From Hyphomicrobiales bacterium (GTDB lineage: Bacteria > Pseudomonadota > Alphaproteobacteria > Rhizobiales > OSC116): a DNA stretch of 64,000 nt. Position 1 is the stretch's first letter. Each line of letters opens with the position of its first letter. Below the pieces are notes generated by a model. That model had not been told where the DNA came from and made no database searches. It was given only the letters and a program-made list of their open reading frames with translations. The stretch is taken from the NCBI GenBank assembly GCA_013214705.1, contig JABSRZ010000008.1, positions 1 to 64,000 on the forward strand, in the 5' to 3' direction. Below, in pieces: positions 1-64,000 of this stretch. The position numbers were made by a program, and so were the translations under genes.

Positions 1-837
1 TGGTGCGCCATCTGGCTTGCTGGCATCAAAGCTAATTCTGCCCGCATAGCCGGTAATTTTTGCTACGGTTTCGACCAGCTGTCTGATGCTGCATTCAATA
101 CCCGTGCCAACATTAATGTGGCTCAACATAGGTTGCGTATTATTTTGATAGGTCTCGGCATCCAAATTCATCACAAATATCGAGGCAGCTGCCATATCAT
201 CTACATGTAAAAACTCTCGCATCGGCGTGCCCGACCCCCAAGCCACAACTTCTTCTGAACTATTTAATTTGGCCTCGTGAAAGCGCCGAATGAGCGCCGG
301 GATGACATGCGAATGTTCAGGATGGAAATTATCGTGTGGGCCATAAAGATTTGTTGGCATAACCGAGCGATAATTGCGGCCATATTGACGGTTATAAGAC
401 TCGCAAAGCTTTATGCCAGCAATTTTTGCAACCGCATATGGCTCGTTGGTTGGCTCTAGCGTAGCGGTCAACAACGCGGTTTCGGCCATAGGCTGCGGCG
501 CAAGCTTGGGATAAATACAAGATGAGCCTAAAAACAATAGGTCTTGCACATCATTTATATGTGCCGCGTGAATGACATTGCATTCAATCAACAGGTTTTG
601 ATAAATAAAATCGGCTGGCAATGTGTTATTGGCTAAAATGCCACCAACCTTGGCGGCGGCTAAATAGACTTGGTCAATCTGCTGAACGGCAAAAAAATCT
701 GCAACCTGTTGCTGATTGGTTAAATCTAGCTCTGCATGGCTGCTGGTGACGATTTTTACATCGGCCAAATCTTGCAATTGCCGCACAATCGCACGCCCAA
801 CCATGCCCCGATGACCTGCTACATATATATTTTTCAT
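1..837 (-). CDS. fcl: GDP-L-fucose synthase, C-terminus outside window
   Basis: Epimerase/reductase that converts GDP-4-keto-6-deoxymannose (the Gmd product) to GDP-L-fucose in the cytoplasm. The frame is open from an ATG at 837 to the window edge, 279 codons of a family that is usually 310-325 residues. Visible are the Rossmann start (GHRGMVG, residues 8-14), GSSCIYP near 104-110, and the SDR pair Y134/K138 in YAVAK. GGAG lies about 9 nt upstream of the ATG. It is the last gene of the minus-strand set ugd-gmd-fcl, 23 nt after gmd. GDP-fucose is the expected donor for the GT10 enzyme at 6665-7687. Product assignment is firm; only the C-terminal end is unseen. Confidence 0.93.
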
Positions 838-860
838 CACCATAACTCCACAATTGCAGC

Positions 861-1982
861 TTATTCAACCGACAAGCTAATGTCATAGCCATGCTGTTTT
901 AATATCGCCACTTGTTTGGCTTTGTCTAAATCTTTAGCCACCATTTCGGCACACATTTCTTCTACAGTGATCTCCGGCACCCATCCGAGTTTTTCCCTGG
1001 CCTTAGTAGGGTCTCCAAGCAAAGTTTCAACCTCGGCCGGGCGGAAGTAACGCGGGTCAACCTTAACAACGACATCGCCGACTTCTAAAGCATGAGCATT
1101 CTCACCAGTGATTTTACTCACCTGGCCAACTTCATCTAAACCTTTACCGCCAAATTCTAATTCAATGCCCAATTCTTTGGCCGACAGATCTACAAATTCG
1201 CGCACTGAGATTTGTTTGCCAGTGGCGATGACAAAATCATCTGGCTCAGTTTGTTGCAACATCATCCATTGCATACGCACATAGTCTTTGGCATGGCCCC
1301 AATCGCGCAACGCGTCCATATTGCCCAAATACAAGCATTTTTCCAAACCTTGCGATATATTGCTTAACGCTCGGGTAATCTTGCGGGTCACAAATGTCTC
1401 ACCACGCCTAGGTGATTCATGGTTAAACAGGATGCCATTACAAGCGAACATATTATAAGATTCACGATAATTCACCGTTATCCAATAAGCATACATTTTT
1501 GCTACGGCATAAGGTGAGCGCGGATAAAATGGAGTTGTCTCCGTTTGAGGTGTTTCTCTTACTTCTCCATAAAGCTCAGATGTAGAAGCCTGATAAAAAC
1601 GTGTCTTTTTTTCGAAACCCAAAAAGCGAATAGCTTCCAAAATTCGCAACGTGCCTAGTGCGTCCACATCAGCAGTATATTCGGGAACTTCAAACGAAAC
1701 TGCAACATGCGATTGCGCGGCTAAATTATATATTTCATCCGGTTCAATTTCTTTGATCAAACGAATAAGATTTGAGCTGTCAGTCAAATCACCATAATGT
1801 AACAATAATTGGGGGTTTTTAAAATGTGGATCTTGATAAATATGGTCAATCCGCTCGGTATTAAACGACGAGGAACGACGTTTTATGCCATGCACCTCAT
1901 AACCCTTTTCGAGTAACAATTCGGCTAAATATGAGCCATCTTGCCCAGTTATGCCGGTTATTAATGCTATTTTTTTTGTCAT
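861..1982 (-). CDS. gmd: GDP-mannose 4,6-dehydratase
   Basis: NAD(P)-dependent SDR that dehydrates GDP-D-mannose to GDP-4-keto-6-deoxy-D-mannose, the first step to GDP-L-fucose. The 373-residue length is normal for the family. The nucleotide-binding [12 protein letters not shown] is at 10-21, the catalytic Thr/Glu stretch ASTSELYG at 132-139 and YAVAK (Y158, K162) at 158-162. The N-terminal '[11 protein letters not shown]' segment is typical of Gmd. It starts 3 nt after the ugd stop, so it is surely co-transcribed with ugd, and it is followed 23 nt later by fcl. No odd features; GC is higher than in the glycosyltransferase genes to the right. Confidence 0.97.
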
Positions 1983-1985
1983 GAT

Positions 1986-3152
1986 TTAGTCGCTCCCGTA
2001 CAAATCGCGCGTATATACTTTTTCAGCCACATCACGCAATAATTCATCAAACCGATTGGTTAGAATGACATTAGAAATGTTTTTGAATTCATCTAGATCC
2101 GTCACAACTCGAGAACTGAAAAAATGAGCTTGTTTTAAGTTAGGTTCGTAAACCACAACCTCTATGCCTTTTGCCTTAATTCGTTTCATGATGCCTTGAA
2201 CAGAAGACGATCTAAAATTATCTGATCCGGCTTTCATCGCTAGCCTAAACACCCCAACAATTGTCGGATTTTTTGAGATAATAGAATCAGCAATAAAATC
2301 CTTGCGTGTGCTGTTTGAGTCCACAATCGAGCGAATTATATTATTCGGTATATCCTGATAGTTGGCACGTAATTGTTTGGTATCTTTTGGCAAACAATAG
2401 CCGCCATATCCAAACGATGGATTGTTATAATGTGTTCCAATTCTTGGGTCTAAACAAACCCCATCAATTATTTGTTTGCTTTGTAGCCCGTGCGCTTCTG
2501 CATAGCTATCTAACTCATTAAAAAAGGCGATACGCATCGCCAAATAGGTGTTTGAAAATAGTTTTATCGACTCAGCTTCAGTGGATTCGACAAATAAAAC
2601 CGGAATGTCTTTTTTTCGTGCACCTTGCTTGAGAAAATTGGCGAAATCCGTGGCGCGCTGACTTATTTCCCCCACAACGATTCTCGATGGGTACAGGTTG
2701 TCATATAATGCTTTGCCCTCACGTAGAAATTCGGGTGAAAAAATAATATTGTCGGTTTTAAATTTTGTACGAATAGACTCAATATAACCAACAGGAACAG
2801 TTGATCTAATAACTATGAGGGCTTGAGGGCAATATTTTAGCGCTTTTTCAATAGAAACTTCAACTGAGCTAGTGTCAAAATAATTTGTATTAACATCATA
2901 ATCAGTTGGTGTCGCTATTATGATATAATCAGAATTATTATATGCTTTTTCTTCGTTTGCAGTTGCGGTATATATTATTTTTTCATTACTTAAAAAATCA
3001 CTGACTTCCAAATCTTCTATGGGCGATATTCTATTATTTAAATTAATTATTTTTGTTTTATCTATATCAAAGAATACAACCTCATTGAATTGGGCTAACA
3101 ACATACCAACAGACATTCCAACATACCCAATGCCGACAATTGTAAATTTCAT
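1986..3152 (-). CDS. ugd: UDP-glucose 6-dehydrogenase
   Basis: Oxidises UDP-glucose to UDP-glucuronate with two NAD+. 388 residues, the short bacterial class of the family. The N-terminal Rossmann motif is [10 protein letters not shown] (7-16). The catalytic Cys253 lies in [10 protein letters not shown], and the bridging and C-terminal UDP-binding domains follow. It heads the minus-strand operon ugd-gmd-fcl. An IS-A remnant starts about 75 bp upstream, so the promoter must lie in 3153-3228 or in the remnant. Its product is the likely substrate of the epimerase at 4102-5157, which sits on the other side of the remnant in the opposite orientation. Confidence 0.96.
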
Positions 3153-3228
3153 TGTTTTAGTGACCTTATAGTTTAAAATACCTAATTAGGAGCTTTAGCA
3201 CTATTCTGTCAAGGTGTTCGAATTTATT

Positions 3229-3913
3229 TGGCAAGCCCCCTGAAATTCGGGGCGTGTTTCAGTGGAATTTTCTATTAATTTGGGATGTTTTACATGAAGA
3301 AATCTAGATATTCAGATAGCCAAATCATTGATATTTAACGCACGCCGATCTCGGAACTCGTATTCCAGAACTCTGCCATCAACAGAGCAATAGCAGCACT
3401 AGTTTTTATAAATGGCAATCCAATTGTGGAGGCCTGTATGCTTCTAAGGTAATGCACGTGAAAAAACTTGAAACTGGGAATACAAAAATTAGAAAATATA
3501 CACCGATGACGAACTTCAAAATGGTGTTTAAAAGGAATTCTAAAACCATTAGCTGTGATAATAGCCATGAATATATTCATATTTAACAATCAATATGGCG
3601 CCAAATCCACAATATGCGTCTACTGTTCATTCAACTAGGTTATCCACATGAAATCGCCTTCGATGAAAGTCATAAAAGAACAATCAGATATGATTAGTTA
3701 GCACAGGATATATTTACAGCTGTTACGGAGGTTCAATTACTCATAACCAATTGCTCTATGGCCAAGAGGCCTACCCTTGCGCCAGACAGGGAAGAACGAG
3801 CGGCCTAAAATGGCATAGGCGGAGTAAGCCAATACAGAAATTTGTTTTGGCTCAGGACAAAGCTGCATAAACTGTTCTACTCTCAGAACCCATTGAAAAC
3901 TGACGCATTAGCA
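3229..3913 (+). mobile_element. IS-A copy 1: IS3-family remnant, internally deleted
   Basis: Degenerate copy of an IS3-family element (IS-A), seen by comparison with copies at 11185, 13471, 15895 and 21545. It begins with the left end TGGCAAGCCCCCTGAAATTC. The orfA start MKKSRYSDSQII is readable from the ATG at 3294, then a frameshift and stop follow. A decayed HTH stretch (PELCHQ-like) continues to about 3410. The orfB C-terminus (AKGGVTPIQ-like) is recognisable at 3800-3875. The right end, ending GCATTAGCA, resembles the right end of copy 3. No open frame survives. This remnant fills the 949-bp gap between ugd and the epimerase; 3914-4101 holds only AT-rich sequence and a small CATGCT/AGCATG hairpin near 3958-3975. 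Confidence 0.75.
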
Positions 3914-4101
3914 ATATAATCAATTATATTTAGTTTTTCAACAAGCACGGAAAAAAACATGCTAACAACAGCATGTTGTCACAAATAGATTTTGAACCAC
4001 AATTACTATGATCGCTCTGTAGAGTCTATCAAATTGGCGGTAATTCAGACTTCGGCAAACTTGAAGCGGTTCAATTTACACAAAAGAGAGAAATAGCAGC
4101 T

Positions 4102-5157
4102 ATGAAAATTTTGATAACAGGTACTGCCGGATTTATTGGTTATCATCTGGCCAAAAAGCTACTACAACGCGGTGATGATGTTGTAGGATTAGACAATATA
4201 AATGACTATTATGATGTAAAATTAAAATTGGCAAGATTAAGTGAATTAGGAATTCAAATTCCAGAATTGGAACTAGAAAATAAATTAGTTCAAAGTTCAA
4301 AATATCCTAAGCATAAATTTATAAAAGCGAATATTGACGATTCAGGGAGTTTGAACAAGATTTTTGAAATCGAAAAATTTGATAAGGTTTGTCATTTGGC
4401 GGCGCAGGCGGGGGTTCGGTATTCTATAGAAAATCCTAATGTATATATTCAAAGTAATGTCGTTGGTTTTTTGAACATATTAGAGGCTTGTAGAAATTAT
4501 AATGTTAAAGATCTCTGTTATGCGAGTAGTAGTTCTGTATACGGGCTGAACAAATCACAACCATTTAAGACCTCCGATACAACAGATACGCCCATATCTC
4601 TTTATGCAGCGACAAAAAAATCAAACGAGTTGATGGCACATACATATTCTCATCTTTATAAAATAAAAACAACTGGCTTGCGCTTTTTTACTGTTTATGG
4701 CCCCTGGGGCAGACCTGATATGGCACCATTTTTATTTACAGATGCTATATCTAAGGGAAAACCAATTAAGGTATTCAACAACGGGAATATGAGCCGAGAT
4801 TTCACATATATTGATGACATTGTTGATGGCCTTATGAAGGTTATTGACGGTTCAAAAAACACTCTAGAAATTTCAAAAGCTGAAACAACAGATACAGCTT
4901 CCACCGATTCATTCTATAAAATATACAATATTGGAAATAGCGCACCATTAAAGTTAATGGATTTTATAAATACACTGGAACAGTCTTTGGGCAAAACAGC
5001 AGAAAAGATCTACTTGCCGATGCAGGATGGTGATGTGGAATCTACTTTTGCAGATGTGAGTGATCTTATGAAAGATTTCAATTTCAAGCCCAATACAAAA
5101 ATTTCGTATGGTGTTAGTGAATTTGTTAAATGGTATAAGGCCTTTTATGAGAAATAA
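4102..5157 (+). CDS. NAD-dependent epimerase, UDP-glucuronate 4-epimerase type
   Basis: Extended SDR of 351 residues that most likely interconverts UDP-glucuronate and UDP-galacturonate for polysaccharide assembly. Visible are GTAGFIG (7-13), the N-terminal LDNINDYYDVKLK stretch characteristic of the UDP-glucuronate 4-epimerase group, ASSSSVYG (141-148), and Y168/K172 in the YxxxK motif (YAATK). The start ATG has GAGAG about 10 nt upstream. The ugd gene, which makes UDP-glucuronate, is 950 bp away in the other direction, supporting the substrate assignment. A UDP-GlcNAc(A) 4-epimerase of the WbpP type is an alternative. The stop overlaps the flippase start by 11 nt. Confidence 0.85.
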   Translation: MKILITGTAGFIGYHLAKKLLQRGDDVVGLDNINDYYDVKLKLARLSELGIQIPELELENKLVQSSKYPKHKFIKANIDDSGSLNKIFEIEKFDKVCHLAAQAGVRYSIENPNVYIQSNVVGFLNILEACRNYNVKDLCYASSSSVYGLNKSQPFKTSDTTDTPISLYAATKKSNELMAHTYSHLYKIKTTGLRFFTVYGPWGRPDMAPFLFTDAISKGKPIKVFNNGNMSRDFTYIDDIVDGLMKVIDGSKNTLEISKAETTDTASTDSFYKIYNIGNSAPLKLMDFINTLEQSLGKTAEKIYLPMQDGDVESTFADVSDLMKDFNFKPNTKISYGVSEFVKWYKAFYEK

Positions 5158-6481
5158 ATTAAAATCGCTTAAAAACAACTATACCTTTATGAAATATTTC
5201 AAAAATACGTCATGGCTTTTTGGCGCACGAATATTCAGAATGGGCGTTGGATTTTTCGTTATCATACTTATGACGAGGTATCTGGGTCCGGATAACTTTG
5301 GGCTTTTATCTTATTCTCAAAGTTTTGTTGCTTTATTTGTAGCCATGTCAACGCTCGGGCTAGAGGTTATTTTAACCAGGGAACTTACAAAAAACAAATC
5401 CGAAACAGATCTAATCTTAGGCACTGCAATTGTATTAAAGCTTGTCGCCTCGGTATTGGCTTTTTTATGTATTGTCGGCGCAAACATTTATATTGATGAC
5501 GATAAAGCCAGCCGGTTGACAAACATCATTGCCTTTACGATCTTCTTTCAAAGTATTAATTTGGGTATAGACACCTATTTTCAGGCTAATATTATATCTA
5601 AATATAGTTCAATTTCTAAAACAGTTGTTTATATACTGTCGACTATATTAAAGCTAAGCTTAATATATTTCGAAGCTGAATTAATTTATTTTGCTTATGT
5701 ATTGGTGTTTGACGCAATAATTACATTTATTGGATATTTGTATATATATAGCCTACAGAAAAAAAATATTTTATCGCTTCGCTTTAGCACCGAAAAAGCC
5801 TTGTTCTTGCTTAAAAGCGGGCTGCCAATGTTATTGGTATCAATGGCAGTGTTTTTTTATACCAAAATTGATCAAATTATGATCAAGTTCTTGCTCGACA
5901 ATGAAGCTGTTGGACATTACGCCGCTGCCATCAAGGTCAGCGAATTGTTTTATTTCATTCCGTTGCTCATCACCCAGTCGGTATTTCCAAAAATTATTCA
6001 AGAAAAAGAATCAGGAAACAATGAAAGTTATTTCAAATTATTGTTGAATATATATAAGATAGTTCTTTGGATATCTTTAGCTATTGTTGTCATTATTGTA
6101 AGCTTTAGTGATTTGATTGTTGATATACTATTTGGTGCCGCTTTTGCTCCTTCAGCCGGTATTCTATCTGTATTAACTTACTCCTTAATATTGGTTTCAA
6201 TTGGGAGCGTAAATACAAAAATCTTATATGCTGAACACCTAGAAAAAAAATATTTGTATAGAAGCATTTTTGGCATCGTTGTTAATATAGGGCTGAATTA
6301 TCTATTAATCCCCATTTATGGGGCGGTAGGAGCGGCTATAGCAACTTTAGCAACTCTTATTACCATTCATTATATCTACGACCTGTTTGACCGAGACTTG
6401 TGGAAATTTTACCATCTGAAATTATGGTGTTTCATTCCCATAAATTTAGCTCCAAAGAAAACTAATAAAAAGGGGAATTAA
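5147..6481 (+). CDS. Wzx-type polysaccharide flippase
   Basis: Integral membrane protein of the MATE-like polysaccharide translocase superfamily, expected to flip undecaprenyl-linked repeat units across the inner membrane. About 444 residues with 12 or more hydrophobic segments. The N-terminal stretch ARIFRMGVGFFVIILMTRYL and the following LGPDNFGLLSYSQ are typical of the family. The ATG at 5147 is preferred: AAGG sits 7 nt upstream and it overlaps the epimerase stop by 11 nt, suggesting translational coupling. A longer frame opens at 5108 and a shorter ATG lies at 5189 without a ribosome site. With the polymerase-like gene at 12058-13053 it implies a Wzx/Wzy pathway. Confidence 0.88.
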   Translation: MRNKLKSLKNNYTFMKYFKNTSWLFGARIFRMGVGFFVIILMTRYLGPDNFGLLSYSQSFVALFVAMSTLGLEVILTRELTKNKSETDLILGTAIVLKLVASVLAFLCIVGANIYIDDDKASRLTNIIAFTIFFQSINLGIDTYFQANIISKYSSISKTVVYILSTILKLSLIYFEAELIYFAYVLVFDAIITFIGYLYIYSLQKKNILSLRFSTEKALFLLKSGLPMLLVSMAVFFYTKIDQIMIKFLLDNEAVGHYAAAIKVSELFYFIPLLITQSVFPKIIQEKESGNNESYFKLLLNIYKIVLWISLAIVVIIVSFSDLIVDILFGAAFAPSAGILSVLTYSLILVSIGSVNTKILYAEHLEKKYLYRSIFGIVVNIGLNYLLIPIYGAVGAAIATLATLITIHYIYDLFDRDLWKFYHLKLWCFIPINLAPKKTNKKGN

Positions 6482-6664
6482 TGTGTTACGCATTGAAATT
6501 AATCTTCTTTGAAAAGCATTGTATGATTGTGTAGGCAATTGTAATGCCCCCTACAATTCATCATAAGAGTTGTTCTTAGTATCTAAATATCATATGTTTT
6601 ATTAGGGGACTATTATAACACCGATAGAGTAAATTAAACAAAATAGAATTTGGAATAATAACCG
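6482..6664. other. Gap with hairpin resembling an IS-A end
   Basis: A 7-bp inverted repeat (AATTGTA at 6537-6543 with TACAATT at 6552-6558) encloses GCCCC. The string TGTAATGCCCCCTACAATTC closely resembles the IS-A left end, so this may be a solo end left by a lost copy or a small hairpin between flippase and GT10 genes. There is no T-run, so a classical terminator is not supported. Confidence 0.35.
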
Positions 6665-7687
6665 ATGAAAACAGTTTCATTTGTTGCTGAGAAATCATTT
6701 CACGGCAATGCAATCTTTGATAATACACAAACAAAACTTAAAAACGGAGGTTTTGATAAATATTATCAGCTTTATGAGGAATTTAAAAAGAACGGTTATA
6801 AGATTGCTACAAACGACATCCATAAACCAGAAGATTCCGAAATTATCCTGTATTTTGATATGCCAAAATTAAAATTAAAACTTGAAGATCGAAATAAGTC
6901 ATTTCTTTTGGCAATAGAGAGTTCCATAATCAGGCCCGAAAACTTTGATAAAAGCTTGCATCAATATTTTCAAAACATTTTTACATGGAATGATGATCTT
7001 GTAGACAATAAAAAATATATTAAAATGAATTACTCATTTGCATTTCCAACAACAATTTATAAAAGCCCTCAGCGAAAAAAGTTATGTTGTCTTATTGTTG
7101 GCAATAAAAGTTCTAAGTTTTCGCATGAACTGTATAGCGAAAGAAAAAATCTAATCCGCTGGTTTGAAAAAGAACAACCAGAGGATTTTGATTTATATGG
7201 GGTTGGTTGGAATGAATATACTTTTGTGGGTAACCGATTGATTAGGGGATTAAATAGGCTACAAATATTTAAAAAAATTGGAATGTACTTTTGGGGTGAA
7301 ACATTTGTTTCGTACAAAGGTAAAATAGACAGTAAAACAGAAACTCTAAGAAATTATAGGTTTTCAATTGCATATGAAAATGCCCATGGCGATGCTGGGT
7401 ATATAACAGAAAAAATATTTGATATCTTTGTAGCAGGCTGTGTCCCCGTTTACTTGGGGGCACGAAATATAACCGATTACATTCCGCCAAATTGCTTTAT
7501 TGATAGAAGAAATTTTGAAAACCATCAAGATTTATATGTTTTTTTAAAAAATATGAAAGATGACGTTTATACTGACTATCTAAATAATATAGAAAAATAC
7601 CTAAATTCCGAACAATCCTATCAATTTAGCTCCCAAAATTTCGCAAAATTAATTGTTGGAACCTGTATTGGTAAGAAATTAAAATGA
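6665..7687 (+). CDS. GT10 alpha-fucosyltransferase
   Basis: Glycosyltransferase family 10 enzyme that transfers fucose from GDP-fucose in alpha-1,3/1,4 linkage to a glycan acceptor. 340 residues. The diagnostic C-terminal donor-binding block lies at 233-280: FSIAYENAHGDAGYITEK, then FVAGCVPVYLG and NCFIDRRNF, matching the conserved GT10 pattern. No transmembrane segment or signal is seen, consistent with the soluble bacterial enzymes. The window also encodes both steps of GDP-fucose synthesis (gmd, fcl), giving a coherent donor supply. Its TGA overlaps the next ATG by 4 nt, so it is coupled to the unknown gene at 7684. A short 63-codon frame inside it is a shadow. Confidence 0.93.
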   Translation: MKTVSFVAEKSFHGNAIFDNTQTKLKNGGFDKYYQLYEEFKKNGYKIATNDIHKPEDSEIILYFDMPKLKLKLEDRNKSFLLAIESSIIRPENFDKSLHQYFQNIFTWNDDLVDNKKYIKMNYSFAFPTTIYKSPQRKKLCCLIVGNKSSKFSHELYSERKNLIRWFEKEQPEDFDLYGVGWNEYTFVGNRLIRGLNRLQIFKKIGMYFWGETFVSYKGKIDSKTETLRNYRFSIAYENAHGDAGYITEKIFDIFVAGCVPVYLGARNITDYIPPNCFIDRRNFENHQDLYVFLKNMKDDVYTDYLNNIEKYLNSEQSYQFSSQNFAKLIVGTCIGKKLK

Positions 7688-9147
7688 ACAATAAGTATGT
7701 AAAGAAATTCATTGAACCACATTTTCATAAAGATCTAAATTTAGAAGATTATGAAATTGAAACCGTAGAATCGATTGACCTTTTAACACACACCCGCTTT
7801 GACCTTGCTTTCAAATTGTTATATTTGGATATGAAAAACGAAAATGTAAAATTCTCTGACAATTTATATAAAACCCATATAAAGGCTTTTAGCCTTGGAA
7901 ATTATACCGAACCAGGCAATAAAGACAAAAATAGTATTGAAAAATATATTGCTGAATTTGAGACCATTTTTAAAGATATAGAGAAAAACGGGTTTGATAA
8001 CAATAAATCATTGTTGCCTCTTTCTACAAACGGAGCCATTGCAAATGGCGCACATAGGGTTGCCTGCGCCATTTATCTAAATAAACAAGTTGAGTGTGCG
8101 CATATTAAAACTGGAGACCATATTTACGATTACAAGTTTTTTTATGGTCGGAATGTTTCACGCGGAGCACTAGACGCTGCTGCAACAACATTTGTTGAAT
8201 ATGCAAATAATCTTCATATAGCCTTCGTTTGGCCTTCCGCCGAAGCTAATGATAAACAGGTTGAACAAATCATCCCGAACATTGTTTATCAAAAGCACAT
8301 CCAACTTAATCCGAATGGTGCTCATAATTTGCTGTCGCAAATTTATTTTGGAGAAGATTGGTTAGGAAATGTAGAAAATGATTTTAACGGTGTGAATGGA
8401 AAGTTTGTAGAGTGTTTTAAATCATTTGGTCCCATTCGCGTCATAGCTTTTCAGGCAAACGGTTTAGAAGAGGTGCTAGAAATAAAAGATAAAATTCGGG
8501 CGGTATTTAATGTCGGAAAACATTCTATTCACATTACTGATACAAAAAAGGAAGCGGTGAGAGCCGCTAGGCTTGTCTTTAATGATAATTCCATTCATTT
8601 TTTAAATCACGCTAAACCTAATAAATATCTTTCAACTCACAATAAGATGATATTTTTCAAAAAGTTTATTGAAAAAAATAATATTGACCAGAATAAAGTA
8701 GTTTTAGATTGCGGAATAATTTTATCTGCCTATGGAGTGCGAGAATGTAGTGATACCGATTATTTCATAGCTAATAATGAAAAGTTGGACTTTCAACCAG
8801 ATGGACTTGAAATTCATGATGAAGAATTAAAATATCACACTAAAAGTAAATTGGAAATGATATTTAATCCAGAATATTATTTCTACTTTAATGATTTAAA
8901 ATTCGTTTCATTTCCCTTACTTTATAGTATGAAAAAAAACAGAGCTGAGCAAAAAGACATTAATGATTGCAATATGATGGATGGCTTAATTGAAAATAAT
9001 TCATTTAAAAAAAATGTTGCTGCGACAAAACAATATATTAATTATAAGAGAATTAAAGCAAAACGTTCTGGCCTTATATTTCTTAAAAAATACCAGTTAT
9101 ATGAAACGATAAGGTATATTTATAGAAAAATTAGGGGGAAGAAATGA
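7684..9147 (+). CDS. Unknown protein with ParB-like and nucleotidyltransferase-like motifs
   Basis: 487 residues; no family recognised with certainty. Two motifs stand out. Residues 116-130 (NGAIANGAHRVACAI) resemble the G-x-H-R signature of ParB/sulfiredoxin-fold domains. Residues 341-362 (LDCGIILSAYG followed by VRECSDTDYFI) resemble the nucleotidyltransferase-fold pattern in which a small loop is followed by R-x-x-S-D-x-D. The C-terminus is Lys-rich and has no membrane segment. It overlaps GT10 upstream and GT2 downstream by 4 nt each, so it is translated as part of one glycan-assembly operon. A role in modifying or attaching the repeat unit is inference only. Codon use is as AT-rich as its neighbours. 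Confidence 0.85.
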   Translation: MNNKYVKKFIEPHFHKDLNLEDYEIETVESIDLLTHTRFDLAFKLLYLDMKNENVKFSDNLYKTHIKAFSLGNYTEPGNKDKNSIEKYIAEFETIFKDIEKNGFDNNKSLLPLSTNGAIANGAHRVACAIYLNKQVECAHIKTGDHIYDYKFFYGRNVSRGALDAAATTFVEYANNLHIAFVWPSAEANDKQVEQIIPNIVYQKHIQLNPNGAHNLLSQIYFGEDWLGNVENDFNGVNGKFVECFKSFGPIRVIAFQANGLEEVLEIKDKIRAVFNVGKHSIHITDTKKEAVRAARLVFNDNSIHFLNHAKPNKYLSTHNKMIFFKKFIEKNNIDQNKVVLDCGIILSAYGVRECSDTDYFIANNEKLDFQPDGLEIHDEELKYHTKSKLEMIFNPEYYFYFNDLKFVSFPLLYSMKKNRAEQKDINDCNMMDGLIENNSFKKNVAATKQYINYKRIKAKRSGLIFLKKYQLYETIRYIYRKIRGKK

Positions 9148-9947
9148 GAAAACATCCTATGCTATCGGTTGTAATGCCCGTTTACGACGCCGAAAAATAC
9201 CTTGACGAAGCAATTAAAAGCATTTTGGTTCAAACGTTTGAGAACTTTGAATTCATAATTGTAAATGATGGATCCAAGGATCAAAGCTTGGATATTATTA
9301 AAAAATATAAAAACCAGGACGACAGAATTGTTTTGGTCGACAGACAAAACTCCGGAATTGTTGATGCACTAAATGAAGGGATTTCCAAAGCAAATGGCAA
9401 ATTTATCGCAAGAATGGATGCCGATGACATAGCATTTAGTAATAGGTTTCAAAAACAAGTTGATATTCTTGTTGCTGATGATAGCTTGGATTTAATTTAT
9501 ACGAATACAGTGCTGCTAGACAAAAACAGTAGTGTTATATGTACAAGTTGGAGGCCAAACTTGGAGATAACTCTTCGAAACCTTGAAATTCACACCTATA
9601 TCCCTCATCCAACTGTTATATTTAAAAAGGCAACATTCGAAAAACTAGGTGGATACACCAAAGAAAGAATGCATGCCGAAGACTTGAGTTTGTGGTTGAA
9701 AATGGTGCAAAATAAATGTAATTTTCATTATCTTGATGAAGCGTTATTATATTATAGACTTAACCCACAATCAGTTAGGCTAGGAATGTATGATAACTAT
9801 TGGTATAAAGTGGCAAACAGATGTATATACAGTGGATCCAGGTTACAGGTTTTTAAATATTTCAAATATTTAAATGCAAAAGAAAAAGCGATTTTATTTG
9901 TGAAAATGTTTTTCCCAAAAAGTTTTTTTCATAGAAATATTAGATGA
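9144..9947 (+). CDS. GT2 family glycosyltransferase
   Basis: Inverting GT-A fold glycosyltransferase, 267 residues, cytoplasmic face of the membrane. The GT2 hallmarks are present: SVVMPVYDAEKYLDEAI (8-24), the VNDGSKD nucleotide-binding loop (about 39-45), the metal-binding DAD in ARMDADD (about 90-96), and an ED pair in HAEDLSLWLK (about 178-187) that often supplies the catalytic base. Start ATG overlaps the preceding stop (ATGA) and its own stop overlaps the following GT4 start (ATGA), so the set 6665-11035 is a four-gene coupled unit. Sugar donor and acceptor cannot be inferred. Confidence 0.93.
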   Translation: MRKHPMLSVVMPVYDAEKYLDEAIKSILVQTFENFEFIIVNDGSKDQSLDIIKKYKNQDDRIVLVDRQNSGIVDALNEGISKANGKFIARMDADDIAFSNRFQKQVDILVADDSLDLIYTNTVLLDKNSSVICTSWRPNLEITLRNLEIHTYIPHPTVIFKKATFEKLGGYTKERMHAEDLSLWLKMVQNKCNFHYLDEALLYYRLNPQSVRLGMYDNYWYKVANRCIYSGSRLQVFKYFKYLNAKEKAILFVKMFFPKSFFHRNIR

Positions 9948-11035
9948 AAAAAATATTAATATTCTCTCATGAATTCCCTCCATTTGGTGGCGGGGCAGGT
10001 GTTGTAGCCAAACACTATGCGAAAAAACTTTCAGACGAAGGCAACGAAATAACAGTTCTTACAAAACAGATTGAAAATATTGATTTAAACGTTAAGTATA
10101 AAATAAGACTCGTAAAAAATTTGAAAAAAATTTGGATCCTAGCCTATATTAAGGCGGTTGATTTCGATGAGTACGATCAAATTATTCTGAATGACCATTC
10201 TTCCGTTTATTTTGCTGGATTATTCTTCAGCCAAAACCAGTTATCAAATTCAGTCGCTTTTTTACATGGTTCTGAGCCGGAAAATATTTTTGAGAAACCA
10301 AATATAATTAAAAAATTATTTGCTTATAAATACTTTTATGTGAGTGCATTAAATCGGATCAGTAGTATAAACGCAGTAAGTTCTTACATGAAAGAAAAAT
10401 TTATGAAAAGAACCGAAATGTATCATCTTGAAAGTAAAATAAAAATAGTATATACTTCGGCTGACCCTGATATATTTTATCCTGACTTTAATGAAGACTT
10501 CAATAAGAATTTGAACATACCGATTGATGCAACAATATTATTATCTGTTAGTCGAATTGTTAAAGACAAAGGCTATTTCGAAATGTTCGAAATATTTAGA
10601 AAACTAAGTCTTAATAATGAACGGTTATTCTGGATAATTATCGGTACTGGAAATTACTTACAAACATTGAAAAATTTCGCAAAAAACTCCAATTTGGAAT
10701 CCAAAATTATTTTTACTGGTGCCGTAAAAAGAGAGAAATTGAGAACTTATTACTCCAACGCTAGCGTTTTTTGGCTTTTATCAAATCTTGATGAATCATT
10801 TGGTCTCGTATATTTAGAGGCTCAGACTTGTGCCTGCCCAGTAATCGGGCGAAATAGAGCGGGTGTGAAAGAAGTAATTGAAAATAGGAAAAGCGGGTTT
10901 TTGGTTGAAAATCGGGAAGCGGTCATAGATATTTTAAAAAACAGAAAATATATGGAGCTCAAAAGGGAAGATATATTGAAATTTTCAAATAACTTTTGTT
11001 TAGTAGATAAGAAACAAAATATTTTATCCAAATGA
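9944..11035 (+). CDS. GT4 family glycosyltransferase
   Basis: Retaining GT-B fold glycosyltransferase, 363 residues. The N-terminal HEFPPFGGGAGVVAKHYAK stretch is the glycine-rich acceptor-domain loop. The C-terminal domain begins around SVSRIVKDKGYFEM, and the E-x7-E donor motif is in ESFGLVYLEAQ with the following PVIGRNRAGVKEV. The C-terminus (after 'FSNNFCLVDKK') is slightly short for the family. It ends 150 bp before IS-A copy 2, so the operon end may have been trimmed by the element. Translation is coupled to the preceding GT2 through ATGA. Donor and acceptor are unknown. Confidence 0.92.
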   Translation: MKKILIFSHEFPPFGGGAGVVAKHYAKKLSDEGNEITVLTKQIENIDLNVKYKIRLVKNLKKIWILAYIKAVDFDEYDQIILNDHSSVYFAGLFFSQNQLSNSVAFLHGSEPENIFEKPNIIKKLFAYKYFYVSALNRISSINAVSSYMKEKFMKRTEMYHLESKIKIVYTSADPDIFYPDFNEDFNKNLNIPIDATILLSVSRIVKDKGYFEMFEIFRKLSLNNERLFWIIIGTGNYLQTLKNFAKNSNLESKIIFTGAVKREKLRTYYSNASVFWLLSNLDESFGLVYLEAQTCACPVIGRNRAGVKEVIENRKSGFLVENREAVIDILKNRKYMELKREDILKFSNNFCLVDKKQNILSK

Positions 11036-11184
11036 AATTAGTCATGCAATATTAACTTCGTTATCAGCTAAAATTCAGGTTAATAATCGCACAGACCAAC
11101 CCTTAAATCTAAATTGGCAATATTTTTTTCTTTAAATCTGTTGAAGCATTTTTGGATGCTCTTTGATACACTTCCTCGATACTA

Positions 11185-11849
11185 TGGTAATGCCTCCTAA
11201 ATTCCAGGGTATTTTTAAGTAAAATTTTCTAATAAGTTAATTTGTGAGATTTCACATGAAGAAGTCGAAATTTTCAGATAACCAAATCATTGGTATTTTG
11301 AAACAAGCTGAGTCCGGTACTCCGGTCCCAGAACTCTGCCGTCAACATGGTATGAGCAGCGCGAGTTTCTATAAATGACGATCCAAATATGGTGGCATGG
11401 ATGCGTCCATGGTGACACGGATGAAAGAGCTTTAATCAGAGAATGCACGGCTTAAAAAAATGTGCGCAGATGTTCAACTCCAAAATGATGTAATAAAGGA
11501 AGTTCTAGAAAAAAGTGGTGAAGCCGTCCCTTTGGCGCACTTTAGCCAAAGCTGCTGTATGCAAGGGGATATTAAGCATACGGGCGGCTTGTCAAGCCTT
11601 CCCGATCAGTGAGAGCTGTTATCGGTATAAACCAAAGTTAAGTGATGGGAATGCAATTATTGCTCATTTTTTGATTGGTCTTACAGATAGCCAACGTAAT
11701 TGGGGCTTTAAATTATGCTTCCTGCATTTGCGTAATGTAAAGGGTTTTGGATGGAAACATAAACGAGTTTACCGCATTTATTGTGAATTAGAGCTTAATC
11801 TACCTATCAGGCCGAAGAAGCGACTGTGCAGAGATAAACCTGATAGGTA
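11185..11849 (+). mobile_element. IS-A copy 2: IS3-family remnant, orfB truncated
   Basis: The left end TGGTAATGCCTCCTAAATTC starts at 11185. orfA starts at the ATG at 11256 (MKKSKFSDNQIIG), but a TGA replaces the Trp codon after SFYK and a TAA follows KEL. An A6G slippery string sits near the orfA end, as IS3 elements use for -1 frameshifting into orfB. orfB is open from 11515 as a 110-codon N-terminal part (ISESCYRYKPKLSDGN, then RNWGFKLCFLHLRNVKG and RVYRIYCELELN), then breaks off near 11849 where a different IS fragment begins. The catalytic DDE part is gone, so it is dead. Confidence 0.85.
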
Positions 11850-11931
11850 TAATCACCTTCATTCTCCAACACCATCCGTACCGCACGTGCGCGCACCTCA
11901 AGTGAAAATTTATTTCTTGTTTTGCTCATAA
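11515..11931 (+). pseudogene. IS-A orfB N-terminal fragment
   Basis: Truncated IS3-family transposase orfB. Residues 1-110 match the HTH-like N-terminal part of IS3 orfB (RNWGFKL, VKGFGWKHKRVYRIY, LPIRPKKRL). The remaining codons read through a foreign junction and are meaningless. The integrase core with its three acidic residues is missing. Upstream orfA has two premature stops. Confidence 0.8.
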
Positions 11932-11988
11932 TTACTCCTTTTACTGCAGAATAGGAGCCTTCCGCAAGCTTGGAGCGGTCCAGGTCAG
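11850..11988 (-). mobile_element. IS3-family fragment (IS-D) with orfA 5' end
   Basis: On the minus strand an ATG at 11929 opens the reading MSKTRNKFSLEVRARAVRMV and then LENEGD, the typical N-terminus of the IS51/IS3-type orfA. AAAGGAG lies 8 nt upstream. The frame is cut at about 11850 by the junction with IS-A copy 2. The element end reads TGACCTGGACCGCTCCAAGC. Only about 26 codons survive. Confidence 0.7.
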
Positions 11989-12044
11989 TGAAAAGTGTAG
12001 CTTAAATCAATACAAAATATGTTGCAGATTTGGGGAGCACCTCA
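11983..12044 (+). mobile_element. IS-B right-end fragment
   Basis: About 62 bp identical in layout to the right end of IS-B at 16626-16687: GGTCAGTGAAAAGTGTAGC through the terminal GGGGAGCACCTCA. No coding part survives here. It lies between the IS-D piece and the polymerase-like gene, completing the mobile debris in the 1,020-bp gap 11036-12057. Confidence 0.75.
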
Positions 12045-12057
12045 TTAATAGGGGTTT

Positions 12058-13053
12058 TTATGAATTAACTTGGGTTAACAACATAATTAACGAACTTGGA
12101 AACAATATTGTTGGTGTGATCAACATAATATATAAAGTTACTCTTACAAACATTTTTTGTTTATAATTATCTTCTATTGCTTTAACTACTGGGACCAAAA
12201 TAATCATTAGCGCAAACATGCCTACTCGTTTTGATTGAGCAGATCCCATTAATAATGCTGCTAATGAAGTTAGTGAAATTAAATATATAAAATAATACAA
12301 AAACTTTGCTGATATATCGTTAAGTCTATTTCTATAAGATAATATATAAAATATAAGCAACATTAACATTACAAACAAATAGACACCAACGCCTAACATT
12401 CCCGAATCACTATATGATTTTGTTCCCAAAACAAAAGGCAAAAGAGTTAATACACACAAGTATGAAAATACACTTTTGATACTAATATGTCTTTTCTCAT
12501 TGAATGTGAAAAATAAAGGTGAAAACAGTGCACCTACATTATGCGTAAGAATTGATATTAAAATAAAAAATGACTTTTTAATAAAACCAGAACCAACTAA
12601 TAATAATGAAGTGAAATATAGGAATATTGTGTATGATAAATATTGTCTGAACACATTATTCATCCCCATTACCGCTGGAAAAAATAATAGAAAAAGATAG
12701 GGAAAATATTGAGGTAGTTTCATATTGGTTCTTGCTTTTAATACAAAAATAAAAGACAAAATATCAAAAATTATAAATGTTATTTCTTCTGATTGAGTTA
12801 TTTTATATATATATCGTGAAGTCATCCAATAGACTGGTTCTTTTAAGTAATAAAGTGAAAACGATTCGGATTTTAATGCGACTTCATATGCGTTCATATC
12901 GCCATCAAAGCCAGAATACCGTATGATAGAAGAGTAAATACAGAGAAGGAAAAGTGTTATAAAAAAATAAAGCCTTTCCGAAGGTATTTTGATAATACAA
13001 AATAGCGCTCCAATCAAAACCATAAATAGATAATAAACAAGTTCATACGTCAT
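12058..13053 (-). CDS. EpsG/Wzy-like polysaccharide polymerase
   Basis: Polytopic membrane protein of about 331 residues with 9-11 hydrophobic segments. The pattern RYSGFDGDMNAYE near 50-62, then LKEPVYWMTSRYI near 75-88 and NNVFRQYLSYTIFLY near 130-145, is the EpsG-family arrangement (D-x-x-x-Y, KEPxxW, RQ), which polymerises repeat units on the periplasmic side. The ATG at 13053 is preferred; a GTG at 13071 would add six residues and neither has a strong ribosome site. It is very AT-rich and, unlike its neighbours, reads leftward. It is flanked by IS debris on one side and a degenerate tRNA plus IS-A copy 3 on the other, so it may have come in with these elements. Confidence 0.8.
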   Translation of the reverse strand: MTYELVYYLFMVLIGALFCIIKIPSERLYFFITLFLLCIYSSIIRYSGFDGDMNAYEVALKSESFSLYYLKEPVYWMTSRYIYKITQSEEITFIIFDILSFIFVLKARTNMKLPQYFPYLFLLFFPAVMGMNNVFRQYLSYTIFLYFTSLLLVGSGFIKKSFFILISILTHNVGALFSPLFFTFNEKRHISIKSVFSYLCVLTLLPFVLGTKSYSDSGMLGVGVYLFVMLMLLIFYILSYRNRLNDISAKFLYYFIYLISLTSLAALLMGSAQSKRVGMFALMIILVPVVKAIEDNYKQKMFVRVTLYIMLITPTILFPSSLIMLLTQVNS

Positions 13054-13101
13054 AAAAACCCAAAAAACCACATTTAAGCGGCTGCAAACTAAACAAATTT
13101 A

Positions 13102-13186
13102 TGGCAGGGGTAGCTAGACTTGAACTCGTACACTTTTCGATACTTGATTTTGAATCAAGCAGGTCTACCGATTCCACCACACTCCC
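13102..13186 (-). tRNA. tRNA-Leu(CAA), apparently degenerate
   Basis: The minus strand reads like tRNA-Leu. There is a perfect 5-bp anticodon stem CTTGA/TCAAG around the loop TTCAAAA (anticodon CAA), a D-loop containing AATCGGTAGA, a class II variable arm and an encoded CCA. The acceptor stem has an A-C mismatch and terminal G-U pairs, the T-stem has two mismatches, and the D-stem is weak. By contrast the tRNA-Leu(GAG) at 26551-26637 pairs cleanly. It may be a decaying copy or a divergent functional gene. Confidence 0.6.
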
Positions 13187-13227
13187 AATTTTATACAACT
13201 TTTCCAAATAGAGTGATAGCTAATTAA

Positions 13228-13359
13228 GGCATTGATTTAAAGGTACATTGGCACAATTATGCTGATAACTCAACGCCTTTTGAACTACAAAGTGAAATCT
13301 GCAAGTTCGCCGCACAGGTAGCTCGTAATGGAGGGTGCAAAATTATTCTCTCCAAGTAG
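13228..13359 (+). pseudogene. Orphan C-terminal coding fragment, family unknown
   Basis: An open stretch of 43 codons without a start ends at TAG 13359. It contains VHWHNYADNSTPFELQSEI followed by CKFAAQVARNGGCKIILSK. The amphipathic end looks like a real protein C-terminus rather than random sequence, but I do not recognise the family. It lies between the degenerate tRNA-Leu and IS-A copy 3, where the 5' part of the gene would have been lost. The rest of 13190-13470 shows nothing. Confidence 0.3.
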
Positions 13360-13470
13360 CTATTGCGACCGCTTCTTTCATACCTAGCCTCGGGATAATG
13401 TGAGCTGACCGAAGGAACCTTACAAAAAATCCAATACTTAAAAGGGAAACCGAAGCAAACCCGGAGCGGC

Positions 13471-14002
13471 TCATGCCTCCAAAATTTCAGAGTGTTTTAA
13501 GGTAGAATTTTCTATTAAGTTAATTTAAGGGATTTTACATGAAGAAGTCTAGATATTCAGATAGCCAAATCATTGGTATTTTAAAACAAGCTGAGGCTGG
13601 AACGCCAGTTCCAGAACTTTGCCGTCAACGCGGTATGAGTAGGGTTAGTTTTTATAAATGCGACCCAAATATGGTGGGTTGGATGCATCGATGGTCAAGC
13701 GGGTGAAAGATCTTGAGAGCGGCAACGTCAGTCTGCTATTCCTTCAACCTGGTAATCCACAACAAAATGCCTGCGTTGAGTGTTACAAGCCAACCGTCAA
13801 ATATGATTGGCCAGCACAGCATATCTTTACAATAATTGAGAAATTCAGTCTTCAGTGATGAACTGGGTATGGACTTATAATAATGAGAGGCCTAACGTGG
13901 CCAAAAGCGGCATGACGCCAATTCAAAAACTAGGTATGGCTCAAGCCAAGGCTGCGTAATCGGATCTACTTTTGAAGCCCGTTAAGAATGGGAGCATTTC
14001 CA
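13471..14002 (+). mobile_element. IS-A copy 3: internally deleted, both ends kept
   Basis: The left end is ATGCCTCCAAAATTTCAG. orfA starts at the ATG at 13539 (MKKSRYSDSQIIG), with a 1-bp deletion after SFYK. The frame then passes through KYGGLDASM straight into orfB C-terminal sequence (LQPGNPQQNACVE, then YDWPAQHIF) because roughly 700 bp of orfA/orfB is missing. The last part reads WTYNNERPNVAKSG and MTPIQKL. The right end GGGAGCATTTCCA is an imperfect inverted match to the left end TGGTAATGC-CTCC of copies 2 and 5, which fixes both termini of the element. Confidence 0.8.
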
Positions 14003-14018
14003 TAGGATTTAAATATAA

Positions 14019-15134
14019 ATGAAAAATATACTCTTTCTGGTTAGCACGTTGCGCAATACTGGACCAACGAATCAATTGTCATATATTTTAAAATATATGG
14101 ATAAAGAACTTTTTAAGCCACATATACTAACATTATCAGAAGAACCGAAAGACAGCCGAAAAAACTATTTTGAGGATGAGTTGAAGCTAAATATAATATC
14201 TCTGAGACTTTCGAGAATCAAAGGCTTTTTTAAAGCAAAAGCAAAAATTAGAAACTTTATTATTGAGAATAATATAGACCTAATTCACAGCCAGGGCTTA
14301 AGAGCCGATAGTTTATTATCCAAATTAAATGTGAACACCCCTCGAATATCAACAATAAGAAATTATCCTCAATCAGACTATCCAATGATGTTTGGGAAAT
14401 TGTTAGGGAACTTTCTTGCTGTTAAACACATATCTGCCCTAAGAAATTTGGATAATGTGTTTGGTGTTTCTGATAGTGTTTCTAATAACCTAAAAAATGA
14501 ATACGGATTAACAAATATTCAAACAGTGCGAAATGGTGTCGATATTTCTAAATATAAGCCTTGTATCGACAAAATTCAATTGAAGAAAGAACTTTCAATT
14601 CCATTGAAGAAAACAATTTGGATCTCATCAATTGGTAAAGGAAGCCGTAAAGATTCAACTATTATCGCTAGAGCGTTCAAAAAAATACATGAAGCAGACA
14701 ATAGTAATTTTTTGATATTTGTCGGTGATGGGGAGCTTAAAATCCAATGCCAAAAAATATTGGAGGGCATAAACAACACGTTATTCACAGGAAATATATC
14801 CAATATATCGAAATATCTTCAAATTGCCAACTTTTTCATTTCATCGTCAAAAGCAGAGGGCTTTCCTAATGCTGTACTTGAAGCAATGGCCTGTGGTCTT
14901 CCTGCCATTCTATCAAATATTGCTCCTCATACTGAAATTATTAGTTTAAACAAGAAATCTGCTATTTCTTTTAAACTCGGTTCTACGCAAAGCTTGGTAG
15001 ATGCCATGGAGAATATAGTAGATATAAATTCTAATATTTCTACTGAAGAAGCTATAAACCTAATAGATACTCAATTAACTGCAGATAAAATGTCCAGAAA
15101 TTATCAGGCTGTGTACCAAGAATTAATTCACTAA
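14019..15134 (+). CDS. GT4 family glycosyltransferase
   Basis: Retaining GT-B glycosyltransferase, 371 residues. The N-terminal VSTLRNTGPTNQLSYI loop and SQGLRADSLLSKL in the acceptor domain are followed by the C-terminal donor domain with SIGKGSRKDS, and by the E-x7-E motif in AEGFPNAVLEAMACGLP near residues 285-300. It lies alone between IS-A copy 3 (which ends 16 bp upstream) and another IS-A end 19 bp downstream. Its promoter may therefore be inside the element or lost. It is AT-rich like the other transferases. Sugar specificity is unknown. Confidence 0.92.
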   Translation: MKNILFLVSTLRNTGPTNQLSYILKYMDKELFKPHILTLSEEPKDSRKNYFEDELKLNIISLRLSRIKGFFKAKAKIRNFIIENNIDLIHSQGLRADSLLSKLNVNTPRISTIRNYPQSDYPMMFGKLLGNFLAVKHISALRNLDNVFGVSDSVSNNLKNEYGLTNIQTVRNGVDISKYKPCIDKIQLKKELSIPLKKTIWISSIGKGSRKDSTIIARAFKKIHEADNSNFLIFVGDGELKIQCQKILEGINNTLFTGNISNISKYLQIANFFISSSKAEGFPNAVLEAMACGLPAILSNIAPHTEIISLNKKSAISFKLGSTQSLVDAMENIVDINSNISTEEAINLIDTQLTADKMSRNYQAVYQELIH

Positions 15135-15153
15135 GGCGAGAGATATACTAAAA

Positions 15154-15250
15154 TGGTAATGCCTCCTAAAATTCGGGGTGATGGATCCAACTGGTCATCG
15201 CAACATATGAGTGGCAATGCCCCTAAATTTGGTAATCCTCCCATTTTTCA
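15154..15250. mobile_element. Solo IS ends (IS-A left end, IS30 end)
   Basis: TGGTAATGCCTCCTAAAATT at 15154 is an IS-A left end with no element behind it. It abuts ATGGATCCAACTGGTCATCG (15181-15200), a diverged copy of the IS30 end seen at 15255. A second IS-A-like string, TGGCAATGCCCCTAAATTTG, follows at 15213. No coding sequence. Confidence 0.5.
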
Positions 15251-15714
15251 TGGGGATGGATTCAACGGGTCACCGCAACATCTCCTGTAGTTTATATGCT
15301 GGTGTTTTGAAGTCCAGAGTTTTTCTTGGGCGAGAATTCAGTTGTTCAGCAATGGTATCCAGTTCAATTTGTGAATATACAGATAAGCAACTTCCTTTTG
15401 GAAAAATATTGCCTTAACAATCCATTGGTATTTTCATTTGTACCACTTTGCCATGGACTGCTGGGGTCGCAGAAATAGACGCCCATGTTGGTTGCAAGCG
15501 AGAAGTTCTTATGAGCCGCTAATTCTGTTCCGCTATTCCAAGTAAGGCTTTTCTTTAATGAGAGAGGGGATTTACTCATTTGATCAATCAAAGCCGAGAC
15601 AACCGATTCAGTCTTTTTGCTTTCCACTTTAATTAGAATAGTAAAGCGGGATTGACGCTCTACAACAGTTGCAATATAGCTATTTTTAGTGACCTTGCCC
15701 CAATTTGGATCCAT
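15251..15714 (-). mobile_element. IS30-family transposase fragment
   Basis: The minus frame 15364-15714 encodes 116 residues of the IS30 DDE core: YIATVVERQSRFTILIKVES, then LTWNSGTELAAHK and the highly diagnostic PWQSGTNENTNGLLRQY. The reading frame shifts after RQYFSK, and the C-terminal NSRPRKTL block is found in another frame at about 15330. The element end reads GGGGATGGATTCAACGGGTC. The N-terminal HTH part is missing at 15715, where an IS3 fragment is fused. Inactive. Confidence 0.85.
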
Positions 15715-15893
15715 TTAAGCATAGAGTCTTGGGTTGATATTTTTGTTCAGTTTTTGTTGATTTGCAATGTCTTTATTCCTTTCTGTGTTTAATGCCATGT
15801 ATGGGCTTAATCTGTTTAATGTTGAATATGGCCTGACATGATTATAATCATGTCGCCAATCTGCCAATATCCTACGGACATTGTGGGTCTTCA
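15715..15893 (-). mobile_element. IS3-family orfB C-terminal fragment
   Basis: The minus strand reads VRRILADWRHDYNHVRPYST followed by LNRLSPYMALNTERNK, the typical IS3/IS407-type orfB C-terminus, and ends INPRLYA at the fusion with the IS30 fragment. No start and no DDE core. Its sequence differs from IS-A, IS-B and IS-E, so it is a further element type. Confidence 0.7.
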
Positions 15894-15894
15894 A

Positions 15895-16007
15895 AGGTAG
15901 TGCCCCCTAAATTCCAGGGTATTTTTAAGTAGAATTTTCTAATAAGTTAATTTAGGAGATTTTACATGAAGAAGTCGAGATATTCAGATAGCCAAATCAT
16001 TGGTATT
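15895..16007 (+). mobile_element. IS-A copy 4: left part, interrupted by IS-B
   Basis: Left end AGGTAGTGCCCCCTAAATTC, then the orfA start MKKSRYSDSQIIGI from the ATG at 15966. At 16008 the frame is cut by the left end of IS-B. The downstream half of IS-A is not found beyond IS-B, so insertion was followed by deletion or recombination. Confidence 0.8.
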
Positions 16008-16687
16008 TGGGGTGCTCCGCAATAATGACACAATGACTTAAGTTCTAATTTTTGCTTGACTGGTTTTAACCAGACGAGGAAATCTAAAATGTCTAAACGT
16101 AAGAACCATAATTCAGCTTTTAAAGCTCGTGTTGCTTTAGAAGCCCCATAAAAGGCGGGCAAACGGTCACGGAACTGGCCGGTCGTTTTGGTGTTCACCC
16201 CTCTCAAATTCATCTGTGGAAACGTTCACCGCTTGACGGTTCTGCCGAAGTTTTTGAACGTGGTCAGAAGACAAAGTCATCCGATGATACCTAAGATATT
16301 TAACACCGGTCAAGGTAGTCAATTCACATCTTGGTAGTGGATTAATCGGCTTAAGTCTGCCAACACTAAAATATCGATGGATGGCAAAGGCCGGTATCTG
16401 GACAATATATTTATCGAACGGCAGTGGCGATCACTCAAATATGAATGTGTTTATTTATATGCCTGGAGTGGCGGCAGTGAAGCCAGAGAAGGCGTTGGCA
16501 ACTGGATCAGCTTTTATAATACGGAACGACCTCAGAGCCTGCCCCTTTCTCTGGGTATAAAGCCCATTGTGGTTTAACCCCAGATGTGATTTATTGGAAC
16601 AAATTGAACAATCAACTCGACGACTGGTCAGTGAAAAGTGTAGCTTAAATCAATGCAAAATCTGTCGCAGATTTGGGGAGAACCTCA
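16008..16687 (+). mobile_element. IS-B copy 1: IS3-family, internally deleted, both ends kept
   Basis: The imperfect terminal repeats TGGGGTGCTCCGCAA (16008) and TGAGGTTCTCCCCAA (minus strand from 16687) match at 12 of 15 positions. orfA starts at the ATG at 16089 (MSKRKNHNSAFKARVALEA), then frameshifts and continues VTELAGRFGVHPSQIHLWK. About 600 bp is missing, so orfA runs into the orfB C-terminus (FNTGQGSQFTS, then SMDGKGRYLDNIFIERQWRS and LKYECVYLYA). A 66-codon frame at 16377-16577 is this orfB tail. Size 680 bp against roughly 1.2-1.3 kb expected. Confidence 0.85.
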
Positions 16688-16688
16688 A

Positions 16689-16818
16689 CGTATTCTCAAA
16701 ATGAACTCGATATTATCGCTGAACAGCCAAATTCTCGTCCAAGAAAAACTCTGAACTTCAAAACACTAGCATTATAAACTACAGGAGGTGTTGCGGTGAC
16801 CCGTTGAATCCATCACCA
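16689..16818 (+). mobile_element. IS30-family C-terminal fragment
   Basis: The plus strand reads VFSQNELDIIAEQPNSRPRK followed by TLNFKTLA, the IS30 transposase C-terminus, and then the IS30 end GACCCGTTGAATCCATCACC. It is the mirror partner of the minus-strand IS30 piece at 15251-15714. The two IS30 ends therefore bracket the whole IS3 mosaic 15251-16818. Confidence 0.8.
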
Positions 16819-16937
16819 TTAAAAGAAAAATGTTAAGACATTTAAATGCTTTGAACTTGAATAAATCGATTGGACATAATAGCCGCGCAATGCTAACTTA
16901 AATTAAACTATAACAACGTTAATTGAGTATTAAAGTT

Positions 16938-17516
16938 ATGAAATATAAAATTTGGGGAAAAGGAATTTTTGATTATTCTTTAGCAATAATTCTTGTTATT
17001 CCTTTTAGTGTTTTAATTATTGTTTTTGGAACTCTAAATTTCTTGTCAGTCGGCTTACCGGTTTTTTTCAACCAACCAAGAGTAGGTAGAAATGGAAAAA
17101 TATTCAAGATATATAAACTAAGAACGATGGTGGGGACCAACATTAATTCTGAATTTGCTTCATCAGAAACTCATAGAATTACTCAATTTGGAAATTTTCT
17201 ACGAAAAACTAGAATAGACGAATTGCCGCAAATTATCAATGTTCTAAAAGGCGAAATGTCCTTTATTGGCCCTCGCCCAGAACAGCCTGATTTTGTTAAA
17301 CGATACTGTGAAATCATTGATGATTATAACCACAGGCATTTTGTAAAACCTGGAATCACAGGGTTAGCACAAGTAGAAAATGGGTACACAGATAGTGATG
17401 AAGGTACAAAACAAAAATTAAAATTTGATCTGTTATATATACAAAAACTAGACTTAAAAACCGACTTAAAAATTATTTATAAGACTTTCTTTGAAGTTGT
17501 GCGGATGACAGGATAA
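16938..17516 (+). CDS. Undecaprenyl-phosphate sugar phosphotransferase (PglC/WcaJ catalytic core)
   Basis: Bacterial sugar transferase that starts repeat-unit synthesis by moving a sugar-1-phosphate onto undecaprenyl phosphate. 192 residues, the minimal monotopic form without the WcaJ N-terminal membrane domain. Visible are one N-terminal hydrophobic segment (IFDYSLAIILVIPFSVLIIV), FKIYKLRTM, the catalytic DE pair in RKTRIDELPQ, FIGPRPEQP, and PGITGLAQVENGYT near the end. The ATG at 16938 is chosen; a TTG at 16923 would add five residues. It lies downstream of the IS mosaic, separated from other locus genes, and is probably transcribed from 16820-16937. Confidence 0.93.
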   Translation: MKYKIWGKGIFDYSLAIILVIPFSVLIIVFGTLNFLSVGLPVFFNQPRVGRNGKIFKIYKLRTMVGTNINSEFASSETHRITQFGNFLRKTRIDELPQIINVLKGEMSFIGPRPEQPDFVKRYCEIIDDYNHRHFVKPGITGLAQVENGYTDSDEGTKQKLKFDLLYIQKLDLKTDLKIIYKTFFEVVRMTG

Positions 17517-17544
17517 TAATTTCCCATTGATCCAGATTGTATTT

Positions 17545-17653
17545 TGAATAGCCCCTGATTTAGTAGACACAACTGGTCTTCCATAATTGTTGTTGTTCAA
17601 TATATATTGGCGACAACATCTCTTTGTTACCATGTTTTCTTCTGGTGTTGTCG
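17545..17653. mobile_element. Relic of IS-E end
   Basis: TGAATAGCCCCTGATTTAGT, followed by GGTCTTCCATAATTGTTGTT and GGCGACAACATC, is collinear with the left end of the IS-E copy at 19035-19140. It is also a near-perfect inverted match to that copy's right end. Only about 110 bp remains. Confidence 0.7.
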
Positions 17654-17764
17654 TTGGATTAGTGGCCAGTAAATTTGGAACATGTCCAATTAATCCAATG
17701 ACGTATATGCTCTAAGGCGCATCAATTTATTATTGCGAGTAAAAAAACGCGAGAAGGAGCTAAA

Positions 17765-19030
17765 ATGTCTAATGATTTCAATAAAATCGAGATGAAAATT
17801 GCAAAAATACTTCGTCAGTTTCCCTTCATAAAAAGAGGCGCAAAAAAAATTTATTCCCGCATTATGTATTGTATTAACTTTTCTACGAAAACTTATACCG
17901 TGAAAACAAATATAGAACAAATTGGCCCTTCAAATAAATCCAATTTTTACGGTTATTACGATAAACCTCCAATTAACAATAAAAATTTAATCCTGTCTCA
18001 CGTGACAGAATTTGATACAATGAAAAAACCTAACCGTTACAATAACTTAAACATTGAAGTTTATAATCAATCTAATCTGAAGCAATCTATCGCTCAGGTT
18101 TCCACCAGCAGCTTTAATTGGCAACAAGGTGCTCGTGCAATGTGGGTTTCAGATTCATCCTTTATATTTAATGATTATTGTGAAAACGAAAAAAAGTTTA
18201 TTTCAAAAATTTATAATGTTGAATCTCAAGAAATTGAATTTATCTATAGTATGCCAGTACAAGACGCATTTAAAAATGAATATTTTTTATCTATTAATTA
18301 TCGAAGGTTACAAACTTTAAGGCCCGATTATGGTTATAATAACATGTCTGACATGGATCAAATTGAACTTGAGGAATGTAATTTTGATGGAATCTGGCGG
18401 ACAGAATTCGATAGCTCGGAGAATAATTTGATTTTATCTCTAAATGATATTATCAAAATAAATCCTCATGAGTATTTCAAGCATGGTTTACATAAAGTAA
18501 ACCATGTCATGATTTCGCCTGATGGAGAAAGTTTTATATTTCTTCATAGAATTTTTATTAGTTCACGAAGATTTGATAGGTTACTAATTGCAAATTCGGA
18601 TGGTACAGGTTTGCGCCTGCTTAGCGACAATGAAATGGTTAGTCATTGTGCATGGATTGATAATAACCATATAGTGTCATTTATGAGGGGCCCGAATAAT
18701 AATGATGGATATTTTAAAATTAACGTGAAAACGGCTGAAATTTCGTCACTATTGAACGGTAAATTGGATCATTTTAATGATGGGCATCCTCATGTTCGTG
18801 GAGATATTATGGTAATTGATACTTATCCTAATAAAGCAAGAAATCAAAAATTAATAAAAGTGAATCTGAAAAGTGGAGATGTTGTTGAACTTGCACAATT
18901 TAAGCATAATTTCAAATTCAAAGGTGAGACCCGATGTGATTTACACCCGCGAATTTCATTGGATGGTAGATTTGCCTACATAGATTCTGTATATACAGGT
19001 AGGCGACAGTTATATCGAGTTGAAATTTAA
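17765..19030 (+). CDS. Beta-propeller-like protein of polysaccharide locus
   Basis: 421 residues, no signal peptide or membrane segment. Repeated blade-like strings such as VNHVMISPDGESFIFLHR, the TolB-like LLIANSDGTGLRLLSDNEM and HPRISLDGRFAYIDS (DG-centred turns about 45-50 residues apart) indicate a six- or seven-bladed beta-propeller of the TolB/oligogalacturonate-lyase-like kind. YYDKPPINNKNLILSHVTEFD near residue 60 is another recognisable feature. An enzyme acting on the local uronic-acid-containing glycan, or a scaffolding role, are both possible; I do not claim either. AAGGAG lies 5-6 nt before the ATG. IS-E begins 5 bp after the stop. Confidence 0.8.
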   Translation: MSNDFNKIEMKIAKILRQFPFIKRGAKKIYSRIMYCINFSTKTYTVKTNIEQIGPSNKSNFYGYYDKPPINNKNLILSHVTEFDTMKKPNRYNNLNIEVYNQSNLKQSIAQVSTSSFNWQQGARAMWVSDSSFIFNDYCENEKKFISKIYNVESQEIEFIYSMPVQDAFKNEYFLSINYRRLQTLRPDYGYNNMSDMDQIELEECNFDGIWRTEFDSSENNLILSLNDIIKINPHEYFKHGLHKVNHVMISPDGESFIFLHRIFISSRRFDRLLIANSDGTGLRLLSDNEMVSHCAWIDNNHIVSFMRGPNNNDGYFKINVKTAEISSLLNGKLDHFNDGHPHVRGDIMVIDTYPNKARNQKLIKVNLKSGDVVELAQFKHNFKFKGETRCDLHPRISLDGRFAYIDSVYTGRRQLYRVEI

Positions 19031-19062
19031 TATTTGAATGGCCACCTAGTTCAGTATACAGT

Positions 19063-19966
19063 TCAGGTCGTCCATAATTGTTGTTGTTCAAAATCGATTG
19101 GCGACAACATCCCGTTGTTACCATGTTTTCTTTTTGGGTTGTAGAAAAACTCAATATAATCGAATATATCCTGCCGAGCCACTTTGCGGTTTACATAGGT
19201 TTTGCGCCTTACCCTTTCTCTTTTTAGCAATTGAAAGAAACTTTCTGCAACAGCATTATCGTAGCAATTACCTCGGCGGCTCATGCTGGCTTCCAAATTA
19301 TTATTCTGCAGGAAGTTTTGCCACTCATGACCGGTATATTGGCTACCCCGATCAGAATGGATGATAACCTTTGACTTTGGTTTGCATCGCCAGACTGCCA
19401 TTAAAAGAGCGCTTAGCACAAGATCCATTTGCATCCGTGACTGCACCCCCAAGAGGGCATTTCCTCGCTTCGCTCAAGGCACACGACCAGCCAATAACTC
19501 TGCGGGAATATAAATCAATGACTACAGCTAAATATAACCATCCTTCATAGGTTTTTATATATATAATATCAGTCACCCAAATCTGATCTGGTGTCTGCGT
19601 TTCAAACTTCTGGTTTAATTGATTTGGCGCTACTACAGCAGGTTTACCGCCATACAAGCCTTTCTTGCGTTTATATCCTATTTGCGCTCTGATACTCGCT
19701 TCACGGGTGATACGTGCAACCTTGTTGGGGCTACACACTTGACCAATTGAACGCAAATCAGCATGAAGTTTGCGATAGCCGTAAACACAGCCACTTTCCA
19801 ACCAAGCTTGTTTTAATAAACCAGCCAAACGCCTATCTTCTTTTGTTTTATTGCTAAGCGGATTTTTAAGCCAAACGTAGAAACCACTAGAATGTATTTT
19901 GAAGATACGACACATTGATCGAACCCTAAAAACACCCAAATGTTGCTTTATAAAGGTGTACTTCAT
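19063..19966 (-). pseudogene. IS-E orfB transposase, frameshifted
   Basis: IS3-family integrase-core transposase in two frames. Part 1 (19966 down to about 19492) holds the N-terminal HTH_21-like region ([13 protein letters not shown]) and the first catalytic Asp in [20 protein letters not shown], ending SRRVIGWS. Part 2 (from about 19452) holds [11 protein letters not shown], the second Asp in [10 protein letters not shown] and the Glu in NAVAESFFQLLKRE. Between them is a stretch of about 37 nt, rich in GAGCGAAGCGAGG, which shifts the frame by one. All three catalytic residues are otherwise present. Confidence 0.88.
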
Positions 19967-20241
19967 TTGGCATTTTTGGCGAAGTACACCGTTGCCTTTT
20001 TTAGTATGTCACGCTCTTCAGTAACTCGTACAAGTTCGGCTTTTAGTCTCTGAATCTCTGAACTCTGGGCAGCATCTTTTTTAATCTTTGGCTCTGATTG
20101 GCTATAAAGTCTGCGCCAATCATAAAGTGATTTGGTGCAAACCCCCAACCTCTCAGAAACTTCCTGAACTGAATATCCTCGATCCGTGATTTGAACCACG
20201 GCATCACGCTTAAATTCCTCAGTGTAACGGCCGTATGACAT
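19963..20241 (-). CDS. IS-E orfA (transposase HTH subunit)
   Basis: IS3-family OrfA of 92 residues: [40 protein letters not shown], then a leucine-zipper-like [20 protein letters not shown]. The start MSYGRY at 20241 is chosen because AAGGAG lies 7 nt upstream; a longer frame opens at 20274. It overlaps the orfB ATG by 4 nt. The frame is intact, unlike orfB. Confidence 0.88.
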
Positions 20242-20378
20242 ACGTATTCTCCTTGCTTCCATTGTGACCTGCAAGGTGTCCAGTAAATCAGGGGCGATTC
20301 ATTACGATGACTCAAAAATCTATCTTATGCAACTACTCCAATCTGGTCCATAGAATCTGACGATTTACAATGCACGCC

Positions 20379-21203
20379 TTATAATCTAAAAGACCTTAAC
20401 AAACCATACACTTGCTTAAGCACTATTGTAGGTAGTACACGTGGCAAACACCTTATGATCAAGAAGCGGATTTTTTCCAAACCTTTTAGATGACCAATTT
20501 TTGAAAGCTTTTGAAACAATGACCATTCAATCTTAATATATTTCAACCCCGAACGTTTGGTTAGAAAATTGTCCGCCATTCTGAATTTCAATATAACATC
20601 TTCAATATTTCCAACTTCAAAATTGAGTTGTATCAACCGACACCATAATTCATAATCTTGGGCATAGTACAGTTCTTCGTCATATCCACCAACTCCAATG
20701 ATATCTTGTTTTTTAAACACTACTGTGGGATGATTAAAAGGGCTTCTAAGTTTCGAATATTGAGTAATATTTTCCATTACTGCATATTTGATCTGTGACA
20801 GAGTATTATCCGCATAAAACTCTTCGAGACTACCACCTAAGAGAGTTAGGCTCGGGTTCATTTCAAACCGCGCAATCTGCTTTTCAAATCTATCCAATGA
20901 ACAGATATCATCAGCGTCCATTCTAGCAATAAGGTTATACCTGCATTTTTGAAGACCTTTGTTTAATGCTGTTGGAAGACCTTTGTTTTCGTCAAGTCTT
21001 TCAATGACTATTTGAATGCAAGAATTTTTTTGATATGAAATCAAATAATTTTCGATTTCTATTTTAACTGGCCCATCAAGAACAATAATTATTTCATTTG
21101 GGAGTAATGTCTGGTTTACTAAACTATCAATACAATCCTGAACATTAATTAATTTATCATTAATATAAATTGACATTAGGACACTAAATTTTAGGCTATT
21201 CAT
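20379..21203 (-). CDS. GT2 family glycosyltransferase
   Basis: Inverting GT-A glycosyltransferase, 274 residues. Visible are FSVLMSIYINDKLINVQDCI at the start, EIIIVLDGPV, the metal-binding DAD in ARMDADDICSLDRFEKQ, the acceptor-side FNHPTVVFKK, and the ED-type base region YYAQDYELWCRL. It is related in layout to the GT2 at 9144 (both have RMDADDI and HPTVxFKK), suggesting similar acceptors. It reads leftward, between IS-E and the IS-B/IS-A debris at 21347. No partner gene is coupled to it. Complete by length. Confidence 0.93.
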   Translation of the reverse strand: MNSLKFSVLMSIYINDKLINVQDCIDSLVNQTLLPNEIIIVLDGPVKIEIENYLISYQKNSCIQIVIERLDENKGLPTALNKGLQKCRYNLIARMDADDICSLDRFEKQIARFEMNPSLTLLGGSLEEFYADNTLSQIKYAVMENITQYSKLRSPFNHPTVVFKKQDIIGVGGYDEELYYAQDYELWCRLIQLNFEVGNIEDVILKFRMADNFLTKRSGLKYIKIEWSLFQKLSKIGHLKGLEKIRFLIIRCLPRVLPTIVLKQVYGLLRSFRL

Positions 21204-21346
21204 TTAATTAACCATCTTGTTTTCAATAAATTTTATTCATTTTGATCTATAACTTAACATTTAGATTTTAGGACAACAATATTGTTTTTACTAACAATCA
21301 ATAAGGGCTAATAACCATAGATCAAATGGTACGATCTTGACTATAT

Positions 21347-21541
21347 TGAGGTTCTCCCCAAATCTGCGACAGATTTTGCATTGATTTAAGCTATACTTTT
21401 CACTGACCAGTCGTTGGGTTGATCGTTCAATTTGTTCCAATAAATCACATTTGGGGTTAAACCACAATGGGCTTTATACCCAAAGAAAGGGGCAGGCTCT
21501 GAGGTCGTTCCGTATTATAAAAGCTGATCCAGTTGCCAACT
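21347..21541 (-). mobile_element. IS-B right-end fragment
   Basis: Starts TGAGGTTCTCCCCAAATCTG and runs, on the minus strand, back through the orfB tail (NWISFYN-type sequence ending CCAACTGG). It is collinear with 16487-16687 of IS-B copy 1. It fuses directly to the IS-A left end at 21545. Confidence 0.8.
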
Positions 21542-21544
21542 CCT

Positions 21545-21877
21545 TGGTAATGCCTCCTAAATTCCAGGGTATTTTGAAACAAGCTGAGTCCGGTACTCCG
21601 GTCCCAGAACTCCGCCGTCAACATGGTATGAGCAGCGCGAGTTTCTATAAATGACGATCCAAATATGGTGGCATGGATGCGTCCATGGTGACACGGATGA
21701 AAGAGCTTTAATCAGAGAATGCACGGCTTAAAAAAATGTGCGCAGATGTTCAACTCCAAAATGATGTAATAGAGGAAGCTCTAGAAAAAAAGTGGTGAAG
21801 CCGTCCCTTCGGCGCACTTTAGCCAAAGCTGCTGTAGGCAAGGGGATATTAAGCATACGGGCGGCTTGTCAAGCCTT
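21545..21877 (+). mobile_element. IS-A copy 5, left part with a short-repeat deletion
   Basis: Left end TGGTAATGCCTCCTAAATTC. Compared with copies 2 and 4, about 88 bp including the orfA start codon is missing between two GGTATTTT strings. The orfA interior then continues almost identically to copy 2, including the same TGA after SFYK and TAA after KEL. It keeps A7G (frame EEALEKKW-stop), whereas copy 2 has A6G. It ends at AAGCCTT, where an unrelated gene fragment starts. Confidence 0.85.
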
Positions 21878-22287
21878 ACGCTAAAGAAGCAAAGCTAGAA
21901 TATTCAAATAATTTAGTAAAAAAAATTGTAGAAATTAATAATTTTGCAAAATATCATCGTATTGATCTCAAATTTATTACACCAGTTTCAAACGATATAT
22001 ATTTTAAAACAATTAACTTTGATAAACTACAGCAATTCTATGCAAAGTTGTTAGAATTTGGCCTTCGCAATATTAATTTGCATTATTTTATTGATGGGTA
22101 CAGTAATCTAAAAAATTCTGATGGAGAATACATTGCATATGTAGACGAAGATCATTTAAATCAAAAATTTGTCAACAAATGGTTACATAGTTTTATTCTA
22201 AAAAATACCCGTTTTACAATTAATAATCTTTCTGAGTTAAAGTCTTATATTTCAAAAAGTAAAAGCTTACAGAACCGTCTACAATAA
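21878..22287 (+). pseudogene. C-terminal fragment of an SGNH-like hydrolase or O-acetyltransferase
   Basis: An open frame of about 134 codons without its own start is fused to IS-A copy 5. It reads through KLLEFGLRNINLHYFIDGYS and YIAYVDEDHLNQKFVNKW before the TAA at 22287. The D-x-x-H in VDEDHLN fits the C-terminal catalytic Asp-His block of SGNH esterases and polysaccharide O-acetyltransferases, and the preceding segment fits their last strand-helix unit. The N-terminal GDS block is not present anywhere near. An ATG at 22048 could give a 79-residue product but has no functional rationale. Confidence 0.55.
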
Positions 22288-22440
22288 TTGAGCAGGTTCA
22301 ACCTTCAACAATCAACCGGTTATAGACATATAATAATCGGACGCCTAAATTGGCCGTAGGCGGGATAACACCGATACAAAGGCTGGTTTTGGCTAAGGTC
22401 GCGGCTATTCAGTCCGGGAAGTTTCTGAAAGGTTGACTCT
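22288..22440 (+). mobile_element. IS-A copy 5, right part
   Basis: Reads as the IS-A orfB C-terminus: TYNNRTPKLAVGGITPIQRL, then VLAKVAA, with the same layout as 13866-13960. With the left part at 21545-21877 it brackets the SGNH-like fragment. The right terminus is too diverged to place exactly. Confidence 0.7.
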
Positions 22441-22516
22441 CTTTAAAAAGAGGTGTTATGAATAAAAATAACACTTAAGGTTGAACCCGAAAAAAACTTT
22501 ATAAATGAATTCTTAC

Positions 22517-22870
22517 TCATTTGTATATGTAGAATAATATAAACTCTGTTTCTGACAGTAACCAATTATTTACCTGGTAGACACTTCCGACATCAAAATC
22601 TCTTTTAATCATTTCTTCTAGCTTTTTATAGTCATTAGTCTCGCGCGACTTATTTGATAGCTCGGCAAGCATATCAATATTGTCATGAAGCGTTTTATTG
22701 AAAATTGGATTATTAAGTAATGGCTCAACTAACTCAAAATGCCCACTATACTTTTCATGGTCACTATATTCTTCATAGACACCGAAATTAAAACCAAAAT
22801 AACCAACTAGTCCCCCTATAGTTATTAGGCTTCCGGCACGAACAATAAATTTTCGACGAGTGATTTTCAT
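22517..22870 (-). CDS. Tat-signal small partner of GMC oxidoreductase
   Basis: 117 residues. The N-terminus MKITRRKFIVRAGSLITIGG is a twin-arginine-type signal (RRKF then a hydrophobic run). The mature part is short, acidic and helical, resembling the gluconate-2-dehydrogenase subunit-3-like partners found beside GMC flavoproteins. Its ATG overlaps the GMC stop by 4 nt, so the two are co-translated. The GMC subunit itself has no signal and could be exported by hitch-hiking on this Tat partner. The partner assignment rests on context and signal, not on a recognised domain. Confidence 0.75.
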   Translation of the reverse strand: MKITRRKFIVRAGSLITIGGLVGYFGFNFGVYEEYSDHEKYSGHFELVEPLLNNPIFNKTLHDNIDMLAELSNKSRETNDYKKLEEMIKRDFDVGSVYQVNNWLLSETEFILFYIYK

Positions 22871-24339
22871 AATGTCATACTTCCTTTAAGAAAATCAGCT
22901 AACCTGATACTGAATGCCATAATTGTAAGAGTAGGGTTGGCTTGGCTGGGTGTCGGGAAAATTGAAGAACTCGATATATAAAGATTGTGCATTCCATGTA
23001 CTTTTAGATTTGAATCAACCACACCCTCATCTGTGGTACTGGACATTCTGGTTGTGCCAGTATGATGCGATTTTCCTATTACCTCTGTTTCAAAACATGA
23101 TTCCGCACTTTTATAAGCCAAGCGGCCTAACCCAAGTGAACCAAATGTTTTGGCTAACTGGAAATAGGTCATATTTATAGATTTAACATCGGATTCTGAT
23201 ATTTGATGTTCTAATGTTATACGCTTCAGACCAATATCATCGCGATTACTATTTAAATATATTTTACTATCATAATTAGGGGACTGATCAAAAGCAGTAT
23301 TAAGATTATAAACATTAACGTTAGACAGTCTATTTTTATTAGCTATAAACTTTAGAACGTTGTCGAAATTCCTAGCCTTTTCATCCAACGAACTAACAGA
23401 TTCAAATGTGGTTTTGAAATTTAATAATTTGTTTTCTTTTAAATGCTTTTCACTAAATGATATAAACGCTCTTTCCCTTATTTTATCCGTAACCGGAAAA
23501 TAGTCATTCTTAATTTCAATACCATTTTCAGGAACAAATAAACCATTATAAAGATTAATATGAGGGGAGTAGTAATGTCCTAAGCTTTTTTTCAAACCTA
23601 AAAATAATTCTGGCGATGACTCAGTCCAATTTAGCATAAGCCTTGTTGTTTCCAATCCACCGCAACATAAAATAAATTTCTTACCAGTCAATTTAGTCTT
23701 TATAGAATCCAAACCTTGGACACCTAAAGAATTAATAATATTACTACCATTTTGCATATTCAAACTAATGACGTTAGCATTAAGATAGACATCAATATTT
23801 TTTGAATTAATAAGAGTATCATGGAAGTTGTCTCTGAAATTTCGCTTGCTATTGTTAACTCTCCAGTGTTTTTGCAATAGAATATCTTGGTTTTCAATTT
23901 CAGGAAAAATTGGTATTCTCTTGTTTGCACCAGAGAAATTTCCATCGAAAGTTTCTGTTCCCGTATATTTAGCTGCGCGGTCATAGAAAGGTAAAATCTC
24001 ATCGTATTCAATTGGCCATTTAGGTAAGCCTAGCTCTTCTCTGCCTTCAAAATCAATACGGTCAAAGGGTAAGCACCCGCCTCCCCAGCAATTTGTTGAC
24101 CCACCAAGATGTCTCTGTCTATACACGTCCAGATCCGCATGAATCAAACCTGAACCGATAGTACCATTATAAATAGCCTGGCTTTTTGCAGTATAATCGT
24201 ATTCACCACCTTCGAGCAATGCGACGGACAGTTTCGAATCTTTAAACTCATTAGCAATCGTATATCCTGCGGCACCTGCTCCAACAATTACAATATCATA
24301 TTGTCTATCAGACATTTGATTAACGTGTAATAATACCAA
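22867..24339 (-). CDS. GMC family FAD-dependent oxidoreductase
   Basis: Flavoprotein alcohol/sugar dehydrogenase of about 490 residues. The FAD-binding DIVIVGAGAAGYTIANEF is at 15-32, the GMC signature region contains HLGGSTNCWGGGCLPFDRID, and the C-terminus has the catalytic His region SHHTGTTRMS and FPTPSQANPTLTIMA. The TTG at 24339 has AGGGGA at ideal spacing (6 nt), whereas the ATG at 24315 has no ribosome site, so the TTG is favoured. It is coupled to a Tat-signal partner. The substrate could be a polyol or sugar linked to the surface glycan, which is inference. Confidence 0.9.
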   Translation of the reverse strand: MVLLHVNQMSDRQYDIVIVGAGAAGYTIANEFKDSKLSVALLEGGEYDYTAKSQAIYNGTIGSGLIHADLDVYRQRHLGGSTNCWGGGCLPFDRIDFEGREELGLPKWPIEYDEILPFYDRAAKYTGTETFDGNFSGANKRIPIFPEIENQDILLQKHWRVNNSKRNFRDNFHDTLINSKNIDVYLNANVISLNMQNGSNIINSLGVQGLDSIKTKLTGKKFILCCGGLETTRLMLNWTESSPELFLGLKKSLGHYYSPHINLYNGLFVPENGIEIKNDYFPVTDKIRERAFISFSEKHLKENKLLNFKTTFESVSSLDEKARNFDNVLKFIANKNRLSNVNVYNLNTAFDQSPNYDSKIYLNSNRDDIGLKRITLEHQISESDVKSINMTYFQLAKTFGSLGLGRLAYKSAESCFETEVIGKSHHTGTTRMSSTTDEGVVDSNLKVHGMHNLYISSSSIFPTPSQANPTLTIMAFSIRLADFLKGSMTL

Positions 24340-24745
24340 GTCACATCCCCTAAATTAATAATAAATATTGTTAATGATACAGCATTTAATAATATCAATC
24401 TATTTTAAATTAGAGCCATGTAATATCACATTTTATTTTCTCATTATCTTGGATTTTGTAATCTTTAGTCACGAATTACAGGCACATCCTAAGGGGCGCG
24501 AACCTGACAGAAGCTAAACTGAGTGGTGCAACTTGGTGGGATGGCACTATATGTGCCGAGGATTCCATCGGGTTCTGCCCTTAATCTTGGTCCAATGCGA
24601 GTCTAGGTGGATGGATCGGGATTGTGACGTTCGAATGAGCCAACCTATTTATCGATTTAAGTTTTTACACAACCATATACAGGATCCTACTAGGACCCTA
24701 GCTAAAAGATGAGAAATGTAAAACTAAGCTAAATCTTTGAAATAA
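24340..24745. other. Gap with a pentapeptide-repeat relic
   Basis: 24489-24584 (plus) encodes an orphan C-terminus LRGANLTEAKLSGATWWDGT followed by ICAEDSIGFCP and TAA. This is the typical last coils and tail of pentapeptide-repeat proteins. No start codon or upstream repeats are present. The remaining sequence shows no other coding signal. Confidence 0.55.
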
Positions 24746-24821
24746 TGGTGCCCGAACCTGGATTTGAACCAGGGACACACGGATTTTCAATCCGTTGCTC
24801 TACCAACTGAGCTATTCGGGC
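24746..24821 (-). tRNA. tRNA-Phe(GAA)
   Basis: 76 nt with encoded CCA. It has a clean acceptor stem GCCCGAA/TTCGGGC, D-loop with AGTTGGTAGAGC, anticodon loop TTGAAAA (anticodon GAA), and T-loop GGTTCAAATCC. All stems pair. It marks the left border of the decayed integration zone. Confidence 0.97.
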
Positions 24822-24822
24822 A

Positions 24823-25616
24823 TTTACGCATCGCGTTAATAGGGCGGTTTATAAGCAATCTACTTTGGCTTGTCTAGCAAACAATGACAAAACCCACATA
24901 TATTTTTTCACAAATCAAATTGAGTTGGGCTTCGCGTTTCAGGGACAATGGGTTAAATTCAATAATTGGATCTGATGAATATTAATTTCTTCTTTTTGGC
25001 CGTTTTGGCTCATAACATTGTTTTCGAAAAACCGACTTCTTCGGCAATATATACAAAACTCACTAATACATTTCATGTTCTCCTGATAATCAAGACATTT
25101 TGATTTCTGACACAAGTGGCTTATTCAACTTGTACTCTTCTAAATGTGTTCAAACTATTGATCCAATAAGCTCTCTGGGCTTTTTAAGCGGTAACATCAA
25201 ATATGGAGATTTTGGCCCTATAATTTGTTATACTTTTTGTATGAATTTAAAGAATAGAATGTATGAAGAGATCACTCTCACAGCTTTCAAATTAAAAACT
25301 AAAGGAAAAATCGTCGAATTTATGATGGCAAAAAGCTTTAGAAATATGTGTTTTTTATAGCGTTGAAAGGCGCTAAAAACGTGCATTCTAAGGGCTGGTC
25401 TCGAAGGTGGTCTGAAAAAATACGACCCGAAAATCCTATGTAAATCAAGTAGTTATGAGAGGTAATGGTGTGATGCAGCCGAAAAGATTCAAACGATTTA
25501 TTCGAAGTTTTTGAGGACTGGGCATCAATCTTATCTGATGTTAAAATTACTGATTTCGAAAGAAATTTTAACAATTCAAATGAGGAAATGGAAGAAGATT
25601 TTGTGGAGCCGCAGCC
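24823..25616. other. Region without a convincing gene
   Basis: An 86-codon frame at 25100-25360 (LGFLSGNIKYGDFGPIICYT) has no recognisable domain and no ribosome site. Just before the chimeric gene, an open end at 25484-25619 (NDLFEVFEDWASILSDVKIT, then acidic EEMEEDFVEPQP and TGA) looks like the C-terminus of a lost gene that overlapped the next ATG by 4 nt. Otherwise nothing is seen. Confidence 0.4.
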
Positions 25617-26648
25617 ATGAAATATTCCTCAAAACATATCTCGAAAACGTCTTTAAAACAGTCCTTTTTGGAGCGTTCTACATCAACTATGATGAAGGCG
25701 AAAGCAAAGCGCTTGTCACCATTGTCGTTGCGCCTTTCCGAAACAGAGCGTTCGGAACTTGAAACCTTGGCAAATGGCCAGTCACTAGGCTTATATATCA
25801 AAAAACAGCTATTTAAGAATTCGAAGCATATTCCCCCAATTCAAAAACCAATAATCCATGATCAAAAGTCTGTGGCTCGTATTTTAAGAGCGTTGGCTAA
25901 TTCCGATACCATCAAAGCAATGTCTGCCTTAGCTGCAAAACACAATGCTGAAAACCTATTACTGAGCGATGAAGCCGAATGTGCGCTTAGACAAGCTTGT
26001 TCTGATATTTCGTCTGCGCGTAAATCTATCCGCCGTGATGTGTTGGAAGATGAATTCTTAGTGTTTTTGCGCTCATTAAAGCCCACACAGGGACTTTTGA
26101 CCTTGGTTAAAGCAATGTTCAAAGACGCGTGGGAACAACGTCAGGATCAAGCCAATGACGCTCTGGCCTATATAAAAATTGAGAAGCGTAAGATCGATAA
26201 GAAGATTGAGATTTTGTTGGATCGTATTGTCGAAAGAAATAACGATACTGTGGTCTCTGCCTATGAAAAGCACATTGACAAATTGGAGCGTGAAAAGATG
26301 ATATTGGCCGAAAATCTAGTAAATAACAGCAAACCAAGGCACACCTTCGATGAGATGTTCGAACTATCTTTCAGATTTCTTTCAAATCCGTGTGTACTAT
26401 GGGATACAGGGCATATTGCACTGCGAAGATTGGTACTGAAATTGGCATTTTCAGAGCGTATCACCTACTGCCGAAAAACGGGGCTTCGAACGCCTGAAAT
26501 ATCGTTACCTTTCAAGGCGTTAGGTAGATTTCAAAGTGGCGAAAGTAGAATGGTGCGGCCGAGAAGACTCGAACTTCCACGGGTGTTACCCCACAGCGAC
26601 CTCAACGCTGCGCGTCTACCAGTTCCGCCACGGCCGCAAAAGATCTAA
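25617..26648 (+). pseudogene. Chimeric ORF: MobC-like N-terminus fused to serine-recombinase C-terminus
   Basis: 343 codons. Residues about 30-145 (KRLSPLSLRLSETERSELET, LGLYIKKQLF, SVARILRALANSDTIK, ACSDISSARKSIRRDVL) resemble MobC-type plasmid mobilisation proteins. From about 148 on (EFLVFLRSLKPTQGLLTLVK, AMFKDAWEQR, EKRKIDKKIEILLDRIVE, SNPCVLWDTGHIALRR, FSERITYCRKTGLRTPEISL) it matches the C-terminal coiled region of large serine recombinases; the catalytic N-terminal domain is absent. The last 30 codons (MVRPRRLELPRVLPHSD) are only the antisense of tRNA-Leu. I read it as a fusion by deletion within a mobile element integrated by the tRNA gene, not a working protein, though the MobC part could still be made. 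Confidence 0.75.
26551..26637 (-). tRNA. tRNA-Leu(GAG)
   Basis: 87 nt with encoded CCA. Acceptor GCGGCCG/CGGCCGC, anticodon stem CAGCG/CGCTG around TTGAGGT (anticodon GAG), a long class II variable arm, and T-loop GTTCGAGTC. Well paired throughout. The chimeric plus-strand ORF runs antisense across all of it, and a broken integrase lies 650 bp beyond, marking it as a probable integration site. Confidence 0.97.
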
Positions 26649-27290
26649 CGTCATATAACAATAGATGAGACACGATTCAAGCTAAAAATATATCTACCAT
26701 TGAAATATTCATTTAGAACGATGCGTCTGCGATATTAAACTTAGATTATACATTATATAGAGGTTTCATTTTTACATTCGAGCTATCAGGTTGTGTGACG
26801 CTGGTGTGGGGATATGCGTGTGGAAAAAAATCTTTTCTTCATTACACCAATTTTTTAAGGGTAAAAATAGCATTAGCGGTAATTAGGAACTAGACACTAT
26901 AAAGACTTCACGTATCGAAAACCATATTTATACAGAAAAGTGGATTTTTCACGAGCTAAAAAGTGGATGCGCCGTCTGGAATTACGTTGTGTAATTGAAC
27001 GCTAAATAGAATTGAACTATATTATATTATTTGAATTTATTTTGTAACAGTTTTTGTAACAGTTTTTGTGTAGGAATTTAGCAAAAAACACTCAAAAAAC
27101 ACGATATGTGGTGAATCTTGGTTTTTTAATGTGCTCCTAGGGCGTACCAGTTGAGATGTTCACTTATGTTTATTAAATTGGCAATTGTTTGATTTTTGTG
27201 TCGGTTTTTGTGGCCTAAACTGTAACAGTTTTGTGTACTATACGCACCAAAAATTGTTGAGGTATCTATTTTTTGAACGATGAAAAACGC
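26638..27290. other. Gap with short tandem repeats
   Basis: AT-rich sequence. A 12-bp unit GTAACAGTTTTT is repeated in tandem at about 27043-27068, with a further GTAACAGTTTT at 27221. No coding signal is seen. This could be the attachment or control region of the lost mobile element. Confidence 0.35.
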
Positions 27291-28505
27291 TTTATTGCTG
27301 AGAAATGTAGTGTGTGGTATCAATGTGATTTGCCAAAAACATTGTATAGACAATATGGCAAAATCCGTCGCTAGGTGAGTTTAAAAACAAAAGACCCGGC
27401 AATAGCAATGATCAGGCGCGATGTGATAGCGAGAGCTGATGATGAATACTGGAACGACCCGTTGGGCGGAATAGATCGTAACAGCACCGAGGCCAATTAT
27501 GACCGTGTGATTTCGCGTGCTAGGCACATGAATATAAGGTACAGGTCACAAACTGGCATGCTGCCAAGTTTTACACCAGATGAGTTGCTTAAACGCTTGG
27601 AAATGCTTGAAGGCAATGTTGGTAAATCCAAAATCGCTACCGGTGCGGTATTGGGCGCTGCTACGGCACCAAGCCACAAATGCTCAGATATTTTAGACAT
27701 ATATGTTAAAGACATAGTGGCCACGCAGATTAGGAATAAAAACAATGCCCAGCGGCAGAGGTGGATCGTTAGCCATAGGCGCATATTAAACAATTTTATG
27801 GCGGTTTGTGGTGACGTGGTTTTTACTGAAATTAATCGAGAAAACACGCCTAAATACTATGATTATTTGAAAAATAAGGTATTGAGTAATAATACAGGTA
27901 ATGGGCTTTCTGCGGGGCGGCAAACCGCGAAATTGGTACCATTTAGACTATTTTCAAACGCTACCACGAGCATTTCGCCCTTGAGCAGTTAAACAACCCA
28001 TTCGCTGAGCTCAAATTTGCCAACGAACGTGCAAAACCGCGGCCGCTGTTTGTACGGAATGGGTTGAGAAAAACCTCGCTAAGCCTGAAACTATATTTCT
28101 TTATGTTGCTACGCCTTATATATCGATAGAGCCGAAGAATTCATCGGTTGATGAGCCTGAAGGGTATGGGCTTAAAACAGCATCATCCGTGTGGAAAATA
28201 CCGCTTTTGGGGTGTCGTTAGAGGCATTTAAGGAGATAAAAAGCAGACTTGGGCAATATGAAAGTAACAGCAATTCACTATCTTCAGAGGAAAATAAACT
28301 TTTAAGACAATGGCTTAATGGAAAGTGATGCCATACGATTTGTTCGTTTAGGCATGGCTTTAAAAAACGGATGGTTGAAGCTGGGATAGATGAAGAATTG
28401 CGCAATATATTGATGAGCCATGCGGATGAGAAGCCCGAATATGGTGATGGCGGCTCGATAGGATTTAGGGCAGAGATGTTGGGGCGAATGGTGTTGAGTA
28501 CATGA
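27270..28505 (+). pseudogene. Tyrosine recombinase (integrase), broken
   Basis: Integrase readable in several frames. The N-terminal part VWYQCDLPKTLYRQYGKIRR is cut by TAG at about 27372 and followed by VSLKTKDPAIAMIRRD (the open frame 27375-27992 is this N-terminal and core-binding part). A shifted frame gives KRYHEHFALEQLNNPFAELK. Then TEWVEKNLAKPETIFLYVAT and YISIEPK appear, where the segment with the first catalytic Arg is missing. GYGLKTASSVWKIPLLGVSL and SLEAFKEIK follow. The end holds the HxxR motif in RHGFKKRMVEAGI and the Tyr in PEYGDGGSIGF. At least three frame changes and one deletion make it inactive. Confidence 0.8.
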
Positions 28506-28602
28506 TAAATGTATTTTCAACAAATCTATATATTTTCATGTAATGTATATATTATCGTATACTATATATATGGTTAAGCCAATTTATTGACGTGGGAATA
28601 AA

Positions 28603-29463
28603 ATGGATTTTTTTGCAAATATACTGGAATACTCAAACTTGCTAGATATTATGTCTGAGCCTGAATATATTAGCTTATTAATTCTTCCTTTCGTAATTTT
28701 AGACAAAATTACTGGTGTTGAACGTAAACTGAAGGTTGGCGCATTTATATTCAACGATGATGGCTCCAATTATAAAGAGTTTGATAAAATAATTATCAGG
28801 CAACTAACTTTGTATTTTTATAAATTGGGTAGGTTGGATTATTTCAAAATTTTAAAATACTTTGGATTGATTGCAGTTGCTGTAGTGATTGGAATAGAAT
28901 TATTATCTGAAGGCACTTTTCTAATATCTGCATTGTCTCTAGTGACATATTTTAGCGAATACATAGGCCAATCTGGATTCGTAATATTTCTAATGAAAGG
29001 TTTTTCTGCCTTAATTGTCGGATTGGGTGTTGGGGTTCTGAGTTTCTTGATAATTTTTATTCTTAGGATCAATTTCGTGAAAGATGTGTCTTTCAGTGTT
29101 GTTATGGCAATAATTAAAACGGCGCTAGCATTGTCCATATGCTCATTTGTTATTTTTTTTGGTACTAAGTTTGGTTTTGATATTGTAAGGGATTTTGCAA
29201 ATTTATCCCCTATATCTGGGCTTGCACCTTTGATTTTTACGACTGTGTTTCTGATTATTTGTGTTCTCATAATTGGTCAAATTACGCTAGTGGTTATTAA
29301 ATTTTTCTTTGATATATTAATAAATGTGGTTGGTGTGGGTAAATATTTGCCTAAAGATGCACCACTTCGAAAAATCCCATTTACTACGATTGGGTTTTTA
29401 ACAATTACTACATTCTTTCTAATTCTATTTTTAGTCCAATTCACTGCATTGAAATTATTATAA
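28603..29463 (+). CDS. Multi-pass membrane protein, unknown function
   Basis: 286 residues with about five hydrophobic segments (around residues 87-105, 120-155, 165-190, 205-235 and 255-285) and a soluble N-terminal 80 residues containing VGAFIFNDDGSNYKEFDK. No family recognised. It stands alone just downstream of the broken integrase, in AT-rich sequence, and has a possible promoter in 28525-28590. Its position suggests cargo of the lost mobile element. The frame is intact and codon use looks coding. Function, including any defence or immunity role, is not supported by sequence. Confidence 0.7.
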   Translation: MDFFANILEYSNLLDIMSEPEYISLLILPFVILDKITGVERKLKVGAFIFNDDGSNYKEFDKIIIRQLTLYFYKLGRLDYFKILKYFGLIAVAVVIGIELLSEGTFLISALSLVTYFSEYIGQSGFVIFLMKGFSALIVGLGVGVLSFLIIFILRINFVKDVSFSVVMAIIKTALALSICSFVIFFGTKFGFDIVRDFANLSPISGLAPLIFTTVFLIICVLIIGQITLVVIKFFFDILINVVGVGKYLPKDAPLRKIPFTTIGFLTITTFFLILFLVQFTALKLL

Positions 29464-30019
29464 GATCCTAGATATAGATTTTATTTTGACTCTGTGTGCG
29501 CTCTAACGCTGCTTTCAGGCGATATTACCGTTTCCGATATGCAAATAAACCTTTGAAATTAAACGATAAAAATTCATTTTTTTATTTTCATAGATGAACA
29601 CTGCAGAATATATGTTAACAGCCGAATGGGTGGTCTATGCGGGCTAATTATGGTGAGTAAACAAATTTTGGTGCAGTTAAAAGTCAAAGCTTTAATGGCA
29701 GGAAATTTTTGTGACGGGCTGTGATTCAGGGTTGCGGAAAAATAACCGTTTCTCGAGGAAATGAAATTAATGTTCCAGCTAGAAATACCAATAGGCAGCA
29801 CATAGGAATAAGTTGAGGAAGCTTTGATGTGTTTATCAAATTAGGGACTATTCATATTTTCCTTGCAAAGCCTCAATAACTCTAGGTTAAGTTCAATGGC
29901 TGGCCTGACAAAACTATTAGAAAAGTAATATTTCTGTCGATATTCAATCACCTGTTTGAACAGGGTTGAATTCCCCTACAGCCAAACTTTCGGCAGCTGG
30001 CGCTGTGGTATATCGCTAT
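29464..30019. other. Region without a recognisable gene
   Basis: Only short frames, none with a domain or ribosome site. On the plus strand a run GCGKITVSRGNEINVPARNT near 29735-29795 could be debris of a gene, but I cannot name it. Confidence 0.3.
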
Positions 30020-30304
30020 TTATACCCAGCCGAGCCGCTTCTTCGCGGCGCTGTTTGGTAAATCTCTTTCGGGCATTATATCCTCCAAAAAACTGTTATA
30101 TTCTTTGAAGGTTGTGTCTACTTTTATTATATAAGTCCGCAATGGCAGTTGCAGGGAGGTGCACAAGAACGGGCATGCCGGCATTTCTTGGGCAACTATG
30201 CTTTGGTTCATTTGTAGGCGGCCAAAGGGGGCGTGTTCTGTGTCCAAATAAACCAAGGACAAATCGGACAAACCCAGCACTTCAGATGTCAGATGAGCGG
30301 GCGT
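30020..30304 (-). pseudogene. HpcH/HpaI aldolase fragment
   Basis: The minus strand reads LTSEVLGLSDLSLVYLDTEH then APFGRLQMNQSI, the conserved early block of HpcH/HpaI (2-keto-3-deoxy-sugar acid) aldolases in which D-x-E-H contains the catalytic His. Homology fades after about 30186 and the frame runs on to a stop at 30020. The N-terminus has a stop just upstream and the Arg/Glu-bearing remainder of the barrel is absent. This is a dead fragment of a sugar-acid aldolase beside the sugar cassette. Confidence 0.6.
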
Positions 30305-30615
30305 ATTAAGTCACGTTCCGATCGGTCAATCGCCTGCAATTGACTTATCTCCATATATTGCTGTGCGTCAGCCGAATTAATTATACTCGTATGAAATATT
30401 TGGGAGGTAAATGTTTTCACCGAATATCAGAATTTTTGCATATTTTGAACTAATTTTATTGAAATATATCCGTGGCGAAAAACGTTAGAACGCCTGCGTT
30501 CAGGATTTGCGATTGCCGCGAATATTTATTACTACCCATGATGAGTAATTAATTGACTCCGCCGCCGGCTGTCCGTAATCTTCTTACAAATAATATTTGG
30601 AGGGAGTGGGTTGTA
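30305..30615. promoter_or_regulatory. Upstream region of GH38 gene with two inverted repeats
   Basis: GAACGC-CT-GCGTTC at 30488-30501 is a 6-bp inverted repeat with a 2-nt centre, and ATTACT at 30528-30533 pairs with AGTAAT at 30544-30549. Both lie where a regulator of the alpha-mannosidase gene would bind. A GGAGGGAG ribosome site is at about 30598-30605. Binding protein unknown; the ROK regulator at 33832 is a candidate by context. Confidence 0.4.
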
Positions 30616-33600
30616 ATGGAAGAGTTTTATATTAATCCTTTGGCAAACAAGCACGGTTTGCAGGATGATAGTTTGCGTCAAGAAGCTAAGCTTGTGCGCC
30701 TTTGCGAAGACTTAGAGGCCAAGATTTTAACTCCAATTGGGGGCGGTTTAGACTGGCATTATCGCACCGCTGAAATTACTGAAGCTGAGGCATTGGGAGC
30801 GGACTGGCGTCAATGGGATAAATTTACACAGCAAACCGTTTGGAGTAAAAAACAAGGGCACACTTGGTTTGCAGCGGAAATTACAATTCCCGAAGATGCT
30901 GATGGTAAAGTATTTTTGCTACATTTCACCTCGCAATGGCAAGATAGATTGGGCTCGACCGACCCGCAATGTTTGGCATATTTAAATGGCAAAATTGTAC
31001 AAGCTTTAGATGGCAACCACACGGAATTAGTGGTCGCCCGCGATGCGGTTGCTGGTAAAAAATATACTTTAATGGTTAACGCTTTTACATTTTTTGATCG
31101 GGCTCTAATAGGTTTTAAAGTTGATTTTTTTACGCGATTTGAAAGGGTGGAACAACTTTATTATGACCTGCAAATTCCACTCGATGTGGCAATATTATTG
31201 CCACAACATGATGGCCGCCGTCATGCCATTTTGAATGTCATCGAAAGGTCATTACGCGCTTTGGACCGACGCGGGGAGGTGAGTGATAAATTTGTAGATA
31301 GTTTGGACAATGCTGAGCTGATTGCTAGTGAAATTTACCAATTGCAAGACACCGTCTCTAAACCAACTATTTCCGCGGTTGGACATACACATATTGATGT
31401 GGCTTGGTTGTGGCGGGTATTGCATACGCGTGACAAAACTGGGCGTAGTTTTGCGACCGCTTTAACGCTTATGGAGGAATATCCTGAATTTGTGTTCATG
31501 TATAATCAGTCGGTATTGCTCGATTTTTTAAAAGATGATTACCCGGAAATATGGAGCCGCGTGCAGGAAAAAGTAGCTTCTGGGCAGTTTGAAATAGAAG
31601 GTGCGATGTGGGTAGAACCTGATGTAAATATTATTTCTGGCGAATCATTGGTGCGCCAATTTATGCGCGGGCGACAGTTTCACCAACAGCAATTTGGAGT
31701 CACGCCCAAAGTGGCTTGGTTGCCAGATACGTTTGGTTATTCAGCCAACTTGCCGCAAATAATGCAAAAATCTGGCTTGGAATATTTTGTCACCTCGAAA
31801 TTGAGTTGGAATGATTCTGACCGTCTGCCTTATGATACATTTTTTTGGCGGGGGATTGACGGTACGACCACCAAGGCGCAGCTAATCACCACACAAGATT
31901 TTGCCAGTGATCAGGTTTTTACTACTTATAATTCGAATCTTTCGGCCAGCGAAGTTATGGGCAGCTGGAAGCGATATGAACCCAAAGCCTTGAATGATGA
32001 AGTGTTGATTTGCTATGGATATGGCGATGGGGGAGGTGGACCAACCCGCCGGATGATTGAAAGCGGCCGGCGGTTTGAGCGTGGCATTCCCGGCGCGCCA
32101 AAGGTGAAGTTTGAAGGCATTTTGCCATTTTTGAACCGTCTCGGCAAACGTATGGATGAAAATATTGAAAATTTCCCGGTGTGGAATGGCGAGTTATATC
32201 TGCAATTTCATCGGGGTACATTGACCTCGGTGGCCAAAAATAAAACCAATAACCGAAAAGCCGAGCGTGCCATACGAGAGTTAGAATTTTTGAGCAGCGT
32301 GGCTGTGATTTTTGACCCGACATACAGTTACCCGGTTGAAGAAATTGATAAGTTTTGGAAAATTATTCTGATCAATCAGTTTCATGATATTTTGCCGGGC
32401 ACATCTATTGCCGAGGTTTATGATGATTCAGATGTTGAATATGCTAGTTTATTTACTGCCTTGGAAGCGCCAAGAGGATTGCTTGCTGAAACCGTGAATA
32501 GGATTGTAAAACCTTGCGATGGTGAGGTGAAATTATTTAACATCACCAGCCAAAACCGTAACGGTGAACTGGTGCAAATTGCCAATGATGTCGGTGCGGC
32601 AACAGCATTGGCAACGGGCGGTGTAGCCAATGTCTTGCAAAAAATTACCAAGGCAAATGGCCACACAGGTTATATAGCGCCCGCTGCTGATATACCTTCA
32701 TTGGGCTGGGCGACGGCTCAATTATTGGCAATCACGCCAGTTATACCACTCTCAAATTTGCAGGTTTCGGTAAGCCATTTAGAGAATGAATTATTACGGG
32801 TGGAGTTAGACCAAAATGGAGAAATTACCTCTATTTTTGATAAGCTGGTGCGCCGTGAGCTACTGCAAGCTGGCAAAACAGCCAATGCTTTGGTGGTTTA
32901 TGAAGACAAACCGCTGAACTGGAGCGCATGGGATATTGACCGTTCATTTGTCGAGCAATCTTGGCCCTTATCAGCTGTCAAAACGCAGATAGAGGTGGTT
33001 GAAACCGGCCCGTATCGTGCGGCTATCCGCGTGGAAAAAACCTATGAAAACTCAAAAATTGTGCAGATAATATCTTTACAAGATAATCAACAGCAAATTG
33101 AATTTGATATTTTTGTCGATTGGCAGGAACGAGAAAGCCTGCTTAAAACATCGTTTCCGTTTGATTTAAACACCACAGATTTGCGCTCTGAAATTCAATT
33201 TGGACATGTGAAACGTGACACCCATAGCAACACAAGTTGGGACCAAGCCCAATATGAAGCCAGCATGCACCGCTGGGTGGATATGAGTGAAGCAAATTTT
33301 GGCGTGGCACTGTTGAATGACTGTAAATATGGATATGACGCGGTTGAGCAAACGGTGCGCCTCACGCTGCTACGCGGGTCTATCTTCCCAGACCCTTTGG
33401 CAGATATAGGCGAGCATAATTTTCGATATGCACTGAAGTTGCATGGCGGTATTGCCGACTTGGAGCAGGTTGTGCGCGCGGCGGAGCGGTTTAACAACCC
33501 GATAAAATTATTTGGTGACGTGACAAAACCTGCCAGTGAAATAAGTCAAACATCTGGCCGCTTTAGTTTTGCGCGCGTTGATGCCGATAATGTGACCATT

Positions 33601-33822
33601 GAAACCCTGAAGAAAGCCGAAAAGGGTGATGATTTTATTTTGCGCATCTTTGAACACGCCAATAAACGGGCTGAGGTAAATATTGATTTCGGTTTGCCGG
33701 TTAAAACTATAACTTTGGTCAATTTGATGGAGGAGGGCGATGAAGCTGTGGAGATTGAAGATAACAGGATTAGCTTGAAATTGCGGCCGTTTGAGATTGT
33801 CACTTTAAAGGTTAGATTTTGA
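30616..33822 (+). CDS. GH38 alpha-mannosidase
   Basis: Glycoside hydrolase family 38 enzyme that removes alpha-linked mannose; 1,068 residues, normal length. The zinc-binding HTHIDVAWLW (H257, H259, D261) opens the catalytic domain, EGAMWVEPDVNIISGESLVR follows, and the nucleophile is Asp371 in WLPDTFGYS. Another metal-site His is in NQFHDILPGTS, and the large beta-sandwich C-terminal domain completes it. The ATG at 30616 is chosen because GGAGGGAG lies about 10 nt upstream; the open frame extends to a TTG at 30553 without support. No signal peptide, so cytoplasmic, acting on imported oligosaccharide. It converges on the ROK gene with 9 nt between. Confidence 0.95.
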   Translation: MEEFYINPLANKHGLQDDSLRQEAKLVRLCEDLEAKILTPIGGGLDWHYRTAEITEAEALGADWRQWDKFTQQTVWSKKQGHTWFAAEITIPEDADGKVFLLHFTSQWQDRLGSTDPQCLAYLNGKIVQALDGNHTELVVARDAVAGKKYTLMVNAFTFFDRALIGFKVDFFTRFERVEQLYYDLQIPLDVAILLPQHDGRRHAILNVIERSLRALDRRGEVSDKFVDSLDNAELIASEIYQLQDTVSKPTISAVGHTHIDVAWLWRVLHTRDKTGRSFATALTLMEEYPEFVFMYNQSVLLDFLKDDYPEIWSRVQEKVASGQFEIEGAMWVEPDVNIISGESLVRQFMRGRQFHQQQFGVTPKVAWLPDTFGYSANLPQIMQKSGLEYFVTSKLSWNDSDRLPYDTFFWRGIDGTTTKAQLITTQDFASDQVFTTYNSNLSASEVMGSWKRYEPKALNDEVLICYGYGDGGGGPTRRMIESGRRFERGIPGAPKVKFEGILPFLNRLGKRMDENIENFPVWNGELYLQFHRGTLTSVAKNKTNNRKAERAIRELEFLSSVAVIFDPTYSYPVEEIDKFWKIILINQFHDILPGTSIAEVYDDSDVEYASLFTALEAPRGLLAETVNRIVKPCDGEVKLFNITSQNRNGELVQIANDVGAATALATGGVANVLQKITKANGHTGYIAPAADIPSLGWATAQLLAITPVIPLSNLQVSVSHLENELLRVELDQNGEITSIFDKLVRRELLQAGKTANALVVYEDKPLNWSAWDIDRSFVEQSWPLSAVKTQIEVVETGPYRAAIRVEKTYENSKIVQIISLQDNQQQIEFDIFVDWQERESLLKTSFPFDLNTTDLRSEIQFGHVKRDTHSNTSWDQAQYEASMHRWVDMSEANFGVALLNDCKYGYDAVEQTVRLTLLRGSIFPDPLADIGEHNFRYALKLHGGIADLEQVVRAAERFNNPIKLFGDVTKPASEISQTSGRFSFARVDADNVTIETLKKAEKGDDFILRIFEHANKRAEVNIDFGLPVKTITLVNLMEEGDEAVEIEDNRISLKLRPFEIVTLKVRF

Positions 33823-33831
33823 AGCTTAGGC

Positions 33832-34983
33832 TTAAGTGAGGACGCAATCCTTTAGCGGTAGTAAAGCCGCGCCTATGGTCGACGGGTCGCCGGGCAGGTC
33901 GCTGGCAATATAAGCTGGCAAAGTGATTTCACGGCCATAGCGGTCGAGATCGAGCTCATCACAAGCCGCAATAAGCAGCCGTTTTAACACCGGTGGGGCT
34001 TCGCCGCCAAATACTATGGCAGTGGGGTCAACTGTGGCACGCAGAGCGCGGATGGCTAAATTGAGTTGCGGTTTAACTTCGGCAATCCACTCATCAACTC
34101 CGTGCCAATTGGGGTTGAAATTGGTGTATAATTTATCGATGCTTTCAATATGAATTCCAGATTTTCCCAAACGTAGCAATAATTCACCTAATGCCGGGCG
34201 ATGCAGCATTTGATCGGGTGTGTAAAGCCGCCCCATTTCACCTGAATTGTTGAACCCACCGCAAAATGGTTTGCCTTCATAAATCACGCCACAGCCAAAC
34301 CCAGAATTAAACGACAAATAAGCAAAACAAGAATGCGCAAACCCAGCACCTTTAAGTGATTCGCCGATGGCACCAGCGGTGGCATTATTTTCCACCCAGA
34401 CCGGCATTTGAAAAGCCGTCTCGAATAATTCAATGAGCGGGGTATTTGACCAAGTTTCGAGCGGTTCTGGGGTCACAAATACATCTTTAGCGCCCATTCG
34501 ATAACCGGAGATTGCCACACCAACGCCAAGAACCCGATCTTTGCGAATGTCATTGGTCTCTAAGCATTCATATATTGCATCACGCAATATTGGCAGGGCT
34601 GAGTCTCTATTGGCTGGGTCTACATCAACTTTGAGATTGGTGATTTCTTGGCAGTTCAAATCGGCAATGCTAAGCCTTACGGAGTCAGTATTTATGGAAA
34701 CACCTACACCATAAACTGCCTCGGCATTAATGTTAATAAGCGGGCTGGGTTGCCCGCGGCCATTAATAACAGAATCGCCAATATGCAGAAAATTTCGTGA
34801 AACCAACCCATCGACCAGCCGATGAACAGATTGTTGACTTAAATGAGTATTGGCAGTTATGTAGCGGCGGGTTGTGCCACCCTCGCGCCGCACCATGTCA
34901 ATGATAAGGCGTTCATTCCAATTGGCTACTGTTGCGTCACTGCTTCTCACAAGGCTGTGAGATATTACAGGTTTTATTGTCAT
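33832..34983 (-). CDS. ROK family transcriptional regulator
   Basis: NagC/XylR-type repressor of 383 residues. An N-terminal winged helix (NERLIIDMVRREGGTTRRYI, then LSQQSVHRLVDGLVSRNFL) is followed by the ROK sugar-kinase-like domain: VGVSINTDSVRLSIADL, the ENNATAGAIGE segment and FGCGVIYEGKPFCGGFNNSG. It is divergent from the ABC operon at 35200 and convergent with GH38, so it probably represses both in response to a sugar ligand. The candidate operator CACAC-TTT-GTGTG (35128-35140) lies in the divergent gap. The HxxCxxCxC zinc motif of classical ROK proteins is not evident. Confidence 0.92.
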   Translation of the reverse strand: MTIKPVISHSLVRSSDATVANWNERLIIDMVRREGGTTRRYITANTHLSQQSVHRLVDGLVSRNFLHIGDSVINGRGQPSPLININAEAVYGVGVSINTDSVRLSIADLNCQEITNLKVDVDPANRDSALPILRDAIYECLETNDIRKDRVLGVGVAISGYRMGAKDVFVTPEPLETWSNTPLIELFETAFQMPVWVENNATAGAIGESLKGAGFAHSCFAYLSFNSGFGCGVIYEGKPFCGGFNNSGEMGRLYTPDQMLHRPALGELLLRLGKSGIHIESIDKLYTNFNPNWHGVDEWIAEVKPQLNLAIRALRATVDPTAIVFGGEAPPVLKRLLIAACDELDLDRYGREITLPAYIASDLPGDPSTIGAALLPLKDCVLT

Positions 34984-35127
34984 GTGACCAATATATACTC
35001 CACAATTAATTAAGTTTTTGTACCATGCATTGTGAGCTGGCGCAATAGTATTGGGTTTTTGCTGTCATTCTAATGTCATAAAATTTATGTTGAATGTGTT
35101 TAATTTTTAGTATACAACTTTAATAAC

Positions 35128-35140
35128 CACACTTTGTGTG
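35128..35140. promoter_or_regulatory. Inverted repeat in ROK/ABC divergent region
   Basis: CACAC-TTT-GTGTG, a perfect 5-bp inverted repeat with a 3-nt centre, lies 60 bp upstream of the ABC ATPase start and downstream of TATACAA (35111-35117), a possible -10. It is a candidate operator; nothing else supports it. Confidence 0.35.
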
Positions 35141-35199
35141 TAGAAATAAAACCCCTAGTTTTATCAAAAAAAGTTGCAATGGGGCGGGGAGTAGAATGT

Positions 35200-36252
35200 A
35201 TGAATACAGTTAGTGTTCAAAATGTTTCGATGCGTTTTGGTGATTTTACAGCGGTAAATGATGTGTCATTTACGGTGGCTAAGGGTGAGTTTGTAACTTT
35301 GCTTGGCCCGTCTGGATGCGGCAAAACAACTTTGTTAAATATGGTGTCGGGCTTTTTACAACCTAGTTCGGGTAAAATTGAAATTGGCGGCAATGACGTT
35401 ACATTTGTACCTCCTGAGCGACGTGATACGGCAATGTGTTTTCAGTCATATGCTTTGTTTCCGCATTTATCAGTGGCTGAAAACCTGCAATTTGGTTTGA
35501 AACAGAAAAAAATGCTGCCAGCGGATCGCAAGCGGCGACTTGATGATGTGGCTGAAAAACTAGATTTGGTGGCACAGCTCGACAAGTTACCCAATCAATT
35601 ATCTGGTGGCCAACAACAGCGCGTGGCGCTGGGCCGTGCTTTGACCATGCGGCCAAGTGTGGTGTTGTTTGATGAGCCGCTGTCTAATCTCGACGCTAAA
35701 TTACGTGAATCGGTGCGGTTGGAAATTCGAAAAATTCAGGCCGATTATAACCTTGCGGCGATATATGTGACGCATGACCAAGGTGAGGCGTTGGCGATGT
35801 CGGATCGGATTTTAATTATGCGCAGTGGCCAGATAGAACAGTCAGGCACACCGACGGATATTTATAATTTTCCTAAAAGTAGTTTTGTCGCTGATTTTAT
35901 CGGCAATGCCAATATATTAGACGCGACAATTATAAAAGAAGAGAGCCGAAATAGCTGGCTTGTTAGCACAGAAATTGGCGAATTTTTGGTAAAAAGTGAC
36001 ACAGCACCAGTCGCCAAACAACTCAAAATATGTTGGCGGCCAGAAAATGCCCAACATGGCGGAGCCGAGTTGAATTCTATTGAAGCGCGGGTAACTCACC
36101 GTGCATTCCAGGGCAATTATACTGACTTATTTATCGAAATTAATGGGGTTGCGCAACGGGTTCAATGGCGTGAAGGGCGGCTTGAAGACTTGACCAACCT
36201 GTCGATGCATATTCGGCCTGAAGATTTCACTTTTCTTGAGGCCATTACATGA
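35200..36252 (+). CDS. ABC transporter ATPase (Pot/Fbp/Mal type)
   Basis: ATP-binding subunit of an importer, 350 residues. Walker A GPSGCGKTT (36-44), Q-loop FQSYALFPH (81-89), signature LSGGQQQRVALGRA (134-147), Walker B VVLFDEPLSNLD (154-165), and H-loop VTHDQGEA. A C-terminal TOBE-like domain (CWRPENAQHG, then ARVTHRAFQGNYTDLF) places it with the PotA/FbpC/CysA group. The ATG at 35200 is chosen because GGGGA-type sequence precedes it at the right distance; the frame extends back to 35134. It overlaps the first permease by 4 nt. Confidence 0.95.
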   Translation: MNTVSVQNVSMRFGDFTAVNDVSFTVAKGEFVTLLGPSGCGKTTLLNMVSGFLQPSSGKIEIGGNDVTFVPPERRDTAMCFQSYALFPHLSVAENLQFGLKQKKMLPADRKRRLDDVAEKLDLVAQLDKLPNQLSGGQQQRVALGRALTMRPSVVLFDEPLSNLDAKLRESVRLEIRKIQADYNLAAIYVTHDQGEALAMSDRILIMRSGQIEQSGTPTDIYNFPKSSFVADFIGNANILDATIIKEESRNSWLVSTEIGEFLVKSDTAPVAKQLKICWRPENAQHGGAELNSIEARVTHRAFQGNYTDLFIEINGVAQRVQWREGRLEDLTNLSMHIRPEDFTFLEAIT

Positions 36253-37100
36253 AACAATGGCTGAAAATTGGCTTGTTATTGGCGCCGGGGCTTGGCCTTA
36301 TCTTGATTTTTATCGGGTCAGTGGTCTACATCGCGATTGCCCAATCATTTGGCTATTATAATTTGTCTGGTGAGAGTGGCTTTTCGCTAGAACATTGGTC
36401 TAAAATGTTTGATCGTCTGAGTTATACGCGGGCCATTGGCTATTCGCTATATATAGGTGTTGCCAGTGCTTTTTTAGCGGTTGCTTTTGCCTACCCATTG
36501 GCCATTTGGTTGCGCCGGCCATTTGCTGGGTCATTATTCATTAGCGCGGTTTTAAAAGCCCCGTTATTGGTTCATGGTTTGGTGGCAGCCTTTTTATATA
36601 TAAATATCATTTCATATAATGGCATATTAAACCAATTGATGCAGGCACTTGGCTTTTGGGACGGCCCGCGCCGTTTGCAAAATGACAATGGCGCTATTGG
36701 TGTGCTTATCCTCCAGACGTGGAAAAACATGCCGTTCGCCTTATTATTACTGGCGGGCGCGGTGCAGGCCATTGGTGATGATCTTTTAGATGCGGCAGCA
36801 GATTTAGGCGCTGGCCCATTCGATCGGTTTAGACGCATCATCGCGCCACTTGCAGTTTCGGCCACACAGGCGGCTTTGGTGATTATATTTGTTGGCGCTT
36901 TGGCAGATTTCTCGTTTCAGGTGATTGCAGGGCCAGTTAATAAACAATCGTTGTCCCAACTTATGGTATTTTTTAAAGGCTATGGACGATGGAATGATGC
37001 CGCTGTGATTGCCGTCACCCTGATGGGGCTGGGTATTACCGGTTCAGGTATTTTGGCCTTATTCAGTCGTTTCGTAATGCGCGGGGGTCGTTTGTCATGA
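36249..37100 (+). CDS. ABC transporter permease 1
   Basis: Inner-membrane subunit, 283 residues, six predicted helices. The EAA-like cytoplasmic loop is DLLDAAADLGAGPFDRFRRI, followed by IAPLAVSATQAAL, matching the PotB/FbpB type (EAA---G---------I-LP). It overlaps the ATPase upstream and permease 2 downstream by 4 nt each. The pair of separate permeases with a Pot-type ATPase is the layout of spermidine, iron or aminoethylphosphonate importers; the ligand here is unknown. Confidence 0.94.
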   Translation: MKQWLKIGLLLAPGLGLILIFIGSVVYIAIAQSFGYYNLSGESGFSLEHWSKMFDRLSYTRAIGYSLYIGVASAFLAVAFAYPLAIWLRRPFAGSLFISAVLKAPLLVHGLVAAFLYINIISYNGILNQLMQALGFWDGPRRLQNDNGAIGVLILQTWKNMPFALLLLAGAVQAIGDDLLDAAADLGAGPFDRFRRIIAPLAVSATQAALVIIFVGALADFSFQVIAGPVNKQSLSQLMVFFKGYGRWNDAAVIAVTLMGLGITGSGILALFSRFVMRGGRLS

Positions 37101-37924
37101 AAAAATTCAGCCTTAATAAAATATTGGTGTGGTCATTATTTGGCATATGTGTGTTGTGGCTGGTTATCCCCTTCACCTTGGCTATTTTATGGTCATTTGT
37201 TGACCCCTCTGAACCGTGGACACCGGATCACTTATTACCACCAGTAATGTCTTTTGCCAGATGGTCATATTTATGGGAGCATTCTTCACTTAAAGTTGCG
37301 ATGTTTAATTCCTATTTATTAGCACCTAGCGCGGCGTTGCTAACGCTAACACTGGCTATGCCCACGGCCTATGCACTTGGCCGGGTGAAGTTTAAAGGCA
37401 AAGAAGTGGTCAAATTATTGGTCTTATTGCCGCTGGTGGTGCCAGGTTTTGTGACTGCCATCTTTTTCACCGCCATTCTGTTTCAAATGGGCTTGCATGC
37501 TTGGCGGTTTGGGGCCATTTTGTTCGCCCACTCTATTTTATTCTTACCCTATGCAATACGCATTATGTCTGTGAGTTTTGAGCAAGTTCGCCAAAACCAT
37601 ATTGATGCCGCACGCGATTTAGGTGCATCGCCGTTCGCCAGATGGAAAGTGGCTTATTTTCCGGCGCTGAAACCCGGCGTTATGGCAACATTGCTGATTG
37701 TATTCATTTATTCGATTGAAGAATTTGCGATTGCTTTTATTGTAGGCTCGCCAAACTTCACCACCATTCCGACGCTGTTATTTACCAATTTGGGAGCTAA
37801 TTTTATACGCCCGAATGCCGCAGTGATCTCACTCATTCTCGTTGTCCCTAACGTAGTGCTCATGTTGTTTTTGGAACGATTGTTAAAATCGGCCAACCCA
37901 GCATTGAGTTCTGGCAAGGGCTAG
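37097..37924 (+). CDS. ABC transporter permease 2
   Basis: Inner-membrane subunit, 275 residues, six predicted helices, PotC-like. The EAA loop reads NHIDAARDLGASPFARWKVA, then YFPALKPGVMATLL. The start overlaps permease 1 by 4 nt. The binding-protein gene follows after 54 bp with its own GGGAG site, allowing higher translation of that protein. Confidence 0.94.
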   Translation: MKKFSLNKILVWSLFGICVLWLVIPFTLAILWSFVDPSEPWTPDHLLPPVMSFARWSYLWEHSSLKVAMFNSYLLAPSAALLTLTLAMPTAYALGRVKFKGKEVVKLLVLLPLVVPGFVTAIFFTAILFQMGLHAWRFGAILFAHSILFLPYAIRIMSVSFEQVRQNHIDAARDLGASPFARWKVAYFPALKPGVMATLLIVFIYSIEEFAIAFIVGSPNFTTIPTLLFTNLGANFIRPNAAVISLILVVPNVVLMLFLERLLKSANPALSSGKG

Positions 37925-37978
37925 CGAGAATAATACCCAACTCAATTATTATATAATATTCAAAAAAGGGAGATAAAA

Positions 37979-39085
37979 ATGATTAAGAAAATAATAGCAA
38001 CCGCCATGGCGACCGCCATGAGCGTCACCGGGGCATTTGCTGCCGAACTTTCGTCTATGTCATGGGATGAAGTGGTTGCGCAGGCAAAATCTGAAGGCGA
38101 ACTAACATGGTTTGTTTGGTATTTTCAGGATGATTTCAGAGCGGCGACCAAAACATTTGAAAAATTGTACGGCATTAAAGTCACCATTCCTGAAGGAAAT
38201 TATGGTGGCAACCTAGATAAATTGATTGCTGAAAAAGGCCGTGATGTTGGTGATATTGACGTGATGTCACATGGTTGGAATGCGTTGTTTGAAATGGATA
38301 TGGAAGGCACGTATGAAAACTTAACTGGCTTAATACCCAATGCTGAAGGCAAAACCAGCAATATGAATGGGCTAGACAGCAATGGTTACGCGCTTGCTTA
38401 TTGGGGTAACCAATCTGGTATAGCTTATGACCCAGCCAAAATTGACAGTGCAGATTTACCGCAAACAACTGCCGAATTTGCAGCTTATTGGGCTTCAAAT
38501 CCAAATGCTATGGGCTTTAACTATGAAAATGGTGGCTCTGGTCCGTCTTTCTATCAAAACGTGTTGCGCAATTTATCGGACGTTGATTTTTCCGATGGTA
38601 GTGTTGATGACGCTAAACTTGCCGGTTTAAGCAAGGGTATTGAATTGTTCAAATCTAACGCTCAGAATTATGTGATCACCGCTGGCAATACCGATAGCCT
38701 AACGCGCCTTAGTGATGGTGAATTGACTTTGGTGCCTGCGTGGGAAGACCATTTGGCCGGTTTGCAGAAAAAAGGTGAAGTGCGTAAAGATCTTAAATTC
38801 TACATTCCGACAATGGGCATGAATGGTGGTGGTAATAGTGCCGCTATCCCTCAAAATGCGCCACATCCTGCGGCGGCTCTGTTGTTTATCGATTGGTTGA
38901 CTTCTGCCGAAACACAAACTGGGTTTAATGTCACATTTGGTGCGGCACCCACTCATGCAGACTCTGATGATTCTCATGCATTGGTTTCATCTGAGCAACG
39001 CAAGAACCGCGTTGGTGAAGCTGCGCAACCATTCCGCGGTAAGATGGAAGAATATTTCATTGAAAACGTAATCCTAGCGCGCTAA
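37979..39085 (+). CDS. ABC transporter periplasmic solute-binding protein
   Basis: 368 residues with a clear Sec signal peptide (MIKKIIATAMATAMSVTGAFA, cleavage near 21). The mature protein is a type II PotD/Fbp-like fold (LTWFVWYFQDDFRAATKTFE, VDDAKLAGLSKGIELFKSNA, LTLVPAWEDHLAGLQ). Aromatic and acidic residues typical of polyamine, sugar or organophosphate ligands occur, but specificity cannot be read off. The neighbours (alpha-mannosidase, GDPD) suggest a mannosylated or glycerophospho compound, which is inference. A strong hairpin follows the stop. Confidence 0.93.
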   Translation: MIKKIIATAMATAMSVTGAFAAELSSMSWDEVVAQAKSEGELTWFVWYFQDDFRAATKTFEKLYGIKVTIPEGNYGGNLDKLIAEKGRDVGDIDVMSHGWNALFEMDMEGTYENLTGLIPNAEGKTSNMNGLDSNGYALAYWGNQSGIAYDPAKIDSADLPQTTAEFAAYWASNPNAMGFNYENGGSGPSFYQNVLRNLSDVDFSDGSVDDAKLAGLSKGIELFKSNAQNYVITAGNTDSLTRLSDGELTLVPAWEDHLAGLQKKGEVRKDLKFYIPTMGMNGGGNSAAIPQNAPHPAAALLFIDWLTSAETQTGFNVTFGAAPTHADSDDSHALVSSEQRKNRVGEAAQPFRGKMEEYFIENVILAR

Positions 39086-39096
39086 ACACCCAAATT

Positions 39097-39129
39097 ATAT
39101 GATCAGCGGATTTTTTTCGCTGATCATAT
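39097..39129 (+). terminator. Strong hairpin after binding-protein gene
   Basis: A perfect 12-bp stem ATATGATCAGCG/CGCTGATCATAT encloses a 9-nt loop GATTTTTTT, 11 bp after the binding-protein stop. There is no T-run after the stem. It could terminate part of the transcription or stabilise the upstream message, giving less of the GDPD and phosphatase than of the binding protein. Confidence 0.6.
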
Positions 39130-39234
39130 TCTCTACTTACATGAATGTTGTGGTTATTTTAATTGCGAAGCTTGCCTTTGTTCGCCAGTGGTTATTTATC
39201 GGCGGTCAACATATCAACTATAGGAATAATAAGA

Positions 39235-39975
39235 ATGTCTATTAAGCATCCCATTGTCAATTCCCCACTTGTTGCTCACCGAGGCGCTTCATTGGTCACG
39301 CCCGAAAATACATTGGTATCGGTTCGTAAAACGGCTGAGTTGGGCGCCACTTGGATTGAAACCGACGTTAGGCTGACAGCAGATATGAAATTGGTGATGA
39401 TTCATGATGAAACCGTAAACCGGACGAGTGATGGCAACGGAACCGTATTGTCCAAAACACTGGCAGAAATTCAACGACTGGATTCAGGAAGTTGGTTCGC
39501 TGAAGAATTTAAAGGTGAAGTTGCGCCGTCCTTGGAAGAATATTTAGACTGTATTTTGGAATGTGGTCTTAACCTGCAATTAGAAGTTAAAGAAGTGCCG
39601 GGTCTTGAACGTGATTTGGTGGAACGAGTGGCCAAAGTGCTGGAACGGAAGTGGCCACTGGGCAAGCAGGGGATTTATATTTCAGCTTTTTCCGAACGCT
39701 GTTTGCGATATGCCGCAGAATTTATGCCCGATATCCCACGTTGTTTGGCGTTGGTTGCCGCCCCGAGTGACCCTGTTGCACTGATGCAAGAAGTTGGTGC
39801 AAATATTTTACACATTCAAGACATGCCTTTTAATTCCAAAGCACGGTATGATGTTTTAAAAGCCAGCGGTGTTGAATTTGCGATTGCCACCATAAACGAT
39901 GCTGAACGCGCATTAGAATTGTTAGAATGGGGTGCACAATCGGTATTGAGTGATGACGCTTCACTGTTTAGGTGA
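39235..39975 (+). CDS. Glycerophosphodiester phosphodiesterase family protein
   Basis: GDPD (UgpQ-like) TIM-barrel enzyme of 246 residues that hydrolyses glycerophosphodiesters to glycerol-3-phosphate and an alcohol. Catalytic and metal residues are in VAHRGASLVTPENTL (H15, R16, E24), WIETDVRLTADMKLVMIHDE (E, D and H) and LQLEVKEVPG. The ATG at 39235 has AGGA about 9 nt upstream; the longer frame from 39163 is not supported. No signal, so cytoplasmic, as in the Ugp system where GDPD acts on imported diesters. Its TGA overlaps the next GTG by 4 nt. Confidence 0.92.
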   Translation: MSIKHPIVNSPLVAHRGASLVTPENTLVSVRKTAELGATWIETDVRLTADMKLVMIHDETVNRTSDGNGTVLSKTLAEIQRLDSGSWFAEEFKGEVAPSLEEYLDCILECGLNLQLEVKEVPGLERDLVERVAKVLERKWPLGKQGIYISAFSERCLRYAAEFMPDIPRCLALVAAPSDPVALMQEVGANILHIQDMPFNSKARYDVLKASGVEFAIATINDAERALELLEWGAQSVLSDDASLFR

Positions 39976-40949
39976 CATTGAATAATATGAATTTTGACTC
40001 ATTTTCTCATTCTAAATATAAGAATAATCCGTTTGGTGGGGATGATGTTGTTTTGCACATTCCCGGTAGGCTATATGCCGTATTTGACGGCGCGACTGAC
40101 GCCCACAATAACACGGTTAATGGCGTTTCAGTGGGGCGGGTCGCAGCCTCAACCGTTGCGGCTGAGATGTCAAACCTTGTTGGCAATGATGTGATGCACG
40201 AACGAACCCCATCGATATTGATATTGGAAAAATTACGTCGCTCGTTGGCAGACAAATTTAGTCGAAATAAAATTCTCTCACTGCCATCCACAACGGCGGC
40301 CATGGTTTTTGAATTTCCCAATTGTTATAGATTGCTGGTGATAGGCGACTCTTCTATTAGAATCAATGGATTGACTGTATATTCCAAAAAAAAACTTATC
40401 GATATAGTGTCAACTTATGCGCGGGTCTGGGTGTTTAAACATCTTCGAGATAGACTTGATTTGGAAAATGATAAAGTTGAAGCATTGGTGCGAAGGGTTA
40501 GTTTTTTAGGCCTGGATCTTGCGGCGGAAGAAGCTGTTTTGACAGCAGAAAATGTACAACAAATAATAACAGCAGTGGTTGGTTATTCCGGGCTGGTAAA
40601 TGATGAAAATGAAGTTGCGGGTTTCTTAAAAGCGGGCATCCAAAGTCAATATATTTATGCCAATAATGCAGAAAGTGTATTGGGTTATGGATGTTTGAAC
40701 TCAACCGAATTTTTAGCGCGAGATGCGATAGATATTTACCTGCCTAAATCAGAAGTTCGAATGATTGAAATTTTTTCTGATGGTTATCTGAGCGAACCGC
40801 AAAACTGCACCAATATAGCCAATTGGGAAGATGAATTTAACATGGTGGAAAATCTGGATTATCACAAATTGGATATGTTTCCGTCCATCAAGGGTTCAAC
40901 TTTGGAACAATTTTCTGATGATCGATCCATTATAATATTATCTGAGTAA
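39972..40949 (+). CDS. PP2C-like protein phosphatase
   Basis: 325 residues. The PP2C-type metal motif is YAVFDGATDAHNN near 35-47, TTAAMVFEFPNCYRLLVIGD near 104-123 supplies the second strand, IEIFSDGYL (about 272-280) the third Asp, and SDDRSIIIL the last. It starts with GTG 39972 in the overlap GTGA with the GDPD gene (an ATG at 39987 is the alternative). Being translationally tied to a GDPD in a sugar-ABC operon is unusual; it may dephosphorylate a small-molecule phosphate or a regulator. Function unproven. Confidence 0.8.
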   Translation: MTLNNMNFDSFSHSKYKNNPFGGDDVVLHIPGRLYAVFDGATDAHNNTVNGVSVGRVAASTVAAEMSNLVGNDVMHERTPSILILEKLRRSLADKFSRNKILSLPSTTAAMVFEFPNCYRLLVIGDSSIRINGLTVYSKKKLIDIVSTYARVWVFKHLRDRLDLENDKVEALVRRVSFLGLDLAAEEAVLTAENVQQIITAVVGYSGLVNDENEVAGFLKAGIQSQYIYANNAESVLGYGCLNSTEFLARDAIDIYLPKSEVRMIEIFSDGYLSEPQNCTNIANWEDEFNMVENLDYHKLDMFPSIKGSTLEQFSDDRSIIILSE

Positions 40950-41271
40950 AATAGTATTTTCTGAAATCTCTAGAAATAAGCTAATAAACAGCTTCTAATT
41001 TGATCGACGCTTTGGGGTTTTCAAAATCCAAATTGTCAATTTCCATGGATTAGATTGATGAGGCTTTATAGGCTGACGAACGCTTTAGAATGTTATGCAT
41101 TACCGAGCTGCACGAATTATCGGTTTTACTCCCCCATATTTTGGTTCATTTTTTAATGACGTTTATATTATTTCCTGAAAATATCACCTGCCAATACGCT
41201 ACTGACAAATATTGTCAGTATGCTTCCTTTATAGCTATTCCAACTTACGAACCAAATTTAAGGAAATTTTC
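40950..41271. other. Gap without a gene
   Basis: No frame of interest. AAGGA lies 7-8 nt before the ATG of the following GST-like gene, at the right edge. Confidence 0.4.
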
Positions 41272-41985
41272 ATGATTGAACTGACTATTTTTCCATCCTT
41301 CTTCAATTGCCGAAGCGCCAGCCCCTTCAGCATGAAAGCTGAATTGCTGTTTCGGATGGGCAATGTGGCTTATAAAACCATTGCTGGTAGCAACCCAGCA
41401 AAAGCACCCAATGGCAAATTTCCGTTCATTTTAGACGATGGCCAAGTGATTGCAGATACGCATTTTATTTATCAACACATTGGCAACAAATATGGTGTGG
41501 ATTTGGATGCTGGCCTAACCTCGCAACAACGGGCAATTGCCACCGCATTCACCAAGTTGGCAGAAGATCATTTATATTGGATTATGGTTTATTCAAGATG
41601 GATGGATGCTGATTTTAACGAAGCTGTTGGTGAATTTTTTAACCATTTACCGTTTGGCATTCGCCAGTTGGTGTTGAAAAGTGTCAAAAACACTGTTAAA
41701 AAGGCCGTATATCATCACGGCATTGGGCGACATGAAAAGCAAAAAATTTATCAATTTGGCTGTGATGATATCGACGCGATTGCTGCTCAACTCGGCGATG
41801 GGTCATATTTTCTAGGCGATAGGTTGGCTTCTGTTGATGCCATTATTTATGGAATTTTAGCCGCCATCGCGTACCCGCCTATGGATACAAAAATTAAAGC
41901 CCGAATTTTAAATCATGAAAATTTATCAACATATATGAAACGCATTGAAAATGAATTTGATTATGCACCACCCACGCATGGTTGA
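41272..41985 (+). CDS. Glutathione S-transferase-like protein
   Basis: 237 residues with an N-terminal thioredoxin-like domain (FFNCRSASPFSMKAELLFRM, FPFILDDGQVIADTHFIYQH) and a C-terminal all-helical domain ending in the GST-type FLGDRLASVDAIIYGILAAI. It resembles the 'failed axon connections'/metaxin-like GST branch. The ATG at 41272 is chosen on AAGGA; the open frame begins at 41212. It stands alone with no coupled partner, so its substrate is unknown. Confidence 0.85.
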   Translation: MIELTIFPSFFNCRSASPFSMKAELLFRMGNVAYKTIAGSNPAKAPNGKFPFILDDGQVIADTHFIYQHIGNKYGVDLDAGLTSQQRAIATAFTKLAEDHLYWIMVYSRWMDADFNEAVGEFFNHLPFGIRQLVLKSVKNTVKKAVYHHGIGRHEKQKIYQFGCDDIDAIAAQLGDGSYFLGDRLASVDAIIYGILAAIAYPPMDTKIKARILNHENLSTYMKRIENEFDYAPPTHG

Positions 41986-42168
41986 GCCGACATCTAATTG
42001 TGCGGCCTGTCAATAAACCTAAAAATGACTGCTCATTGGCGTTTTAAACTAATCCACTTGATTTGTTGAATAAGGCCCATTACTCACTAGCCATACATTA
42101 GCCTGAATTTATTCGAAGTGATGGCGTTAAAATGCAGTTAGTTTGTAGCTAAGTATGGAGACTAGAGA

Positions 42169-42735
42169 ATGGAAGATGTAATTTTTTTCAAGAAACCGGA
42201 GGAGTTTCACGATTGGTTGGAAGAAAATGCTGAAGCTAATGAACTTTGGGTGGGCTTTTTCAGAAAAAGTACAGGACGTGCAAGCCTGACGTGGTCTGTA
42301 TCGGTAGATGTAGCACTTTGTTTTGGATGGATTGACGGTATACGAAAAACCATCGATAAACAAAGCTATAAGATTCGCTTCACCCCGCGCAAAAAAACCA
42401 GTGTATGGAGTGCTGTGAACGTAAATAAGGTAAAAGCACTCATGCAAGTTGGAAAGATGAAACCAGCAGGAATGCAGCTTTTTAACAGTAGAGCTGATGA
42501 ACAAGGCTATTCTTCCGAACATAGAAATGTGCCACTGGCCAAGGAATATGAAGTGCAAATCAGGGCAAATCAACCAGCCTGGTTATTCTTAACTAATTTA
42601 GCACCATCCTATAAAAGAGATTCTATCTGGTGGGTAATGAGTGCCAAGAAAGAAGAAACACGTATAAAAAGGCTTGGTATCTTGATTGCTTCATCTGAAG
42701 CAGGGCTTAAAATTCCATCATTGCGAAGGAAATAA
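42169..42735 (+). CDS. YdeI/OmpD-associated family protein
   Basis: 188 residues. The N-terminal half (FHDWLEENAEANELWVGFFR, TWSVSVDVALCFGWIDGIRK and RFTPRKKTSVWSAVNVNKV) is the conserved YdeI-like fold. The C-terminal half has ANQPAWLFLTNLAPSYKRDS, then IWWVMSAKKEETRIKRLGIL, the OmdA-type helical tail. Role unclear in the family (linked to stress and bacteriocin protection in Salmonella). GGAG-like sequence precedes the ATG. Single gene. An AT-rich hairpin (42735-42761) follows. Confidence 0.88.
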   Translation: MEDVIFFKKPEEFHDWLEENAEANELWVGFFRKSTGRASLTWSVSVDVALCFGWIDGIRKTIDKQSYKIRFTPRKKTSVWSAVNVNKVKALMQVGKMKPAGMQLFNSRADEQGYSSEHRNVPLAKEYEVQIRANQPAWLFLTNLAPSYKRDSIWWVMSAKKEETRIKRLGILIASSEAGLKIPSLRRK

Positions 42736-42761
42736 TATTTTTTCAAAATAGGGAAAAATAT
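42735..42761 (+). terminator. AT-rich hairpin after YdeI-like gene
   Basis: ATATTTTTTC pairs with GAAAAATAT (one bulge) around AAAATAGG. It is weakly stable and starts on the last base of the YdeI-like stop codon. It could serve as a terminator for this gene. The rest of 42762-42945 holds nothing. Confidence 0.35.
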
Positions 42762-42945
42762 CATATTAACCAAATCGTTAAAAGCACTTTGGAGTCTCAC
42801 CTGGTGGATACCAGCCAGCTCAGAAATGGTTAAAAATCGAAAAACGGGCGATCTTTAATGTGTTACGTCTGTCATTGCCAGAATGAGAGTATATCTTTGG
42901 CTGAAACCCTCCGTAAAATGCGTGGCAGTGTTTAGAATAACACTT

Positions 42946-44010
42946 CTATTGTCCATCGATTTCTAAGGTTAGTTTGGTATTTTTGGTAATAATGCCACCT
43001 CGTTCGCCTATCTCAATAGACCCATAGCGTTGCTTAAAAACTTCGGGCAAAGCACGGTCATTCTCAAGTGATAACCACAATCTAAATAAATGCCGTCTAT
43101 CGTCCAATTCTGGCCAGTCGGTAAAGCCTTCACGGTCGTGTAATTGTGAATGATTATAGACAAATTGCATATCACCGACCTGTAACTGCATACCAAAATT
43201 AAGTCTTTTATCATTTGCCAAGCTATCGAAATAATCTAGGGCCTCAACATGTTTGGCGGTTAACCTTTTGGCTGTTTCAAACCTTTGCGCGCTGTCAATA
43301 TATTGCCGCTGATACATGCCAGTTAATTTGCCCTCAAACCAATTGAGCACTGGTATTTCAAAATATGGTTTTTCACCCTCAGGCACTTCGCCGCGCCGGT
43401 CTGTGGCAATGGGTTCAAATAATATTTCGAGTAAATCTGGTCTTGTGGCCTGCATTTCATTATAAATGCTTTCAATACTAACCAGCAGTGATTTACCACC
43501 AATTTTAGCCGTTTTTAGGCACATAAGCCCCACTAAGTCAGCTGAATCGGTATGGAATGTTTGCCGGTCCGCGGTTTGATAAATTCGCGTATTGGTATCT
43601 TTTGCATTGACGCCAATATCTCGCACATGGCCTAAAATATGTCCCTTGGCGTTTTGCGAACGAGCTTTGCCTAAATGCGCACCAATGCCGCAAAAAATAG
43701 TCGCCGACAATTCCTGACTATAACCTGTAACAGGCAAGCCCCTAATGACTTCAAAACCAATGCCGTCAATCAAAGTTTTGCGCAATTTTGCAAATCGTAT
43801 GGCCAATGTCGGCAACGGAAAATCCGATTTTGATATTTCACCTATGTTTTTTGACGAGTCAATGAAATTATTGGCGGCGGTTTCTAGTTCATGAATGTCT
43901 TGCTCGGTTAATTTGGTTAACCAAACATCGGAGTTTGTGGCCATGTCTTCACCAATCCAAGCCGAAGGCCCTACAATCACTTGTGGTGGTTTATCAAAAT
44001 TTTCAATCAT
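42946..44010 (-). CDS. TauD/TfdA-family Fe(II)/2-oxoglutarate dioxygenase
   Basis: 354 residues. The metal ligands are H153 and D155 in FHTDSADLVGLM and a distal His in a NHSQLHDREGF/RRHLFRLW region near 285-315; the Arg that binds 2-oxoglutarate is in RHLFRLWLS. The length and DRQTFHTDSADL start match the gamma-butyrobetaine/TauD-like group. It follows the MATE gene by 31 nt and is co-oriented, so the two may form a transport-plus-oxidation pair for a small molecule. Substrate is not deducible. Confidence 0.9.
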   Translation of the reverse strand: MIENFDKPPQVIVGPSAWIGEDMATNSDVWLTKLTEQDIHELETAANNFIDSSKNIGEISKSDFPLPTLAIRFAKLRKTLIDGIGFEVIRGLPVTGYSQELSATIFCGIGAHLGKARSQNAKGHILGHVRDIGVNAKDTNTRIYQTADRQTFHTDSADLVGLMCLKTAKIGGKSLLVSIESIYNEMQATRPDLLEILFEPIATDRRGEVPEGEKPYFEIPVLNWFEGKLTGMYQRQYIDSAQRFETAKRLTAKHVEALDYFDSLANDKRLNFGMQLQVGDMQFVYNHSQLHDREGFTDWPELDDRRHLFRLWLSLENDRALPEVFKQRYGSIEIGERGGIITKNTKLTLEIDGQ

Positions 44011-44041
44011 TTAATTCCCTCAAAAATGGCATCAATTAAAC

Positions 44042-45436
44042 CTAATGTCTTCGATTCTGCACAATATGTAAACGTTGATGTTGTTCGAAATCCGAAATTT
44101 CAGATTCAACACCGCCAGCGCTCATAACCCTTAGGCATAGCCAAACTGCCACACCCGCAAATAGCAAACCGCCAAAGGCTTGACCTAGCAATACACCCTC
44201 GGCACCCCAAAAACTGCCGCCGATGATGATGAATGGCAACGTGCCCAATGTATTTTTGCCCCAATTGACGTAGGTGGAATAAATAGGATGACCCAAATTG
44301 TTAAAACAAGCATTGGTAATATATATGACACCGTTGAAAAAGAACGCCATAGACAGCACGCCGCAAAATAACATCACCAGCGCCGCGGCTTCTCCTGTCG
44401 CGCCAAACAACGTAATGATGTAATCACGTATGAAAAATAATATGAGGCTGACCAAAATTATATAACCAATGGTGAATTTGATGGCGTCAAAAAATGCCGT
44501 GCGCACCCGCTCCATTTTACCTGCGCCGAAATTTTGCCCGACGATTGGCCCAATTGCCCCTGAAAGTGCAAACACCACCGAAAAAGCCACCGGGGTCATA
44601 CGGCCAATGATGGCCATGCCCGCCACGGCGTCGGTGCCATATTTTGCCATTTCGCGCATAACGATGGCGCTGCCAACAGGTGTTGCCACATTGGCAAGCA
44701 CAGCGGGTATTAGTATAGTGGTTATGGGTTTGAGATGGTTGGAAATAGATTTTAAGCTTGGCAAAGCCACGGCATTATGGGTTTTAATGAGCAAGAAAAG
44801 TGTGATGCCGATCATGGTTAACCGCGACAATACAGAAGCCATTGCCGCACCTTCGAGGCCAAAATCTAGCGTGAAAATTAGCAAGGGGTCGAAAATAGCA
44901 TTCACCACACCACCAGCCAAAGTAGCATACATTGAACGTTTGGCATCGCCGTGTGAGCGCAACACCGCCATGCCAATAAAAGCAATTGAGGTAATGGGCA
45001 TGGTTGGCAAGATAATGCTTATATAATCTATCGATAACGCTTTCACCTCTCCTGTCGCGCCTAAAGTGGTTAGAATCGGGTCTAGAAAATAAAAAGTTGC
45101 CACCACAATAATGATGCATATTAAAAACCCTATCGCCATAACGCTCGAGGCATATTCTCGCGCTTCGGATTTCTGCTCTGCCCCTAAAGCTTTGGCTACC
45201 AAGGTGCCAGCCGCTATCGACAGGCCCATATTGATGCTGTTGGTAAAAAACAATACGATGCCGGCATAACCAACTGCCGCCGCCAATGCAGCATTGCCCA
45301 GCATCGAAATAAATAACAAATCGACAAGATCCACGATAAATATAGCCATAATGCCGACACTGGAGGTGAGGGACATAACGACCACATGCTTTAAAAGGCT
45401 GCCGGTTACAAATTTAGCTGATGTTTGATTTTTCAT
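44042..45436 (-). CDS. MATE family efflux transporter
   Basis: Inner-membrane cation-coupled multidrug/metabolite exporter, 464 residues, about 12 helices. Features are the MATE N-terminal GIMAIFIVDLVDLLFISMLG, AIGPIVGQNFGAGKMERVRT in the second half and LGHPIYSTYVNWGKNT near the end. First gene of a two-gene minus-strand set with the TauD-like dioxygenase. A large open frame on the other strand (44469-45026) is a shadow. Confidence 0.93.
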   Translation of the reverse strand: MKNQTSAKFVTGSLLKHVVVMSLTSSVGIMAIFIVDLVDLLFISMLGNAALAAAVGYAGIVLFFTNSINMGLSIAAGTLVAKALGAEQKSEAREYASSVMAIGFLICIIIVVATFYFLDPILTTLGATGEVKALSIDYISIILPTMPITSIAFIGMAVLRSHGDAKRSMYATLAGGVVNAIFDPLLIFTLDFGLEGAAMASVLSRLTMIGITLFLLIKTHNAVALPSLKSISNHLKPITTILIPAVLANVATPVGSAIVMREMAKYGTDAVAGMAIIGRMTPVAFSVVFALSGAIGPIVGQNFGAGKMERVRTAFFDAIKFTIGYIILVSLILFFIRDYIITLFGATGEAAALVMLFCGVLSMAFFFNGVIYITNACFNNLGHPIYSTYVNWGKNTLGTLPFIIIGGSFWGAEGVLLGQAFGGLLFAGVAVWLCLRVMSAGGVESEISDFEQHQRLHIVQNRRH

Positions 45437-45482
45437 TATATTGCCCTATTTTTAGTCTTAAATGACAATGAGTTAAACTTTG

Positions 45483-45674
45483 TAAATTGGAGGTCTTAGC
45501 AAAATAGTTTAATTTCTTTATAGCCCATCTCCGAACGCTTCATAAGGAGTTTTTCTATTGTGTGCTCGATAAGGCATGAGCAAGTGGTAAAATTTTCCCA
45601 TTCATCTATTATTGTGGCAAGATCCACATCATCTTTATAGCTTAGCAATCGGTATAATTCTTGCTGAACAGTGG
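45483..45674 (-). other. Possible small ORF after recQ
   Basis: An open stretch of about 60 codons on the minus strand, TTVQQELYRLLSYKDDVDLA then CSCLIEHTIEKLLMKRSEMG, follows the recQ stop in another frame and ends at TAA 45483. It has no ATG before the late MKRSEMG, so it would need TTG or GTG. It looks amphipathic and may be a small protein or a fragment. Confidence 0.3.
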
Positions 45675-47492
45675 TTAAGCCGTCTTCGCATCAATCAAAA
45701 TAACATCCAAAAACTCTTGCCCATAGCGTTTTAGCTTGGTTTCGCCGATGCCGTTAATGGCTAGCATATCGTCCAGAGATTGTGGTTTGTGGGTGGCTAA
45801 TTCTATCAGGGTTTTGTCGTGAAAAATCACGTAGGCTGGTAGTTTTTTGAGCTTTGCTAGTTCGGCTCTGATGGTTTTTAGAGCTTGGTACAGGTCTTTA
45901 TCTTGCTCAGTTTTAAGCGCTGTATTCGTGGTTTTAATTTTTCGCTTTAGTTTTTCTGTTGTGGTTTGTTTTTGTGGTTTTCGCAGCTCAATAGTTTGTT
46001 TTTCGTTAAGGAAATTTCTGCCTTTCTCTGTGATGCTTAACCCACCGTGACCGGCGATGTCTACCTCTAAAAAATTCTGTGCGACCAACTGCCGAAAGAT
46101 GCTTTGCCAGTCTTTTTTGCTGTGTTCGGTGCCAATTCCGAAGGTGGATTGCTGATCGTGTTTGAAGCGTTTTATGCGCTCATCATCGGCTCCAAGCAAC
46201 ACATCTATTAGGTAACCAACACCGAATCTTTGCTCTGTTCTGTGGGCGCATGATAGGGCTTTTTGGGTGGTGACAGTGCCGTCAAAAACTTCAGGTTTTG
46301 TCTGGCATGTGTCACAATTTTTGCAAGGCTCGGAAGCGTCTCCAAAATATTTCAGCAGTATTTGACGGCGACAATTTACCGCTTCGCAAAGCCCGAGTAG
46401 GGCATCTAGTTTTTGGTGTTCTATGCGTTTTTGTTTGTCATTGGCATCGCCGCCATTTATCCAACCTCGTTGCATGGCTGCATCGTCCATACCGTAGATC
46501 ATATAGGCATTTGCGGGCAATCCATCACGCCCGGCACGGCCGGTTTCCTGGTAATATGCCTCAATATTTTTGGGGATATTCATATGCACCACAAAGCGCA
46601 CATCTGGCTTATCAATGCCCATGCCAAAGGCGATGGTGGCAACCATAACCACTTTTTCACCTCGCAAAAAATGGGTCTGATTTTTATTGCGAATTTCAGC
46701 CGAAAGCCCAGCATGATATGGCAGTGCATCCAGCCCTTGTTCGCGCAGCCAAGTGGCCAATTGCTCAACTTTTTTGCGGGAAATACAATAGATTATGCCG
46801 CTGTCATTCTCATGATTATCGGTAATAAACTTCCACAATTGGCGCTTGGGATTATCACGGTTTACAATGCTATAATGAATATTTGGGCGGTCAAAACCGC
46901 TGATAAATTCTCGGCCATTTTGCAAACCCAATCGCTGCACAATATCCTTGCGTGTTGGCTCATCAGCGGTGGCAGTTAAAGCAATCCGAGGAACGTTGGC
47001 AAATCGTTCCGCCAACATCGAAAGTGCCGCATAATCAGGGCGGAAATCATGCCCCCATTGAGATACACAATGCGCCTCATCAATGGCAAAAAGGGAAATT
47101 TTACATGAGTCAAGAAATTCCAAAAACTCAGGCATCATCAACCGTTCAGGCGCAACATATAGCAAATCTAACGATCCATCACGCGCCTGCTGGCGTATAG
47201 TTTTGACCTCCGCAAAAGCCATAGAAGAATTAATCGCACCCGCCGAAATACCAAGATTTTCCAGCGCCATAATTTGGTCATGCATCAGCGCAATGAGCGG
47301 CGATATAACAATCGTTAGCCCCTCGCGACACAGTGCAGGTATCTGATAACAAAGCGATTTTCCACTACCAGTTGGCATCAGAACAAATGCATCACCACCC
47401 GCAATAACATGATCAATCACCTCCGCCTGCTGCCCACGAAAAGCATCATAACCATAGGTTTGCTGCAATATCTCTAACGGTTGAATGGTCAA
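45675..47492 (-). CDS. recQ: ATP-dependent DNA helicase RecQ
   Basis: 605 residues, 3'-5' helicase of recombination and repair. Walker A MPTGSGKSLCYQ (39-50), DEAH in FAIDEAHCVSQWGHDFRPDY, motif VI QETGRAGRDGLP, the RecQ zinc-binding Cys set (CRRQILLKYFG, then CKNCDTC), winged helix, and a C-terminal HRDC domain (LPAYVIFHDKTLIELATHKP). The start is TTG 47492 with GGAG 6 nt upstream; no in-frame ATG occurs before Walker A. Single gene; a 188-codon frame on the other strand is a shadow. Confidence 0.97.
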   Translation of the reverse strand: MTIQPLEILQQTYGYDAFRGQQAEVIDHVIAGGDAFVLMPTGSGKSLCYQIPALCREGLTIVISPLIALMHDQIMALENLGISAGAINSSMAFAEVKTIRQQARDGSLDLLYVAPERLMMPEFLEFLDSCKISLFAIDEAHCVSQWGHDFRPDYAALSMLAERFANVPRIALTATADEPTRKDIVQRLGLQNGREFISGFDRPNIHYSIVNRDNPKRQLWKFITDNHENDSGIIYCISRKKVEQLATWLREQGLDALPYHAGLSAEIRNKNQTHFLRGEKVVMVATIAFGMGIDKPDVRFVVHMNIPKNIEAYYQETGRAGRDGLPANAYMIYGMDDAAMQRGWINGGDANDKQKRIEHQKLDALLGLCEAVNCRRQILLKYFGDASEPCKNCDTCQTKPEVFDGTVTTQKALSCAHRTEQRFGVGYLIDVLLGADDERIKRFKHDQQSTFGIGTEHSKKDWQSIFRQLVAQNFLEVDIAGHGGLSITEKGRNFLNEKQTIELRKPQKQTTTEKLKRKIKTTNTALKTEQDKDLYQALKTIRAELAKLKKLPAYVIFHDKTLIELATHKPQSLDDMLAINGIGETKLKRYGQEFLDVILIDAKTA

Positions 47493-47848
47493 TATAACTC
47501 CGATTTTAATGAGCTTAAACTTCTATCCGTATTTGCTAAAAATAACAATCCGAAACAGGAAAATAACAATTGCCTAAATTAATGGTTTTTCTGTGCATAC
47601 TGTTATACCGGACGGGTGACAAAAACAACCCATATCGGAACTAGTGACGCAGGGTCATTGTCAATCCAATATCTGAAAACAAGATTTATCATTGTCTTTT
47701 TTGCCGCTATAAAGAGTTCAATCAATTCACATTTTGAATAGCAATTGACCGCAAGTTCTGCACTGTGATATAGGTTTTAGGCGGGTTCGATATTACTAAG
47801 GTCATAGGCAGAGCTGGCGTGCAAAATTTGTGCAGAGAGGCAATTTTC
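47493..47848. other. Gap without a gene
   Basis: Contains the recQ promoter area on the left and the aminotransferase leader on the right, with AGAGAGG before its GTG. No repeats or domains seen. Confidence 0.4.
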
Positions 47849-48970
47849 GTGGATAAATATTCTGATTTATTTCCAGTTTCCAAGCAAACTGTTTATCTGA
47901 AGAACGCGGCACAGGCGCCGTTGAATGCACGCAGTGAGCGCGCGCTGCTCAACTATATTCAGTTGGAATCCACCGATATAAACGCCCGCCCGTCCACCCG
48001 CGAACCCATAAGGGCATTATTGGCCGAATTGCTTGGCGGCGCGCCTGCAGATTATGCGCTGACGTCAAGCACAGGTGCCGGCATCAGTTTGGTGGCCGCT
48101 GGCTTGTCATTGCAACCGGGCGACAATGTTGTTCTGCCATCGGGCGAGCATTGGAATAATAGTTTTCCTTGGTTAAGGTTGCAGGAGTTTGGGGTCGAGG
48201 TTCGGCTTGTCGCGCCAGATCAAAATAACCGCGTATCCATCGAGGCAATGGCTCAGCAAGTCGACAATAAAACACGAGTTGTTGGCACGACGGCAGTTCG
48301 GTTCGACACCGGCTATCGGGCAAATCTAAAGGCACTTTCGAAACTAGCCCACAGTGTTGACGCGCTGTTGGTTGTTGACGGCATCCAATGTGCGGGTGCC
48401 AATAGTTTAAACGTGGTCGATGATGGCGTAGATATTTTGGCATGTGGCGGCTTTAAATGGTTGCTTGGCATGGCCGGAACCGGATTTTTATACCTTAACA
48501 AACGCGCCCGCGCACGGGTTAGGCCGTTAGCGCCGGGTATGTTTGCCGCCGCGCATAATTTCGAAACGTTGACCTATCACGATGACGCGCGCCAATATGA
48601 AACTGGTTCGCTTGCACATGCATTGTTTCACAGCTGGGCAGAAGGGCTGCTTTTGTTAAATGAAATTGGCATCCCGGCGATACAAGCCAAGAATTTCATC
48701 TTAACCGACCGTATTTTAAGTGGATTTAAAAATTTGCCTGTTCAGGTGCTTTCTCCGCACCAAAACCAACAAGAACGTTCGGCCATCTTAGCCTTTACAG
48801 CTGGCAAAATAAATATCAACAAAGCGATTTCCGAGATGCTTGAACAGCAGAATATTTTGCTTTCGTTTCGAGGGGATAGCCTACGTGTAAGCCCAAATTT
48901 CTACAATACTGAGGCTGAAATCGATCGTTTTTTGGACGCTTTAGAGCATGCATTTCATCAGAGCGAATGA
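47849..48970 (+). CDS. Class V aminotransferase (cysteine desulfurase-like fold)
   Basis: PLP enzyme of 373 residues. N-terminal VYLKNAAQAPL, TSSTGAGISLVAAGLSLQPG DNVV-type substrate loop, LLVVDGIQCAGANSL (Asp that holds the PLP ring), and the Schiff-base Lys in ACGGFKWLLGMAGTGFLY. GTG 47849 is preferred since AGAGAGG lies about 7 nt upstream; the frame reaches back to GTG 47819. It heads the plus-strand amino-acid operon. A desulfurase role is unlikely because the active-site Cys loop is not evident; a selenocysteine-lyase-like or epimerase-type enzyme is possible. Confidence 0.85.
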   Translation: MDKYSDLFPVSKQTVYLKNAAQAPLNARSERALLNYIQLESTDINARPSTREPIRALLAELLGGAPADYALTSSTGAGISLVAAGLSLQPGDNVVLPSGEHWNNSFPWLRLQEFGVEVRLVAPDQNNRVSIEAMAQQVDNKTRVVGTTAVRFDTGYRANLKALSKLAHSVDALLVVDGIQCAGANSLNVVDDGVDILACGGFKWLLGMAGTGFLYLNKRARARVRPLAPGMFAAAHNFETLTYHDDARQYETGSLAHALFHSWAEGLLLLNEIGIPAIQAKNFILTDRILSGFKNLPVQVLSPHQNQQERSAILAFTAGKININKAISEMLEQQNILLSFRGDSLRVSPNFYNTEAEIDRFLDALEHAFHQSE

Positions 48971-49055
48971 TGGCAGTGCTTGGATGGTTCGCATATTGGG
49001 TGGTTTACATGTTTTATACGCAAAATGCAGCGATAATCAAATATTAGAGGATATT

Positions 49056-50021
49056 ATGAATATAAATATTAACGACATATATGCAGCGCAGGCAACCATA
49101 AGCCCCTATGCAGTCAAAACTCCGTTACTTGAATCTCCCTTGCTTAACAAACGGTTGGGAGGCAGGCTTTTGATCAAAGCCGAACCGTTGCAAATCACCG
49201 GGTCATTTAAATTACGCGGCGCTATTAACCGCATCGCAAATTTAAACCAAGATGAAAAAGCCAAAGGCATTATTGCTTATTCATCGGGCAATCATGCTCA
49301 AGCCGTTGCCTATGCGGCAGGGCTTTTTGGCACCAGCGCGGTGATCGTTATGCCCAAAGATGCACCAAAAGTGAAAATAGAAAAAACCAAGGCCTATGGC
49401 GGCGAAGTGGTTTTATATGACCGATATACTGAAGACAGAACAAAGGTTTGCGCCCGCATATCCGAAAAAAGAGGCCTCATACTCATTCCACCATTTGACG
49501 ATGCATATGTAATTGCTGGGCAGGGCACACTTGGTCTGGAAGTCGCTGAACAGGCAGAAGGCATGGGATTGCAATTAGATGCCTTTTTGGTGTGCTGTTC
49601 TGGCGGCGGCTTAACTGCCGGTTGCGCCATCGCGTTAAATTCAAAATCACCGTCTACAGCTGTTTATGCCGTTGAACCAATTGGATTTGATGATACCAAC
49701 CGCTCACTCATCGCGGGCAAGATTGTCGAAAATGTAGCCGGTGCAAATTCTATATGCGATGCGATTTTGGTCAACAGGCCGGGCGAATTGACATTTCCCA
49801 TCAACAAAAAATTATTAAAAGGTGGCTTAGTCGTTTCAGATGATGAAGCCCTAAACGCCATTGCCGTCGCCCATGATGAATTTAAACTAACCGTTGAACC
49901 GGGCGGTGCTGTGGCGCTTGCGGCTGTGCTCAGTGGAAAAATAGACATTAAAGGCAAAATCATTGCGGTTGTATGTACCGGTGGCAATGTCGATCAAGAC
50001 ATTTTTAGAAAAGCCATCTAA
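49056..50021 (+). CDS. Threonine dehydratase-like PLP enzyme
   Basis: Fold type II PLP enzyme of 321 residues: threonine/serine dehydratase, serine racemase, or the hydroxyectoine-linked EutB type. The PLP Lys is in LQITGSFKLRGAINR, the phosphate-binding loop in CCSGGGLTAGCAIAL, and SSGNHAQAVAYAAGL is the substrate loop. No C-terminal ACT domain, so the short catabolic form. The ATG at 49056 has AGAGG upstream; the frame to 48948 overlaps the previous gene but is unsupported. The aminotransferase upstream ends 85 bp before. Confidence 0.92.
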   Translation: MNININDIYAAQATISPYAVKTPLLESPLLNKRLGGRLLIKAEPLQITGSFKLRGAINRIANLNQDEKAKGIIAYSSGNHAQAVAYAAGLFGTSAVIVMPKDAPKVKIEKTKAYGGEVVLYDRYTEDRTKVCARISEKRGLILIPPFDDAYVIAGQGTLGLEVAEQAEGMGLQLDAFLVCCSGGGLTAGCAIALNSKSPSTAVYAVEPIGFDDTNRSLIAGKIVENVAGANSICDAILVNRPGELTFPINKKLLKGGLVVSDDEALNAIAVAHDEFKLTVEPGGAVALAAVLSGKIDIKGKIIAVVCTGGNVDQDIFRKAI

Positions 50022-50343
50022 TCGCTCAGTTTTCCTTTTAACCCCATTTATACGATTCTTGAGCCCGGTTATTGGCAAAATATTCCAACAAGTCAAATGC
50101 CTGCCGATTTGCTAGACTATAAGCCAAGATAAAATGTCAGAAAACATAGCCAACGAGGTTGCAACCGCAATTTAATGCTGCATAATCAAAACCCTAAAGG
50201 TGAATAAAACTCTATCACCCAAATTGACGGCAAGTTAAAAGCGGTGCAATTGCTTATGCTTGCGCCAAGATAGCAGACATTAAAAATACAAATCGTTGTG
50301 GAATTTAGTAACGATTCAAGGAATTTACGGTTCAGGGAATTTT
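50022..50343. other. Gap without a gene
   Basis: No frame of interest and no strong hairpin. AGGGAA lies 5 nt before the amidohydrolase ATG at the right edge, which may have its own promoter here. Confidence 0.4.
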
Positions 50344-51567
50344 ATGACAAATTTGGTAATGAATAATGTGAGAATTTTAGATGTGGAGGCCGGGAAATTG
50401 ACGCCGCTTACATCTGTTTTGGTAGTAGCAGGCCAGATAAAAGCCATTGGCAGCAACATCACTCTGCCTAAAAAATGTCAGAAAATAGATGGGCAAGGCC
50501 AATGTTTGATGCCCGGCATGATTGATTGTCATGTGCATATTTGTGCCGATGGGATGATTAACTACCCGGCAGAATATGAAACCATGACCGCGCTTAAGGC
50601 CGGTAACGAGCTTAAATCTATGCTGCTGCGGGGTTTTACCACAATACGTGATGCAGGCGGTGCGGATGCTGGTTTTCGCGTGGCGGTGGAAAACGGCATC
50701 GTTGAAGGGCCGCGTATCTACGTCTCTGGGCAACCCATTAGCCAAACCGGCGGCCATGGCGACAATCGCCATCCGGCCGAAAAAGCCGATCTGTGCGGCT
50801 GCGCGGTTAAGTCTGGCTTTGGCCGCATTGCCGATGGCGTATCCGCCGTCCGCCATGCTGTGCGTGATGAATTGCGGCGTGGCGCAGATCAGATAAAGAT
50901 TATGGGCTCAGGCGGCATTTCTAGTAAAGCCGACCCTATAGATTATGAACAATATTCAATGGAAGAGCTAGAGGCGGCGGTGGACGAGGCAACAAGACGC
51001 GGCACTTATGTTTTGGCCCATGCCTACACTGCAGGGGCGATTAAACGCTTGGTTACAGCGGGGGTAAAATCTATCGAGCATGGCAATTTATTGGATCAAG
51101 AAACCGCCAAGCTGATGGCCGAAAAAGGCGCATTTTTAGTGCCGACTTTGGTGGTTTATTACAAAATAATCGAACAGGCCGAACAGCTTGGCGTAAGTGG
51201 TGACCATTTGGAAAAAACCAAAATAGTGATGGCTCAAGGCTTAGACAGCCTTAAATTTGCCATGGCCGCCGGGGTCGAAATTGCCTTTGGAACCGATTTA
51301 TTTCGGCCATCTAACAAGTATCAAACCGAAGAATTAATCATTAGAACTCAAGTGCAAACACCTGCGCAAGTGATAAAAAGTGCAACTTTGGTTTCGGCTA
51401 AATTATTGGGCGAAGCTGGCAAATTAGGTATCATTGCCGAAGGCGCGCATGCCGACCTGTTGCTGGTTGATGGCAACCCGCTAGAAGACATTAGTTGTTT
51501 GCATAATGACGGCGAAAAACTCTCGTTGATTATGAAAGCCGGAAAAATTGTCAAAAATACTTTATAG
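50344..51567 (+). CDS. Metal-dependent amidohydrolase
   Basis: Amidohydrolase-superfamily enzyme (imidazolonepropionase/prolidase-like Xaa-Pro or Xaa-Arg peptidase group), 407 residues. Metal ligands: HVH in DCHVHICADG, Lys in IKIMGSGGISS, His in LAHAYT and IEHGN, Asp in FGTDLFRPS; the two-strand N-terminal beta-sandwich (LVMNNVRILDVEAGKLTPLT) and the matching C-terminal strands are present. The ATG at 50344 is preferred. Lies 20 bp before the class IV aminotransferase. May release an amino acid that the neighbouring aminotransferases use. Confidence 0.9.
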   Translation: MTNLVMNNVRILDVEAGKLTPLTSVLVVAGQIKAIGSNITLPKKCQKIDGQGQCLMPGMIDCHVHICADGMINYPAEYETMTALKAGNELKSMLLRGFTTIRDAGGADAGFRVAVENGIVEGPRIYVSGQPISQTGGHGDNRHPAEKADLCGCAVKSGFGRIADGVSAVRHAVRDELRRGADQIKIMGSGGISSKADPIDYEQYSMEELEAAVDEATRRGTYVLAHAYTAGAIKRLVTAGVKSIEHGNLLDQETAKLMAEKGAFLVPTLVVYYKIIEQAEQLGVSGDHLEKTKIVMAQGLDSLKFAMAAGVEIAFGTDLFRPSNKYQTEELIIRTQVQTPAQVIKSATLVSAKLLGEAGKLGIIAEGAHADLLLVDGNPLEDISCLHNDGEKLSLIMKAGKIVKNTL

Positions 51568-51587
51568 ATAAAATTTAGCGCCAAAAT

Positions 51588-52520
51588 ATGAGTGAAACCA
51601 TGAATAACCGAAACCTCAGTACCCATGATGCAGAAAATGACCCCCGAAACCAGAACATAAAAATATATGTGAATGGCGACATTGTGCCGCGAGATCAGGC
51701 CAAGGTTTCGGTGTATGATTCTGGCTTTATGCTGGGCGATGGCATGTGGGAAGGCATGCGGCTCTACAATGGTAAATGGGCTTTTTTCGATCAGCACATG
51801 GACCGGTTATTTAACAGTTGCAAAGCCATTTCGCTTGATATCGGCATGGATAGAGACGGTATTTTGGCGGCGTTAACCCAAACCGCTAAGGCCAACGGCA
51901 TGACAGGTGATGCCCATTGCCGGTTGATGGTGACAAGAGGGGTGAAAGACAAGCCTTTCCAACATCCTGCGCTCTCACAATCTGGCCCCACAATTGTGAT
52001 CATCATGGAACATTCAAAAGCCGTGGCCAGCTTAAAATCTAGCGGCTTACGTTTGGCAACTGTACCACAAGTGCGCGGCATGCCGATGGCGCAAGACCCT
52101 AAATTTAACTCGCATTCAAAACTTAATTGTGTAATTGCGTGTTTGCAAGCCGAACAAGCCGGCGCAGATGAAGGTTTGATGCTTGACCCCAATGGGTTTG
52201 TGAACACCACAAATGCCTGCAACTTTTTTATTGTCCGTAAAGGGGCTGTGTGGACTTCGACCGGCGACTATTGCATGAATGGGGTGACGCGGCAAAATGT
52301 CATTAATCTTTGCCACGCCAATGACATTCCGGTGTTTGAAAAAAATTACTCATTATATGAAGTATACGGCGCAGATGAGGCTTTTTTAACCGGCACTTTC
52401 GGCGCTCAGACTTATGTTTCGGAAATTGATGGCAAAACCATTGGCACTGGTGACAACCCGGTTACCAACCGCATCCGCAAGTTATATGCCGAACTTATTG
52501 TGCAAAATGTCGGGGGTTGA
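51588..52520 (+). CDS. Class IV aminotransferase (D-amino acid / branched-chain type)
   Basis: PLP fold type IV enzyme, 310 residues. VYDSGFMLGDGMWEGMRLYN is the N-terminal motif. The PLP Lys is in FNSHSKLNCVIA, and the conserved GFVNTTNACNFFIV (T/N-rich) and DEAFLTGTFG follow. Could be a D-amino acid aminotransferase or a branched-chain one; the nearby hydantoinase and racemase make the D-type appealing but not proven. Its stop lies inside the loop of the terminator at 52511. Confidence 0.9.
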   Translation: MSETMNNRNLSTHDAENDPRNQNIKIYVNGDIVPRDQAKVSVYDSGFMLGDGMWEGMRLYNGKWAFFDQHMDRLFNSCKAISLDIGMDRDGILAALTQTAKANGMTGDAHCRLMVTRGVKDKPFQHPALSQSGPTIVIIMEHSKAVASLKSSGLRLATVPQVRGMPMAQDPKFNSHSKLNCVIACLQAEQAGADEGLMLDPNGFVNTTNACNFFIVRKGAVWTSTGDYCMNGVTRQNVINLCHANDIPVFEKNYSLYEVYGADEAFLTGTFGAQTYVSEIDGKTIGTGDNPVTNRIRKLYAELIVQNVGG

Positions 52521-52545
52521 TAAGCGTTTCCCCCCGGCTTTTTTT
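52511..52545 (+). terminator. Rho-independent terminator
   Basis: CGGGGG (52511-52516) pairs with CCCCCG (52531-52536), then GC and seven T residues. The TGA of the aminotransferase is within the loop. It separates the two convergent operons. Confidence 0.75.
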
Positions 52546-52567
52546 GTCGTAGATAATACTGGCATAT

Positions 52568-53347
52568 CTATACAGATTTTATCGCGCCACCATCTATTCT
52601 GATTTTTGATCCCGTCACATAAGACGCGGCTTCGCTGGCCAAAAACACGGCCACATTGGCAAATTCTTCAGGTGTGCCATAACGTGCAGCCGGTATGGTC
52701 GCCATAGATGCCTTGGCAACATCTTCGATAGATTTGCCCGTGCGTTCGGCGGCGTTGGAGTCTAATTGGTCAAGCCTTTTGGTTTTAATGCGCCCGGGCA
52801 TGATGACATTCACAGTCACGCCATCTGCCGCCACTTCGGCAGATAATGTTTTTGACCAGCCAACAATTGCCGATCTTATGGCGTTAGATATGGCCAATCT
52901 GGGAATGGGTTGCTCGACACCAGATGAGGTGAGAGAAATTATTCTGCCCCAGTTTTTCTGGCGCATATTGGGCAATAATTTTTGGGTGATGTGGAATATG
53001 TTGGCCGCCATCACTTCGAAATTACCTATCCAATTGTCGCGTGGGGTTTCATGCGCCAAAGACGGTGGGGGGCCGCCGGTATTGTTGACCAAAATATCCA
53101 CCCCACCATTTTCAAGAATAGACTCAATGGTTTTGTTGATGGCGTCAATGTCGGTTAAATCCAAACTGATTGCGGTCACATGGTCCGTGATATTTAACTC
53201 TTTTGCCCATTGTTCAATTTGCTCATGGCTGCGGGCAGCGGCATAAACTTTGACGCCTTCTTTGGCTAACCCTTGCGCGATGGCAGCGCCTAGGCCGCGG
53301 CTTGCGCCCAATACCAAAGCGGTTTTTCCGTTTAATCCAAAATCCAT
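52568..53347 (-). CDS. SDR oxidoreductase-like protein without the YxxxK pair
   Basis: 259 residues with a classical SDR Rossmann (TALVLGASRGLGAAIAQGL), NNTGGPP and C-terminal SKIRIDGGA. But where the active-site Y-x-x-x-K should be, the sequence is RLAISNAIRSAIVGWS, i.e. I/L and R in place of Tyr and Lys, while Ser is kept in SLTSSGVEQP. This is the known 'BKR-like' subgroup with an incomplete tetrad. The reaction is therefore uncertain. Last gene of the hydantoinase operon, 9 nt after the DapA-like gene. Confidence 0.88.
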   Translation of the reverse strand: MDFGLNGKTALVLGASRGLGAAIAQGLAKEGVKVYAAARSHEQIEQWAKELNITDHVTAISLDLTDIDAINKTIESILENGGVDILVNNTGGPPPSLAHETPRDNWIGNFEVMAANIFHITQKLLPNMRQKNWGRIISLTSSGVEQPIPRLAISNAIRSAIVGWSKTLSAEVAADGVTVNVIMPGRIKTKRLDQLDSNAAERTGKSIEDVAKASMATIPAARYGTPEEFANVAVFLASEAASYVTGSKIRIDGGAIKSV

Positions 53348-53356
53348 TTTTTGCTC

Positions 53357-54286
53357 CTAAATATGGTTCAATTTTTCTGTTTGACGTATAATTAATGTTT
53401 CTATTTCAGCTATATCTTGCTGCGATAATTGGGGCGCAGGCGCACGTAATGTCGGGGTCGCAATGCAGCCACGTTTGGCCAAAATATATTTGCGAATGGC
53501 AAGGCCCAAAACCGGCTGGGCTTCATATCTGACCAAGGGTAAGTAGGCATCAAAAATCTCTCTGGCTTTTTCTGGTTCATTGGCTTGGTGAGCATTGACC
53601 AGTTTAACCATCATTTCTGGGTATGAAAAGCCGGTCATCGCGCCATCAGCGCCGCGATGCATTTCCTCGGGTAAATATAGGCCGCCATTGCCGCATAATA
53701 TAGAGATTTCTCGCAATTTATTGGCTGTGGTTTTGTGCTTAAATTCGGTTATTTTTGCCAATCCCGGCCAATCTTCATGTTTTAAACATACACAATTTGG
53801 CACGTCTGCGACAATTTTTAAAATGACAGACACCGGTATGACAACCCCGGTAGCTAACGGAAAATCTTGCAATACAAAGGGCGTGGTGTGGCCAATAATA
53901 TTGGCGGCATTCACATAATATTTGTAAATTTGGTCATCGGTTTTTAAATTGCCGGGCGGAGCAATCATCACCCCGTCAGCGCCTTCATTCATCACCCAAT
54001 CACTAAGTTCTTTCATCTGCGCAAATCCCGGCGCTGAAACGCCGACAATAATCGGCACGCGGCCAGCAACCCGCTTGATAACCCGCTTGACAAAGGTCTG
54101 CGATTCCTCAGTGGTTAATTTGGGCGCTTCGCCCATCATGCCCAATATTGTCATGCCGTTGACACCAGTATTCAAATAAAAATCGACCATATTGTCGGTG
54201 CTGGCTAAATCTAGCTCACCTTGGGCGGTGAAGGGAGTGACGGCGATGACATAAACACCAGCCGCAGTTTCGTCAAAAATGGCCAT
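53357..54286 (-). CDS. DapA-family lyase/synthase
   Basis: TIM-barrel pyruvate-type aldolase (dihydrodipicolinate synthase / N-acetylneuraminate lyase family), 309 residues. The Schiff-base Lys is in CVCLKHEDWPG, and the glycine loop is TILGMMGEAPKLTTEE (GEA in place of the DapA GTTGE). These suggest a sugar-acid or 2-keto acid aldolase rather than true DapA. Third gene of the minus-strand set. Product uncertain. Confidence 0.9.
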   Translation of the reverse strand: MAIFDETAAGVYVIAVTPFTAQGELDLASTDNMVDFYLNTGVNGMTILGMMGEAPKLTTEESQTFVKRVIKRVAGRVPIIVGVSAPGFAQMKELSDWVMNEGADGVMIAPPGNLKTDDQIYKYYVNAANIIGHTTPFVLQDFPLATGVVIPVSVILKIVADVPNCVCLKHEDWPGLAKITEFKHKTTANKLREISILCGNGGLYLPEEMHRGADGAMTGFSYPEMMVKLVNAHQANEPEKAREIFDAYLPLVRYEAQPVLGLAIRKYILAKRGCIATPTLRAPAPQLSQQDIAEIETLIIRQTEKLNHI

Positions 54287-54304
54287 AATAAGCTCCTAAA
54301 TAGT

Positions 54305-54964
54305 TTATAATGCAATTGCGCCCATGGCCAAAGCGGTGGCAGCACGGCAGGGTTCGATAACCGGAATGCCCAGTTCGGCCTCTAATAATTTTGGATATTG
54401 CGCCATGCCTGCACAGCCCAATATTAGGCAATTTGCAGAATTTTTATCGCGCAATTGCTTGCCAACGTTTAACATTTTGTCGAAAGTCTGATCGGCATTG
54501 CTCAATTCGCCAACGCCTAAATTAAGCGGTAAATCGCCTGCTAACCTATCCAACACACCCATAGAGCCGAAATATCTATAATGCCGCGCAACAGATGAGC
54601 TGGAAATCGAGATGATGCCAAACCTCTGCCCCAATCGCATGGCGGTTAACACCGCGCTTTCGGCGATGCCAAGCACCGGCACGGCAGATTGTTCTCTGAG
54701 CGCATATAAGCCCGGGTCGCTAAAACAGGCGACAATAAATGCCGCGGCTTTGGCTTCATATTGGGCTGCATAGGCCAGCATTGGCGTCACCACCCCATCG
54801 ACATGGGCTTGGGTTTCGATATATTCTGGCCCAGCCACTAAGCGGTGGCAGCTAATGTCAGCCACAGAAAAGCCGCGCATGTCATTGATAGCGTCATCTA
54901 TACCATCGGTCACCTTCTGGCTGCTATTGGGGTTTATGATGATGATTTGTTGAGGCTTTTGCAT
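54305..54964 (-). CDS. Asp/Glu/hydantoin racemase family protein
   Basis: 219 residues. Two catalytic Cys: FIVACFSDPG and LILGCAGMAQ, as in hydantoin racemases and aspartate/glutamate racemases. IIIINPNSSQKVTDGI is the typical N-terminus of the hydantoin racemase branch (HyuE/AroM-like). The ATG at 54964 is chosen because AGGA lies 8 nt upstream; alternatives at 54970 and TTG 54994 are less good. Located 10 nt after the hydantoinase, with which it would racemise 5-substituted hydantoins. Confidence 0.88.
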   Translation of the reverse strand: MQKPQQIIIINPNSSQKVTDGIDDAINDMRGFSVADISCHRLVAGPEYIETQAHVDGVVTPMLAYAAQYEAKAAAFIVACFSDPGLYALREQSAVPVLGIAESAVLTAMRLGQRFGIISISSSSVARHYRYFGSMGVLDRLAGDLPLNLGVGELSNADQTFDKMLNVGKQLRDKNSANCLILGCAGMAQYPKLLEAELGIPVIEPCRAATALAMGAIAL

Positions 54965-54974
54965 AACCATTATC

Positions 54975-56432
54975 CTAATAAATTTCTGCGCCAAAATTTA
55001 ACTCTGGGTTCATCTCGGAGACCAAATTTCCAGTTGGCCGCATGCTCTCGCCCATAGCTCTATTGATAAATTTGCCTGAGCCGGGCTTGGCTTTTAATTC
55101 ACCATTGTGGATGATGATGTTGCCACCTAGCAGCACTGTTTCTGGCCAGCCTTTGATGGTTCTGCCAACAAATGGGTTATATCCGGTATTGTCATGCAAG
55201 TCATTTTCACCCAGCGTCACTTGTTTTTCGCCGTCCCAAATCGCTATATCGGCATCTGCGCCGATGCATATAGAGCCTTTGCCAGCTAAATTATAAATTT
55301 GCGCCGGGGCGGTGGCGGTTAATTCGACAAACTTTTTTATCCCCAATTTGCCCCGGCTGACCATGGCATCAAACATTAGTGGCAACCTAAGTTCTAGCCC
55401 CGGCATGCCGTTGGCAATGGCATTAAAAGGCGCGTTGGCTCCATTGGATAATTTACCCGTTTCATCAAACCGATAAGGCGCATGGTCAGATGAGATGATT
55501 TGCAAATCACCACGCTCGAGCGCGTCCCATAAAGCATGTTGGTCGGCTTTCCTACGTTGCGGCGGGCTGCATAATTTCTTAGCGGTTTCAATTTTGGGGC
55601 TGGCCAATTCATCCGCGTCCATAAATAAATAATGCGGGCAAGTTTCGGCAAAAACCTTTATGCCCTCTGTTTGGGCTGCGCGAATAAGCTCAATGCCTTC
55701 AATGGTCGATACATGAAATATTACAATGGGTTGGTCAATAAATTTAGAGAATTGAATCATCCGATTTATCGCTTCAATCTCGGCAATTCTGGGATGGCTT
55801 TGGACATGAAAATTCGGCGTGGAATAGCCCTTTTGCAATAGTTTTTTGCTCATCCATCTCAGCAGGCCATCATTTTCGGCATGAAAACACACCAAGGCAC
55901 CATTCTCTCGCGCGCATAACAGCGTGTCCAATATTTGCTCGTCTTGCAGCCTTACTTTGTCATAAGTGGTGAATATTTTTATCGAGCGATGGCCTTGCGA
56001 TATTAATTTTGGTAAATCTTCCGATAGGTTTTTATCGCTTATATCTGCAACAATGATGTGAAAGGCATAGTCGATGATCGCGCCTTGTTGGGCAAGTTTG
56101 GCATAATCGGCCACCACCTTGTTAAGCCGCATGCCAACATGTTGAGCGGCAAAAGATATGACGCTGGTGGTGCCGCCATAAGCTGCTGATCTGGTTGCGG
56201 TTTCAAAACTATCGGCATTCATAATGCCTGCGCCAGATAATTGCTCGATGTGGCAATGGCTATCCACCCCACCGGGTAAAACCCATTTTCCATGGGCATT
56301 AATTTCTTGCTTTGCAGAGCTTAAATTAGCCCCAATGGCAACAATTTTACCCGCCGATATGCCAATGTCAGCTGTAAATATATCGCTTTGGGTTGCAATT
56401 TTGCCGCCTTTTATGACCAATTCATACTGCAT
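54975..56432 (-). CDS. D-hydantoinase/dihydropyrimidinase
   Basis: Cyclic amidohydrolase, 485 residues. Metal ligands: HCH in GGVDSHCHIEQ, carbamylated Lys in SIKIFTTYD, His in VCFHAEND and VIFHVST, Asp in SSDHAPYRFD. It opens 5,6-dihydropyrimidines or 5-substituted hydantoins to N-carbamoyl amino acids. First gene of the minus-strand operon hydantoinase-racemase-DapA-SDR and divergent from the GntR gene. No carbamoylase is seen in the window, so the N-carbamoyl product must be handled elsewhere. Confidence 0.93.
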   Translation of the reverse strand: MQYELVIKGGKIATQSDIFTADIGISAGKIVAIGANLSSAKQEINAHGKWVLPGGVDSHCHIEQLSGAGIMNADSFETATRSAAYGGTTSVISFAAQHVGMRLNKVVADYAKLAQQGAIIDYAFHIIVADISDKNLSEDLPKLISQGHRSIKIFTTYDKVRLQDEQILDTLLCARENGALVCFHAENDGLLRWMSKKLLQKGYSTPNFHVQSHPRIAEIEAINRMIQFSKFIDQPIVIFHVSTIEGIELIRAAQTEGIKVFAETCPHYLFMDADELASPKIETAKKLCSPPQRRKADQHALWDALERGDLQIISSDHAPYRFDETGKLSNGANAPFNAIANGMPGLELRLPLMFDAMVSRGKLGIKKFVELTATAPAQIYNLAGKGSICIGADADIAIWDGEKQVTLGENDLHDNTGYNPFVGRTIKGWPETVLLGGNIIIHNGELKAKPGSGKFINRAMGESMRPTGNLVSEMNPELNFGAEIY

Positions 56433-56462
56433 GATTTATCCCATTAATAATTAGTATTCAAA

Positions 56463-56472
56463 TGGTATACCA
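56463..56472. promoter_or_regulatory. GntR/FCD-type operator palindrome
   Basis: TGGTATACCA is a perfect 10-bp palindrome of the TGGTNNACCA class bound by FadR-type GntR proteins. A weaker related site TGTTATACTG follows at 56474-56483. It lies in the 104-bp gap between the divergent hydantoinase and GntR genes, so it should control both. Confidence 0.65.
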
Positions 56473-56536
56473 GTGTTATACTGTTGGCAATGTCTAATAT
56501 TTTGTCTATATATGTTATCAATATCTAGGAGCGCAG

Positions 56537-57193
56537 GTGACAATTTCCAAATTAATTTCCAAACCAGTTACGGTTGGCCAGTCGACATATATTATTTTGA
56601 AACAAATGATAATTGATGGCGAGTTAAAGGCTGGGGCAACTTTACAAGAAACTCAGCTTGCCAAAAAAATTGGCGTCTCCCGCACGCCGGTGCGTGAAGC
56701 TTTGGGGCAATTGGTGCATGATGGCTTTATCGTTCGGGGCGAGGGGGTTACTTCATTTGTCAAAACGCTAACGGTTTCTGAATTTGTAGAAATATTGCAC
56801 ATTAGGCGGTTGCTCGAAGTTGAAACTGCCGGGCTTGCGGCGATAAATAATGACCAACAAAATTTAATAGACATAAGAAAAACCATCGCCGCGCTTAGTG
56901 ATGCGGATAAAATAAAAAGCCATGAACATTTTGCGATTGATGATTTGCTGCACGAAACCATCGGCACTATGGCAGGCTCTAACTGTTTGACCGAATTAAT
57001 TATTTCTCAGCGAAACAAAACCCGGGTGTTTGATCATCAGTTGCTGCCCAACCGGTTTGAGCCGGGCAAGGAGGAGCATCTCATCATAATAGATGCAATA
57101 TTAGCCCATGACGTAGCGGCGGCAAGAACGGCCATGCGCACCCATATCGAGAATGTGCAAAAAGGCATAATATCCCACTTAATGAGGTTGTGA
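56537..57193 (+). CDS. GntR family regulator (FCD domain)
   Basis: 218 residues: N-terminal winged helix (GATLQETQLAKKIGVSRTPV, REALGQLVHDGFI) and a C-terminal FCD-type all-helical ligand domain (FVEILHIRRLLEVETAGLAA, then HFAIDDLLHETIGTMAGS, with a His/Asp metal-type set). The start is GTG with AGGAG 5 nt upstream. It probably represses the divergent hydantoinase operon through the palindrome at 56463-56472, with the ligand being an operon substrate. The stop overlaps the arfB ATG. Confidence 0.93.
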   Translation: MTISKLISKPVTVGQSTYIILKQMIIDGELKAGATLQETQLAKKIGVSRTPVREALGQLVHDGFIVRGEGVTSFVKTLTVSEFVEILHIRRLLEVETAGLAAINNDQQNLIDIRKTIAALSDADKIKSHEHFAIDDLLHETIGTMAGSNCLTELIISQRNKTRVFDHQLLPNRFEPGKEEHLIIIDAILAHDVAAARTAMRTHIENVQKGIISHLMRL

Positions 57194-57606
57194 TGAAAAT
57201 TACCGACGACATCACACTTGCCGATTGGGAGCTGACAGAGCAGTTTACCCGTGCCAGTGGCCCCGGCGGGCAGAATGTGAACAAGGTTAGCACGGCGGTT
57301 GAATTGCGCTTTGAGGCAGAGCGATCGGGCAATCTGCCCGCTGCTGTAAAATGGCGGCTAAAAAAGTTAGCCGGTCGGCGGTGGACGCTAGATGGCGCAA
57401 TCGTGATTTTTGTGCAAGAGACCCGATCGCAGGCCCGCAACCGTCAAATCGCGCGCGATAGGTTGGCGGAATTGATCCGAAAAGCCGCCAAGAAACCAAA
57501 ACGCCGGGTTAGAACCAAGCCACCCTATGGCTCGGTTATGAAGCGCTTAAAGGTGAAAAAAGTGCGCGGCGAGGTGAAAAAATTACGTGGAAAAATTGAC
57601 GATTAA
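57193..57606 (+). CDS. arfB: Peptidyl-tRNA hydrolase ArfB (ribosome rescue)
   Basis: 137 residues, class I release-factor-like domain. GGQ in RASGPGGQNVNKVSTAVELR (25-27), followed by a long basic C-terminal tail (RKAAKKPKRRVRTKPPYG and KKVRGEVKK) that enters the mRNA channel of stalled ribosomes. It frees stalled ribosomes without a stop codon. The GGQ, length and tail distinguish it from RF1/RF2 (no anticodon domain). The ATG overlaps the GntR TGA. Confidence 0.96.
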   Translation: MKITDDITLADWELTEQFTRASGPGGQNVNKVSTAVELRFEAERSGNLPAAVKWRLKKLAGRRWTLDGAIVIFVQETRSQARNRQIARDRLAELIRKAAKKPKRRVRTKPPYGSVMKRLKVKKVRGEVKKLRGKIDD

Positions 57607-57621
57607 CCACCAAAGCGCGCA

Positions 57622-58335
57622 CTAGATTGGTTGCAGATCAGACAAAAAAGCGGCTGCCCATTTGGCAACTATGTGGCTATCTGCGCCTTGATCGATTTGT
57701 TTTCGAGCGATGGTAACAAGTTCTGGGTCGGCTTTGTGTGCGATGCCATCAATATAATGATGCATATATTCGGCACTAAGCTCTGGGTGAAATTGCGAAG
57801 TTAAGATATGATCGGCTTTTGCAGCCATTACAATTGGACATAGCGGGTTTTTGGCTAATATTTGCATATCAATTGGTAAATTTGTTACCTGCTGAAAATT
57901 GCCAGTGGGCAACTTAAGCGAACTAGCCTGAGGTTGCATCCATGATTTTTGCGTCATAATATCAAATTTGGCAACACCCAATAATAGCGGCCGATAATTA
58001 ACGCTACCACCCAAAGCCACTGCGACCGCATGATGGCCAAAACATACAGCAAAAATTTTAACTTTGGCGGTATCTAATATCCGAATATGATCGAATAATT
58101 TTTGCATCCAAGGCTCATCATCGGTTACATTTTCTATTGAACCAGTGATCACCACCCCATCATAACCGGTTGGGTCAGATGGATAGTTACCTTGCATGAC
58201 ATTAAAATGTTCAAATTTTGTATTTGGCATATGCGGCGACAACATACATTCAAATTTTTGAGCATAGTCATCAAATTTATCGAGCTCACTTTCGGCTCGA
58301 ATCTCGGTTAAATATATGGCAATTTTTCTGGTCAT
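57622..58335 (-). CDS. Class I glutamine amidotransferase-like protein
   Basis: 237 residues. The catalytic triad is C98 in FAVCFGHHAVAVALGG, H183 and E185 in SQFHPELS; GVVITGSIENVTDDEPW is the typical loop preceding it. Similar to the GMP-synthase-like GATase family, free-standing (no synthetase domain), as in gamma-glutamyl hydrolases of amine catabolism. The ATG at 58335 with AGGTG upstream is chosen; the frame reaches 58374. Convergent with arfB with 15 nt between. Confidence 0.9.
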   Translation of the reverse strand: MTRKIAIYLTEIRAESELDKFDDYAQKFECMLSPHMPNTKFEHFNVMQGNYPSDPTGYDGVVITGSIENVTDDEPWMQKLFDHIRILDTAKVKIFAVCFGHHAVAVALGGSVNYRPLLLGVAKFDIMTQKSWMQPQASSLKLPTGNFQQVTNLPIDMQILAKNPLCPIVMAAKADHILTSQFHPELSAEYMHHYIDGIAHKADPELVTIARKQIDQGADSHIVAKWAAAFLSDLQPI

Positions 58336-58374
58336 GTTGCACCTAATCAGATATTTATTGAAACCACAATTCAA

Positions 58375-58911
58375 AACCCAAATATTAATACATGTTTTTT
58401 TTGGATTATTTTTTTTTAGGGTTTCGTGAAATTAATTCCACTCGGGGTGGGTAGCCAAAATTGCCTTAAATTATACTAATGTCGTAGATCAATAGTATAA
58501 CATTATGTAATTTCATCAACTTTTTAAATGAGTATCTTGAAAAATTTTGAAACTACATAATTTATGGGAATTAACCACCTACATATAGTTCTCGCTATAG
58601 TTGCAACTAGTTGGAAGTTATTTCCGCTTAATTATAAATTATTAAGTGAATTCGACTTTAGTCTAATATACCAATTTGACCTTAAGGTCTAAAATTTAAT
58701 TACCGTTAATTCGGACATTAGGTCGATGATGAGTCTTTGTCCCCCATTGTGCTCGTTGTCGACTTGTGCATTTAGCTGTTGTGTTCAGCTTGTGCGTTCA
58801 GTCCGGTAAAATTTACCTCAAATTTTAACTATATATGCCAGTTTCACTGTCTTTGCCGCTCCAAACGCGTTAATGTTTTGTTAATGTTTGGTCGCAAATA
58901 GAGGCTTTGTA
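58375..58911. other. AT-rich region upstream of Gln-rich gene
   Basis: No coding signal. It contains a perfect 12-bp palindrome GACCTTAAGGTC at 58678-58689 and an imperfect repeat of CTTGTGCATTTAG and CTTGTGCGTTCAG near 58764-58802. Probably the regulatory region of the secreted-protein gene. Confidence 0.45.
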
Positions 58912-59469
58912 ATGCGTATAGAAAAAAACAGCTTAAATTATATTGTTAAAACAGCCGCAATATTAGCATTGATGCTAACCGCCTTTGTTGGGCAAACTTT
59001 TGCTTATGGCAAAAATGGTGGCAGTGCAAATAGTTGTTTGGCGCTGAGCCAATATTATGGCCCAGATGGTGGCAGGTCGTGGGCGCGCAGCCATGGCATA
59101 GCCATTTGTTCTGAAATTTATGGCGGCCAATATCAAAACCAAATGCAGACTCAATATCAGGCACAAATGCAGGCTCAAGCGCAAGCGCAATATCAGGCGC
59201 AAATGCAGGCACAGGCGCAATATCAGGCCCAGGCGCAATATCAGGCCCAGGCCCAATATCAATCGCAAATGCAATTTCAGTCACAATATCAAGCCCAAAG
59301 AAGCTATAGCGTGCAAAATAGCTTTCTTTCTGGTGGCCGGCTATTTGGCAGCCTAACCATTGGTGGCACTTATCGTAGCGGTTGCGTCTGTAATGGTGGT
59401 GGTGGCAAAAATGGTGGTGGCAAAAACGGCGGCGGCAAAAATGGTGGCGGCAAAAACGGTAACTGGTAG
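58912..59469 (+). CDS. Gln-rich secreted repeat protein
   Basis: 185 residues. A Sec signal (AAILALMLTAFVGQTFA) ends near residue 31. A short region with Cys residues (SANSCLALSQYYGPDGG, then AICSEIYGG) follows. Next come about 66 residues built of YQAQMQAQAQ-type repeats, almost only Q, A, Y and M. Then a short globular region (GGRLFGSLTIGGTYRSGCVC) and a tail of four GGGKN units. The composition suggests a self-assembling or surface-attached fibre protein; I recognise no family. GAGG lies about 8 nt before the ATG. It converges on the next gene with 1 nt between. Confidence 0.85.
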   Translation: MRIEKNSLNYIVKTAAILALMLTAFVGQTFAYGKNGGSANSCLALSQYYGPDGGRSWARSHGIAICSEIYGGQYQNQMQTQYQAQMQAQAQAQYQAQMQAQAQYQAQAQYQAQAQYQSQMQFQSQYQAQRSYSVQNSFLSGGRLFGSLTIGGTYRSGCVCNGGGGKNGGGKNGGGKNGGGKNGNW

Positions 59470-59470
59470 G

Positions 59471-59866
59471 TTATTTACGGTCTAGCTGGTATTGCGTCGG
59501 GTATGGCGCGGCCGCACATTCGGCAATTAACTGAGCGATATCGGTTAGTGGCAGATTGTTATAATCGGCAAAATTTATGCAGCCTTTTTGAAACTTGCCA
59601 GACTTGATGATTTTATTGAATTTTTTATGTATGTCGGCATAGCAATAAATCGGCATTAAATGCAGGCTAATGTGTTTGTTATGGCAGGTTATGGCATATT
59701 TCATAAGGTCTTGTTGTTTATACATTAGCGCGTGATTGCTCATCAAACTACTAGCTGAGCGGTTAACATTGGAGTCGTTTTCTGCCAATATGATGACCAA
59801 TTGGTCAACCGCCATATTATATCTACTGTCTATTTTGCTTTTGAATTCAGCAACCTCATTGGCCAT
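59471..59866 (-). CDS. DUF1801-like small protein
   Basis: 131 residues. The end resembles the DUF1801/YdhG fold: CHNKHISLHLMPIYCYADIH, then GKFQKGCINFADYNNLPLTD and IAQLIAEC. Function unknown in this family. It is 12 nt after xthA and co-oriented, so in the operon erp-independent set xthA-DUF1801. No signal or membrane segment. Confidence 0.75.
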   Translation of the reverse strand: MANEVAEFKSKIDSRYNMAVDQLVIILAENDSNVNRSASSLMSNHALMYKQQDLMKYAITCHNKHISLHLMPIYCYADIHKKFNKIIKSGKFQKGCINFADYNNLPLTDIAQLIAECAAAPYPTQYQLDRK

Positions 59867-59878
59867 GAATTTTTTCCC

Positions 59879-60670
59879 CTAAAGCTCAAACGTGGCCATT
59901 ATCGGCACATGGTCTGAAGGTTTTTCCCAATCTCTGGTGTAGCTGGCAATTTCGACCTGTTGCAAGCAATCTGCCAATTGTGCAGATGCCAGTAAATGAT
60001 CTATCCTGACGCCATGATTTTTTGGCCATGCGCCAGCCTGATAATCCCAAAATGTATATTGGTGGTCTTCGGCAACGGCAGTGTCAAAGCAATCGGTAAA
60101 GCCCAAATTTTGCAAACTGCGGTATTTTGCCCGGGTTTCCGGCAATATTAAGGCATCACCTCGCCATTTTTCGGCATCCCATACATCGCCATCGGTTGGT
60201 ATGGTGTTATAATCGCCGCCCAATAGCAGTTTTTCTTCATAACCCAAAAGAGTTTCGGCGTGGGCAATGAGCCGGTCGAACCAACGCAGTTTATAGGGGT
60301 ATTTTTCAGTATCCACGGGGTTGCCATTGGGCAGATATATCGAGGCCACTCGTATCGCCTCGTCACCCACGCTAATCACCGCTTCTATATAACGGCTTTG
60401 CTCATCTTCATCGCCTTCTATTAAAAATGGCAGCCCAGTTGTGACTTCGTCTATCGGGTGTTTGGACAATATGGCCACGCCATTATAGGTTTTTTGTCCA
60501 TGGGTGGCGATGTTATAGCCTAAATCCTCAAATACCTCTCGGGGAAATTTTTCATCGGTCATCTTTAGCTCTTGCATAAGTAAGATATCAGGCTCGACCT
60601 GTTTTAAAAATTTTGCGACATTTGGGTGGCGTACATTTATTGAATTTACATTCCAGCTAACTATTTTCAT
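59879..60670 (-). CDS. xthA: Exodeoxyribonuclease III
   Basis: Mg-dependent AP endonuclease/exonuclease, 263 residues, of base excision repair. SWNVNSINVR (5-14), the metal Glu in LLMQELKMTD, YLPNGNPVDTEKYPYKLRW, GGDYNTIPTD, and the terminal DHLLAS/SDHVPIMATF. The ATG overlaps the GNAT stop (ATGA), so the two are coupled. The set xthA, erpA, dgt, argS is common in Alphaproteobacteria. Confidence 0.96.
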   Translation of the reverse strand: MKIVSWNVNSINVRHPNVAKFLKQVEPDILLMQELKMTDEKFPREVFEDLGYNIATHGQKTYNGVAILSKHPIDEVTTGLPFLIEGDEDEQSRYIEAVISVGDEAIRVASIYLPNGNPVDTEKYPYKLRWFDRLIAHAETLLGYEEKLLLGGDYNTIPTDGDVWDAEKWRGDALILPETRAKYRSLQNLGFTDCFDTAVAEDHQYTFWDYQAGAWPKNHGVRIDHLLASAQLADCLQQVEIASYTRDWEKPSDHVPIMATFEL

Positions 60671-61155
60671 GCCTGACCTTCATATTTATAAAATCTTACA
60701 GAGTAACCCGGTTCATGCTCGGTTTCGCCAGCTATGTCAAACCCCAAAGCATGGTGAAAAGCGTGCGATTGCGGGTTGTCAGGCACGGTGTTTACTTCGG
60801 CGGTTAGCGGCACATGCATGTCGTCGGCCAAGCCAAAGGCATGCTGGTATAACTTGCGACCAACGCCCATGCCGCGGGCTTGTTCGGCCACAATGATGCG
60901 GTCGACATATAAATGTTTGGAATTATGTGCGCTGTGCCAGTTATAATTTTTGCTGTTATATTTTTCGCCTTCACGCATTAACAACGCCGCGCCCAAGGCT
61001 ACGCCATCTTTAATGGCGATTATTGTGTGGCGCGTGTGGTTTAGGTTGTTTTGCATGCTTGCATTTGTATGTGGGTCAACATTTGGCACGCATAAATTGT
61101 TTAATTTCACCAACCAATCTAAATCGGTGTCACTGTATTTTCTTATTTTAATCAT
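60667..61155 (-). CDS. GNAT family N-acetyltransferase
   Basis: 162 residues. The acetyl-CoA-binding A motif is IIVAEQARGMGVGRKLYQHA (V-x-x-x-x-R-G-x-G-x-G/A). The C-terminal part NPQSHAFHHALGFDIAGETE has the substrate-side B motif. Acceptor unknown. It overlaps xthA by 4 nt. Confidence 0.9.
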   Translation of the reverse strand: MIKIRKYSDTDLDWLVKLNNLCVPNVDPHTNASMQNNLNHTRHTIIAIKDGVALGAALLMREGEKYNSKNYNWHSAHNSKHLYVDRIIVAEQARGMGVGRKLYQHAFGLADDMHVPLTAEVNTVPDNPQSHAFHHALGFDIAGETEHEPGYSVRFYKYEGQA

Positions 61156-61193
61156 TATCTTATAGCCATTACTTGAATCTATAGATTATCTCA

Positions 61194-61520
61194 TTACATA
61201 GAGAATGAAACCCCACAACCACATTCGGCAGCGGTGTTTGGGTTGGTAATTTTAAAGCTGGCGCCGGCTATGTCACTCACATAATCGATGGTTGCATCTG
61301 CTAAAAAAGGCAAAGATATTGGATCGATCAACACGTGTGCTGTGCTGCGGCCTAAAATTAAATCATCTTCATTCTGTTCATCAACAATGTCATATTTATA
61401 CTGAAAACCAGAGCAACCCCCACCTAAGATGCTGATTCTAAGTTTTGAGTTAACGCGTTCTTTTTGCATTATTTTTTCTATTTGCGTCAACGCGGTGTCT
61501 GTAACTATCGGATTTGCCAT
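61194..61520 (-). CDS. erpA: Iron-sulfur cluster insertion protein ErpA
   Basis: A-type carrier of 108 residues that delivers Fe-S clusters to apoproteins. The three ligands are C36 in LGGGCSGFQY and C100/C102 in AAECGCGVSFSM. Its length and FKITNPN stretch fit ErpA/IscA. It is divergent from dgt. Confidence 0.93.
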   Translation of the reverse strand: MANPIVTDTALTQIEKIMQKERVNSKLRISILGGGCSGFQYKYDIVDEQNEDDLILGRSTAHVLIDPISLPFLADATIDYVSDIAGASFKITNPNTAAECGCGVSFSM

Positions 61521-61594
61521 AAAAACTATCTATTTCGCTGTGTTTTAACCAAAAATATAGTCAGTGCACTATTTTTAGGTTATTGCCTAGTTAA

Positions 61595-62833
61595 ATGAAT
61601 ATAAGGCATTTTGTTGTGAATTTTAAGCCCCAAAATTATGAATCTTATTTATCTGACTATGCACAAAAGGGTAGCATGAGCCGTGGCCGCTTGTTTGACG
61701 AGCAAGAAAGCGCCCATAGAAGCCCGTTTCAGCGCGATAGAGACCGTATAATTCACACCACAGCGTTTAGGCGATTGCAGTTTAAAACTCAAGTTTTTGT
61801 CAATCATGAGGGCGATCATTTTCGCAACCGCCTAACCCACACCATCGAAGTGGCGCAAATTGCCCGCACCATATCAAAAGCTTTGGGGCTAAATGAAGAG
61901 CTGGCCGAAAGTTTGGCTTTATCGCATGATTTGGGGCACACGCCGTTTGGCCATTGCGGCGAAGATGTTTTAAACCAATGTTTGAGCGACATTGGCGGGT
62001 TTGAACATAACGCCCAAAGCTTAAAAATTGTCACCAAATTAGAACATAGATATGCCGATTTTGATGGCCTAAACCTAACCTGGGAAGCGCTAGAAGGTTT
62101 GGTAAAACATAATGGCCCATTGTTAGATGCAGCTGGCAAACCGACAAAAAAATACCAGAAAAATGGCGTGCCAAGCTATGTGAATGAATTTTGCCAAAAA
62201 TTTGATTTGGAAATCGACAAATATTCAAATTTAGAAGCTCAACTAGCCGCTTGTGCCGATGACGTGGCCTATAATAATCATGATATTGACGATGGTTTGC
62301 GCGCAGGCCTGTTTGTGTTTGAAGACCTGTTTGAACTGCCCGTCATTGGCGATGTTATGCGCGACGTGAAGGCGCGGTTTGGGCATATTTCGGCCAAGCG
62401 CCAAATGCATGAAGCTTACCGGATTATTATTGGCTTAATGGTCGAAGATATATTGCAAAATACCCAAACCAATATTGCCAAATATAACATTAAAACCACG
62501 GCTGATATACATAATGCCGCAGTTGCCATTGGTAACTTTTCACCCAAAATATTGGCGGTAATCAAGACATTACAAGAATTTTTAATGCAAAATATGTACC
62601 GAGCAGACTCAGTGATAAAAGAACGTGTGGCGGCGGCAAAAATATTAGAAGATTTGTTTGATATTTATATGAAAAAACCCGAAAACTTACCGCCAGATTG
62701 GCAGCATGACTTGGGGGCAGACAGCGCCGAAGTGTCACAGCGAAAAATTGGCGATTTTATGGCCGGCATGACCGATAGATTTGCCATTATGGAACATCAA
62801 CGATTGTTTGATTTTACCCCGCAAATGCGTTAA
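61595..62833 (+). CDS. dgt: Deoxyguanosinetriphosphate triphosphohydrolase-like protein
   Basis: HD-domain dNTPase of 412 residues that hydrolyses dGTP to deoxyguanosine and triphosphate. The N-terminal SPFQRDRDRIIHTTAFRRLQ, HD metal set NRLTHTIEVAQIA, SHDLGHTPFGHCGE and later DDVAYNNHDIDDGLRAG are all present. The ATG at 61595 lacks a clear ribosome site; a GTG at 61616 with AAGG upstream is an alternative start. Divergent from erpA; argS follows after 53 bp. Confidence 0.94.
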   Translation: MNIRHFVVNFKPQNYESYLSDYAQKGSMSRGRLFDEQESAHRSPFQRDRDRIIHTTAFRRLQFKTQVFVNHEGDHFRNRLTHTIEVAQIARTISKALGLNEELAESLALSHDLGHTPFGHCGEDVLNQCLSDIGGFEHNAQSLKIVTKLEHRYADFDGLNLTWEALEGLVKHNGPLLDAAGKPTKKYQKNGVPSYVNEFCQKFDLEIDKYSNLEAQLAACADDVAYNNHDIDDGLRAGLFVFEDLFELPVIGDVMRDVKARFGHISAKRQMHEAYRIIIGLMVEDILQNTQTNIAKYNIKTTADIHNAAVAIGNFSPKILAVIKTLQEFLMQNMYRADSVIKERVAAAKILEDLFDIYMKKPENLPPDWQHDLGADSAEVSQRKIGDFMAGMTDRFAIMEHQRLFDFTPQMR

Positions 62834-62854
62834 AACAACCCAAATTAAAAATTC

Positions 62855-62870
62855 GGCTTAGCTTTAAGCC
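62855..62870. promoter_or_regulatory. Small hairpin before argS
   Basis: GGCTTA-GCTT-TAAGCC, a 6-bp stem with 4-nt loop, lies between dgt and argS, just upstream of the argS ribosome site. No T-run to speak of. Could affect translation of argS. Confidence 0.35.
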
Positions 62871-62886
62871 TTTCAGAGAGACTTTT

Positions 62887-64000
62887 ATGGATATTTTTGT
62901 TCATTTCAAATCAATTATTGTCGATATATTGACCGATATGGGGCATGCCGATTTAGACTTTTCGCGGATCAATACCGAGCCACCACGCGACAAAAGCCAT
63001 GGTGACATTGCTACCAATGCAGCTATGGTTTTGGCCAAGCCGTTAGGGTTAAAACCACGCGATTTGGCGCTAAAAATTGCCGAGAGTTTACAAACCAATG
63101 CCGATATAGAAAAAGTTGATGTGGCCGGGCCGGGGTTTATCAATATCAGCGTGGCTGACGGGTTTTATACCAGCAGATTTGCTGAAATTGTGGCCCGTAA
63201 AGAACAATTTGGCAAACCGGAAGCTAATGGCAAAAAATTAATTTTAGAATTTACCTCTGCCAACCCAACAGGGCCAGTGCATATTGGCCATGTGCGCGGC
63301 ACAGTGTTTGGCGATAGTTTGGCAAACCTGTTGCAATGGTCGGGCTATGATGTGTTTCGTGAATATTATGTCAATGATGCCGGCGGGCAGATTGTCACTT
63401 TAGCGCGCAGTGCATTTTTGCGCTATCGTGAGTGTTTGGGCGATGACATTGGCCAAATACCTCAGGGCTATTACCCGGGTGAATATTTAAAACCTGTGGG
63501 GCAGGATATTGTTGACAAATTTGGCGATAAGCTAAAAAGCATGCCCGAAGCCGAATGGTTGCCGTTGATTAGAGACCTAGTCATGAGCAGTATGATGAAA
63601 ATGATTAAGCAAGACTTAGAATTATTGGATGTCAAATTTGATAATTATTTTTCTGAAAGCGAATTGCATGCGAGTGGCGCAATCGACAAATCCTTGGCCG
63701 ATATGCGCGCCAGAGGTTTGGTTTATGAAGGTGTTTTGCCACCGCCAAAAGGCCAATTGCCAGACGATTATGAAGAGCGCGAACAAACGCTGTTTAGAGC
63801 CACCGATTGGGGCGATGATATAGACCGGCCGTTGATAAAATCGGACGGTAGTTATACCTATTTTGCTGCCGACATTGCGTATCATCGTGATAAATATATG
63901 CGTGGGTTTAACGAGCAGATTGATGTTTTGGGCGCTGATCATGGTGGTTATGTAAAACGCTTAAAAGCGATTGTGCGGGCGGTCAGCAATGATGAAGCCG
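62887..64000 (+). CDS. argS: Arginyl-tRNA synthetase, C-terminus outside window
   Basis: Class I aminoacyl-tRNA synthetase that charges tRNA-Arg; 371 codons seen of about 550-590. The N-terminal additional domain (HGDIATNAAMVLAKPLGLKP) is followed by the HIGH motif in SANPTGPVHIGHVRGTVFGD and by SDGSYTYFAADIAYHRDKY. KMSKS-like residues lie beyond the window. Starts at ATG 62887 with AGAGA upstream. Open to the right edge. Confidence 0.97.
   Translation, partial: MDIFVHFKSIIVDILTDMGHADLDFSRINTEPPRDKSHGDIATNAAMVLAKPLGLKPRDLALKIAESLQTNADIEKVDVAGPGFINISVADGFYTSRFAEIVARKEQFGKPEANGKKLILEFTSANPTGPVHIGHVRGTVFGDSLANLLQWSGYDVFREYYVNDAGGQIVTLARSAFLRYRECLGDDIGQIPQGYYPGEYLKPVGQDIVDKFGDKLKSMPEAEWLPLIRDLVMSSMMKMIKQDLELLDVKFDNYFSESELHASGAIDKSLADMRARGLVYEGVLPPPKGQLPDDYEEREQTLFRATDWGDDIDRPLIKSDGSYTYFAADIAYHRDKYMRGFNEQIDVLGADHGGYVKRLKAIVRAVSNDEA

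Follow-up and report, generated by a model that had tools for sequence, protein, structure and literature searches.

Gene A occupies positions 58912-59469 of the plus strand of the window, the 64,000-nucleotide stretch of Hyphomicrobiales DNA that we analyzed, and encodes an exported-looking protein of 185 amino acids with a glutamine-rich (QX)n tract. Its reading frame was found by ORF calling and confirmed as real, with AGAGG 7 nt 5' of the ATG; the frame is likewise open from a TTG at 58888, a longer start that would give 193 amino acids. Residues 1-31 (58912-59004) form a hydrophobic, signal-type N-terminus by eye, in agreement with a sequence-only reading of this DNA that had called the product exported, and A is probably a small exported protein. 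The remainder is built from four parts on the same strand: an N-terminal domain containing C42 and C66 in a frame common to three orthologs (59005-59127); the tract itself, residues 73-130, delimited by an alternation test and DNA repeats (59128-59301); a C158-x-C160 motif visible in the sequence and matched by a C-x-C in the orthologs (59383-59391); and a Gly-Lys-Asn tail (59392-59466), in which a tandem-repeat search finds GGGKN encoded by a 15-nt unit in 4.3 copies with 87% matches. Both the cysteine pairs flanking the repeat and the glycine-lysine tail had been described in the earlier reading, and both are there.

That reading knew no family with this arrangement, and the cysteine-bearing flanks indeed match nothing over a curated cut-off in Pfam, NCBIfam or PHROGs. 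For A, the best Pfam match has an E value of 0.048 (14.2 bits against a cut-off of 31.6), the best NCBIfam match one of 0.00065 (18.7 bits against 550), and PHROGs returned nothing up to E 0.1. Another member of the A family matches TolA in NCBIfam at 1.9e-5; we read these NCBIfam matches, as well as the 5 PDB sequences (TCERG1, eL29) matched by the profile of A, as low complexity. AlphaFold, run on a two-sequence alignment, gave a model of no use (pLDDT 44, pTM 0.17), with a low-confidence helix and not strands over residues 69-110.

A conserved hairpin and a CtrA-like site in front of A

Folding, covariation and a model search point to a conserved, terminator-like RNA hairpin in front of A (58722-58770, plus strand), with a 12-bp stem and an 18-nt C-rich loop. 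Copies lie on the minus strand in relatives (L046 6622-6671, L047 5613-5660 and L085 177-225), and 18 letters of the hairpin, GTCTTTGTCCCCCATTGT, are exact in the genome of the window (G000) and in G001, G003 and G004. The fold z scores in three genomes are -6.4, -3.6 and -5.4. When the four sequences are aligned, 97.8% of cells pair and three pairs are changed on both sides, whereas slid partners pair in only 31-64%. Of 500 column shuffles, 10 reached the observed pairing and 5 the covariation score, but 53 reached the double-change count and 125 the number of pair types. We consider the covariation in these four sequences suggestive. Across 249 genomes, a model of the hairpin scored at least 66 bits in four genomes of the genus, each with one strong copy, and 26-27 bits in two others. 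A search of positions 58500-59600 against Rfam found nothing up to E 5. Because T-runs follow the stem in three of the four sequences, the hairpin looks like a terminator, perhaps that of a small RNA. Downstream of the G003 hairpin, the contig ends before any start of A is reached.

Other features were noted along the way. G001 and G003 have another hairpin, with a CCCCCC loop, on the upstream side of the conserved one (L046 6720-6800 and L085 305-380, both minus strand); by eye, it was not seen in the window. A GC-rich hairpin with a T-run at 52509-52546 (plus strand) marks the end of a gene that stops at 52520, and we read this weak match of the hairpin model (E 0.009) as an ordinary terminator. 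Far from A, the ORF list shows by eye a cluster of sugar-nucleotide, glycosyltransferase and flippase-like genes (861-17516), probably for a surface polysaccharide.

Between the hairpin and A, a pattern match located TTAA-N7-TTAA at 58870-58884 (plus strand), 27 nt before the ATG. This resembles TTAA-N7-TTAAC, reported as the CtrA motif for H. neptunium (PMC7200025). The pattern occurs 3 times in the window against 5.6 expected, so it is not enriched and not significant alone. The site in front of A is also perfect in the DT_98 ortholog described below and is degenerate in G001.

The alternating tract and the relatives of A

Within the tract, glutamine occupies exactly every second position for 29 units, a strict (QX)29. 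The X residues are A (12), Y (7), M (4), S (2) and one each of N, T, F and R. Given 29 glutamines in 57 positions, the chance of their falling only at alternate positions is 6.7e-17. The repeat block had been described as 66 residues of YQAQMQAQ; it is present and more regular than claimed, with a strict Q-X-Q-X order, but its regular part spans 58 residues. The underlying codons are mixed: glutamine is encoded by CAA 18 times and CAG 11 times, and all four alanine codons are used (GCG 5, GCC 4, GCA 2, GCT 1). All 29 codons in the Q register of A encode glutamine, as do 29 of 30 in DT_98, where the remaining one encodes lysine. Since synonymous sites are mixed while glutamine is kept, we read the alternation as kept by selection on the protein, and the (QX)n pattern looks to be held at that level and not by fresh slippage. 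The sequence-only reading had taken the varying repeat lengths to imply slippage and strain variation. Length does vary across species, with longest strict runs of 58, 34 and 34 residues in three A orthologs, and slippage may have altered it, but with its mixed synonymous codons the array does not look like one that slipped recently.

Whole-length orthologs are found in G001 (207 amino acids) and G004 (198 amino acids), the latter on contig JABSRY010000183.1 of the MAG Hyphomicrobiales bacterium DT_98. The three proteins have in common the N-terminal cysteine frame, the (QX) tract and a C-x-C/KNG end. Among nine genomes searched with the N-terminal domain alone, four match up to E 10: G000, G001 and G004 fall below 1e-9, and G007 reaches only 0.9. 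This domain has no match in plasmids or phages, and of viral contigs, 600 stretches fit patterns and none was confirmed.

At E 1e-3, 7 of 61 genomes match A. Five belong to the genus; the other two, G011 and G045, do not, and match through (QA)n or (QS)n arrays. A profile search at the same threshold matched 27 of 297 genomes of the order, again five in the genus; none of the other 22 aligns before model position 57, so their matches fall in or near the tract (ORFs were read at seven loci from these genomes, including L006/L012 and L008 for two of them). In the class, 3 of 385 genomes match at 1e-6: the source genome, G632 and G481, the last of which carries an unrelated Q-rich family. A Q-rich family of the order and class has NxN stretches and an AFTQ..GANIQFN-like end (L021 934-1791, minus strand; L022 1429-2322; L024 1354-2253; L033 1387-2328; L093 1552-2397), with no Pfam family over its cut-off. 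Similar to A, these alphaproteobacterial proteins have glutamine at alternate positions in stretches; unlike A, they show no signal-like start by eye, several have acidic X residues, and the remainder of each is unrelated.

The genes adjoining A in the window, xthA, GNAT, erpA and dgt, also adjoin it in G001 and G004, and the genes on its other side in G001 appear phage-like by eye. With erpA as query, the matches in G003 and G005 reached only 35% and G002 had none; with xthA, searched in G002 and G003, they reached only 31%. A was not seen in G002, G003 or G005, but the segment flanking it may perhaps be unassembled there, and A is present in all three genomes where the flank was found (G000, G001 and G004). 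By these sequence searches, A is known here from one genus. MAGs with DT names come from sinking particles collected at 4,000 m (PMC9426571), and DT_98, a relative of the source genome, apparently comes from such ocean particles, the link being by name.

Two further proteins with the tract

The sequence-only reading missed the strict alternation and also that two more envelope proteins of this genome carry (QX)n tracts. A search of G000 itself yields three matches, A, B (393 amino acids) and C (468 amino acids), on contigs C44, C34 and C42, respectively. Each begins with a segment that is signal-like by eye and contains a strictly alternating Gln-X tract. As judged from these shared features, A belongs to a three-protein (QX)n pattern in which it is the smallest member.

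B combines KNGG repeats, a feature common to A and B, with (QX) tracts and a conserved cysteine domain that matches no Pfam family over its cut-off and nothing in a PDB sequence search up to E 1. It was found in five of six genomes of the genus; the G001 match is to C instead. C is an outer-membrane barrel of the Pfam family BBP2_2 (PF10082; E 7.8e-13, 48.5 bits against a gathering score of 23.7), and three of three C members searched match the family. In front of the barrel, C has a Pro-rich stretch and, in most cases, a (QX) tract, which set it apart within this family of putative outer-membrane porins; A is not a barrel. At 1e-10, C occurs in 4 of 150 genomes of the order, all of the genus (G000, G001, G003 and G005). 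It was additionally found in G002, and G004 has none among the matches listed. All three proteins together were seen only in G000, several other genomes of the genus being incomplete.

The longest strict runs are 40, 52, 20, 60 and 23 residues in B and 54, 38, 22, 0 and 23 in C. The zero belongs to G003, where C retains only the Pro-rich stretch and lacks the tract; its gene sits between motA-like and galU-like genes as in G000.

In each of the five genomes searched, one CtrA-like TTAA-N7-TTAA precedes C by approximately 90-97 nt (L058 1393-1407, L057 2929-2943, L056 2988-3002, L071 1228-1242 and L059 1192-1206), with 0.15-0.43 expected per locus; the five sites come from orthologs and hence are not independent. 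In G003, the half-sites are kept and the spacer differs. No such site lies upstream of B in G000, where the single nearby match is downstream.

A possible surface assembly

A, B and C may assemble jointly at the cell surface. Our tentative reading, possible but short of probable, is that they form a β-sheet surface assembly for attachment with C as its anchor. The alternation would put glutamine on one face of a strand and A, Y, M, S and G on the other, so that tracts could stack together into a β-sheet assembly tethered to the outer membrane by C. The KNGG stretches would serve as flexible spacers, with the cysteine pairs capping the ends or cross-linking them. Such an assembly would likely help the cells attach, or form a surface matrix, on particles. 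We favor a β-sheet because a period-2 glutamine pattern is amphipathic for a strand and not for a helix. The earlier reading had called the composition prion-like or fibre-like, and a fibre is plausible as a hypothesis. The strictness of the alternation, the glutamine kept amid mixed synonymous codons, the presence of the same alternating tract in all three proteins, the KNGG stretches common to A and B, the BBP2_2 barrel of C and the sinking-particle MAG set to which DT_98 belongs by name are consistent with such an assembly, whereas the weak AlphaFold helix with its pLDDT of 44, the tract-less C of G003 and the joint occurrence of the three proteins in G000 only argue against it. Moreover, the N-terminus of a barrel is usually periplasmic, and therefore the tract of C may not be outside.

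Curli (CsgA/CsgB) and other functional amyloids of bacteria are among the closest known systems, being exported, glutamine-containing repeat proteins with proposed β-sheet stacking and, in curli, an outer-membrane partner such as is part of our proposal. However, A has a strict two-residue period, and no curlin family is among its Pfam matches up to E 1. The best CsgG match in G000 has an E value of 0.223 (11.6 bits against a cut-off of 20.8), which counts against the assembly by leaving it no curli-type route across the outer membrane. One of six genomes of the genus has CsgG over the cut-off, namely G003, whose C has no tract; its CsgG-family protein (L078, G003:C127 13796-14344) scores 58.9 bits. 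The top PDB sequence match over the A tract (E 2.4e-10) is human TCERG1, whose (QA)n alternates in the same way and needs at least 17 QA units for C/EBPalpha repression (PMC9445028). TCERG1 is instead an intracellular transcription regulator with neither cysteine frame nor signal, and the similarity is one of low complexity only.

The tract could also form no assembly and act, in a disordered or helical state, as a neutral hydrophilic spacer. In A it would keep the cysteine head away from the C-x-C/KNGG end, and in C it would hold the barrel apart from the Pro-rich stretch. Such a spacer would suit a tract that is absent from the C of G003, free to vary in length among orthologs and modeled as a low-confidence helix; yet a spacer does not need a strict period of two, and the alternation is kept in three families, leaving this account rather unlikely. 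We give still less credence to a Tyr/Gln-rich adhesive or hydrogel held together by covalent links between its chains, either dityrosine or Gln-Lys bonds to the KNGG lysines, and not by amyloid stacking: tyrosine fills 7 of the 29 X positions in A and 12 X positions in DT_98, and the tail of A is rich in lysine, but the tract of C in G000 contains only 2 tyrosines. A functionless product of neutral slippage of a CAR-NNN hexamer is highly improbable, for although unrelated genomes of the order hold pure (QA)n or (QS)n arrays, two at contig ends, and tract length differs between species, glutamine persists amid mixed synonymous sites and three exported families of the genus share the tract.

Returning to the β-sheet assembly, a more specific form of it would be a three-part, CsgG-independent Gln-X zipper, in which A and B, as soluble subunits, co-polymerize with each other and with the tract-bearing barrel C as nucleator or anchor, and in which C, and perhaps A, is under the control of the cell-cycle regulator CtrA; this full scheme we regard as unlikely. 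If the tracts do associate, they would constitute a natural bacterial alternating Gln-X polymer with a built-in membrane anchor, and G003, whose C lacks the tract, already offers a natural case to compare it with. The system would then provide a way to ask how glutamine ladders assemble usefully and how bacteria on sinking particles hold on.
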